Positions 1 to 64,000 of a stretch of 64,000 nt of DNA are shown piece after piece. The notes below the pieces were generated by a model, which saw only the letters and a list, made by a program, of their open reading frames with translations, searched no databases and was not told where the DNA came from. How positions within the stretch are numbered: position 1 is the stretch's first letter; the number at the start of each line of letters is the position of its first letter. Position numbers and translations under genes: made by a program. This DNA comes from Dysidea avara (lineage: Eukaryota > Porifera > Demospongiae > Dictyoceratida > Dysideidae): contig NC_089275.1 in NCBI RefSeq assembly GCF_963678975.1, positions 38,106,819-38,170,818 on the forward strand, given 5' to 3'.

Positions 1-45
1 TATCCTTAAAATACAAAAACATGAAGTATACAAAAAATGGCTTAC

Positions 46-126
46 ACTTTCTGTGACACCTGATTCCTTGACTTCCTTCATAGCGATCTTCATCGGAGGC
101 TCCTTTTCTTTCAGTGTAGTCACCAT
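46..126 (-). CDS. Possible first coding exon of an unknown gene running off the left edge
   Basis: On the minus strand an ATG (126-124) opens 27 charged codons, rich in Lys and Glu (it begins MVTTLKEKEPPMK), and ends exactly at a good donor (GTAAGC, read leftwards from 45) in phase 0. The rest of the gene would lie outside the window. It sits about 255 bp downstream of the RLR-1 stop on the same strand, so it could also be chance. I recognise no domain. The only support is an open frame joined to a consensus donor. Confidence 0.3.
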
Positions 127-380
127 ATCGTTCCTAGTCACCGTGTTCTATTCGGACAACTTATAAATTAGTAAAAGGGAAATACGTATCCAAATCCGAG
201 TCAAAATCAAAGCACCCACACTTCTTTAAACCCTGTCCATAGACATGCCTAGCAACAACTTTGGTGGGTATAGCATAATATAATAATTATCTTCGTAGAA
301 TATTAATAGCAACATTAGTACACCGCATTAACACATACATGCTAGATAGCTATTACAAAATAACTATACTACTATTACTG

Positions 381-2526
381 TTAATATTTTTGAATGTGAA
401 AAGGAGCTTTTGACCACTGCTTGGTTCCCGTTTTGCCAAATGGAGTAACAAACATTACTTGTTGACATTTGATAGCAGGAAATTCAGCACCTTTCTCAGG
501 CCATATGATAATCACACCAAGATCTTGGTTACATCTTTTGCATCGTATCTTCTGTGTAATGTAAAAGTCTCCAGTTTGACGGCTATTGCTGTGCCTCCCG
601 CGGGTGCATCTTTCATAGATGTCTTTAGTAATAACAGCATAGTGGGTATCAGCAATGATCCGTAAATCTCCACCCCAGAATAGGTTTAGGTCACACCCCC
701 TGCAGACAACCGCAACTTGACTAGATTGTAGTGTTTTTGAGTCTTTCTGCATTTGTTGATGGAGTTCTCTAGCTGAGAGAAGTTCTCTCTGTCGCTTTGT
801 TATCTCCTTTTTCAACTTTTCACCTTCAGGTAAATACTCCAAAGCTTCCATCATCAGATCTTCTTTTTCTTTGTTCAGTTGTTCTTGGTATATCTTTGGT
901 GATGACTCATCTAAGATGGCATAGCAACGACTATCTTTAGCTCGGGCTCGACCTTGTGCTTGCTTGCGTGCAATTTCATTTGTAACATAGTTGTACCTCA
1001 CAACAAGGTTACAGGCTGGAACATTCAATCCTTCCTCTAATGCTGATGTAGACACTAACAAGTTTAGTCTACCTTCAGTAAACTGCTTGATAATGTCTTG
1101 CTGCATTGTTACATTCATCCCACCAGTTTCTTTGTTGCTACGGCCAGTCACGATGTCTGGTCTAACCAACCCTTTCAGCCCAGCATTTTCTTTCAGCCAC
1201 TTACACATGCAACGAGCACTTTCCTTAGTAGTAACAAAGATGATCCCACGGGTGGGTGGTGAAGCTTTAAAATGATCAACCAGCAACTGTTTTAGTCTCA
1301 CCAACTTTGGATTTTCTATGGGAGCAATCATCTTGGCTTGTTGACAAAACTGGCTAAATAGGAGACGTAAAGATTGTTCATGTGGAGTTGGATGTAGTGC
1401 CACCATCATCTTCCTTTCTAGTAGGGCAACAGCATCAGTTTGGGTGAGGTCTTGATATACAGTCAAGGCTTTGTAGTAATATTGCAACTGCTTCAAATGT
1501 GTACGTAGATCTCTCTCCACTGGTCCGGTACGACATTCAGAATCATGAAGTTGCTGTACAACCCAACTCTCATAGGCTTGCATGTATCGTGGAAATGGAC
1601 ATTTGTTCAAACCAAAAAATGTTTGCAGCTGCTGCTCCATTACATCCATAGCCAAGTTTAGCTGCTTGAGAAATGCATCAGAACTACTGCGCGATTTAGT
1701 CTTTAGCAAGTCAAAATCTGGTTGATTGGTAAAATTTACCAATTCAGTGATGTTATCCCTCACAATCTTTATGCCTCCAAAGGCATCTAATAAAGCACAC
1801 AAGCTCAGCAAATGATCTAAAGTTTTTTCAACTTCTCCTGAGGGTTTATCACCTGCCCCTGGTGAAGCTGTTAGCCCCACAATTTGTGGAAGGTTTCTTG
1901 CAAAATTTGCAGCACCCAATTTGGTTTTAATGTAACCCTCCATGATCGTCGCGTATGGGGAATTCTTCTTTGCATTGTGGCACTCATCGATGACCAGCAA
2001 GCTCAGATCATTCAGGGAGACCCTCTTTGTACTGCTAAGAGTCTGCATAATTATTTCATTGTAGAGAATACCAGCTGTGCAGACAATCATCTGGTTATCG
2101 TGAAGCAGAAGAGAAAGAGGAGAATTGATGCCACAATCACCAGTAATGTGTTGAGCCTGTAGTCCAGGAATGTAGGACTTCACCTCGTTGCACTGCTGCT
2201 CTGCCAATGCTATTTTGTTAACCAGGAAAAACACTTTACCATCAGGATTCTTCTTCAGGTGATCTGATATCACCATTGATGCAATGAGGGTTTTACCAGT
2301 CCCAGTAGGAGCACACACTACATAGTTCTGTCCATCCAAGCCGGGTGCTGCTAACTCCTTCTGGTACTCTCGTAGTTTTTTTCCCATTGGTGGCACAAAA
2401 GCAAATGAAGGTTTGTGTACTTCAGGAGCTACAAAATATTAAAATAAATCTATCATATGATTTTATGTAAAGGTACAATATTACACAAGAGAAATACTAT
2501 TTATAATATACTGCTTATACATGCAT

Positions 2527-2598
<72 letters not shown>

Positions 2599-5500
2599 GC
2601 ACACACACATTTTGGAATAGAAATTGCTTCATGATTACTTTGTTCCGTGTGAGTGCGCTCCTGTTCCTTGAGTAGCTATTATAACCGGAAATGAGACAAA
2701 TATGATCTCCAAAGGTGTACACAGCAAAAATTAATTCCCTCACCTCATTTTGGTCTTGTAACTGATGATTATCTATAGTCTCGGGTATTTGTAGGCCTAG
2801 AAATGTTTATTTAATGGTAACTACATAAATACATTTATATGGATTTACAAAAACACTTTGGCACAACCATACTGTACTCACCCATCCTGAGGTTTTCTAT
2901 TATCCGTGTTAGCTGGGGAGCATTTTTCAGTTGCAACAATCTTTCACAAAGATCTAAAATGTCTTCTTTACTATTCACTTGTTCCATAAGACACTCCATT
3001 ATTATCTGATTAGCAGCAGTAAAGTGAGAACACTCAAATATTGATGAGATGTGAATATCGCACAATTCTCTTTCTAATAGTTGTACAGTCTCAGAATAGT
3101 TGTCAGGCATGTTCTTGATAATATCATCATAACATGACCTCAACTCTGACAAATCTGTGGATGTGAACAGTAATACATGTGAGTATAAGCACTGTAATAT
3201 CACAGTAGAGGAGATATAGCTAGCTACACAGGGGCTTACCCCATCCCCACCCCTTCAGTTTGAAAGTAGAGCACCCTCATTTAAAAATATACTCTATGAG
3301 TGTGCAAAGAGAGAAAAATTATGACCAGTGCTGTAGTCAGTGTGTATTATTATATATATACTTTTTTTTTTGGTACATAACTAAATGTAAAAAAGATCAA
3401 GATACTATAATAAGTCAAACTTTCTAACAGACCAGTCTCCAGGTTATTTCTTAATAACTAGTTACATAGCTGCATAGTTTCTGTTAGTGGGCATAGGGCC
3501 AGACATTTTTCAGCTACTTGAATTTTACAAACAAAAATTAAGATACTCCAATAGAGCAATCATCACGTTATACTTTAATAGAACAGTCATTGATACCCTA
3601 ACAGAGAATATTGCCACTTTTCTAAATGTACATACAGTAGCTACATGAATTGTCTTGCACTTTTCAAAAGTTCCAGCAAATTATCTGCATGGAACAGCAT
3701 TAAGCTAAGCACCTCCACGCCACAACACAGGTGCCTAAGATTACATAGATCCCTTTGGTCTGAAGTCTAACTATTACTCAACTACTAGACATGAAATTGA
3801 AAATCGGTACAGTAGTACAAAATTGCCAGAATATATCCTTGATGTTAACAAAAACAAAGAAAGAGACTCTGTACGTAAAATAGCCTCCAGATGCCATTTT
3901 AGAGCATTTATCTTGAAAATTTTCTCTGGGGAAACATTCACCAGTTTTACATAACATAAAATGCATGACTATATGACCTTCACTGTAGTCCATGAACAGC
4001 TTGATCACCCAAAATTTCATGGGCTCCAGCCCTGCTAAACTGATAATACTAACTAATTGTTGCTGCCAAATTCAATCTCAAATCTTTAAACCTATCATAG
4101 AGGTGGGGCCATACTCCCAAATCTCTTTAAATAGTTTTGTATTTCAGAGTGAAATTTGCAATGTGAAGTGCTCTCTATCAGTTGTAAGTGGGCCGGGTCA
4201 TACGGATTATCCGGGTCATTTGGGTCACATTTTGTCCGGATCAAGTGGGTCTTATCCCCTTCACTGAATATCTGGCGGATGAGATCACGTTTGACTATAA
4301 GCAAGAGTTCATAATATATATACTGAGGAGAATGTCGTACTCTCAAATACCCCTGTACAAGGGCATATCGTGAAGTTATGACATAGCACTTCTGAGTTTG
4401 CCCGTTTTTCTTTGTATAATTAATGATGTCATTAGTTGAACATGGTATCGATTGAACGCGTGCCTAACAACATCGCAAGCAACCAAATTAACTCCAGCTC
4501 TAAGTGTTTCTCACTGAACTACAATCATTCCTTCATGGGTTAAGACCATTTTGTAGGACTTTCTTGCTAGGCCATTTGTGAATACGGCTATCCTAAGTGT
4601 CGCGAGTGTGAAATGCTGCTAACGATTATTGCACTTTTACAGCTGCCCGTACGTCACAAACCACAACATCTTGTCGTTACGACATAACTTCACGATACAC
4701 CCTTCTACAGGGGTACATGGCCCCCCCACTTTTATGGAACACTGTTTGCAAGAAAAGATCGAGATAAGAACAGTCAGGATCTGGATACTCTAATAGAGCA
4801 GTCAGAGTATTCAGAGCAGTGTAGCAAGCTACTTAGTACGTATTTGTAGTTATAAATAAGGAGATATAATTGGTGGAGAGCAGCTATTGTCAGCAGGCTG
4901 TGATTTTTTTTTTTTGGTCTTCAACTTACAGTTGGCCTGGCCCCCTCACTCTTTGGCCTGTTCCACCGCCCCTGCAGGGGTATATGAGAGTAGGACACTC
5001 TCCTTAGTATATATTATGAACTCTTGCTATAAGTTAACAAGCTCAATTGTGTTGATGGAAATGCAGTTGTAAACACTCAAGAAACTTTAGTGGAGCCACA
5101 CCCACCATTCAGGAATATGCTTTGCCGTCTGTGCGGGGTATGTAGAGCCACAGCTACTTATCGGAATTGTACCAGCTGTGCTCTGTGGGCATGCATGCAT
5201 CACCAGATCCATGTTGCTACTTGAAATGTAGGCAACTAACTTTTAGAAATTCTGTAGCTGCATGTAAACTTACGTGGAGCCACTCCCACTTGATAATACA
5301 TAGCTACTCACTTCTTGCAGACAGTTTTTTATAGTGTAAAAAAATGTAGGGCTGACTAGTGGAACTTGTGGACTTTTAAGGGTGCTCTGTACAGTTCGTA
5401 CAAAGCTTCCCAAGACATAGTCTGTTTTGCACTAAAATAAATATTTTGGTCACTTAATTAGTCTGTGACATGTTGACACATTTTAGTACCCATAAATTAG

Positions 5501-8341
5501 GTATCCCATAGCAACAAGCGTACGCATCTTGCTATTCTATACCCTCTCACTTAACTTAGAACTACTCCATCATTTTTAATCCAATGGACATGAAATTTTC
5601 ACACAAGCTACTTTAGTAATTTTGCCAAAGAAGAGCGTTTGCCATTTTTAAATAGCAAGTTCAGATGATGAACAACATGGAAGTAAAGAAAAGGATTTCT
5701 GGGAGTGTCAACCCAAAAGATAAATATGTGATGAATGAGAAGCTAAAAGACAAAAATAAAAATGCACAATGGTTTGTGCTGTTTAGCATAGTGTATCATA
5801 AAAGTATCAAGGCTCTTGTGCGTAAACTGTAGGACTAGTTCTAGTATAAAGGGAAAAACTGTAACTCATGTTCTAAAGCAAATTTAGCAGTTGGGTTTGG
5901 ACTAAACTGTGTACTAGTGTTAGCTTATATCCAGTAAAAAAGTACAGAACACTTGCTAAAACCATTCGTAAGTTATAGAACAAATTAAATTTCATGGGAA
6001 GCCATATAAGCGGACTGTACAGAGCACCCTTAATCTAGTTCTTGGGGCACACCTCTATTTTAATTAAACCGGGTCACATGTGGGTCAGATCCGGTCCCAT
6101 CTGGATTACTATTCAGGTCAGTGGGTCAAATGGGTCAACAGTACTGACCCACTTACAATGCTGCTCTCTATGTGCATTAGATTCAAAAACTGTTTAACCA
6201 GATATGGGAAAGCAATAGGCTCATTTTTACAATATGGAATATGTATTGTATAAGGGTCTACCCACTACTCTGTATCATACATGGTTACTGTGCTAACAGG
6301 TAGCTACAAATGTTTAAAAACATAGTGTACCTTTATGGTTTATCAACTGCTGAGGTATATTTATACCAGCTTGTCCACTTGTTGCACCAATAGCTAAATA
6401 GAGTATTACCATGGTAACACACAATGGTGAGTTGTTGTTAGTTAATACGTACCTTGAGGACTAGTACTGGTGGGTGGGTGGAACACTACTGAGGTTGAGG
6501 AAGTCATTGACAAGGCAACATTATTATTAGTTGCTACATGTAAATTATATTCATGCACTCATCACAGATCCACATGTACATATTAATTTTATCCTTACAT
6601 AAGTCATTCATTGGTAGAGATGAGGACATGGTTACTGGTATATTACCAGTATCTTTATTGCCGTGAACAGACAGATGTGGTCCTGAAAATACATATATAG
6701 AGAGAGCTAAATCTTTAATACATTCGAAGGTATAAACACACAGTACATACCTGCTTTAAATTGAGTTACTTTAGTTTCCAGTGAACTTTTCCTGTTGATA
6801 AAACTCTAAAAGGAATTATAAGGCAAATACGTAAGGTGATTGGAGAGACTCTGTCAACCACACACATACACGTGCTGCTAGTCTTCTACCGTCTAAAATA
6901 ATTTTACAAGAACAGAATGTTATTGAACAAGACAAAGTCAACTCCTGCAGAACCACACACTAAACACCTGTCACAGTGCACATAGAAGTAACGCACTACA
7001 ATTCTGGATGTAACATCTACTCATTACTTTGTCATGTAACGCGTTACTTTAAAAGTTTGGCAAATTTGTTAGTAGCTAATACAGATTTGTATTGGACAAA
7101 CAATTTTGGTTTGGTGAAGTACTGCTCATTCACCAAAATCACCAGTTTCCTACTATACAGTATAATATGCACTTAATGATTGGCTGCACTTTGGGCCCTG
7201 AAGATGGCTGTACAGGCAAGAACAAAGAGTGATAGTGTATAAGGAGTGCCCTTGTGGGAAAGATACTATTAGGCTGAACTACACCACAGAAATGAGTGTC
7301 TAACTCATGTCACTTGTAGTTGTATGTTGGGAGCCTTATTTAGAAGGTTGGGCTTAGTTTAAAGCTTGTAACAAATAAATGTAGCATTACTAGTGACAGC
7401 CCTCAGAGTAACTTGTAATAAGTAACACGTTACGTTTTCTAGCAAAAATAGAAATATGGAACTGTAACAAGTTACATTGCATAGAAGTAACTAGTTACAG
7501 TTTTAGAGTAACAACCCTAACTCTGAGAATGGAAGCAGAAGACTGGCACAACAACCACAGTACACTAACTGCCTCCAGGCATACGTCTAACAAATGTTAC
7601 TTCCTGTAATAATGGTAACTGCACCTGACCCCTCAGAATTGGCAATTGAAACAAAGCATTTCATAGTGTATCCAAAATGCTTTACAAATGTGCTGAGCAT
7701 GTATAATGTAGAATCCCCTAGTGGTCATCAGCACATGCGCTTAACAAGCATAGAAAACTTTACAAAAATAATTTCACTGTCAGTTATAAGAGCATGCAGC
7801 CAATAACCAGAGTCTACGATATGTAGGATAGAGAACTGAGCAGAGAATATAGTGTACCTTCACTTCTGTGTTGTACTCATCAAGTTCTTGAAGTATTAAT
7901 CTCAACTTCTTCTCCAACTCATCAGTGTTGTATCTTATTATCATCACCTTGGATGATAGTTCAGAAATGTTGTGTTTCTCAACCTGAAATGATCGATATA
8001 TAGCTAGCTCACCACAATCACAGTCATACAGTATTTCTTACTTCAAGCAGTGCAGCTATACCATTATTCAACCCCTGATGTGTTACAGTAGGGTGGTCCT
8101 ATAACAAAATCCATCAGTATCATCAAGAGTATATAATCCTCCCCATTATATACTCTTGGTATCATGCATGCAAAAATGCATCAAATGTTTTACACCAGAC
8201 CACTATTTGGTGTTTTCATCAGAAAACAGAGTGCAGGTGAGTAGTACTAGCCACAATATAGCTAGCTAGGCTTACTTCCATACCTCAACACTTTGTCGGA
8301 AATTACCAACATAACTTGAAAAACTTAGTCTATCTTGTCCA
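381..8341 (-). CDS. RIG-I-like receptor RLR-1: coiled coil, Ser/Thr linker, CARD-like domain, DExD/H helicase, RIG-I C-terminal domain
   Basis: Probable cytosolic sensor of viral RNA. Exons in transcript order: 8341-8283 (least sure), 8098-8042, 7983-7858, 6805-6751, 6682-6599, 6533-6453, 3154-2882, 2428-381. Every junction from 8098 on keeps frame, and the later introns are all phase 1. The last exon carries the whole helicase: Walker A APTGTGKT, DECH box, TASPGAG, motif V ([15 protein letters not shown]), motif VI (QAQGRARAK), with a long helical insert between the two RecA lobes as in RIG-I/MDA5. The C-terminal domain keeps two zinc pairs (CRGC and CKRC) and a WPEKG segment typical of the RNA-end-binding domain. 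Upstream exons encode a heptad-like charged segment, a Thr/Ser/Pro linker and a CARD-like exon. The 5' end is unresolved. It is a close paralogue of the plus-strand copy at 18,979-21,059. The helicase assignment is secure; the N-terminal chain is inferred from phase and splice consensus. Confidence 0.88.
2528..2609. repeat. (CA)n microsatellite in an RLR-1 intron
   Basis: About 80 bp of almost pure CA dinucleotide, 100 bp upstream of the helicase exon acceptor of RLR-1 on the minus strand. No coding role; apparent open frames through it are artefacts of the repeat. Confidence 0.95.
2882..3154 (-). other. CARD-like (death-fold) exon of RLR-1
   Basis: A 273-bp phase 1-1 exon encodes about 91 residues, all apparently helical, with amphipathic spacing and the phrases IIKNMPDNY, LLERELCDIHI, IIMECLMEQV and LTRIIENLRM. 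Size and pattern match the caspase-recruitment domains at the front of RIG-I and MDA5, which signal to a mitochondrial adaptor. It is flanked by a CAG acceptor (3155-3157) and a GTGAGT donor (2881-2876). The exon directly precedes the helicase exon. The death-fold subtype (CARD, DEATH or DED) cannot be settled by eye. Confidence 0.6.
4350..4713. mobile_element. TA-flanked MITE (Tc1/mariner-like) nested in the hAT element
   Basis: Terminal inverted repeats of about 30 bp (CCCCTGTAcAAGGGc, then a shared TATCGTGAAGTTATG) end in CCCCTG and CAGGGG and are flanked by TA on both sides. It is 364 bp long and non-coding. A decayed relative of its right half lies at 38,526-38,660 in an AKTIP-like intron, sharing the words GGCCATT, AATACGGCT and CACAAACCACAACA. 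Confidence 0.7.
5380..6029. mobile_element. piggyBac-type MITE with TTAA target site
   Basis: Inverted ends GGGTGCTCTGTACAGT and its complement are bordered by TTAA on both sides (5376-5379 and 6030-6033), the signature of piggyBac-superfamily insertion. It is 650 bp, AT-rich and non-coding, nested inside the 2-kb hAT element. The terminal word GGGTGCTC is shared with the TTAA element at 28,157-29,231. Confidence 0.75.
6986..7527. repeat. Decayed relative of the GTAACGCGTTAC hAT family
   Basis: Words such as GTAACGCGTTAC, AGTAACTAGTTAC and TAAGTAACACGTTAC cluster at the two ends of this stretch, as in the well-kept copies at 14,723 and 61,225. The terminal CAGTGTTGGG is not intact and no target duplication is visible, so this is an old or partial copy within an RLR-1 intron. 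Confidence 0.4.
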
Positions 8342-11300
8342 CTTCAGATGTAGCTTTCAAATCTCACTTGTAAAATTCTGCAAACGCTAATATTGGTCAG
8401 AGGGTTCACTGCATAAATCTTTTAGAAAGGATCTTTTGGCTACAACGTACAAGGTAGCTACTGTATGAGTGAAGTAATCTTGAGAATGAACTGCACATGC
8501 TCAATATTTAGTTAATCAGACTAATCATAATTAAATCTTTAATAATGGGGAAATACGTGCAGCAGTGAAAGTGTGCTGATGAAAAACAAAATATCATAAA
8601 ATATTAGTCTACATGGGAAACTTTTGGAGGAGGAAAATTTTGGCAAATACACTGGCCATGTAAAATGAATTGTCTATTGGCAAACCAGCAGAAAATACAG
8701 TAATTGCTTAGGTGCTTAAAATCTAGACTAGGTCAAACAACATGAAAGTTTATTTATTATCTATTCAAATAATGCAGCGCAGAAGAAATTTGATATTTCA
8801 GATTTGTATGCAGTTACATACGTAGATTAGGTAGGGAATATGGCAGTAGTTATCAGTATAAATTGGGAGTCGCATAATGAATATAATACTTATCTTCAAT
8901 TTCACCCTTGATTTGACTTAGAAAGGATTCAATTAGGCCAAATTCTCTGTTTCCCATCCACCGCCCACATCTGGTTATACTGTCAACTCAAAATATTCCA
9001 TTATTCCGTATTCTTCCATTATTTTCCAGTTATTCTTGCATACTGTACAGGCTCGGTAAAAGCGATCTTGCAATAGTGTCAGCTCACGTGTCAGTATACC
9101 ATCAAGTCTCACATTTGTGTTATTTTTGCAACTTAAAAAGGAAGGAACAAGCATTAAGCATGCTTTATTACAGCTTTTTATGGGTTGCGATGGCTTGAAA
9201 ATCTGCCAACCTTATAATGGAACAATGAAATGGACCATCCATCTGCATGCAAATATGCCTGAGTCCAGGACGGGAAACAGAGGATTTATTTGGAGTGGCA
9301 TAATGACCTTGTTTTTAGCCACAGTTGTAGATTGACCTACATGTTGTGTGTCGCATTTTGACACCAAGATAGCATGACTTTTCCGTTATTTACTCTTAGC
9401 CCCTCCTAGGGGGAGAGCATTATCTACGTTTTGATTATTGATAGCTCATATGTGGCTTTCTACATAATTATGTGATCTATATATGATAACTACTATAGTA
9501 TGTACGCATTGAGCTGGATCCTCAAAAACATTTAATAACTCATGGATGCAATTGCACACAATCTTGAAATTTGGCACACTTGTTACTGCTTTTTTTTTTT
9601 TTGACCCACTAAAAACATTTCAAAATCTTTTCGTTCAAATGCCTGACAATATTTATGGCCAATCAAAATTTGCACCATACATTTCCCATTGGGAAGCCAT
9701 AAAATACAATGCCCTAGGCCTATGGGTGTATAATTATCTAATGATAATCAATGCAGGTAATGAACAAATGGGACAAATCCTCGGGATATATAGCTACTAT
9801 AAGTCGAGTACTAAGTATATAGGCGTTTGCCGGTGGTGACTGAAAACGGGGACCAGTACGCTGCAGTGGAGAACCCAACTGTGGTTTGTGGTGTCAAACA
9901 CGCTAGCCGTACCCCGGTATCAGTAGAGAGTGATTTTAGAGGAACTGACGAGTTGTTACTCAACTTCAACCACTGCCGGAGTGTTAAGACATGTAAGACC
10001 ACTCTAAGGCCGACCACTCCCAAACTTTGGGCCGTAAACTCCCGTCACAAGGAGCCGAAACTACATCAAGATTTAAATCCATGCCAACATTTAATAACAA
10101 ACTTACTTCTGTACGTAGAGGCACTATATGATCCACCATCGCAGCTCCACTCGCCATCACGATGAAGTCATATTTGAGAAGAAGTTGTCATGGTCAGTGG
10201 TCATGGACAAATATAGCCACTTAGTAGCTATGACGCATAAAATTACCCCCAAAACTTTCCCGTTATTTGTAGATGTTATGTTGTGGCTATTATCTATGGT
10301 TGTGGTAACTGGCTCAATGCAGTCGCTTAGCAATAGCAACCTAATCCTAATCTGTGGAATAATCCCTTTTGTAGCTGGAAAAAGTAGCCATGACCGTTTT
10401 TTCCCCTCTGTATTTGGCCCGGTGCATGGGGAAAAGTAGCTATGACACTTTATTCCCATACTTTTTTGCCCCACCAAAATACAGAAGTGATACTTTCCCC
10501 ACCAGGAAAATCCCTCGCTTGTATGTGTACACATCATGTATAAGGTTTCGAAGCCTGTTAAGGGACAAAATTAATTGACCAGCTCCAACCTCAACCAGAT
10601 TGCAATTTGTCACCACCAGAACACATGACAGTCATTATAAAGTATTTCCCCTAGGGGACAAATCATGCAAGCTGATGAGTGTGTAGTGCAGTAAGGGATA
10701 TCACCATGTGCAGAACATAAAAATGCTTTTGTAATGATTAGCTAGCTATATGATCTAGGGGTACAGACCCCTACTTCAGTTGATCGCCTATACCTTGTCA
10801 AACTCAAGTTGAATCCTCTTAGGGAAAGGTCTGGAAACTCCTCAGTGCATGTGTATGACTTCATGCTTTATTTTAATCAACATCTTTTGTAAGCATCCAC
10901 AATAACTAGCCTAAATTAAAGTCATCAAAGGCAACCTTTGGCTGTTGCTGCAGATCCTTATTTTTGCAAACACTACTCCTACATCTTTGTAATTTCCATC
11001 CATTCAATGTGTGGGCTTCATTCTCTTGCTATATAGTTAATGCTTCAGCTGCAGATTGGATCATCCATGCAGTCTTCTATCTTCCTCAAAACTGCTTTAT
11101 TGTGATAAAAGATGAAAGTACATCAGATTATGCACATTGATCAATGATCACAGCTGATGCTTAATTTGACAAAACTTGCTATCAACATGCAACCGGCAGT
11201 TAATTGTATGGTTAATTGGCAGTGATAATTTAGTATAAGTACAAATGGAATTAATAAGCGGTGAAGGTATCCAATGCAAACTAGGCATGGTCAAGCACTT
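8342..11300. other. Intergenic stretch between the divergent RLR-1 and the LINE remnants
   Basis: No gene is supported here. A single terminal-repeat end (about 9491-9535, containing TATAGTATGTAC and GAGCTGGATCCTC) matches the ends of the element at 26,298-27,653, but no partner end was found. The segment 9830-10,540 is richer in GC and has overlapping open frames on both strands without recognisable domains; short internal repeats around GGAAAAAGTAGC suggest repetitive origin. Any first exon or promoter of RLR-1 would lie in the left part. Confidence 0.4.
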
Positions 11301-11309
11301 GTGGTTATC

Positions 11310-11640
11310 ATTTATTATTATTATTATTATTATGACATATATAATTGGTTAAAAAAATACAGAGTCTTATAAAACCAATCTCAATTAAATCATACATAAG
11401 AACAACATTGATTATACAAAAATAGTCTTCTTAAACTTAGTACATTAGGGGAAGTGGCAATTCCATATGGTAAAGAATCCCAGTAAAGAATTCTCTGTGA
11501 AAAGTAAAACGTTGTATTGAAGTCTTGTTAAATTTTTATATATAAGCACTTAGTTTTATTATAAAAGCACGGCTTGAAACTTTCAATTATAATTTATCTC
11601 ACTTTTACCTCTTTTAATGTTCTGGTTTAACAGGCTGGAA
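11310..11640 (-). mobile_element. LINE 3'-end fragment with (ATT)n tail
   Basis: The minus strand encodes a short stretch like the C terminus of CR1/Jockey-type LINE polymerases (a YFSQRILYWDSLPYG-type motif). It is followed on that strand by a run of AAT/ATT triplets at 11,312-11,335, a microsatellite-like tail common at LINE 3' ends. It is a separate, smaller copy from the one starting at 11,900. Confidence 0.45.
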
Positions 11641-11899
11641 TCATTTCACTAAGAACTATATATTTATTTTCAACTGTACTAAAGGCAGAGATATTGACAG
11701 ACTGAAATATCACCTTCAGTACAAAGCCTATTTGATCTTCCTCATTGCATAGATGGCATTTTTAAGGCCACATGCAAACACTGCCCCCGACTCTAAAAAA
11801 TGAAGTGTGTGCATAAAAATGATGTCATGATTATTATTATTATATTTTATAATTGTAAGACTCATATGCATGAGCGTAGTATAATTAAATTAAAATGTT

Positions 11900-13660
11900 T
11901 GTAAGTACTAAGTAAATTAATTAATGAAGTACTAATTGAAGAGATCACTGGTGTACAAGTGTAGAGAATTGTTGTAGAGTTGGTGCATTGACAGTGACAC
12001 TTGGGAAAGCATTCCACTGAGGGATTTCTCGTGGAAAAAAGCTGAACTTGTAGCTATTAACTGTTGAAGATATTGTAACAAATGTTTTGTTGTGACCTCT
12101 AGTGATGAGAGAGTTAATTATTAATCATACATAAGCTGTCCCACTGCAAAGTGATAACATTTTCACTAACACTGCTGTATCTGTTAAAATTGGACATTAC
12201 ATATCTAGGCAGCTCCCCTTTGAACAGATTCCAATTGATTAATATTAATGTTGGTGTAGGGGGACCAAACAAAAGCTGCGTACTCCAAAATTGGTCTGAT
12301 ATAATTATGTACAATGTGCATCCACTCTGGTATTCCTCTGACAGAAGTGAGTGTTTCTTCTTATGAATGCTAGGGCAGAGTTAGCTCTTTTACAGATACA
12401 CTCAATATGCTTGTTGAAAGTAAGTTTACTGTCCAGTGTAAGACCTAAGTATTTAGCTTCCTGTACATGGGTAAGCATTTGACCATACAGGTGTAGTGTG
12501 TGACAGTTGGATGCACTTTGTGAGTAATTGTTAAAGCAACACATTTAATTGGGTTAGATTGCATAAACCATTTGTTTGCCCAATGTTCCAGACAACGTAA
12601 ATCATTCTGTAGGATATTGGAGTCAATGCTTAGAGTGAATTTGGCGATACAACAGACAGTCACCTGCAAATAGGAGACAAGTAGATTTCATACAGCTGGG
12701 TAAGTCATTTATAAAAAACAAGGAACAGTAAGGGGCCCAATTCAGAGCCCTGAGGTATTCGACTGGTAATGTTGACAGCTTCTGAAATAGAACCATCACA
12801 AACAACTTGCTGTTTATGGTTGGTTAAAAAAGACTGAATACAGTTAATTGCCTCTCCAGTAATTCCATAGTACCTTAACTTTAACAGAAAGAGTTTATGG
12901 GAAACCTTGTCGAATGCCTTGCTGAAATCCAGCAGTACGCAATCAGTTTGTGCTTTGTCATTTAAACTGGATGCTAAGTCATGGACAGTTAATAGTAGTG
13001 GAAGACCAGCAGAGCATTTTTGGTGGAAGCCAAACTGGTTGGCTGAGAGGATATTGTTACGTTCTAAAATTAATGACCCATCATAAAGGAGTAAATAATG
13101 TGCTCTAAAGTTTTACATAATACAGAAGATGGGCCTGTAGTTAGCTGGGTCGGATCATGATCCTTTTTTGAAAATAGGTGATACTATTGCTGTTTTCCAA
13201 TCTGTAGGGATTATACCTTGTTTAAGGGAAGCTGAAAACAAACACGCACGGAATCAAATCTTCAGCAAACATCTTCAGAAAGCTAGCAGGGATGTGGTCG
13301 GGTCCTGCAGCTTTTGATTAGAAGCTTAGTTATTCCAGAGGCCTGTAAATTGATTTTAAAAATACTTGGGAAAGGAGAGTCTCCAATGCTTGACAGGTCT
13401 TCATCATTTCTGTCTGTTGTAAAGACGGTACAGAAGTACACATTCAAGATCTTCGCTTTTTCTTGACTTGTGGTATAGGATTGCCCATTTCTTTCTAAGG
13501 AGGATATACCAGTGTGATGAGACCTTAAAGATTTAATGTACTTATAGAACCTTTTCCACTTACCATTCATGCACATAAGGATTGTGGACAGCCTTACACA
13601 CTGATTGAAAGCACATCTAGTTTCTCTGCTTACACCTCCTCAGCTGTTTAACACTTTAAG
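11900..13660 (-). mobile_element. 5'-truncated, decayed LINE (CR1/Jockey-like reverse transcriptase)
   Basis: Minus-strand frames encode, in order: a KWKRFYKYIKSL pre-polymerase segment; PTDWKTAIVSPIFKKGS; palm motif A with LLDFSKAFDKVSH; a PQGSELGP-type motif B; an FADD-box remnant reading FAGD (about 12,661-12,669); the thumb motif AKYLGLTLDSKLTFNKHI; and the C-terminal SFFPREIPQWNAFPS. No endonuclease domain is present, as expected for 5' truncation. Several frame shifts and an in-frame stop show it is dead. It lies in the intergenic gap between the two divergent RLR genes. Confidence 0.88.
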
Positions 13661-14722
13661 GCCAAGAGTGTACAACGTGACACCATTTTTGTGTGCAAAC
13701 ACACTTTATTTTTTAGAGTACTGGATTGACCAGAGTTTCATTAATGGATATGGATGCAGGCAATCAACAGAAACAGCTAGCTAGCCACAAGTGACCATAT
13801 CAAAGTAAAGTGAAAGTACAGTATTATCATTATGTAATGACATGCTGCAATGCAAGATGGGTATATCCAGTCATTGAATGTTTAGTGTTACCAACTTGTT
13901 AGACCATGCAGTTATAAACTGGAAGAGTTTACTTTATAAAGTAGGAGAAGTTTTAGTTGCCTAATTAACTTTACCACTGTATAAAATTTTTAAAAAATTT
14001 GCTTTACCAGTTATATGCGGAACTGGAGGGCGAACACTGGAGGCAAAGCCTGTGCGTATACTAGCTAGCTACACTATAATTGTTTTACTAGCTATCCATT
14101 CAACTTTCCCTACATTATACCCCTATCTCAATGGCATATCCTGGACTTTCCATCAATACAGATATATGTCATCCCAGTACTAGTAATCAAAACAACAGCG
14201 TGAGCTTACCTATACAGAGTTTCTTTCCCCACACTATCAAATGCCATGAACAACCTCCCAGATCACATCATTGAAGCAGAAATTTTAGAACATTTTACTG
14301 ATAATTAGCTACATGCATACTTAACTAAGATTGCTACATGTAGCTAACTTATTGGTTGTTGTTTTGCTGTTGTTTTCTTTTTTTTGACAGTCTTATCCTC
14401 CTGCATGGATATATCAGCTGTACCTATCTATAAGCTGTCTGGCAGTAAGCATATCCTAAAAGTAAGAATCCCTGTATCATCAGCTCCTGTAGAGCGGGTG
14501 TGTAGCAGGAAAAGTCTTCAGGCTCAAGAGGTATAGTTAAAACAGTTAGCTCAGTATACATCATTCTACAGATTATTGTTTCAAGTGTACGCAGTCATTG
14601 TGCCTTGTAACAATAAATGCAATAGGCTCACAGTCCTGTTGACGTTCCTGATTTCAAGTACCTATAATGAATGCTTCATTAGCATTTAGAGTCTAAGCAT
14701 TGCGCTTGCATGTGCTTGTAGC

Positions 14723-15145
14723 CAGTGTTGGGCAAGTTACTTTGTAAAAGTAACTAGTTACATATTACATGCAACTGAACTATTTAGTTACAGTTACATA
14801 TTACCCACGTGACATGATTGCGTTGTTGGACAATATGCAAATTTTGGTTATAAGTAAGAAGCTGGTGAATAAGCTTCATTCAGTAGGCTTCGTTACTTTG
14901 TTGTGGCTAGGCGTTACTCAGGGATAACTAACGAGATTAGTAACTTCGTTACTTGTAATAATATTACGTAATATTAGACTCGTTACAGTAACTATATTAC
15001 TTAGGTAACGCGTTACATTTGTAAGTAAAGTAGCTTGCGTTATATTACCTGTTTTTATAGCGTATTTCGTTATATTACTTTGTTACCACAAAAGTAATAA
15101 TATTACGTAACGCGTTACATAAGTAACGCGTTACTCCCAACACTG
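14723..15145. mobile_element. hAT-type MITE, GTAACGCGTTAC family, copy 1
   Basis: It begins CAGTGTTGGG and ends CCCAACACTG, and is flanked by the perfect 8-bp duplication CTTGTAGC (14,715-14,722 and 15,146-15,153). The body is packed with GTAAC/GTTAC words arranged in both orientations, so the single strand could fold extensively. It is 423 bp and non-coding. A close second copy lies at 61,225-61,680 with the same internal words (CACGTGACATGATTGC, AAGAAGCTGGTGAATAA). Confidence 0.9.
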
Positions 15146-15733
15146 CTTGTAGCTACTTGAGCCCTTTTATATATGTGCTTGAGGAAGCAGGTGCTTCAAG
15201 CACTTGACCTATGTGCTTGACTCACGTTTGCTCAGTGCAAAGTTATCTCTTGCATGGTCCTTCCAGCCTAGACAGAAGTAGTGAACAGTGGGTCAGCAGT
15301 AGAAATTTAGACCAAACAACAATGCGAAAAACACCAGGAAACAAATCCGGCAAAGTTTACGGAAACTTTACGGATCATTATTACATTAATTTAACATCTG
15401 CATCCTCATCTCAATTTACATATCGTTCTGTTTGCAGCACTATTTCTCACGTTTCAATCTGCTTGCTCATTATAGCTGCCCTGTTCGGAAATTTTATTCT
15501 CTAACGGGTGTAGTCGATCACTCAGTCTGACCATAGATAACCTGCCTCGGGGAAATTTTTTTTGTACGAGGTTTACCGCCTTACCACGCCCAATATATTC
15601 ATAAGTCTGAAGTTCTTTATTGAAGGTCCAGAAAGTCAGCTCAGAACCTATTTCAAGCGAAACACCACCATGGAGATGCTCACATTGATTATAATCAGTA
15701 TTATTACCATCATCTTGTTTTATTGTTACTTGA

Positions 15734-18700
15734 ATAACAACCCTGGGCGTGGAGCAACCTCAGAAAGTAGCAGTAGCCAGTAGTGTTAAAACAACTGTTC
15801 CCGTCGTTCAGCCAGCTTCATCAGTACAGGATAACAGTGCCTCGAATGTTGTAGGTAAGTGCACTGTGGTCTGATGTGTGAAAATAGCTACTGCTTGATC
15901 ATCTGTTCAGACTGTTCTGCAGCAACTGATCAACATGTATCTGTAACAAGTGATGCGGTTGCAGCAAATAGTTCAACCACTAGCAAATCTGCAACTTCTA
16001 CTTCTGATTCACCTGATAATCATCAAGGTATATAAACTATCAGTTTTGTAAATTTTCTGAGTTTACGGACAATTTCCATCACTTTGCTCAGTGCCAGTGC
16101 CGCCCAGAGAAATTAAGGGGCCCAGGGCAAAGAGTTAAAGTTGTAAGGTGTAGACCAAAAAAAAAAAAAAAAAAAAAAAGGTCACAACCTGCTGGCAATA
16201 ACAATAACTACCCATCACCAACCATTTCTCCTTATCTATAAGCTTGCTACACTGCTCCTCTGAAGAATGCTGTGACTGCTCTATTAGAGTATTTAGATCT
16301 GACTGCTTTATTAGAGTATATCGATCTTTTAAACAGGTATTCAGAGGGCCCTTCATGGGGCCTCCTGGGGCCCCTTTCAGGCTGGGGCCCGGGGCAAAAT
16401 GCCCCAGTTGCCCCCCCCCCCCCCCCTGTGGGCGGCCCTGCTCAGTGCCAAAGTTGGCTCATGTATATTAGGTAATTTTCTGCATGTAGGACAACTACTA
16501 GACAATTTTTCATGCTGGCACAACTAACTTAGGTATAGCAAACAATTAGGTAAGACAGTTAGGTGTAACTGCAACACAATTACAGAACAAAACACACAAG
16601 ACCACAGTCACATACAATCAAAATAAAAGTACTGGGTAATAGTATATTAATTTAAAATGAAGTAGGGATCCAAGCAATAAATAGTAGTAAAACAAGAGAT
16701 GAATGATAGTATTACAGCATGGCTAGGTGGAAAAATTAATGGATTTTTCCACCAAGCTATGCTGTACTACCATGATTCATCTCTTGTTTCACTACTTTTT
16801 ATCACTTGGATCCCTACTTCATTTTTTTAATATAGTTACTAGTTTGTTTGGTTTTTTTTGTTACAGTATACAGCTATACATGTGTGACTGCTTTATTAGG
16901 TGACTGCTGTATTAGAGTATCTCAAGTCACCTTCACCAACCAGAGGTCTGTCACTATTTAACAATGGGGTGTGGCATCGTGATCAAGTATAGATTGTTAA
17001 GAGGCGTAGTCTTAGTGCTCAATCATTATGATTAATCAACCAAGATCGCATCACGTGGTATTGAACCTATCATAAAGTTACAGGTATTTTACAGAGCACA
17101 AGCATTTAAATAAGTTTGTAGCATCTAAATATGCTGCATAAGAAAAGTGTTGATAGGGAAAATTAATGTCTCAATATGGTTTCATTGCATGAAGAAGGAC
17201 AAAGACAAGCCTGGTTGAAGATAAAAGGAAAGACAAGGCGCAGAAGGCACATACTCGTCAGAGCACATCCCACTGGTGAGTTTGTTTTTGTGGCATAAAA
17301 ATAGTGGCCGTATACTGCTTCATTTGGCCTCCAGCCTTACTCAATCATGCTCTGACTTGTTTATTTACTAGGTAGACAGGATTGCAAAATTTCCGATTCC
17401 TGTATCTTCATCCCACTGTAAATAAAGTCACAATGAATTAGCTACCATCCTCATGCTCAACCCCACACCCAGCACCCATGATACAGCTACACTCATAAAA
17501 ATGGTGGGAAACTGTCTAGGGTGTCAATGAGCCTTATCCACAATGACGTTTTATGACATCACAAGAATAAAAATGGCCGCTATAGTTGGGGGACTGTTAT
17601 ACAGATGCCTATGGAGATAAATTTTCGAACGCTCATATTTCTGCGAGGCATGGAGATATTGACCATTAACAGTTATAAAGTAACAAAAGCTATTGTAAAC
17701 GTATGCTATTTAGAAAAAAATTTGAAACACGACTAAACTCGTTTATCATAATGTCTTATATAAAACTTGACTGTACCTGTCATTTAGAACTCGATATCTT
17801 CTTTCCTGACTGAAATATGAACAATTAAATTTTTTTTCTCCATATGTGCTTGTGTAACAGTCCCCCAACTATCACGGCCATTTTTATTCTCGTTATGTCA
17901 TAAAACATCATTGTGGATAAGGCTCATTGAATATAGATGCTTCAAGAGGCCACAATAATGTAAAATTTTCACTTGCATACACTGCTGCAAAGGTTGATAA
18001 TATTAACTTTTTTCCCAAGTGAACACAAGGAAGTTGCAAGAGTTCAGGGACACATAACATGGATATACGATTCATCCATTTAGAATATTTGGTATCAATC
18101 TGAAGTGAAATTATTTATGAACGATGACACAAAACCAACTTTCTCCAAAAGGTCATGCAATTTTGTTAAATCAGGTTACATGTGTACACCTGATACTTTA
18201 TTGCCACATTAAAAAACTACCTAATAACCATCACTACATTTTGTGGCAAATCCCAGTGAAGGTCACTGATTCACTGATTTGGATTTGCTACAAAATGTAG
18301 TGACAGTCACAAAGTTGTTTTTACAGTGTGTAACTAAGAATCAGGTGTGCCATCAGCAAAACCCTATATCGGTTGTGTTTTCATTAGATCGGTACAATAT
18401 TTAGAACAAACTTTGTAGATAGAAGGGGTGCCGTATAATTTCTTGGCTGCATTTATCAATGTAAAACGATTAAACTATTTTGAATCAACTGTGCACTATT
18501 TATATTAATGTGTGCTCAATTAAGTACAGCACCTTTTATGGGGTATTCTGTGTTTGCCACACTAACAATTCTCTCCAAATGGCTATGATGTCATCAAGTA
18601 GTTCATGTACAGGTGATGTGAACATTTAATATTTTATGACACATAGCAACTGGAAAATTTCTAAGCATTAAATAAACTTACTGCCTCTAATGCTACAGCT

Positions 18701-21059
18701 ATTGGTTTTCAACTAGTAAGACACGTCTAGCATCAAAAAAGGAAATCTTCCGTTTTCTTACCACTGAAACTACATTGCTTTAAAAGACTGAGATACTCTA
18801 ATAGAGTAGTCATGTAAACAAGCTATAAATCATGTAGATTTTTTTTAGTAAAAATTTCTGGCATGATGTTTTGCACAAAATGTGAATGCTGTTATATGAA
18901 CTGTGAACTGTGAAGATGTGTTATGTAAGTAGATTCTTTTTGTACAGTTACTGAGTAAATTGTGTTCTACTTCTATAGATCCTGAAGTTCACAAGCCATC
19001 TTTTACCTTTGTTCTTCCTGAGGGAAAAACACTTCGCAATTACCAGAAGGAGTTAGCAACACCTGGTTTGGATGGACAGAACTATGTAGCGTGTGCTCCT
19101 ACTGGAACTGGTAAAACCCTCATTGCATCAATGGTGATATCAAATCACCTGGAGAAGAAGCCTGATGGTAAAGTGTTTTTCCTAGTCAACAAAATAGCTT
19201 TAGCAGCACAACAGTGTAACGAAATAAAACAATATATTCCTGGACTGAAGGCAGATCACATTACTGGTAACAGCGGGATCAAGTTACCTCTTTCTCTTTT
19301 GCTGCAAGAGAATCAAATGATTGTTTGCACGGCTGGTATCCTACTCAATGAAATGATCATGCACTCTCTTAGCAGTGCAAAGAGGGTTTGTTTAAATGAT
19401 GTGAGTTTGCTTGTAATTGATGAGTGTCACAATACAAGGAAGAACACCCCATATGCCATCATCATGGAGAACTACATCAGAAGTAAGCTAGAAGGTTCAG
19501 GAAATCTTCCACAAATTGTGGGACTAACAGCATCACCAGGTGCAGGGGATAATCCATCAGGAGAAGTTGAAAAAACTTTGGAGCATTTACAAGGATTGTG
19601 CGCTTTGTTGGATGCATTTGGAGGCATAAAAATTGTAAGGGACAGGGATAACATTATTGAATTAGTCAATTATACAAATCAGCCTGACTTTGATCTCCTG
19701 AAGACTAAATCTCATAGCAATTCAGATCCCTTTTTATCCCTTTTACATTCTACCATGAAATCAGTGGAGGAATCAGTGCAAAACCTGACTAATACGAATG
19801 TTGACATCTACAGATGTCCATTTTCACGATACACCCGCTCTTATGAGAGTTGGGTTGTGCAGCTGCTTCATGCTTCTGAGCGTCGTGACGGAGAAATTGA
19901 GAGAGATATACGTGCGCATTTAAAACAATTGCAGTATTATTACAAAGCCTTGAATGTATATCAGGACCTCACCCAAGCTGATGCTGTTGCTCTATTAAAG
20001 AGGAAGATGACTTTGGCACAACAACCAACTGCACATGAACAAGCTTTGTATCATATATTTAACCAGTTTTGTCAACAAGCTCAAAAAATTGTTCCTATAG
20101 AAAATCCAAAGTTGGTGAGACTAAAACAATTACTGTTTGACCATTTTCAAATTTTACCAAAAACACGTGGGATTATCTTTGTTACTACTAAGGAAAGTGC
20201 TTACTGCATGTGTGAGTGGCTCAAAGAATGTGTTGAACTAAAAGGGTTGGTAAAACCAGGCATTGTGACTGGCCGTGGGAGCAATGAACATGGAGGGATG
20301 ACAGTGTTAAGACAACAGGATCTCATACAGCAATTTGATAAGGGTATTCTAAACTTATTGGTGTCTACATCAGCACTAGAAGAAGGACTAGATGTCCCAG
20401 CCTGTAATCTTATTGTGAGGTACAACTACGTTACAAATGAGATTGCGCGTCTTCAAGCACAAGGTCGAGCCCGTGCTAAAGGAAGTCGTTGTTATGCCAT
20501 CTTGGAAGAATCGTCACCAAAAGTTTATCAGGAACAGCTAAACAAAATAAGGGAAGATCTGATGTTGAAAGCTTTAGAGTACTTACCAGAAGGTGAGAGG
20601 TTGGAAAAAGAAATTGTAAAGCTGCAGAAAGAGATTCTTTCAGCAAGAGATCTCCAGCAAAAAGCACAGAATGAGTCAAAAACATTAGACTGTAACCAAA
20701 TAGCTGTTGTCTGTAAAAGTTGTGACCTTGGGTTATGCTGGGGTGGAGATTTACGCATACTTGGTGATAGCCACCGTGTAGTCATCACTGAAGATATCTA
20801 TGAAAGATGTTACCTGAAGAAGCATGACCGTAGCCGTGAAACCGGCGACTTTGTCATTGTACAAAAGGTGCATTGCAAAAGATGTGACCAAGATGTCGGT
20901 GTGACCATCAAGTGGCCTGAGAAAGGTGTTGAATTTCCTGCAATAAAATGTAAACAAGTTATGTTCTGTACTCCGTGGCCACTTGGTAAAATACCAGTCA
21001 CAAAGTGGTCAAATGCTCCTTTCAGTGTAAGGAAGTATTCTCTCAGTGCAGATAACTAA
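15734..21059 (+). CDS. RIG-I-like receptor RLR-2: Ser/Thr linker, DExD/H helicase, RIG-I C-terminal domain; no CARD-like exon seen
   Basis: Exons: up to 15,854 (frame open from 15,734), 15,911-16,027 and 18,979-21,059, joined by phase-1 introns exactly like RLR-1. The last exon encodes [35 protein letters not shown] and QAQGRARAK, then a C-terminal domain with CKSC and CKRC zinc pairs. It is co-linear and strongly similar to RLR-1 along its whole length. The two linker exons are rich in Ser, Thr, Ala and Val. An ATG at 15,670 opens a hydrophobic run (LTLIIISIITIILFYCY) that would be a membrane anchor, but its frame differs by one base from the linker frame, so linking them needs an unseen small intron or a sequence error. 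The 5' end is unresolved. A likely RNA sensor; without a CARD it may act as a regulator, as LGP2 does (inference). Confidence 0.88.
16095..16440. mobile_element. hAT-type MITE in an RLR-2 intron
   Basis: Ends CAGTGCCGCCCA and TGGGCGGCCCTG form an inverted repeat; the 8-bp duplication CTCAGTGC is perfect on both sides (16,087-16,094 and 16,441-16,448). The 346-bp body contains a poly-A run, two copies of the CTCTATTAGAGTAT word, and a GGCCC/C-rich right flank. Confidence 0.88.
16654..16825. repeat. Long near-perfect foldback in an RLR-2 intron
   Basis: Two arms of about 80 bp (beginning ATGAAGTAGGGATCCAAG) face each other around a very short loop near 16,740. The arms match at roughly nine bases in ten. 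A foldback-type MITE is most likely; the target duplication is unclear because both flanks are A/T runs. Confidence 0.75.
17525..17929. mobile_element. MITE with about 75-bp inverted repeats in an RLR-2 intron
   Basis: The arms start CAATGAGCCTTATCCACAAT and include AATAAAAATGGCCG and AGTTGGGGGACTGTTA; they surround an AT-rich centre of about 255 bp. No clear target duplication was found. It is non-coding. Confidence 0.75.
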
Positions 21060-21703
21060 CTAGTTAGATAGGTATTGAGTTACATAGCTTAGACACATAC
21101 TACACATGTAGAAGTACATGTTGTTTAGATATATGGAACATGTACACTGTAGCTAAATGCAGTATAGTTAATAGGTACGTGTAGTATCAAACTTATAATT
21201 TTTTATGCAATTGTAATTGGCCTACAGAAAACATCATCCTTAAAAATTAATGATACTACATAGTCCCATATATACCTGTATAATTATATGTGTATTATCA
21301 TGTTGTTCAATTACCAGCTTGTATCTATATACTGGTACGTATTGAATCTAGTAATAACATGACACAGTGTCTGGTGATCATTTATGTACATATTTTTCCT
21401 TTAATAGACTCTTACTATCTCACATGCCAGAGTAAACGACTTCACAGGCAAGATGAGTTCATAATTTGTAGAGAGTCTCTGTAGAAGGAATGATGGGAAT
21501 GCTATGTTGTCCTTTTACAGTTTATCCTTTATGTGCCAATGTATCTGTCATGTTATCTATTTTGTATAATAATTATACCAAATTAATCACACGCTTCATG
21601 GGCTTTTTATACCCTTTAGTAGTGAACCTGGCAAATCAAAATAAAAATGCAAATTGTGCTTCTGTTTTATTAGTACTCTATTAGAGTATCTCTATCTTTA
21701 TAA

Positions 21704-23425
21704 AGGATAACATCATTGAATTGGCTAGTCAATTACACAAACCAGCCAGACTTTGATCTACTGAAGACTAGATCTCACAGTGATTTGCAATTAAGTCGAT
21801 GGAGGACTCAATAATATAACTAGATATAGTTGATTTGTACAGATGTCCATTTTCTAGATGCATCCATGTCTATGAAAGTTGGATTACACAACTTCTACAT
21901 GATTCTGAGCTGATTGCACTGGACCAATGGAGATATATGCACACATTTCAATGTTATTACAAAGCCTTGCCAATGTATAGTGCTACCAATGTTTCTCTAC
22001 TACAAAAAAGGATAAAAATTGCAGAAACTCCACTCAATTTGAACAACAATTATACACCAGTTTTGTCAACAAGCTCAGGGAATTTTTAACACCGAAAACA
22101 GTGAAAATCTAAATTCCTAGATCAAAGCAACTGCTTATTAGCCATTTTCAAATATCACCATCCACACCTGCATTGGATCATCTTTGTTACCATCAAGGAT
22201 AGTACAAGATACATGTATCAGTGGCTCAAGGAAAGTGAAAGACTTGGTTCGACCAGATATTGTGACTGGCCATGGAAGCAATGAACAAGGCAGGATGTAG
22301 GCCTGCATCAAATATGCCAGTATAATAGAATTAAAAAAGCATAATAGGCTAGAGTGCTGTGCCAGCATAATTCTGGCATATTAGGTAGATATTTCAAAGT
22401 ATGGAGCTTAATTCCATGAAAATAGATCAATACTCCCTAACAGAGAAACTACAAACTGCAATAGAACACTCAAATGCATTGTACATAGCTCCTTATATTG
22501 ATACTCTTCTTATAGTGAAATACTCTAATAGAGCATTCACTGATTAAAATGTTCCAAGATAATTGTAATAAAATTAATGTTGCTAACTTAGGAGCATAAT
22601 GCAAGCATAATAGAAATACTGTAAGAGCATAATAGGTGGAAATTTTGGGGAATTCCTGCAAGCATTTTGGCAAACTTTTGAGCATATTGACTCAGGCCTA
22701 GCAGGATGACTGTGTTGAAACAACAAGATGTCAAAGAACAATTTGAAGATGGTGTATTAAACTTATTAGTGTCTACTTCAGCATTAGAAGAAGGATTAAA
22801 TATTCCAACTTGTAATCTTGTTGTGAGGTACAACTATATAATTTATGTTACCAATGAAATTGCTCATTTTCAAGCTCAAGGTTGGGCCCAAGCTGAAAGG
22901 AGTCATAATTAATTATTCTATTTTGGAAGAGTCATCACCAAAAGTCTACCTATAGAACAACTTAACAAAGAAAAAGAAGACTTGATGAAGCAGGCTTTAG
23001 AATTTTTACCAGAAGGTGAGAAACTAAAAATGAAAATTGTACAGCTGCAGATGGAGATTCTCTCAGCTAGAGAACTGCAGCAGCAGGTACAGAAAGATTA
23101 AAAAATACTGCAATCTATATAGTCAAGTAGTGGTCGCCTGTAAAGGCTGTGGCTTGTAGACTTACGAATAATTGCTAATGCCCACTACATTGTCATCACA
23201 AAGGTTTTTATGAAAGGTGTATCATCAAGGAACATGGAGTCACCACACTGGGGACTTTCTCATCACACAAAATCTGCACTGCAAAGATTGCAGGCAAGAC
23301 GTTGGTGTGGTCTGAGAAAAATACCTCATTTCCTGCCATTATTAATGTAAACAAGTAATGTTCTGCACTCCACAAGGCAAAAAAAAAGCAGTTGGAAATG
23401 GTCAAATGCTCCATTCATGCATGTC
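21704..23425 (+). pseudogene. RLR-3: decayed third RLR helicase copy
   Basis: The stretch aligns in order with RLR-2 from the region after the first RecA lobe onward: a NIIELA-like start, RCPFSRCIHVYESW, the helical insert, a damaged motif IV-to-V stretch, [15 protein letters not shown], a motif VI remnant (QAQGWAQAE), and C-terminal domain pieces (KGCG, HCKDC, KQVMFCTP). Walker A and the DECH box are absent, so the copy is truncated at the 5' side and would have no ATPase. Multiple stops and frame changes break it. It lies 645 bp downstream of RLR-2 in the same orientation, so a tandem duplication. A hAT-type MITE interrupts it at 22,298-22,700. Confidence 0.88.
22298..22700. mobile_element. 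hAT-type MITE inserted in the RLR-3 pseudogene
   Basis: Ends TAGGCCTG and CAGGCCTA are inverted, with the perfect 8-bp duplication GCAGGATG (22,290-22,297 and 22,701-22,708), which lies inside the RLR coding remnant. The 403-bp body carries ATACTCTAATAGAGCATTCA and many GCATAAT words shared with the element at 23,704. Confidence 0.9.
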
Positions 23426-23703
23426 CAGTGTTGAAATTAAAATTGAAGTATAAATGTCAGAACTTCGTGTATTTCACAAAATGTATAATATGGCTACTAA
23501 ACGTTCACTAGTGTATATCTGCAGGTGTATAGGCAACCTCCCTTGCTTCCATACTTCTCTATGATCCCTAATTGAACTCAAATTCCTAATTTTTCCTTAT
23601 ATTTTTTTCTCACGCACATCTTCATCTCAAGTAACAGAGATGTATGATGGAGTACTGTGAATCAACACGAAGGAGTGGTTCCACACATGGTGAATATTCT
23701 AAG

Positions 23704-24059
23704 TAGGGACCCGCCTATTATGTTCAAATTTTTATCTATTATGCTATGCTGCACTGCTCAAAAATTTTACCTATTATGCTCAAAGCTTTATGCCTTATTT
23801 CTCATGTTTTGCTAATAAATTTGCAGTTATGGGCACATAGTAAGTGGCTGAAGCACATCTTTGCTCTTCAAAATGCATGTGATAGAAAAGATCGGTATAC
23901 TCTATTAGAGTTATTGACTGCTCTATTAGAGTATATCGATCTATTCATCAAGGATTTGTAGTATAGCTCAAATATTCTTCCTATTATGCTGGCATTGTGC
24001 TCAATGCTTTCAGGCACCTATTATCCTCATAATTATATCAGCATAATCGGCGGGTCCCA
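23704..24059. mobile_element. hAT-type MITE downstream of RLR-3
   Basis: It starts TAGGGACCCGCC and ends GGCGGGTCCCA, flanked by the perfect 8-mer ATTCTAAG (23,696-23,703 and 24,060-24,067). It includes two CTCTATTAGAGT words and CTATTATGCT repeats, and is 356 bp. Confidence 0.88.
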
Positions 24060-24616
24060 ATTCTAAGCCGGACTACATTAAAAAGCTGATTAGCTGGTTT
24101 CCAGAAACAGATGACGCTAGAGTCATACCTGCCTTGATGTACTAGACACACTACTGTAGTGTTGTTCTACATTTTATTCAAAATGATCATGAGCTTTGTT
24201 CTGAATCCTTCATGCTTCCTCAAATTGTGAAACCCAACCCAAGATTTTTGCACTACAACAAAGCAACTGCCGTACTTTACAGCATAAATGCAGCAACACA
24301 AGGCTATGTTCTTTACATGCATAATGAAAGTAGGCAAGCACCTCATATCCATAAATGAAGTTGCACTGAATGTAATCCACATACAATTTCAATCACACCT
24401 TCTACATAACTATTTCTGGCCATACAGTAGTACATTACTGTTATTGCTCATTACTGGGTTTTCCCAACATCACTTATCAAAACAACCACTGTGTACATTA
24501 ACAGTGTCCCACAACACTTCACTTGTAATAGCACATCATAAAACATTTCAATTAAAATTATTTATGAAAGGAAGCAAAAAGCATTACAATTTATAGTCTA
24601 TAGTATGCACACAACA

Positions 24617-27600
24617 TTATTCAGTGACAGTGGTCACCAACTGTGGTTCCCTAGGGTCATCAAATCTGTCCATAGTTTGTGTCTGGAACACAGCGTATAA
24701 CCCGATGATCAGGATTGGTAGTAATACAGATAGTGTTAGTATGCCCATCCAGGTTGTTGCTGAGAAGTATGGTTCACAATCAAATGCTATACTGAACTCG
24801 GAATGGAATTTATCAGTGAACAGCTCTGCCTTGAGACATAGAAATAAAAAACAACTTGTGTAAATTTGCATGGGTATAATATATAATGCATATGTGACAT
24901 CTTACTAGTGGCCAACACCTTTTCTTATCATGTGACGTCAAATAGGTTTCAAACATAGCTAAGGCACACTTCATGACCTCATTAATAAGACCACCTCATT
25001 ATAGTGACCATGTCAAGGAGGTCCCAAACACAGCTAAGGTGTGCTCCATTACCCCGCCCTATTTAATTGGTCCCAAGGCTCAAATAATGAGGCAAGCATT
25101 TTAAATAGGCAATCAAAATATCTGGGTAATGTCTCAATCCTATTGTCCACAAGTTGGTGATAATGTCAATATCATCCCACAATCTGTGTACTAAGAATTT
25201 CATCTTTAACACAATTTACCTGTAGTCCATAAATTTTCACAACAGGATAGTTACGATCACACCTGTCAGTAATCGGATCACGTTCCACACAGTACGTAGC
25301 ATCACTGCAGTGGAACGATGCTCGATAGGGGACGTCTAATGGATAAGGTGGAAGAAGTTCTTTCTTGTAGGTCAAGTTTGTCCGTGATAATGATAATGAA
25401 TCAGCTTCAACTCCAAGATTAAGCCTCCAAAACCCATTAGGTAATGTACGAGTCTTCTTAACAAAGAAGAAGCTGGAGCATGAGATAACAGGAGATCACA
25501 TGCACACCAATAGTAGTAATGACACACGAACACACACCCCTGGAGTGCTTGCACGACATCTAAGGGCCATGCCCACTAGACTGGCATATGCATTCTTTTT
25601 CAACAGAGATGACACCCACAGTACACACACTCACACACAAAGCCTACGGCAGCCATGCGAAACACATCTACTGGTATCTAGCAATGGGATGTCTGTGCAC
25701 CACTCAGCACTTTAGGAAAATCATCCTGGGATAGGACTAGTAACCCGCAGGAGGACTGTCAATAGAGAGGTCACGGAACCCAAAGTTCTACAACAACCCC
25801 CCCCCCCCCCCCCCCCCCCCCAGCACCACTAAACGAAACAAGGACAGTTGGGCATTTGCTTCCCCAGTAAACGCCAGGTACCCATTATGTTACAGCACGG
25901 GGTGGGCTGCTACATATTATAACATACCGATACAAACATACCAAATACTACAACTAAACCACTCACACACTATACTACAACAAACAGGCTGTACTACACA
26001 TACACATGAAAACAATAAAACAACTCACGTAATGGTAATATCAGTAGAAGTATTTGCAGTGTACTTTACACTAAACCCAATACCAGTAGCACTAAAATGA
26101 CAAAACAATGTGAATATTACTCACAGAGGTAAACAATGGCAAATACACTACAGCAAATAATTCAGTTATCCGAAACCATCGAATGACTGGTGTAGGTCCT
26201 ATTCTGAGTGAGTTAAATCCAATGAAGGACTCGCATAACAACTGTCTAGATCTACTAAATACTCAAATTCCATTGATATGGGTGCACTAAGACCTTCATA
26301 GTATGTACAAGTTGAGCTGGATCCTGAAACACCGGTAAGAATAAAAAGTGAATTTTTCTCTCAAGAAAATTAACATTTCAGCCAACCAGATTAGTGGTGA
26401 CTATAAAAGTGTCAACAACAGATATGTGAATTTTGGCTCTATTACAAGTTTGGTAAAGGGTTGTAATGGAAACCACACTTTTATGGCTTCACCTAGTCTA
26501 GCTGTGCCCTCCCCTTCGCTTTTGGAGTAAGGGTCTGGTGACCGTAGTGTATGGTACTTGTGCTACTACCACTATAGAGTGGCAGAGCCAATCAAATTGC
26601 AGTATCCAGTTTAAATAAGTATTTGTGACGTAAAACGTGTAGTTTGTGCCATGAGTAACACAATAACCATGGCAACCAAATGCAGAATAGTTGGAAAGCA
26701 GATGATACTCTCCGAGCGAGACTGCAAGATACACATGCCGTAAAGACTTACATTGAGAAGTAGGAAGTTTTGTGCTTTCTTTGTTGAGTTACAACAGCAT
26801 AAACATGTAATTTATTACGTCACGCACAATTTGAATTCCATTCGCACAAGTACCGTAGGCTGTATATATTGTGTTGGGCATTTGAACGCAAAGATTTCGA
26901 AATACTTTTAGCGGGCCAAGTAGTACTATAAATGAACCAAATTTTAAGATCGTGTGTAATTGCATACATGAATTATTAACCCTTTCTTACCGAAGTTTAT
27001 TCGTAAAACCACAGTAAAACCTCAGGAAATGATATTTCATTGCTTGTGTGATCTTTGCGCGAAACGTGAGGACCCCACCCAGTAATTAGCACGGAACGGC
27101 TATATACCATATGAAAGCCCTCTTTCCCTTCTACCCAAACATCTAAAAACCTTACAAGAAAACACATAACTCGTGCGCTTTGAAGTAAAGAAAGGCGCGT
27201 TGTTATTCTTCACCATAGCAGCGAAAGATGGGTGCCGCCATCTTGTTATAACCCCGGGTTACATCATACTATATATTTTTAGAATCTTTATCACGTGAGG
27301 AACTGTTTTATTCTTAGTAGAACACACCATGATGCCATGATGCTCAGAGCAAAAGTTATCAAAATTTAAACAGATACAATTGTTTTTGATGCGTTTTTGT
27401 GTGTTTATAAGTGTTGATAGTTCCCCATACTCGTTCTTATCGCTTTGCATTAAACTTTATTAGAAACGCCCCCTGGGCCTACTCAACAAAATGGTGGTTA
27501 TTTCAACTTCACAGCCCTTAGGATGAAGGAGTTATGGGTCCATTTATAAAGGGCACCTGTAACACACATTTTTTTGTCAATATACTAGCCATTCGGTAAT

Positions 27601-30600
27601 AATGGGTTAATTAAATGTTTTTGAGGATTCAGCTCAACATGTACATACTATAGTAGAAGGCAAAAAAGCATTTAAATGAGCAAAAAATTAAATTTCAGGG
27701 ACCAAAAGTCCCACTCACTATAAGCATATAAAAACAATACCAGATGTACAGATTTTAAACGAGTGGAACATTTCAATACACAAATCACCAACTCACTTTC
27801 CAACAGAAATGTTATTACATGGAATGGAATCTGGTTGGGGATCTTGTGTAGAATTAAACTCTATAATATAATGAGTGCTATTGCCCACGTTGACCATGAT
27901 GTGCTCAAATCTCATGTTAAAGAAACATGTATTATTGTTGGTATTACTATCATCAGTATGGTTGACGTTTCTACAGTAATGTATCGACGGGTTGCGGGTA
28001 TCATTTGCACAAGTCCCATTAGTATTGTAATCTGCCTGCCTGGCCATTCTGCTCAACACAACCTGCATGGAACAGAACATGCATTCCAACATATTTTGTG
28101 GTGTCTGGCTACTACCAGGCTTTAACTTGCTTTCATACACTATTACATTACATTAAGGGTGCTCACTGATATTTGAAGCCGTTTAAGTGCCAGCCCAGAA
28201 ACCACATGCAGCTGTTGCATCATAATTGGCATTACTATGAATACTTGTAGTATCCATGTTAAGCGCCTGTGTTTTGCACCAGAGAACAGGAGGAAGAGCA
28301 GCATTTTTTTTACTTTAAATCTTGCTGAAGTGTTAGCAAATGATTGTCTGATGGATCAAGAGTTACACTAGGGTGAATTAGTCTAAAAGTAAGTGTTATT
28401 ATAAGGCAACAAGTGTGAACGCATGTTTCGCTTGTAGCTAACATGCGTTCGTGCCTTGTTTTCTCGAGTGATAGGGCATGCTGGTAGTTTGTATTGTAAT
28501 TGTAAGCTGCTTATGTAGGGGACTATGTTACCAGCTGGAATCACAAGGCATTACAAGCTGCTGTGCCTAGCGTACCTAATGAAGAGCAGCTTGCTGGAGA
28601 CTCCAGGCGTAGCAAGAAGCTGTTCCGGTGTGTGAAGAAGAGAAAACAGAGCTTCTTTGTGTTTTGAACAGTATTTATGACATGTTATTTTGAAAAGTTG
28701 GTGATTGCAGTTAATAGGAATTTGTGTGGTTATTATATCAATAATGTTGGGCGCACGCAATCTTTGCACATGTTTACTAAAAATAAAACTAGTTTTTGAG
28801 TGATAGCTGTAAAAGCTTCAAATTTTGCACGGAGATAGGCAGATAAATTCTCTATAGGACTATGAAAAGATTTTGTCTGTAGCACTATGGCTTCGCGAGC
28901 AATGGCGATGGAAACACGAGGGTTTGGTTAGTAAAACACACTTTCAGGGCTTACGTATTATCAATGTAAGCTATGGATTAATACTTTTCATAGATATGTG
29001 AGTTGTAACCTTTAGTATATTTAGCACAATTTCCAGCGCTCTAGTGGTAAAGATGAAGGACTAGTTTCGATTTAAGCGCTCTGGAAAGAATTTCACGTAG
29101 CTATAGAACGGTAAAGGCTAGGGGAACCACTACCAATATAAGTACCACATGGATTCATTTTACACGTTGTCTGGTTATAAGAGGCAGTACAAAATCACGC
29201 ATTGTATGGCTTCAAATATCCGCGAGCACCCTTAAGAATGAATTATACTGATATTTTTCATATCTTAAAACCTTTATAAGTGCCAAGTGGGGCTACTCAT
29301 GCTGTAACTCCTCACAACCAGGGATTTTTCTAGGGGGAGGGGGGGCAAGGGGGGCATTTTGCCCCCCCCCCCCCCCCCCGAACTCTGCCTCAATCAGCCC
29401 AATGATGAAACAATGATAAATTGATTTGAAATCATAAAATTTAGTCGATGGCTAGCTAGCTACAATAATAGCCTAATTTAAGTTCTGCCCCCCCCCCCCC
29501 CCCCCTCCTGAATTTCTGAAAAACTCGGATTGCTCCCCCCCCCCCCCCTGTATTTATTTTCTAGAAAAATCCCTGCTCACAACCAACTTCAATTCTATCA
29601 ACATATACACCTGATGTATGGTAAATATGACCATCTCAGCAAAAACCCGACTTGTTCGCACAAGCATGCGTATTGAGAAAAATGAAGTTTAAAAATAATT
29701 CGTAAAATTACGCATGCTACAAAGAAAAATACGCAAGTTTTCCTTGGGCCAGTATTCGAAGAAGGAAGACTCAAGTCGATTAAACCTATATACCATCTTA
29801 TTCGCCTGCTCATGGAGAGTTCGAAAATCTTTATTTCGTTTCTGTAGCTTCAACGGTATGCGTGACACGTGCGTTTGTTTACGATGCGGTAAACGTAAAC
29901 AAGATTGTCATCGTTTCGTCTACTAAACCGCTTTCATATCCATATACGCAAGTGTCTACAGGGCGAACACTATACCTTGGCTGATGTGCTGATCCATGGT
30001 GAACATTGTGAGCCAAATTGCAACGTTGTAGACTAATCCAAACGGAAGTTATGACTGCGAATGTAAGCGCCTGTAGTTTATTTTCAGTATAGTCGCTGTA
30101 CAAATCAATTATCTTGCTCTTCCTACTGTCTAGTGTTATAATTTCAAAACTACACACCACAGAAGGCTGAAATCTTGGTTATCCATTCCTTGGACACTGC
30201 TAATAATGCTGAGTGAATACAAAAAATTTTTTTTAAATTGTGCGAACAAGTCGGTTTTTGCTGAGACGGTCACAAATGATAGTTACCAATTCATCTATGT
30301 GAGTGCGTGTGTATGCATGCGTACATGTGTGCACGTGTGATTGCGTGTGGTATGTGTATCACTATCTTACTAGTGAAGTACATACCGGAAAACACATGAC
30401 ATGGAACACAGGTAATCAAAGATCAAAACAACTGGAACGACAAAATTACAAAACAGGAAAGAAGGTTACACAAACAGCACCTTATCATCATGATATTCTT
30501 GTGAAGACTTCGCTGCCAACATAGCAATGTAGTTCTCCTTCTTCACTACATTCTTGCTCATCACCATATTAACAAACTCGTCTAATTACAAACACAACCC

Positions 30601-33600
30601 AAAAGTAAACAATGTTGCATTTAGGTGCTCTAATATCACACACACACACGCACGCACGCACGCACGCACAAATATTGTAGTCTGGTTCCAAAAAAAGTGC
30701 TATAGCAAAAATAATTAATTGATTTGCTATTTCTGTACTTAATGATAACCTAAAAATCTCAGCTACATTAGTAAAGAACATGTTCATACTTGGTGGCCAA
30801 CAATTAATTGTATGTTAAAATCTTTTTGTAGTTACCATTCTTAGTAAAGAATAATATGCTTGGTTATAAACAGATGAAGGCACTACTGTACCTATAAAAT
30901 TCAGAAAATCTTTTCTGTACATACCATTTCACATAAACCAACACCAACACCAACACCAACACACACACACACACGAACAAAACATGTGCACGCACAGTTA
31001 CTCTCATGCACGCATGCGCTCATGCATGCACACAAATCACACCTAAGTATAATACGCAGAAAGGCATACAAGAAGGCAGATGGAAAGACATATATACACA
31101 CTTTATACACTAACCAATTTTAGTTAACTGTGAAGCTCGTTCTGAAGAGAAACTACAGGACAAGTAAAAATAGTGAAAGGACTACACATACAGTACAGGA
31201 AGAATACAGCATACTACACTGGCACCAAACGGTAAAATACACAAGCAATTTCAGCTCCTAACAATCGGATTTCACAAAGACAAGTATTCAATAACAGTTG
31301 CGTAAATAACACACGCAACAACAAGGATGTCCTTTTATTTAGTTACCTGGACGATGATTCTGGGAGACTAATGACACACAGTTTACACTGGCTGTTCACA
31401 AATTGAGCATCACTAGACTGCAAATCTGTAAAGATATGTATAAATGATAGTGGAAGTATACCATACCTCTGAGTAGAACAATACTAATTGAAATGACACA
31501 AAAATGTGACCAGATCTGCAAGTTAGTGCATTTTTGAATTCCATTTTCTTTATCTAGATATATACCACTTTAGCGTGGGCGTTCAAAGGCGCCGCTCGGT
31601 GTTTAACTCGCATATTGCCCGGGCAATATCAAGATATTGCCCGGGCAATATCATGGGAAAGCAGTTTGCCAATGACTTTGATACCCAGCCAGTTCAAAGA
31701 ATCGATGCGCTTTGACTCGTTATATTGAGCGACATAGAGCTTTGTATTGTGGGACTCGGTTTTGTAGAGGTTGCTAAGTTTAGTACATAGGCTAAGATAG
31801 AGTAGTTGGTTGTTACTAAAGGATAATGAAGGCACAAAATAATTGTTTGGGCGATTGTGGATGCGTATTTCTACCCACCGCGTATCAACCTTGAACAGAC
31901 CATGGAACAGCAAAGCTACTACTGCTACGTTGAAATAGGTTAGTAACTTACAGTTCTAAGTACTTAACTTAATATAATAACTTACTTACTGTCCCAATAG
32001 CGAAGTTAGTTGGCTTAACTTAGTACAAAAATGATAACAATATAAACTCCATCCCACAATCGCAAGGTTTCTAACATTGCGTGTTGAAGCATAGTAACGT
32101 ACTAATGACGTTTTAATGTATGGACAACGTTTTGATGGCTATTAGCCCACACTATTAAAACCACAATCGATCTTCAGATGCTACTGTATAAAACAAATGG
32201 GATGAGTTCTCGTTAGTTCTTTCGTCTATTAGGTGAGTGCGCCCCAAGTGACATATATCACTTGTACCATGGCTGCTTGGGATTTTGCTGACATATACAC
32301 CCGCAGCCCTCAGGCCTGCGGCCCTCGTGCTTTGGGTGTATATATCAGCAAAATCCCTCGCAGCCATGGTATAACTATTACATAACTAAAGGAATGGCCA
32401 ACTGAAGTTCAGCACTAGAAGCCAAGAACTTTTGAAGTTACAGTGCTAAAAAGTGGCAACAACAGAGAAATTGATTTGTACAGTGACAATATGGAAATAA
32501 ACCACAGGTGCTTAAAGAAACGGTCATAATTTTCTAATACAGTCCTCTACTGAGATGCAATTTACACTATCGGATTCTCCATTAACAGGTAAATCCATTG
32601 CTGGGTAAGTTTCGTCTTTCAGGCCTTTCAGAAGCTGAGCGAAGGCAAAAATGTGAGAAGATAAGACAAACCGTTTGTCCAACATAAGGCAATCTAACGC
32701 TCATATCTTCTCTCTCCTTTAGGAGTACTGACACGAAACAAAGATCGAACTCCTCTTGTTTGGGGAATCACGATGCTACCATAGTTTTTGCTGTTATCAC
32801 CTTCCTTCATTGTGAAACAAACGCTAAAACATTTTACAGAATTCTTTCAATTTTGTAAACATTTCACCCACTGTATTTATTACATTCTACTGTAAAATTA
32901 GGCTTGTGCTAACATATGGGATTCTTGCTATATTAACTCAATGATTTTGAACTACAGCACATTACTCATCTTAAAATGTAACTGGATCTGCAAAAACCAG
33001 ACACGATAGCGCAAACCTAAATTTCAAGTACAAAGCGTTGAAAAAAATGTGTGAAATATTTGCGTATTATTGAAAAAATTCTGTAAATTTTTTGAATGCC
33101 TTTTTCTTAGTGAAAGAAGGGACTAACAAAATAAAAACCTGGATATTGTCTTATTCACCTACTTATGAGGAGTTGGAAAACCTTTGTTTTGTTGCAGTAG
33201 ACCCAAGAATACAGAAGTTATGAGTGTTTGTTTACGTCACGTTGAAGTGATCATATGCGATCAATTTTTCTTCACAAATTTTGCCCTTGCATGCAGTGAA
33301 GAAAGGTGATAGAAAGACAAGTAAATGATTCCCCTATCCACAACGAACACGATGGTGAAAAGTTTAGCCCAGTAAGTCAATCCATTCGTAAGTTACAACT
33401 GTTTTAGTAAGCACCTGTAATTTTTAATTCCACGCCAAAATTTTTGCTCATATGGTATGCTCAAGCTGATATCAAGCTCTGCACTTAAAACTAGTCTTTC
33501 ATTTACTCAAATTAATGTGAGTGACAAGCAAAGTGGTCGCTGTTTACTAGTGCTGTAACCCTTAAACCCACACAATCCAGAAACTGGATTTAAACTTAAG

Positions 33601-36600
33601 TTAATGTGCATTCCTTGCACAAAGCACTGTAACTTTCGAAGCATTTCCGTCACGGTATCTTGAGCACAGTAGGGATATAACACTTCTTATTGTTTTACTG
33701 TAATTTAATATCATGGACTACTCAGACTTGTTTCAGTACTTTTTATCGATGTGATATGGTCCCTACTCTAGTTGAAAATTCCAAATTTTTTTGGTATACT
33801 TGTATAATAAACATGAATTCTATATTGTAGCAGCCAGCCTTTGCCAGACAATGAACTACAATATAGTATGTGTTAAACAACAAAGCAACCAGCTACGAAA
33901 CTAATTTCAGCTAAAACACAAATCCAAGTAACAGCATTTCTTCAGCAAGTCTTGGAGCTTGTGCCTTGGCTTGTGGACAGTCGTAATGTAAGTAGTGCAC
34001 TTTTAATTGAGAGCAAAAAGAAAGAAATTAAGGAACAGCTGTAAGGACAGAGCTTAATATTGGCTCAAGTAAGCATCAAGATGGTGTTCAGAGGTTTATT
34101 CATTGTCACTGTGGCATTTGATAGTGTTACCAAGCGGCTGATTATGCTAAATAGATGTTTTAGAAAAGTTTTTTTCAGTCCATTTGTGAGTCCGTTTGTG
34201 AGTCCATTCGTTCCGTGGTTTAGTCATATCCACATAAGAGTCTGCTTGCAATATGTGACCGGATCTGTAAAAACCCGACACAATAGCACGTTTTCGAATT
34301 CCTGTTTATTAAACATTTATAATCTACTTAGCTAAGTGTACCTTCTGGCAACGTTTCAGCCTCATATGCCAATAACTTTCAGAGTTACAGCCCTATAAGT
34401 AGCAACAACAGAAAAATGATTCATACAGCTCACAAAATTACCAAAATTAAAATCTCGCCACTAGTGTTTCTAATATTTTAACCAATTGAACAGGTGTAAG
34501 ATCAAGTAAGAAGCAAGGTGGTGTATCTAGATGTACTGAAGGTCAGCCTGCAGTTATAATCAAACAATTCTATGAATGTCTGTTATTTTGTGGAAGTATA
34601 GTGAAGCAAAGATACTGTTTGAGGAAGATACACACACAGCGGAGATCATAACTAGCTGCTTAGCATGGATAATGTTCCCAATCATTTCATTTCCTTTTGC
34701 TACACTGTCATGGAACTTCTCCGTCCTCCGTCTCACATGAAAGTCTCTCCAGTATGCAAGCCAATGAAGTAAACGAGAAGCCAGCTATACACTTTGCTAC
34801 CACGTGGGACTCCATGTTGCATTTCGTCAAATTAAATTCTCGCTTAATACAAATTGTTAAGCAAAAACCAGATATTCTGCTTGCCAAAATTTCTGCTCAT
34901 ATGGTACTTCATAATCACGTTCAAAGGCTTCTGCAATTTGCAAGTCCACTTCCCAGTCGTTCTATGTTTTAGTCATGTCCATTCTTATGTACATATATGC
35001 ATATTTACACACACAATTTAGGCAGGAATTATTTCAGATATTCATTACACACATTAGCTACTACACTATACACACATGGTCCATGTTTACAACAAAACAA
35101 ATATGACCTCACCTTCAGCAGAGAAGAAGTAAACCCCATCACCCATCATAAACATGAAAGACAATTCTTTGACAAGGAAGTCAACCAGATTGGGTTGATA
35201 GGGTACTGACAATGTCGCTGAACTGGTGGAGTATCTGACAAGTTGCTATCAAGAACACATCAAATCAAGCTGATTATACACAACAATACACTACAAATAA
35301 ATACAGTGGGACCCCTGAATTCCGGACATCTTATACTAAGTGTTCTTATTACAGCACTGTTCTGATTTTTAAGGTCAAACAGCATGTATGAAAATGGTAC
35401 ACAACTACAAATAACACTGACAGTAAACACACTAGACACAAACGTGTACCTCAATGTTTTTCAAGGAGCCACTATCACTGCCATATATTCCACCATATTT
35501 TGCCAAATCATCAAATGACAGCTGTACAACATAAATAACATGCAAATGTTTCAGTAGAATATATCTTTACTATCAACACATGTATGGTTCAAATCTGTCT
35601 ATCATATCTTCTAATGAGAATTCACTAATAGTTAGCTCTTTATTTTCATACACATAAGGAAGATACATTCCCCTTTCAACTCATCAAGATATAAGGCCTA
35701 TCAAATTGTTTTTCAGTTGCTACGATACTCATCAAGCTGCATGTGTTCTTAAACCCACTTCACTCTGTCTCGTGCTTCAAATTAGTTTAAAGAAATTGTT
35801 TCGGTGTATAGCTAACCTGCCAGAAAGTCTAATATATAACCTTCATTTCTTAAGCGTTGGCTCCTTTTAATATAAAACAAGTTGATGTTGTGCTACTTCT
35901 AAAAACCAGGCGCCATGCAGCTAGCTAACTCATCTGGAATAACTATAGACAGTATATACTACTATGAATTAACCAACTATGTATTACTACTTTACAATAG
36001 GGTAGTTTGGGTTGTGCAATAATATAATTAGCTATTTCTCGTATTTCGTAATTCGTTCAATTACGTTGCTATGCACTGCTAAGGAAGCGTTTGTTAAGTA
36101 AACCGCTTTTACCAACATATTATGCACAAAACTATCTTCTAAACTGTTTTATAGTGTGACTAACGTGTTTTTTCCTACAAATTCTCTCGACAAAGTCTCA
36201 AAGCTGTTCTTCATTTTCGTTCGCGTACGTAAGGGATATGCCCCCTTTCAACTCGAAGCGATAGGATATTCCTGGCAGTGTACGAGGCCTGCACCGTTGT
36301 TTTTCAGTTGCTAAATGCCTGAAAACCTCAAGGGGAAGGTAGTCTGAGGAAAGTCACCACACCCGTATTTCAGTCCGCCGAAAAGAAACCACCTCAGAGC
36401 AAAGTTCACCTGTGCAGAAGTTTAATACGTCACTTTTACTTCTTACGTAAAAGCTGCTTTTACCGTTATTAAATGATTTTGCTCACGTGGGTGCGTACGG
36501 ACAAACATAGGTAGATAGATAGGTACACACACACACTTTTACGAAAACAATTTCAGTAAACCAGGTGCACGCCCGTGCGCCTGGCTTAAAAACTGTTTGC

Positions 36601-37333
36601 TCATGTGGGTGGAATGACTTTCTAAAATACAATCACAGGAACCCCCACTGCCTTTTGCCGCAGGGTATGCGCCTGGTTAATAAAAATAATCTATTAATAG
36701 AAATGGACCACCCTCAGGTGTGCTAATACATCTGGATTAAAGGTAGAAAACAATTTAATGAAAGTGCCATACTCAAGTTTGTGTAACTTCATAACAACTT
36801 TGTGAACGTGTCAACAGTCTCTGCTGTTGCAACTGAGGCTGGTAACACTGAAATGGTGACAAAAAAGAGCTGCATTTGCAAGCATCAATTTAGCTAATAC
36901 TCATGACCTCTGGTAGAGCTGGAATTACCAACTAGCAAACTAAATTACGTTAGATCTTAAAACAACATTGTGAACTTCACATATACATCCAGGCTGTAGC
37001 TTGTGCGTTTTACACAACACTCCCCGAAATGTGAACGATTCGTCCTAAAATATTAGAATACATACCTTGTTTTGCACAAAGACGATAATCTTCTCCTTGA
37101 TGTACAATATATTATTAAGAGATGATGACAAGGGAACAGCTGCAAGCGATGTGACACTAGCCAAGGACTCACTACAAGTACAAATATGAATCATTACATA
37201 TCGCTACTATATAAGAACACACAAACCTGTTGGACCATGCTATTAACGGTACGTTTTCTTGAGATGAGGCGTTAATACTAGATGTAGTGATTGCCAGAAG
37301 GACTAACGCAAAAGTCACGAAATTTGCTGCCAT
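24617..37333 (-). CDS. ATP6AP1: V-type proton ATPase accessory subunit S1 (Ac45)
   Basis: Type I membrane protein that assists assembly and trafficking of the vacuolar proton pump. I traced 11 exons: 37333-37227 (signal peptide, then VPLIAWSN, matching the family's VPL-LWS start), 37171-37066, 35521-35450, 35245-35113, 31425-31347, 31152-31115, 30581-30481, 28125-27797, 26091-26029, 25472-25220 and 24829-24617. The exon lengths sum to 1494 bases, an exact multiple of three, and every phase matches; the human protein is 470 residues, this one 497. The lumenal part has many N-x-S/T sites and Cys residues. The last exon encodes one membrane helix (WMGILTLSVLLPILIIGLY) and the tail TMDRFDDP, a family hallmark. 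The acceptor at 28,126 is weak, and exon 28125-27797 is the most diverged. Introns are full of MITEs. Confidence 0.93.
25797..25821. repeat. Poly-C tract in an ATP6AP1 intron
   Basis: About 25 consecutive C residues on the plus strand, in the intron upstream of exon 25472-25220. A slippage-prone tract with no other feature attached. Comparable shorter C runs occur near 16,411, 29,361, 29,487 and 29,536, all inside MITEs. Confidence 0.9.
26298..27653. mobile_element. Inverted-repeat element, about 1.35 kb, in an ATP6AP1 intron
   Basis: The left end ATAGTATGTACAAGTTGAGC, followed by TGGATCCTGAAA, is mirrored at the right end by the complement of ATAGTATGTACATGTTGAGC and TGAATCCTCAAA, giving terminal repeats of about 35 bp. 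A third, solitary end is at 9491-9535. No transposase frame is seen. Family unassigned; the target duplication is unclear. Confidence 0.6.
28157..29231. mobile_element. piggyBac-type MITE with TTAA target site, beside an ATP6AP1 exon
   Basis: Ends GGGTGCTCACTGATATTTGA and TCAAATATCCGCGAGCACCC are inverted and flanked by TTAA on each side (28,153-28,156 and 29,232-29,235). It is 1075 bp and non-coding. Its left end lies only 31 bp from the proposed start of exon 28125-27797, so the branch point for that exon probably falls in or next to transposon sequence. Confidence 0.8.
29319..29575. mobile_element. hAT-type MITE with G/C homopolymer runs
   Basis: Ends CAGGGATTTTTCTAG and CTAGAAAAATCCCTG are perfect inverted repeats of 15 bp, with the perfect 8-bp duplication CTCACAAC at both sides (29,311-29,318 and 29,576-29,583). 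The 257-bp body has several runs of G and C next to the ends. It lies in an ATP6AP1 intron. Confidence 0.9.
29628..30272. mobile_element. MITE with about 35-bp inverted repeats in an ATP6AP1 intron
   Basis: The left arm TGACCATCTCAGCAAAAACC, continuing CGACTTGTTCGCACA, is mirrored at the right end (TGTGCGAACAAGTCGG up to GGTCA). Related single ends occur near 32,985 and 34,255 (GGATCTG, then AAAAACC and GACAC). No clear duplication was found. It is 645 bp and non-coding. Confidence 0.72.
31556..32390. mobile_element. Compound foldback element A in an ATP6AP1 intron
   Basis: The left part carries the self-complementary word ATTGCCCGGGCAAT twice. The right part, 32,269-32,375, is a hairpin of about 107 bp whose arms contain ACCATGGCTGC, GATTTTGCTGA and TATACACCC around a GC-rich loop. 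The same plan, opening GCGTGGGC then GTTCAAAGGC and closing with a hairpin ending in GGTATAAC/TGTATAAC, recurs at 47,367-48,445. A minus-strand open frame of 94 codons (31,629-31,913) has no recognised domain. Confidence 0.55.
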
Positions 37334-37616
37334 TTTAACTGTCCTTTTGTATCATGTGATTACGCACGTGACAGATTACGGAAAATATTTAGTGGTGACA
37401 CTTTCACGGACACCTTGAATGCGTAAGGGTGATAGCATAGCCTCTGTCCTCTAGGATGAAGGAAACTCACGAAATACTGTCTTAAGGTGAAGTTCGCACT
37501 GTTTTTTTGTACAAGAATTGTTCAAATAAGTAGTTGTTTAAGAGCATATCAGAATACGGATTTTATACCAAGTAGTTTACTGGCGTTCGTTTTAGTATAC
37601 GGTTTTTTTCAGGTAT
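37334..37616. promoter_or_regulatory. Probable shared bidirectional promoter of ATP6AP1 and the AKTIP-like gene
   Basis: Only 283 bp separate the two divergent start codons. An E-box CACGTG followed by AC (37,365-37,370) lies 32 bp before the ATP6AP1 start; this core is the one bound by TFEB/MiT factors at lysosomal genes in vertebrates, which is suggestive for a V-ATPase gene but only by analogy. A poly-T stretch with CAG at 37,604-37,612 just before the AKTIP-like ATG may be an acceptor, so the plus-strand gene could have a 5' leader intron starting near GTGAAG at 37,487. No TATA box is evident. Confidence 0.55.
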
Positions 37617-43626
<6,010 letters not shown>

Positions 43627-44311
43627 CACCAGGAGTGCATTATTTAGAACTTTATTTTCACACATATCAGATAGAATGTATATTTTGTATGATGTTTGTA
43701 ATATTGAGTCACATTCATAACCTTTGTAAGTGCTGAGAAGGGAGAAACGCTTTTAGAGCAAACAAATTATTCTGGCTTGGTGTTGTAACTAATGATCGCT
43801 AACTAGCTTTTGTGGGTATAATGAAGTTACCTAATGTAAATCAATTGTATTGTTTGTAAGTTAGTGCCAGTGTTCCAGGCTAAATAATGTATTTATTAAT
43901 GTGAACTGTAAATCAGTGTTCTAGGCTAGTAGTAAAAGAGACCACAAGTTTTAAAGAAGGTATGCTGTCCCAACTTGTGGTTAGGATCATTAGGATTTCA
44001 GGGGACTACATGCATATATGACCATGGACAAGTGTTCACTGTATTGTCCATTTACTACAGTTGATGTTGCAGGATTCCCACTGTCAACAAACTGTTTTTA
44101 ATGCTTTAACTAGTGCATTCTCTCAGCTATCACTTATTGCTAAGACTCATTTTGTTACTCACTAGTAGTCCAGTGATCTCTTCTGTACAAGGTAATATTC
44201 AGTCTTCACTGGAAGGTGCAAACTTGTAATATTCTTTCATGATTGTTTTTGTAACTTTAAAAAGAGTTATTTTGTTGTGAGTAGTAGCTGAAATAGTTTC
44301 TCCTCAAGATA

Positions 44312-45307
44312 ATGAATGGATCTGATATAGAAGAGGTGGACTACCCAACACTACAGCTCTATGTGGCCCTGCCAACTAGACTACTGATGTCATTTGTAGT
44401 TATTTTCCTGGCTACCATTGTTCTCCAAACAGTTGAGAAGAGCAGGCGAGATCAGCACACTCTGCACTACTTCTTCATCAATAACTTGATGATCAGCGAT
44501 ATTACTGCAGTGATTGTTGCCAATGTGTCAGCTGAGGTAGTCATAGCACACACCATCATTAATGAAGACACTGATGGGATAGAGTGCACTTCAATAATGG
44601 CCAGTAAGTTTCCTTATTTGGCCAGTTTTGGAATACTGGCTGCACTTGCTTTTGAACGGATGATAGTGGCCTTGTATCCTATCAAGTATGATAGAATTGT
44701 TACTAAGAAGCGTGCTTACATTGTTGTAGGGTTGGTGTGGCTTGTGTCTGTCTTTGTGGCATTGCTAGTCTACGCTGATCCAAAACTTGATGTCAAAACT
44801 AAAACAGCTATATGTAAATCCAGCTTCTATAAATACATCTTTTGGGCTGTAGCATCTATCTTTCTCATTGCGTCTGTTGTGTTTGTGTTGGTACAAAACA
44901 TCTACATATTCCGCATGTCACTTGATCATATTCGTGGTCTCCAGCGTTGTGGTACTATTAATAATGAAGACCGGACCAACAATCTTAGAGGAGAATACAG
45001 GGCAGCACTGTCTCTATTCTGGTATACACAAAAGCCGTCGATTGCTGCATTGCTTGTGGTAGGATCTGACGTGTTATTTCATTTGGTTCTTTTGCCGATA
45101 TCATCACTCATTGCTGAAGTGTGCAACAACACTGCTGCATCAATATTTATATGGTCAGTGTTGTTCAACCTGCTGGTTTACTGTGGGATTGCAAGTCACT
45201 CACTACTGTACGCTTTGTTCCTTGACTCTTTCCATGTGGTGTTCGGTTGTCAAAGGTGTCATCTACAATTGGTGTCCTGCCTGGCTCCATCTAACAGGGC
45301 ACTTTAA
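44312..45307 (+). CDS. Single-exon seven-transmembrane receptor, divergent class A (rhodopsin-like) GPCR
   Basis: 331 residues with seven hydrophobic segments at roughly 20-42, 52-78, 95-121, 134-155, 172-198, 243-270 and 275-302. Class A landmarks: NNLMISD in helix 2 with Asp63; FERM (114-117) at the end of helix 3 in place of DRY; LYPIKY after it; a Trp in helix 4 (W143); and Cys92 and Cys168 placed for the usual extracellular disulphide. Helix 7 has SHSLLYAL instead of NPxxY, and helix 6 lacks a clear CWxP. The N terminus has an N-glycosylation site (NGS). The ligand cannot be told. The intronless form and 685-bp spacing to the AKTIP-like gene on the same strand suggest an independent gene. 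The start is chosen at the first ATG after stops, before an acidic N terminus. Confidence 0.85.
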   Translation: MNGSDIEEVDYPTLQLYVALPTRLLMSFVVIFLATIVLQTVEKSRRDQHTLHYFFINNLMISDITAVIVANVSAEVVIAHTIINEDTDGIECTSIMASKFPYLASFGILAALAFERMIVALYPIKYDRIVTKKRAYIVVGLVWLVSVFVALLVYADPKLDVKTKTAICKSSFYKYIFWAVASIFLIASVVFVLVQNIYIFRMSLDHIRGLQRCGTINNEDRTNNLRGEYRAALSLFWYTQKPSIAALLVVGSDVLFHLVLLPISSLIAEVCNNTAASIFIWSVLFNLLVYCGIASHSLLYALFLDSFHVVFGCQRCHLQLVSCLAPSNRAL

Positions 45308-46916
45308 TGACTGGACTAGAAATACTCCACTGCTATACTCGCTGTTTGCTTAGCATTGACATTGCTTATAATATTTTATTATGATGTAAAGTGCTATAAT
45401 TTATGTTGTATTTTTATTATCAGAATTACATAATGATACACATTTTGCTAATGCATTAAAGTGTACACACTGATTACAAGTTCCTTGAACTACTATATTA
45501 TAATATAGCAGTTGCAAGTTTAATTAAATAGCAGTTGAATGCAAAGGGGACACCTTAGGTAGTTGCTTGGCTTGCAAGCTGTCAGGGATCGAGTGCTTGC
45601 GGCAAGGTAATAATCAAGCTATTATATATCTGTATTGATTGGTAATGACTTTTCAGCACCATGCTGTTATCCAGCTACTTTACCACTGAATTTTGAGTTG
45701 TCTGAGACATAATAAGCATAATGCTAACATAGTAGACAGAAAAACGTGTTCCATGCCTTTCTCACAGATCCTTAGTAGAACTATGGTAGAAGAGCTATAC
45801 AGAAATACTTGTGACACAAGATTTACTCTAATAGAACAGTCAATAAGTCTCCAGGTAGCTGCTAAGTAGACCATTTCTTCAGACTTGTTCAAAAGATTAT
45901 TATTGATTCAGAAAGTGACGATGCTAATTCATTACGGAATTGAGGCATAATTGAGGAAAACTACAAGCAGATTTTTGCCAAATGTAGCATAGTACAGTTG
46001 AAATTAAAAAATCATGGATAGGCTAATGTTTAACCATTACATTAGCATGAGACCTAGAGATTGTATATTATAGTGTACACAAATTAATAAACATAATATT
46101 CCATGCGTACCTAAAAAAATATGAGCCATATGCCCTTAGAATAGCATAACATGAAATGTCAGTTGCCAAAATCATGTACGTGTCACTTGTCAGATACAAC
46201 ATCGTTGTTATTGTCAGCCATGAATCAGTGTATGTAACCTTTGTAGACTTGACACAGTGTTTTAAAATAATCACCCCATGGATTTCACACATTTAATTGT
46301 ACAACAACATTGATACAACACAATACTGAATTGTACACATAGCAAAATATATTTAAAATTCTTTACAAATCTTTATCACTGATTGGTAATTTGTGGATTA
46401 TGATGACTTACTGGTATATATAAAAATCTTCAAACACACATTGCATATATACATAAATAATTCAGATGAGTTCACAACATCACACTATCGGTCTCAGTCC
46501 CAACGTCTGTATAGTCCGATGCAGCACTAGAAAATGACACAACATTGATTATTACATGAATGGGTATGCTTTGAACAAGACTGTGTTGCAATGTTAGTGA
46601 AGATGCAAATGTATTTTGAAATACCTGTAGAAACAAGAGCACAGACGGTCAATTCAGAGTGAGGGTGTGATGTGTGCTAAGTGCACAAAACTACATATCG
46701 TACTACTAACAAATATTTACAGGGAAATTAGACAGACACAAAGTTGTGAATTAAAACTTATTGGAAATGTTATGACCAGAGACATAGAAACATAACATTT
46801 ATGAGTCCATGGGATGTCTTTTGATGATATGCATTGAATGATTAAGATTGATAATTAGTAGGTTAGGAAATCTGTTTAAATATAAATTTTTAATGAAGAA
46901 ACTGGCAGTTGTCTAT
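45308..46916. other. Intergenic stretch, no gene supported
   Basis: AT-rich sequence with one degenerate CTCTAATAGAACAG word (about 45,825-45,840). A minus-strand frame ending at 46,472-46,625 (tail SDYTDVGTETDSVML) has the look of a last exon, but no partner exon could be found. Confidence 0.35.
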
Positions 46917-47212
46917 CAGGGGCATACCAAAAGGGGTTTCCAGGGGTTTCAGGAAACCCCATTAGATTTTACACACTACTTGACACATTAAGAATTGAAA
47001 CTTCAGGTTTCCAGAATCTGGAATCTATCATGGAACAGGACACATTTATCTAATAGTTTCTAACACGATAGTAACACTTATAGAATTATTATGATTTTGG
47101 TGAAAAGATCGAGATACTCTAATAAAGCAGTCAGGCAATATAAACTACTCTAATATAACAGTCACTTAGCTGTAGTGGAAACCCCTTTTCAAAATTCCTG
47201 CGTACGCCCCTG
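46917..47212. mobile_element. hAT-like MITE with CAGGGGC ends
   Basis: Left end CAGGGGCATACC and AAAAGGGGTTTCC; right end GGAAACCCCTTTT and GTACGCCCCTG, inverted. The flanking direct repeat TCTAT (5-6 bp) is shorter than the usual 8. The body carries GAGATACTCTAATAAAGCAG and a second degenerate copy of that word. Confidence 0.68.
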
Positions 47213-47366
47213 TCTATGGATGCATTTGATAAAACATAGTAGTCTTGTATTGATATACACATGCATGTATGTATAAGAACCGTGTGTGGGAAGATCAAAA
47301 TTAAAAACAGTCCTATATTTACCATATAGAACAGTTCATGCAACTGCAGTTCTATATGTGATATAT

Positions 47367-48445
47367 GTACCACTCTGCGTGGGCAGTTCAAAGGCACCGC
47401 CAGTGCCATAATTTGTATATTGCACTGCTGCAGACTGCAGCGAGTGCATTATAATTTATAACGCACTGGTTGCGGTTTTTTAGACCACAACGAGTGCATT
47501 ATAAGTTATAATGTACCGACCGCAGTGCAATATACAGATATTGCACTGGCTGCGGTTTTGCATGTGCAGCATAGCACAAGTGCCGGTGGCGAAGACCACT
47601 ACGACACCTCACCTAATAGGTGGAAAGACACTTCACAGATCACTCGAATTCTTTTATAGCCTGACATGTAAAGGTCGATTGTGGGCCATAACGTCACCAA
47701 TACGTATAATGTTTACAAGCAGCCAATGGCGATCGAAAAAGCCAACACGGGTGGCCACAACTCTAGTCTACATATATATAAACGTACTTATACACCTTAC
47801 TAGTCTGGTGCCATCTTAGCCCAGATTAAACTGTAGCCCACTTCGACAATGACTCAATAAAACAAATATATTCTAAATAATACTAACCTTTACGTTCGAT
47901 TGTGGTAACCAGTTTTGTCATGCCACCAGATTCGAGTTTAGCCAGTGTGAATAGCAAGAATTAGACTAGTATCGTTTAGTAGTTAGGTTTTGTTTACTTA
48001 AAACGTTTATTTAGCTACTTTTTTTCGCTCGAGAGAATCACTATGGCGATTAGTCTGGTGCTTAGTCTATATGGCGATTGAGTGATCACGCTGGCATGCT
48101 GAGCACTACATGATGAGAGTCGATCAGCGAATGCAGGTTAGTGATATAACCCATAGCGTACTAGCTTTCAATAACTCAGGTGGCTGCAGTACTGCAGGGG
48201 GAACGTCATCGCAACGTCCGGCTTGGTTACCCACAATCGATGTTAGAAACCTGGCCTTTATAAGTGTTACAGCTGTCTTGTGAGACTCTCCCCACCTATT
48301 AGGTGAGTGGTACATAACAGTTATACAACATGCACTCGTGCTCTGCCTGTATAAACGCACTTGCCTTCGGGCCTAACGGCCCTCAGGCTCGTGCATTTAT
48401 ATCAGGCAGAGCACTCGTGGCCGTTGTATAACTATATAATAAAGC
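47367..48445. mobile_element. Compound foldback element B, relative of the one at 31,556
   Basis: It opens with CTGCGTGGGC, then GTTCAAAGGC, as element A does. Next come several hairpins of the word CAGTGCAATATA/TATATTGCACTG and an inverted CACCTAATAGGTG pair (about 47,608 and 48,294). It closes with a hairpin whose arms contain GTTATACAAC, CACTCGTG and CTCTGCCTG. About 1.08 kb; no coding region recognised. Confidence 0.55.
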
Positions 48446-49498
48446 ACTGCTACGGGAAATATAGTGCTAAAAAGTGGGCGAGAAATAAATATAGCATGGG
48501 CACAGTCGAGTGCTATATTTTGTCTTGAGACTACTCCTTGAGTGCTATATTTGATGTATAGCATGAGCCTAGGTAGTGCTTTAACTAGCCATCAACTTGA
48601 GACACAAGAAACAATTACAAACTCACGGAGTAGTCTTATCATTGGTAGAATAGGCATTGTGCCCGTATTAGACTATATAGGATGAGTGAGAGGATGAGCC
48701 TAGACCGTCTTCTCAACCACAAAAGTTTTTGATTATGGTATTTAATAAGCATATTTCTGTGGGACTTGTCCATTTATGTGAATAAAATGTAGTAAGAACG
48801 TTTACTGCTGCTGACCACAAGCAACCATCATCAAAATCTTAAAGTATATATGTATATAAATTAAATCCAGTGGTTCTATTCTTACTGGTCGGGTTGACTG
48901 GTCAGCCAGCGCAGTACAGGCTGTCGGCCTAGACTGGCTTGGTTGACTGGTTGTACTGGCCAGAATGGGTGATTAATCACTCAAAGCCTGCAAATAGGCC
49001 TGGCAGACCAGAACAACCAGAAGAAGACATTCTTAGATGGGCACAATGGCAACTTTAGTGAAGATGATGGATTTCAAGACTCATAAATGAATACAGGGAA
49101 ATATGTCTAACCCAGGTCATCACACAATAAGGTCAACTACCATGTATATACACCTATAGCCAGAAAGCTTGTGGGCAGAAAGTTTGGCGGGTGAGCGGTG
49201 TTTCGCCAAACTAAAATCCACTTCGTTCAATACAAATTACTAACAAATTCGCCACCAAACTTTTTCTCACAACAATCCTATTGCGGCAAATTTGCCAAGT
49301 TCCCCCCTGCCTAACTTTCCAGCTATATGGTATCCAACCCAGCAAGTCCTATAGTACACGACTAATTCACTACTTGCTCTATTGGATATACCAGATTTGG
49401 TAATGGTGTGCATACATGTCCACCAAATAACAACAAGCATCATACGTATACACAAGAATACGTACATTATATACACTAATGCAGCACACACATGCATA
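48446..49498. other. Intergenic stretch, no gene supported
   Basis: It contains short repeats around GTGCTATATTTTGTC (48,480-48,570), GGTTGACTGGT repeats (48,890-48,960) and a weak inverted repeat near 49,156-49,326 (CCAGAAAG, then TTTGGCGG, mirrored). No open frame with a recognisable domain. Confidence 0.35.
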
Positions 49499-49799
49499 CA
49501 TGGAACCTCAGAATTGAGCCCCCTGTGGTATTTGGATAACTAATGTTTGCATTGTAAAATTGTGTACAAGTACAACAATGCTACTAGGATAATGGGAAAA
49601 TACTAGTATTTTGGCATCAAAACTTAACAGAAAGTTCAGATATGCACATGACAAGTGCTTGTTCCTGAGCTGCTAAACCTATTTACACAGATATGCAAGT
49701 GGACATATGAATGCCAGTGTAATTAATTCAGATGCATAGTTAATGTAACTCTAGTATACGGCAAAATGGTTGGTTCTTTCATGTTCTAAGGTTCCATTG
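49499..49799. mobile_element. TA-flanked pogo-like MITE downstream of the CRD receptor gene
   Basis: Ends CATGGAACCTCAGAA and TTCTAAGGTTCCATTG are inverted and flanked by TA on both sides. 301 bp, non-coding. It ends 30 bp beyond the stop codon of the minus-strand receptor gene, so it probably forms part of that gene's 3' UTR. Confidence 0.72.
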
Positions 49800-49829
49800 T
49801 ACCATTACACATTATAGATATGCTGTGTG

Positions 49830-52800
49830 TTACACATACGTTGTCATTGAATCATCATAGATGTTTAATCCCAATGGAGCAGTGTCTGGTTTAATGAGCA
49901 CAGCTTCGAAACGTTCTTGTATCCTTCTTTTACACCCATACCACATTAGTAGTAGAGTGAGTATGGTGACACAGATGACTGCGACGAGTGATGTTATCAC
50001 TATACCAACTACATGTCCATCATCAGGATCACCAAACTGAGGCGTTGATGATGACGATGAAATTAATGAGGCATCTAATTGGAAAATGATACATGAATGA
50101 ATGAACGAACGAATGTACACACTACACCAAGAAAAAAAGCAAACCCTCTGGCAGCTATGTGAAACACAGAGCTATTGCCTCCCAGCAAACCAGCACTGGG
50201 TTGTCTGTACACCACTCAGTCTTGTGCAGGCAAAACTTCCTGGGGCAGGACTAGTAACCTGCAAGAGGACTGAGAGAGGCCACGGAACCCAAAGTCACTC
50301 AGAACTCAAAGTAACAGCCTGTCATCTGTCATCTTCTGAACCAAAAGGCACAATGACCACCCAAATTAAAAATGGTACAATGTTACAATCTGTATTTTTA
50401 AAAGGCATTAAACTTATGTACCAGTGGCCAACCATGTTGCACGTTGGTCTGTCATTTTGACAGATCATGTAATTGAGCACTACACACAAACTAACTACAA
50501 ACACAAGGGCTACATGTACAATTGTACATACAGACAGACACATTGGTAAAAGTCATGTCTACCAGAGGCAAACTTTTGGAGGTACAATTTTTTGCAAAAG
50601 TTTGTAATTAATTCTTATCCAATTTTGTTTGTTATTTGATAAGCCAATAGCAAAGATACTATACCAATAACATGGGATTGGAAGCTCTGTTCACGGAATG
50701 TGTACATTATGGGTACGCACTCCTCATAGTTTCACAGATTGCCTTTTGGTTAGTGAAGGGCTACAAAAGGCTTTTAAGGATGGTTATTTAAATGCCTACT
50801 TCACTAAGGATTGCGGTAAATACCTAGGATGAAATACAAGTGAGTATTTTTATACTACTCAACCCCAGTTGTTTCACAGTACAAAGTTACTCAAGGAAAC
50901 ACCTTGCCACACCTTTGAAGACATAACAGTAAACTAGTGGCATTGTAATAAATCTGAGACAATTTCAAATGGTTTGTGCCACATGTTGGTACAGTTCAAC
51001 ATCTTCTACAGAGCTTTCCCAGTGATAACCAGGTGTGTAGTCATGTAGTTTGTGTGCCTGTTTTGGATATTTCTAAGCATCCTTCTGACATCTGTTGTAA
51101 TTACTAAGTGATTCTAGAGTGGCTTATAGTGTAGCAATTACAAACCTTGGCATCATCCGGGTGAACTTACAGCTCCTAGCAAATGACCATCTTGTGATTA
51201 CAGAGTATAGCAACCGTGATAGCAATGCAACTAATGTATATGACACAACAGCCACATTAATTCTTTGGAACACCAGTGCATGAAACAGAGCTTACAATCC
51301 CATGTTAATAGCACAGCATCCACGGCCACAGCAAGCACCCAATATTTATGAAAGTACTGTAACAAGATTTAGAGTAACAAAATTTTTTCTTCTATACATA
51401 GCAAATCAGTCCTCAATTAACTGTGTACCAAATATATAAACCATGTCTAGTCAACATGCTTACAAATGCTATTGAACTACACTGAAAATGCCATTGGCAA
51501 AAGGAGTACAAAGTTTGTAACATGATAATACAATTACTTACTATATTCTTGTAAGTCTTCATCAAACAATGCTCCTATTGAAAAAGAAACAACATGATGT
51601 ATGGTCAACTATTACCGTGTGCACGTATAATACACAATAAGGTTTAATGTAGCTAATAACAAGGATGGTTGGGATAAACGGCGCAGGGTGTGGCGCCTGC
51701 TGCTATTCAGTACAATGAGCAAAACACAGATCACATGACAACATATGACAGCTAGTAATTAAGTTGCTGCGCAGGCACAAGCACAGTATCAGTTCACAGA
51801 TGCAGTCAAACTCAGAGGAGAAACAACGACAGACGAATAGCAGCAGAATTTCCTGCAACAGCAGCACGACCCTCCAGATCCAGTCACCTTGGTATCAGGG
51901 TCAATCACAATGACCAAAGCTGTGATGAAGGAGGGGCTTTTCAGTGAAGTACCGGGTTTAAAGGAGCTGATGGAGAAACCATCCACTACCCCACCACCTA
52001 AGCAATTTAGTAGTACACTGTATGTGTAATCTAGTGACAGTATATCTCCTATATCACTGCTCCACAATATCATGGGTAGAGGTGAGGTATACAGGACACA
52101 TCTCAAACAGTTAGAGAGTTATGGTGCGGTGTCAGAGAGGGTGGCTCCCTCAGTGGTTTACAGAATTACTACACCATTGGCGCATGTACTCAGAGTGGGC
52201 AAAGCAGTTACAATCTCACCCAAATGTTGAATTTTATAACTATGTGTTAATGTATGCTGCTAGAGAGAAGTGCAGATTTCTAAGCAAATGCATTGCATAC
52301 TTGTACTTACACCATCCTGATCTCAGTACTGCTACCACTGCAGCATCATCACATCAACATTGTATTGACCTTCCCTGCCATTCTCTGCCCCACATTGCAA
52401 CTGCCAAAAAATTGGAAGTAGTTCTTTGACTGTATTGTGGTACTGATTCCATTGTGTGAGCCACTTCAGCTGAAACCACTTGCAGCCCATGAGGCAAAAG
52501 CATCTGCAGTTATGGTCTTGTATACTGGTCCCCTTACAACACCTGTAATCATGCTAACTCCATTCGATTTGGGCAGGAAGCATGCTCACTAGAGTACAGG
52601 TCTGACCTGAAACCTCCGTTCAGTAGATTCTATGCCGTAGCTTTTTTGTTGCTGATCATTCAGTCCTGGCCAAGCAACACAACATGCATGCTGGGCTTCT
52701 TTGGTCTTTTAAGGACTAGAGACTTTACAGTTCCAGCAGACAATTCTTTTGATTCAGAGGTCCATCTCTGCTTCAATGATATTGCAGTGGATAACCCTGC

Positions 52801-54189
52801 TCAGCCTCAAGTAATTCAGATAACTATCAAACAGTCAAAAACGGAACCGTTTAGAAAGGGTGTCAAGCTATATATGGGACATCAACAGACTTGTGTCCAG
52901 TAGTCTCCTTAATGAACTATCTGGTAGTGAGAGGTATCAAATCTGGGCCATTATTTATTTTTAAGGATGGCCGATTACTCACCAGACAACACCTGGTGCA
53001 AACACAGAGGAGCTCTACAGACAACCAGAAAAAACATTGCGGTCACAGCTTCAGGATTGGAACTGCAACAACTGCAGTAGAGAAGCGAATAGAAAACTCA
53101 ATCTCAAGATGGATGATCAGCATTGTTTACCTTCAGTACGCTAAAATTCCAAGGGAACAATTAGCATTCTACTGTAACTATTTTAATTTATTGTTAGCAA
53201 GTAACCTGGTACATAGTTTAGATCAAGGTTGTATAATGCAGTTTATTCATTGCTGTTTGTGCTGGTGGGTAGAACTAAACCTTTTATGATCAGCCTATAT
53301 GAACACTGGGTAAAGGGCAGGGGAGTGTATCACTTTGAAGGGTAGTGGCATTGCCTCCCTGGGCTAGGAGCTGGGGTTTTTCACCAGCGCTAGATATCCT
53401 TCCTGCTTGTATATGTGACACAGGATGCTGTATGCAGGTCCGCAGGACAAGGGATTTTCCCCTGGTTCTTCCCCTTTGCCAAAACCTCTTGCACAGCATC
53501 CAGGCTGTGGACATGGAATGAAGATTCAGATTGGCTGTCATCTACTAATGGTAACGGTGACTCAGAGTATAATTATGTGGTTGTATTGTGTTTATGATAG
53601 TTGGACAGTCATTAAATAAGTTTTAATGCTAGTAAATAACAAGGATGGGATGGGATAGACAGTGCAGGGTGTGGTGCCCGTTGCTAATCAGTACAATCAG
53701 GAGCAACACAACAATATTATGGCAGTTAGTAAATAGTTGCTGTGCAAGTGCAATCACAGCATGAGTTCACTTCACTTGATACCTTAGAGAATACCTTTCC
53801 ATTGGATAAGCACATTGTGCTACCAGTGTGGGCTACGCGCTGGGGTTTTTCCCCAGTTCTGGATATCCCTTCTGCTTGTGACACAGGACCCTGTATACAC
53901 AGGACACGGTCTCTCCCCTGGCCAATGCACACCTTGCCAAAACCTCTACACAACAGTAGTGCGAGGTTGTGGATACGGAAAGAGGGTTCAGATTGGCTGT
54001 CATCTACTGATGATGGCAATGGAGAGCATATTAAGTGGTTGTGCTGTGGTTGCATTTACATAGTCTGACAATTATTGACTATTTTTCTGACATGGTTTCC
54101 GTTTATCCACATTCACAGACACAACATACACTTACTGTATGTATGTACGTTACAAATGCAACCCACCCACCCACATGCATACGCATACG

Positions 54190-54270
<81 letters not shown>

Positions 54271-55098
54271 TCTGGAGTTCCAAACAATTGGAAGAAAAAT
54301 TTGTTGTTCTGAGGTAAACAGATGGCTGCCTACAATTAACGTTACCCAAATCTTGTGACAAGGAATTATTATTGAAATTTAAGATAAGCTGAAACTCATC
54401 TGGACAAGAATACTCTCTTATAGCATCAATCAGTATACAATCATCCATACAGAATGGCTCAGGAAGAGAATTAGAACAAGGGACATATGCAAAATAACAC
54501 GCAGCAAATGATAATGCTGTTCTGCAACGGGTATCAGTAAATAAAACATTCTCCAGGAGGTCTACTAGGTCCTTTAAATCATCTGGTCTTGATGATGGTG
54601 GAAAAAACTTAGTAGTTCTCAGTATATTGGCACATTCTGGTGGAGTACCATCAACACATCTACAAAACAGAGGAGATATTAAGAAGTGATATACAACACA
54701 CACAGTACATACGCTCACTACACACACACAACAGACAAGGAAATTATCAAACAACAAGACTGTATATTAAAAAAAAATACAGAAGTGTGCAGAGATGCAT
54801 TGAAAAATACCTCCCATATTTACTTAGTCAATTATAAGCTAAGTAATCCTCATAGCTCGGACCCAAGTAGGAAAAGATTTACTAGAGAGAGTGTACGAAT
54901 CTGATTACAAAAGAAGACAATGGATCGCCCGTTAAGGATGCTTACGGCCCGCCCACCTACCTATCTATCCCGCACTGATTGGTACAAACAACAGGCAAAC
55001 ACGAACTCTTACTCAGTCTGCACTCGAAATATCGTAGGTAATATGAACGAGCTTAGTAGTAGCACGCGAAAGTCATAGGCCGTGCCCATCGCTAACAT
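49830..55098 (-). CDS. Type I membrane protein with a Frizzled-like cysteine-rich ectodomain
   Basis: Four exons: 55098-55013 (signal peptide, hydrophobic LLLSSFILP), 54659-54265, 51574-51542 and 50074-49830, total 759 bases in frame, 252 residues. The second exon holds about ten Cys in a pattern recalling the Frizzled CRD (CVDGTPPEC, then CRTALSFAACYFAYVPCS, PFCMDDC and YSCP), with N-glycosylation sites. A short acidic exon and a Ser-rich stalk lead to one membrane helix (VVGIVITSLVAVICVTILTL), a basic stop-transfer CKRR, and a 33-residue cytoplasmic tail ending TTYV, a class I PDZ-ligand form. There is no 7TM part, so it is not a Frizzled receptor; a Wnt-binding co-receptor or adhesion role is possible but unproven. 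The donor after exon 2 lies in a GT microsatellite. A fossil retroelement fills the next intron. Confidence 0.8.
51643..54078. mobile_element. Fossil tyrosine-recombinase retroelement remnant (Ngaro/PAT group of DIRS-like elements), broken
   Basis: The ends form split direct repeats: segment A at 51,643-51,798 is repeated at 53,622-53,770, and segment B at 53,358-53,620 is repeated at 53,827-54,078, giving the order A1, internal part, B1, A2, B2. This layout is known from Ngaro/PAT elements. The internal part encodes plus-strand pieces of a tyrosine recombinase (the HSFRIGTATTA region with the conserved His and Arg). No reverse transcriptase or gag region was recognised. It is broken in several places and clearly old. 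It sits in an intron of the CRD receptor gene. Confidence 0.75.
54190..54264. repeat. (CA)n microsatellite abutting an exon and supplying its splice donor
   Basis: About 75 bp of CA on the plus strand. On the minus strand the GT run begins exactly where exon 54659-54265 ends, so the intron's first bases are GTGTGTG. Confidence 0.95.
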
Positions 55099-57214
55099 GG
55101 TACGGTAACATAATCGAATTGTTTCAAAGTCACGTGCAAGGTGGTCACGTGTGGCACACTATGATTAACCGCTAGTCATTCTTTCTACATGTTCTGCACA
55201 GTACCATCATTTGATTATGTGATATATGTGATATCCATCATGCTTGGACCCTGTCACAGCTGTAATACATACTGTAGAAAAGCCAGTTTTGCCAACCTGA
55301 TAAATTGCCACCTATCAACTCACTAGCCCTTCTGGTCATCTGATTCTGCATGGTGAAATTCATTAATCACCACTGTTCTAGTGAATAGTTCTTTTGTATC
55401 CTCTGAAAAGGAAGCCATTACTGTAACATTTTGTATTTGATCATGAACCACTACAAGTGTGCCATTGTAGCTATGTGGTTAGTTGTACTGTTGTATACAT
55501 ACGTATGTGTGCTCCAGTAGGGAAAACAGCTCAGCCAACTAGCTACCGTGAGAATAAATAAGAAATCCAGCAAATCTGAGGGCAAACCAAAATCAAAATA
55601 AATGTCATGGCCAGCAGCTTTCGGCTTGGTGATCAACCCGCACTTTGTCCACCTTGTTTCAGCAGCTGGATGCACTGCCAGGTGATGGAGAACTGTGAAA
55701 AAAGTTACTGGAAGTCTGTGGCTGGATTAGTAACGTAGTTGCAGAGAGTGGCTCTAAGCAATAGACTCTAGAGGCACGTAATGACTTGAGTGCTTACTCT
55801 CCTCTAGAATCTATGCTGTAATCCAGTTTAGTGCACAGTACTGTACACCACTCATTAGTAATTTCATTGCTATACCTTTTTGAGCTGTTCTGGGAGCATG
55901 TGGCCAGTTGCCACCTATTTCAAACATTTGTTTACAAAGGCTACCGAGCAGCATTCTTACTGAGAAACAGTCATCATGCATGATTTGAAATCATGTGCAT
56001 TCACTGGAGTTTTTGCTAGCCAGTCCTCGTTGCATGGATGATGGTTAATTAGATGTGTTCTCATGAATGGTATAGTACAGTGAAACCTCTAGCTATAATC
56101 CAAGGACAATTAAGAAAATTGTGTCAAATTACTAGTGAGGATGTCATATTTAGTGCTACATTGAAAAGGTCATTAATTTTGTTACATAAACAATGTCAGA
56201 TTATAGAAGCATATTATAATTATGTTACTGGATTTTGGAAAACCAGTACCTACATTTTGGGCACATACAAAAGTTGTGAATTGAAATTTTCAGCAGTATT
56301 TTTTTTTTAGTAAAATTAATTGGTCATCTCTGGAATGCTTCAACATATCAAGCTAAAATTTTAACACAGCAGATAATCACCCATGTAGTGTCTCATTTTA
56401 GCTGTATATTAATAGAGAATATAATTGACCAGTGTGCCCAAAAGGTATATTTATGTTTTCCAAAATCAGGTCACACATTCCGGATTACAGACTAGTTTTA
56501 TGGTAGTTTACATAGCTACTTGCCAGTACATTTGGCAGCACTATAGAGTGAGATTGGAAACTATTATCACAACACATTGTGATTCAATGATTCGTACTTC
56601 ACAATCATTGGGCAAATCTATCCCAAAAAATAACTAAGCCCTCAATTGTAGGTGATAACGTATGGGCCATAACTTTAGCTTTTACATAGTTAAGGGATAG
56701 CTAGCTATCCTATACATGCAGCAATTGAAAACCACTCAGCTACTCTTTCACTAAACTGTCCACCTTCCCACATTAAAAGCATTTAAACTCAGAAGGCGTC
56801 ATGGCAGCACTAACAGTAAATATTTTTTCTCATAATTAAAGAATAATGGCAATGGTAATAATATGTGGTGCTTAGATGTGATGTGGAGGATGGGAACCAC
56901 ATCCTCATTAGAAGATGATGATGAGAGAGACACAGTTTATCACATTCCTCAGTTACCTGATAGCTTACATATACTGACATGAGAATCGTCCACCAATTAT
57001 AATATAGCTAGTAGATGCCCAACTGAAGCATTAGTATAACCAAGTATAACGTTAACACAATAGACATGTAGCATGCAGAATATTGTGTTGCCATGTTACA
57101 AAAAAGATCTACTGAAAATAGTCAATAAATTCTAAGAAAACAATCAGTATAGCCTGTACACACAAACGGACGTCCTGAAACTACACTATGCCTACACTGA
57201 TGGATTAATGTACA
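55099..57214. other. Intergenic region upstream of the CRD receptor
   Basis: Two E-box CACGTG hexamers lie at 55,131-55,136 and 55,146-55,151, 33 and 48 bp before the receptor's start codon, and may be promoter elements. Further right is AT-rich sequence with no supported gene. A pogo-like end (CAGTGAAACCTCTAGCTATA) near 56,079 has only a weak partner near 56,480. Confidence 0.4.
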
Positions 57215-60200
57215 CTAAGCAGTGTCTCCTCCATCAATAGGTAACACAACACCAGTGATGTAAGATGCTTCTTTACTGCACAGAAATAACACAACTTCAG
57301 CTGCCTCATTTAGCTGGCAAAAACGTCCCATTGGTGTTGTCTATAAAACAAGAGCAAATTGTGATTACCACACATATCTATGATATGACCTCCAAGTATA
57401 GAGAAAACTCATTCCTTCAATAAAACTGTTTACATGGTCATTTACAAAGCTATTAAAAGAAAAGGTAGTGGAATACATAATAGGTGAAATAGGTGGGGAT
57501 CTTTATTACACACAAGACCAGATTCTGGAGACTTATATTATCAGACATAACATTAATTTACTATATTGTCATTTTTAATTGCCAAAACTGATCAAACTTA
57601 ACTTGCTAGCTATTATGTATCTAATAACTGCTTTTCTATAACCGTGTGGGGACTAATACAAGTGTCAGATGCCTTTAGCTAATGTGGAAATGATTTGGTA
57701 TCGGATGAAGACTTCTATACTGAAAGTTTCCACTCAATACAGACCCTTGTAGCAGGGCCTATAGCTCTATACATTAACCCTTAAAGCTGCATAGGCCGAT
57801 TTATCGGCTGCTACACATGGTTGTAAACAAAGCACTGTAAGTTTTGAAGTGTTTATCCTATGGCTATGCAATCAACATCATTTTTACTCGTGATGTAATA
57901 AGGATAAAATGATACCTAGGGATTTACCCTACAGCCAAAGTATAAGAAGACCAAACCATGCCATGAAAATAAATTAGCACTTCACATACCTTTAGAAAAT
58001 GATCCATAACTCATCGCCATTTGATCCCATCAACCGTTATCTGATTCATCATTCAATGGCGAGTAAGGCCATAAGTGCGATCTAGACTACAATTAATATG
58101 GTGTATGAAGCACGGAATGCTGAGTTGCAACAACACCAGTTGCAAATCTTCATTGCATTTAACAAGTTTTTATTAGTGTTGCACCGATATGCATATTTTC
58201 ACTTTTACCGATACCGATGTTTCACTCATTCCTGTAGCCGATATGCCGATATTTACCGATATTCTTTGTCAGGGGAGAAGGAGCAAAAATCATCTAAAGT
58301 TTATGTGCGTGTATAACATAATTTAATTACTTGCGTGGGCAGCCAATTCTACAATGTTTGCTACCAGTGTGCCACTAACCCCTTACATGGAAATGAAAGC
58401 CAAGTAGTTATAAAACACCTAAGTCAGCTTCTCAAACGGAGTTTTGGTGGGATTCCAGACCCTTTCCAAATAGTGATTGGTTGATTGCGTGGGCGGCCGA
58501 TAAATATACACAGCCTATTATAGCCTTGCAGCCACACTATTCACACATAAACAAGCCTAAATAGTTATAAACAAGTACAGCAAATAAATGTTTACCACTT
58601 ACCACTGCATTCACTGCTTTCTTTTAATTCTGTCACATGTTTATTACTGTCGTTAATGATTGATTGTGGGTTTAGGTTATCGGCAAATAACTTCCTCTTT
58701 GTAGCCGATACCGATACTTGCAAAATCACCTTATATCGGCTGTTACCGATTATTCAACCGATTATCGGTGCAACTCTAGTTTTTATAGTAGTATTTAACC
58801 TTCCCTTAGTATAGTAGCGCAATGAATAAACTTTCACTTGATATCAGGTTTTAGGTTAATGGGTAAGTCCAGCCTTCTACAAATATAAATAGTCCTTTTA
58901 TATAAGTCCTAATACAGAATTGGCAGGGATGACAAAGAGGTTAACCCTAGCTGTTAGTTATTCATACAGTGGACAACATGAAAGGTAAGGAATAGCTGTA
59001 AACCTTGGTACACATATGTAACACTTATAAAACAATATTAAGACACTAACTTGAAGTCCTAATTGACGTAGATTAGCTTTTACTTTCTCTTTATCTTGGG
59101 TAGGATTAGGTTTCATCACTACGTATGAAAACAAAAAAAACAACTGATTATCTACACACAATAGATACATGAATTAAGATACATCCTTGAAGTCAAGAAA
59201 ACTGGCACACTACACTAGTGTGTTAACGGGACAGTACAATATCATGTATCTCCTTCATGAAACGGGAGAGCACACGCTTTCATCTTCACCTCAATCCACT
59301 AAACCTATATGTGAAATGCAGTAAAAAACTGGCCATTTTTTTGCGCATTCCTCAAATTCCATTTTATTATTTCTCTGTTATCTATAGTAGTAACAAAGGA
59401 GTGGACAGCCAAAGTTTTAGCTGTTTGTGATGAATAGTCTTGGAGTTATGGTTAGAACAGGAATAAACATATAGCAACAATGCGGCAAATAAAATATAGA
59501 TGCTTATTTAATCAATCATAGCTCATGACTGAAACAAGCTACAAAGATAGGGTTTGGCTCAGAATGATGAATGGCTGCACTACTTAGTGATTATCTATGC
59601 TACTTATTCCTCTACTAGCTATGTGCATGTAAGCAACATACAGCAGTGTAACACTGTTAATAAGAGAGAGCAATGATTACTCTCTTTTTGGTTTTCTGTA
59701 CCATGATCAATCCGTAGCTATACAGTGGCTTGCAGAAGATATTCAAGATAACACATTTCTGGATACATTACCTATTACATTGATATCTTGTCCTCAACAT
59801 GAATTCATCCACATCAGTGCAAAAAACTAGCTTTCCTGTAAACTACCTACCTCGTTGCAACCAGAACATAGCAAGTAACAAAATCTAATCCATTTATAAA
59901 AAGTTTATAAACTAGAGACAAAAGTTTTTTTAGAAATTTAAAAAGAGGAATAAGGATTGCAAAAAGGAATTGCTAGGGCGGTAATGTAAACCACATCCCA
60001 ATTTTGTCTCTTCCATAGCCAACCTAGCAATCCCTTCTTGATAATTTTTTTAAAAAATTTCCATCTATTATTAATCTTAGTAACCTACTAGCTACGTAAC
60101 TGACCGATTATCGACTGGTATGCATGATCAACCTAACAATTTTCTGTTAAAACAATAATTATAAAATTTATCTGTAAAACTTGTATTTGTCTGCAAGGCT

Positions 60201-62431
60201 ATTCTAAAGGCTTCTGTACTCAAAGTAACTAGGCCAAGTGTTTTCTGTTGCAAGTTTGTAAGGGTTGGGCAAAAACACTGAACAGAACGAAAACAATCTG
60301 GACAGGGGCCAAGTAGAAAATGGTTTTTAGCAGATTGTGTACCATTTCCGACTATCACAAATGAAATATGATCGCACTAGAGTTATTTGTTTAAGCCTAT
60401 AACCAAGAGTTAACTCTTACTATAACCATGATATAAATTATTTGCACCAAGTTTCTATTTAATGCCCACTTCAAGAATGTGTTACACAATCACCTCAACT
60501 GAAAAAAATGATCATTTAAGATGGCAGCATGCTAAAGCGTGTGGCTTTGTTGTATGTTCAGGGCTCAAAATAATGGTCAACAATCAGCCAATTTCTGGTC
60601 AATATTGTACAATAACTGGTTAATTTTATTGTTGTCTGGACATTGTGGCTGGATAATTCAGACAGAAGAATGCTACACTACTTCTAGTCTAAATCCTAGG
60701 GACCTGCAAGAAGCCTAGCCCATCTTATGGTTAATTTCTGTGTGACAGTTGAAAACGGTGCACAATCTGTAAAAAATATGTTTTTTTTGTCATTAATAAA
60801 TGCCCATAGAGCCCATTGGAAAAGCCATTCACTAGATCTCTAAAGTCACTATGTTGTAATAGAGCTGTGAACCTGATAACAAATTCAAAACCAGTTAACT
60901 GGTAACCAATAACTGGCAGTTAACCAGTTAACTTCTGTGTAATACAGTTACTGTAGTATTGGCAGACATAATAATACTCAACATGGCTGCTGGAAGCTTT
61001 AGGGTGGTACCAAAGTGACCATCACCAACATCCTGTCTTGCAATAACATTTATTACCTTACACATGCTGTTATGTTAACACTTGTCAGCAGGGGTAATTT
61101 ATGGTTTACCAGGTGGGTGGACAAAACTGATATAAAGGCTTCTTAACCAGTAATTGGCTAACCTAGACAATACCAGCTAATAACCCGTTTTTTGCATACT
61201 GGTTCTGCTGCACACACCTGGGTACAGTGTTGGGGCAATTACTAACTCGTTGCATATTACTTGCAACTGAACTATTTAGTTAGTTACATATTATCCATAT
61301 AATAAAGTAACTATAACAGTATTACATATATTACTTTTTGTCCACAGCCTTAAGCTGTCACACGCAAAACTACCAACCACGTGACATGATTGCATTGTTG
61401 GACAATGTGCAAATCTTAAGAAGCTGGTGAATAACCTTCATTCGGTAGGCATCGTTACTTCATTGTGGCAAGGTGTTATTCATTACTAACAATTTGTTAC
61501 TTATAGTAATAATACTATGTTTGTTACAGTAACTTCATTACTTAGGTAACGCGTTACATTTGTAGGTAAAGTAACTTTAGTTATATTGCCAGTTTTTAAT
61601 AGTGCATTTCGTTATATTACTTCGTTACCACAAAAGTAATAACTATTACGTAATGTGTTACTTATTTACCCCCAACACTGCCGGGAATGGTGAGGGTTTA
61701 GGTTATACCAAGAGTTCATAATAAAATATTATGAACTCTTGGTTATACAATTGGAAGTGATCAGGTATATACAACACTTACTTAAGTCTGCTACACTGTC
61801 CACAGTTTCCTCGTGCATTTTAGTACCGTTAAGTCCATGTGGAGCAATGGCACAGACACGGATGTTACTCTTAGCAAGGCTCTTTGCTGCAGCTCTTGTC
61901 ATTCCACTCACCGCAAATTTTGAAGCACAGTAAGCAAACAAAAGCCCACTACCCTTTACACCAGCAAGGCTAGATGTATTTATAATAACACCTCCTTTGC
62001 CTAACTCGGTCATCTTATTGGCCACATACTTCATCATCAGGAATACAGCATACACATTCACATCTTGTACTTTCGTCGTCTGTCAGCTGTAGCGGAGATG
62101 TAGGACAAATTCCGGCACTGTTAAACAATATGTCAATCCCTCCGAACTCGTCCACGCTTCGTTGTACTGATTTCTTCACATCTTCAACATTAGTGAGGTC
62201 ACCACAAACATAGATCACAGCTGGACTACCCAGTGATAACAGTTCTGTGACTAGCTCCTTTAGTTTGGGTTCTGCACTAGGAAGGTCACAAAGCACAAGT
62301 CGAGCTCCTTCTTGGGAAAACAATCGTGCTGTAGTGCTCCCAAGTGCACCAGCCCCGCCAGCAATCAACGCGACCTTTCCTTCAAAACGCTTGGACCGCT
62401 TCTGGTCTGCGCTCCCCTTCTCCGAAGACAT
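57215..62431 (-). CDS. Short-chain dehydrogenase/reductase (FabG-like SDR)
   Basis: Three exons: 62431-61782, 59118-59051 and 57340-57215. A Rossmann-fold oxidoreductase with a glycine-rich nucleotide motif GGAGALG near the N terminus, an acidic residue after strand 2 (LCDLPS) that favours NAD(H), the FNSAG motif, catalytic Ser in INTSSLAG and Tyr/Lys in YCASK, then IAPHGLNGTK, and the C-terminal ASYITGVVLPIDGG. The family's usual length is about 250-280; this gives 280. In exon 1, near 62,071-62,073, the frame slips by one base (an extra A in a GAAAG context, or two bases lost); on either side the sequence is well conserved SDR. This may be a sequence error, a null allele or a young pseudogene. 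The ATG is at 62,431; a non-ATG extension upstream is unlikely. Substrate unknown. Confidence 0.82.
58174..58778. mobile_element. hAT-type element with ACCGAT repeats in an SDR intron
   Basis: Ends TAGTGTTGCACCGATA and TATCGGTGCAACTCTA are inverted, with the perfect 8-bp duplication GTTTTTAT on each side (58,166-58,173 and 58,779-58,786). Subterminal CCGATA words repeat many times near both ends, a usual arrangement for transposase binding sites. It is 605 bp and non-coding. Confidence 0.9.
61225..61680. mobile_element. hAT-type MITE, GTAACGCGTTAC family, copy 2
   Basis: It starts CAGTGTTGGGG and ends CCCCAACACTG, with a body matching copy 1 at 14,723 along its length (CACGTGACATGATTGC, TTAGGTAACGCGTTACATTT). 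The flanks CCTGGGTA and CCGGGAAT agree at only half the positions, so the duplication is decayed or lost. It lies in the first SDR intron. Confidence 0.85.
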
Positions 62432-62502
62432 GTTTGGCTCGATGACTTTTTGTTTAAAATACCCGAGGTTCAAACCTCGCAAACCATACTATTATTAAAA
62501 TT

Positions 62503-62753
62503 TGTGACCGGGCCTGCGAAAATAGGGCATGTGGGCACAAAGTAAACCCCATCACTCTACCGGTCATATCTCAGTACTGGAATGGTATTCTTGCATTCTG
62601 TAACTTGCATCATGCTGCCAATTAAATGCTTACTAAGAGCTGAAAATTGCAATGCCATAGCATAATGGTACAAAAAGTTATGGGTGATTAACGTGTGAAA
62701 AAGTAGGCAAAAATCATGTGCCCACATGCCCTATTATCGCAGGCCCAGTCACA
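62503..62753. mobile_element. MITE with 38-bp inverted repeats in the SDR 5' region
   Basis: The left arm TGTGACCGGGCCTGCGA, then ATAGGGCATGTGGGCACA after two A/T changes, is mirrored at 62,717-62,753. It lies 71 bp upstream of the SDR start codon, so it probably falls in the promoter or 5' leader. A short direct repeat ATTT may flank it. 251 bp, non-coding. Confidence 0.75.
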
Positions 62754-62859
62754 TTTGCCTATAGCTATATGGACAAAATTAATATCTGTTTTAACGACAC
62801 ATAGAAACAAAATCACAATTGTTCTAATCAATAAGAATATGGCTCTCCACTAAACGAAG

Positions 62860-63990
62860 CTCAGTGGAGACAGCGGGGAGCTCTGTTGACTGCAGCTTTC
62901 TGCTCCCACGAGTACAGCGGAACGTAATAAAGAAAATGATACAGGGGATTTATTACTTTTTGCAACACAGAAGGCAAAATTCAAAAAGCGTAAAGCGTCA
63001 TATGGCTTCTTTAATTGACCAAAGAATGTTGTTCTATAGTCCATATTAGGAATGATAACAGTAAACAACCACCATAATGGGAGTGAACTATACATGATTA
63101 TGGCTATAGTTAACATGTAAGAAACCATACCACGCTCTACGCTTTTCACTCTCCAATGTTGCAAGAAGTAATAAATCCCCTATAAAACACAGTGCATCCG
63201 GGAGAGTGTCTGGTTGTAAGAGGTACTGTGATTCTGTGATAAAAGATCTGCCAGACGGTTGTAGAAAATAGTAGCCTCCTTGCCCAAACCACCAAAAGTT
63301 GAAAAAACAAACGGAGTGAAAGATTCACAGTCAACATTATGTATAGGATCCCCATATTCTCGCTTCTTCTCGAGCTCATGTCGACGAAAAAGGGAAGTAA
63401 CCAAGGTCTGACGATAACTTGGTGTGTTGGGATGGAAAACCCTGATGTTGAACAATGCACCTTGTCGTCTGCCCCAGAAGCCCCTTGCATGGATGTCAGC
63501 TCTTGCGGTATTACTGCAGTTAGCTGAAGATGGTGTAATTAGTTCCCCATTGAGTGGCAGTAATGGAGGTTCAACTGTAACATCATGACACACTTCCTGT
63601 AACCATTCTGCCGTTAAATCTCGTAGTTCACTATGGCGGATGAAAGTCAAGTCACCAACCATGTTGACAAATCATGGCATGATCAACACTATGAAGTTCC
63701 ACACACACAGTGACTTGGAATATTTGCTAGTTGCCAGCCATACCTCAGTGAAACCCCTGCTCTTGAAGTGGAAGAGCAGTTAACCAAAGTGAAGAGCATT
63801 TAACATTGCCAATGGTCGTTGAAGCTGAGGAACTACACAAGACTTGATATTGGCTAAGCTAGAAGTCATTATTTGTTGTCTGGACTGACGGATGTAGAGT
63901 GAGCCTGTTGAAGGCAAGGGATATGAAAATCCTCAGTTTGCTGTTCTTTCATAGCAACTAAACTAGCACTCAGCAACCTAGAAGATGAAA
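62860..63990 (-). mobile_element. Decayed mobile-element coding region, family unassigned, split by a MITE
   Basis: The minus strand encodes a C-terminal region I recall from repetitive open frames in sponges and cnidarians: IRHSELRDLTAEWLQEVCHD, ADIHARGFWGRRQ, IRVFHPN, then FTPFVFSTFGG and, beyond an insertion, SFSLLRSAVLV. The spacing of the acidic and IRV positions recalls restriction-like nuclease folds, which is inference only. The copy is broken in several places and runs toward the right edge. It is likely a retroelement remnant, but I cannot name the family. Confidence 0.6.
62942..63181. mobile_element. Small MITE inserted in the mobile-element coding region
   Basis: Inverted ends AGGGGATTTATTACTT and then TTGCAAC at both sides; the flanks share ATA (or TA). 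240 bp. Removing it would bring two parts of the host element's conserved region next to each other, so it is the younger insertion. Confidence 0.75.
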
Positions 63991-64000
63991 CAGGCTGAGA

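Follow-up and report, generated by a model that had tools for sequence, protein, structure and literature searches.

By its sequence, gene A is an animal-type RIG-I family (RLR) helicase with a zinc-type C-terminal domain (CTD), encoded by a single minus-strand exon (E11, Table 1) in the 64,000-nucleotide stretch of Dysidea avara DNA that was analysed (the window), and its front end appears to comprise a coiled coil and a single small helical module in place of the pair of signalling modules found in human sensors. Pfam searches of this exon revealed the DEAD (4.5e-22, 79 bits vs. a cut-off of 26), Helicase_C (5e-17, 62.6 bits vs. 23.5), RIG-I_C (5e-06, 26.9 bits vs. 23.2; 39.8 bits in gene B) and RIG-I_C-RD domains (8.6e-19, 68.3 bits vs. 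25.6), and comparison with PDB sequences placed LGP2 (DHX58) at the top (2.1e-91), with MDA5 and RIG-I also matched among the best 60 of 106; these data bear out the preliminary description, which had recognized an RLR helicase with a zinc-binding CTD. Helicase motifs I, II, III and VI were found in gene A as well as in a second RLR lying head-to-head with it (gene B), and the CTD cysteines of both are spaced CxxC...CxxC, as in LGP2; in the gene A model, the four cysteines (positions 879/882 and 933/936) are presumably zinc ligands. The helicases of A and B yielded a dN/dS of 0.23 over 678 codons, and the gene A helicase is under constraint. Gene A has the helicase, insert and CTD domains in common with RIG-I and MDA5, which carry two CARDs and no coil; LGP2 has neither an N-terminal coil nor an extra module. 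No relatives were found in viral or prokaryote contigs.

The hand-picked chain for gene A comprises eleven exons with ten GT-AG introns, all junctions being in phase, and reads 985 codons from 10157. We judge the chances to be about even that this gene encodes a protein of ~985 residues with a short start, a coil spanning some eight heptads, a linker rich in Ser and Thr, one helical module, a further linker and the RLR helicase with its CTD, the sensors being clustered by the coil. Of the N-terminal architecture proposed earlier, the coil pattern, the Ser/Thr exons and an in-phase chain held up, but the CARD identity and a start at 8341 did not. The 42-codon exon (E3) was recovered with exactly the proposed ends, in phase 0-0, the 91-codon exon (E8) is open with good splice sites, and the linker can be read as small Ser/Thr-rich exons at 6682-6331 with phase 1 kept. 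With respect to the start, a usable exon was not found at 8341, to which the gene had been said to extend; a short ATG reading ending near this position leaves in phase 2, and the next exon, E2, is open in phase 0 only. Judged by its sequence, the candidate E1, with its GTAAGT donor, is a better first exon than anything at 8341.

Table 1. Predicted exons of genes A and B and the third RLR copy, with window coordinates. Percentiles refer to splice sites.
Feature	Position	Strand	Reading
Gene A, E1, candidate first coding exon	10107..10157	minus	17 codons from ATG; donor GTAAGT, 98.9th percentile; phase 0
E2, leads into coiled coil	8042..8098	minus	phase 0 only; acceptor 92.4th, donor 97.9th percentile
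E3, main coiled-coil exon	7858..7983	minus	42 codons; phase 0-0; score at least 10
E4, coiled-coil end	6751..6805	minus	donor 99.8th percentile
E5, Ser/Thr-rich linker	6599..6682	minus	phase 1-1; acceptor 99.7th percentile; coding score -2.1
E6, Ser/Thr-rich linker (weak)	6453..6533	minus	phase 1-1; acceptor 65.8th, donor 99.7th percentile; coding score -6.4
E7, linker (weak)	6331..6393	minus	phase 1-1; acceptor 72.1st, donor 91.6th percentile
E8, helical module (CARD-like exon of the preliminary description)	2882..3154	minus	91 codons; phase 1-1; score 14.0
E9, linker	2744..2796	minus	phase 1-0; acceptor 79.5th, donor 99.9th percentile; blind finder agrees
E10, linker	2609..2675	minus	phase 0-1; acceptor 89.0th, donor 93.9th percentile; blind finder agrees
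E11, RLR helicase (motifs I, II, III, VI) and RIG-I_C-RD CTD, through stop	381..2428	minus	
Gene B, candidate first exon (low confidence)	15670..15766	plus	Kozak ATG and membrane-anchor-like stretch; weak donor, -2.6
L1, candidate linker exon (low confidence)	15816..15854	plus	donor GTAAGT, 99.9th percentile; in phase
L2, candidate Ser/Thr linker exon (low confidence)	15923..16027	plus	acceptor 96.5th, donor 95.0th percentile
Gene B, helicase and CTD exon, paralogue of E11	18979..21059	plus	73% identity; RIG-I_C-RD 9.6e-20 (Pfam)
Third RLR copy, degenerate	21703..23372	plus	stops and frame changes

A blind exon finder, with splice, start and Kozak weights set to a general animal consensus, a codon table built from the two helicase exons alone and, for gene A, a chain required to end at the helicase exon, gave a best chain of 28.1 in the gene A region; 200 shuffles averaged 1.7 and never exceeded 15.5, and the opposite strand reached 6.6. 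Six of 44 overlapping real segments elsewhere outscored this value, all of them inside 33-50 kb on the plus strand, where there may be a real gene. The finder also picked E1, from an inner Met at 10139, took E2 from 8074 and E4 from 6791, shortened E5 to 6682-6647 and left out both E6 and E7, and it added three exons of its own. In the same scheme, the hand-picked chain scored 6.7, a value that shuffles also reached. The low score is due mostly to E6 (-8.3, with an ordinary acceptor and a poor coding score) and E7 (-4.8, its acceptor likewise ordinary), both sums being taken after subtraction of the fixed charge of 6 for each exon. Between 2429 and 12000 on the minus strand, three exons scored at least 10 (E3, E8, and E4 with another start); 30 shuffled versions had 0.3 such exons on average and never more than 2.

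The weakness of E6 and E7 also bears on the alternative that E1-E7, comprising the coil and the Ser/Thr exons, are part of a small gene or transcript of their own, with the RLR beginning at E8 or near the helicase, a reading that we consider unlikely. The longest intron of the model (3.2 kb) falls between E7 and E8 and could mark the border of two genes, poly(A)-like signals being present at 6064, 5580 and 3579 (the 380 bases past the gene A stop showed none), and an in-frame Met is positioned close to the start of the helicase exon. However, this early Met is not conserved in gene B, whose helicase exon lacks any Met before motif I and hence needs upstream exons; phase 1 is maintained at every junction from E4 to E8; and the blind finder links the coil exons with E8 and the helicase, its helicase end being imposed and the gap filled by its own exons. 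If the coil did belong to another gene, the sensor would be LGP2-like, or would carry one helical module without a coil.

The coiled coil claimed previously is borne out as a sequence pattern. A heptad count on the sequence placed hydrophobic residues at 14 of 16 a/d positions over eight heptads, a value matched by none of 5000 shuffles. Most of this support resides in E3 (10 of the 14 matched positions), where 10/12 a/d positions are hydrophobic in the best register; when E4 is read in the E3 register, 4/5 are hydrophobic. The best register is identical for these two exons and continuous over their splice, an agreement expected about 1 time in 7 by chance, whereas that of E2 differs from it. 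That E3 and E4 favour one register over their splice somewhat strengthens the case for a coil.

As to E8, we surmise that it encodes a helical module of ~90 residues, perhaps a death-fold domain. The CARD-like label that it had been given is unsupported: 1) in the Pfam search, CARD, Death and DED matches were all absent; 2) a CARD-like match was not found among PDB sequences either; 3) NCBIfam, a prokaryote library and hence a weak test, lent no support for a CARD; 4) against a CARD profile of RIG-I, MDA5 and MAVS, E8 scored 3.7 bits with the alignment out of register, compared to 19-45 for left-out true CARDs, and 41/2000 plain and 167/2000 pattern-keeping shuffles equalled it, so that the match to the RIG-I/MDA5 CARDs is not significant. 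The HMMER check with CARD, DEATH and DED profiles thus gave no significant death-fold match, an outcome that the preliminary description had itself named as counting against its reading; such a miss does not show that the death fold is missing. If anything, E8 seems closer to DED than to CARD, the DED fit being slightly better, without significance (7.2 bits with the C-terminal half in register, vs. 16-65 for left-out true DEDs; equalled by 15/2000 plain and 46/2000 pattern-keeping shuffles). Against a small DD profile, on which a left-out MyD88 control reached just 0.7, E8 scored -0.5 bits, with 505 of 2000 shuffles as high. Two single-sequence models (pLDDT 48 and 53, too poor for fold class) were mostly helical, with six helices in one and five of at least 4 residues in the other, and structure searches did not single out a fold class. 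That E8 is a true CARD, and gene A thus a single-CARD RLR similar to the C type of cnidarians, is in our view quite improbable given its profile scores and the Pfam result, even though its 91 codons, the six helices of one poor model and its location upstream of the helicase would suit such a domain, and cnidarian RLRs with one CARD have been published (PMC8998645, in the part available).

The available part of the same source describes two "A1 type" RLRs in the sponge Amphimedon queenslandica that carry a Death domain at the N-terminus and share with the genes here an RLR helicase and CTD, a single N-terminal module and a count of two genes; given these Death-fronted sponge RLRs, gene A would be a variation on a known RLR type. 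It is conceivable, albeit somewhat unlikely, that gene A is simply an ordinary early-animal RLR of this kind, with a Death-type front, helicase and CTD, and that its coil is an unremarkable spacer. The two intact helicase exons match the Amphimedon gene number, and LGP2-like proteins are also reported from this sponge in the accessible portion of PMC8260672; on the other hand, E8 showed no Pfam Death match and did no better on the DD profile, itself weak, than many shuffles, and the main text of PMC8998645 nowhere uses the word "coiled", the Amphimedon module being reported there as Death and compared here by description alone. Among the invertebrate RLR fronts described in the available part of that paper (one CARD in the cnidarian C type; DED, Death, Ig, SAM and caspase in lophotrochozoans), a coiled coil does not figure, whereas gene A has the coil pattern. 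The exchangeable N-terminal module of invertebrate RLRs mostly sits in one exon, as far as that part of PMC8998645 describes it, and E8, a single phase 1-1 exon, resembles such fronts; E5-E8 of gene A and L2 of gene B all read phase 1-1, and hence could be swapped without a frame break, which fits the domain grafting in invertebrate RLRs described there. Death-superfamily adaptor parts joined to RNA sensors are likewise known from TRADD-N/death-like fusions, some with RLR-like receptors, in cnidarians and brachiopods, with a large TRADD-N repertoire in Amphimedon (PMC8195603, in the portion available). In the three upstream frames of gene A, no Pfam family was found at E 1 or better, a search that intron-split domains can escape.

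The front end of gene B is, like that of gene A, a prediction from DNA, read from hand-picked in-phase exons and a Kozak membrane start. Among 570 ATG readings of at least 28 codons in the window, seven were as hydrophobic at the start as that at 15670, and it is the sole one of these with A/G at -3 and G at +4; L2 reads phase 1-1 into the helicase exon. The blind finder scored only 2.2 on gene B, not above noise (25 shuffles: mean 4.0, maximum 12.0; opposite strand 12.3), and could not find the candidate first exon because its donor floor of -2 bars the donor there. An E8-like exon was not found upstream of gene B, which in this respect is like LGP2. The third copy, interrupted by internal stops, was recognized from three tblastn matches (1.7e-15, 4.5e-05 and 3.2e-51) and from Helicase_C (2.2e-07); a match to the first 221 of the 692 residues of the B core was not found. 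We speculate, while regarding it as distinctly unlikely, that A and B form a head-to-head pair with a common RNA-sensing engine and unrelated fronts, A with a coiled coil and a death-fold-like module, and B lacking a signalling module and tethered to a membrane through an anchor at its N-terminus and a stalk of Ser/Thr residues. Such a membrane-built RLR, if real, would be a covalent version of the recruitment of vertebrate RIG-I and MDA5 to membrane-bound MAVS.

For gene A with its coil and helical module, we postulate that the helicase and CTD would grip double-stranded RNA, that the coiled coil would keep two or more sensors together, and that the Ser/Thr-rich segment would serve as a flexible linker between the coil and E8, such that one RNA event would bring several E8 modules close and an adaptor or caspase would be recruited by like-with-like contact. 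The coil would take over part of the clustering that vertebrates achieve by tandem CARDs, ubiquitin chains or filament growth. As regards the wiring of RNA sensors to signalling before the tandem CARDs and MAVS of vertebrates, a sensor with its own coil, beside a paralogue with a possible membrane anchor of its own, would point to clustering and placement having begun as properties of the sensor itself.

Homology certainly places the core of a RIG-I-like receptor (RLR) in E11, the last of the eleven predicted exons (E1-E11, see table) of the minus-strand gene A. All four of its Pfam domains exceed their own cut-offs (DEAD, 4.5e-22; Helicase_C, 5e-17; RIG-I_C, 5e-06; RIG-I_C-RD, 8.6e-19), helicase motifs I, II, III and VI are found, and the C-terminal domain carries a CxxC...CxxC pair. 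Among the best 60 of 106 matches to PDB sequences, LGP2 ranks first (2.1e-91); the values for MDA5 and RIG-I are 7.5e-83 and 3.2e-81, and Dicer-related helicases rank behind the RLRs (best 2.1e-61). The RLR helicase and C-terminal domain of the preliminary description are thus borne out by Pfam domains and by PDB matches to LGP2, MDA5 and RIG-I.

Exons of gene A and gene B and the third RLR copy
Feature	Position	Strand	Remark
E1	10157-10107	minus	hand-picked
E2	8098-8042	minus	hand-picked
E3	7983-7858	minus	hand-picked
E4	6805-6751	minus	hand-picked
E5	6682-6599	minus	hand-picked
E6	6533-6453	minus	hand-picked
E7	6393-6331	minus	hand-picked
E8	3154-2882	minus	hand-picked
E9	2796-2744	minus	hand-picked
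E10	2675-2609	minus	hand-picked
E11	2428-381	minus	hand-picked; RLR core
Gene B candidate exons	15670-15766, 15816-15854, 15923-16027	plus	in-phase join to helicase exon, 773 residues
Gene B helicase exon	18979-21059	plus
Third RLR copy	21703-23372	plus	downstream of gene B

Joined, E1-E11 give 985 codons plus a stop, with GT-AG borders at 10 of 10 introns and every junction in phase; as these exons had been chosen by eye, the chain was put to scoring tests. A simple exon scorer, trained on helicase codons only, found three exons of at least 10 bits on the minus strand of 2429-12000 (E3, E8, and E4 with another start). Such exons averaged 0.3 per shuffle and never numbered more than 2 over 30 shuffles, and the opposite strand had none. 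A blind chain finder scored the gene A region at 28.1 vs. a mean of 1.7 and a maximum of 15.5 in 200 order-3 shuffles; it took E3, E8, E9 and E10 whole, shortened E1, E2, E4 and E5, left out E6 and E7, and inserted exons of its own at 7207-7143, 4971-4950 and 4031-4009. In this scheme the hand-picked chain reached only 6.7, within the range of best chains from shuffled DNA, a low score owed mainly to E6 and E7. Among overlapping real segments of the same length elsewhere in the window (median 9.1), 6 of 44 exceeded 28.1. We take the exon and chain scores to mean that E8 and the coil exons are real and that the linker exons, like the exact chain, are uncertain.

All six outscoring segments lie at 33001-50000 plus (up to 39.2), a possible gene of a family not matched in Pfam over 35001-44400 plus, where no domain was found at 0.01. 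Also seen were a rhodopsin-type 7TM receptor in a single open frame at 44300-45307 plus (Pfam 7tm_1, 6.7e-13), two overlapping frames at 52493-53289 plus, tyrosine recombinase-like by eye and with no Pfam match at 0.01, and a short-chain dehydrogenase gene (Pfam adh_short) at 62015-62488 minus and nearby exons, which runs on in another frame and so is probably intron-split.

The coiled coil proposed earlier stands, as a sequence pattern, for E3 and E4, which hold the best 56-residue stretch of E2-E4: 14 of 16 a/d positions are hydrophobic, a count reached by 0/5000 shuffles (mean 8.4, maximum 13). E3 (10/12) and E4 (4/5), each taken alone, favour a common register, and its continuity across their splice lends modest independent support to the join. 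E2 falls out of register, favouring a different one (3/5 vs. 2/5 in that of E3). No Pfam family scored above its cut-off for the coil segment.

E8 comprises 91 codons, is of phase 1-1 and is flanked by good splice sites. The CARD-like label once given to it was not upheld: no Pfam death-superfamily model matched up to E 10, within HMMER filters, and the best PDB sequence reached only 0.52. Against small profiles built from 5 CARD, 6 DED and 4 DD segments, E8 scored 3.7, 7.2 and -0.5 bits, vs. 19-45, 16-65 and 0.7-30 bits for true members left out. Only the DED alignment was in register, and over the C-terminal half; its score was reached by 15/2000 plain and 46/2000 pattern-keeping shuffles, 0/148 window frames and 0/93 helicase pieces. 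With three families tried, E8 shows a lean towards DED and not a result. Two single-sequence models were mostly helical, with pLDDT (48 and 53) too low to decide the fold. Given these weak scores and poor models, we limit the claim to one small helical module, possibly of the death-fold.

Gene B, head-to-head with gene A on the plus strand, has a helicase exon paralogous to that of gene A (73% identity), likewise entered through a phase-1 acceptor. With a dN/dS between genes A and B of 0.23 over 678 codons, the protein has evolved under constraint. Lacking a Met ahead of motif I, this exon requires upstream exons, and with the candidates gene B may carry an N-terminal membrane anchor and a Ser/Thr stalk. 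Of the readings that begin at an ATG and run for 28 codons or longer (570 in the window), 7 have a start no less hydrophobic than the one at 15670, and of these 7 only 15670 has a Kozak-context ATG (ACCACCATGG); the other six comprise four in TG-type repeats, its own inner Met and one at 50543 minus. The candidate first intron would span 49 bases, and its donor is weak (-2.6), beneath the floor of the blind finder, which found nothing above noise upstream of gene B (2.2). Upstream of gene B, the search for relatives of gene A exons gave only chance-level matches, the linker exons of the two genes had no convincing similarity, and no CARD-like exon was found for gene B. The third RLR copy, in pieces with stops and frame changes and with no match to the first 221 of 692 residues, is degenerate; its position makes this a local RLR cluster, and further copies may lie past the window edges. 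Between genes A and B, an ORF at 12705-13112 minus resembles, by eye, a LINE-type reverse transcriptase. A repeat, perhaps a mobile element, is common to a gene A intron (4915-4753 minus) and the region upstream of the gene B helicase exon (16168-16330 plus), 67% identical.

Passages of PMC8998645 describe two Amphimedon queenslandica RLRs that begin with a Death domain, as well as many fronts grafted onto lophotrochozoan RLRs; PMC8260672, in part, speaks of LGP2-like proteins in A. queenslandica. This disagreement on the N-terminus between the portions cited would be expected of a module near or below profile thresholds. Excerpts of PMC8195603 report cnidarian and brachiopod fusions of TRADD-N with RLR-like receptors, and sponge RLRs serve as outgroup in a section of PMC8476169. 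The word 'coiled' is absent from the main texts of PMC8998645, PMC8476169 and PMC12723187, and no coil in any RLR was described in the listed titles, abstract starts and passages on coiled-coil or sponge RLRs, in a search mostly of journals other than subscription ones. By analogy with the vertebrate family, as outlined in part of PMC6723221, the helicase and C-terminal domain of the gene A product should bind double-stranded RNA, freeing the N-terminal part; the coil would gather sensors and E8 would relay the signal through contact with a like domain. Judged by predicted gene structure only, this putative coil-fronted RLR would be a novel form of an already described RLR type.
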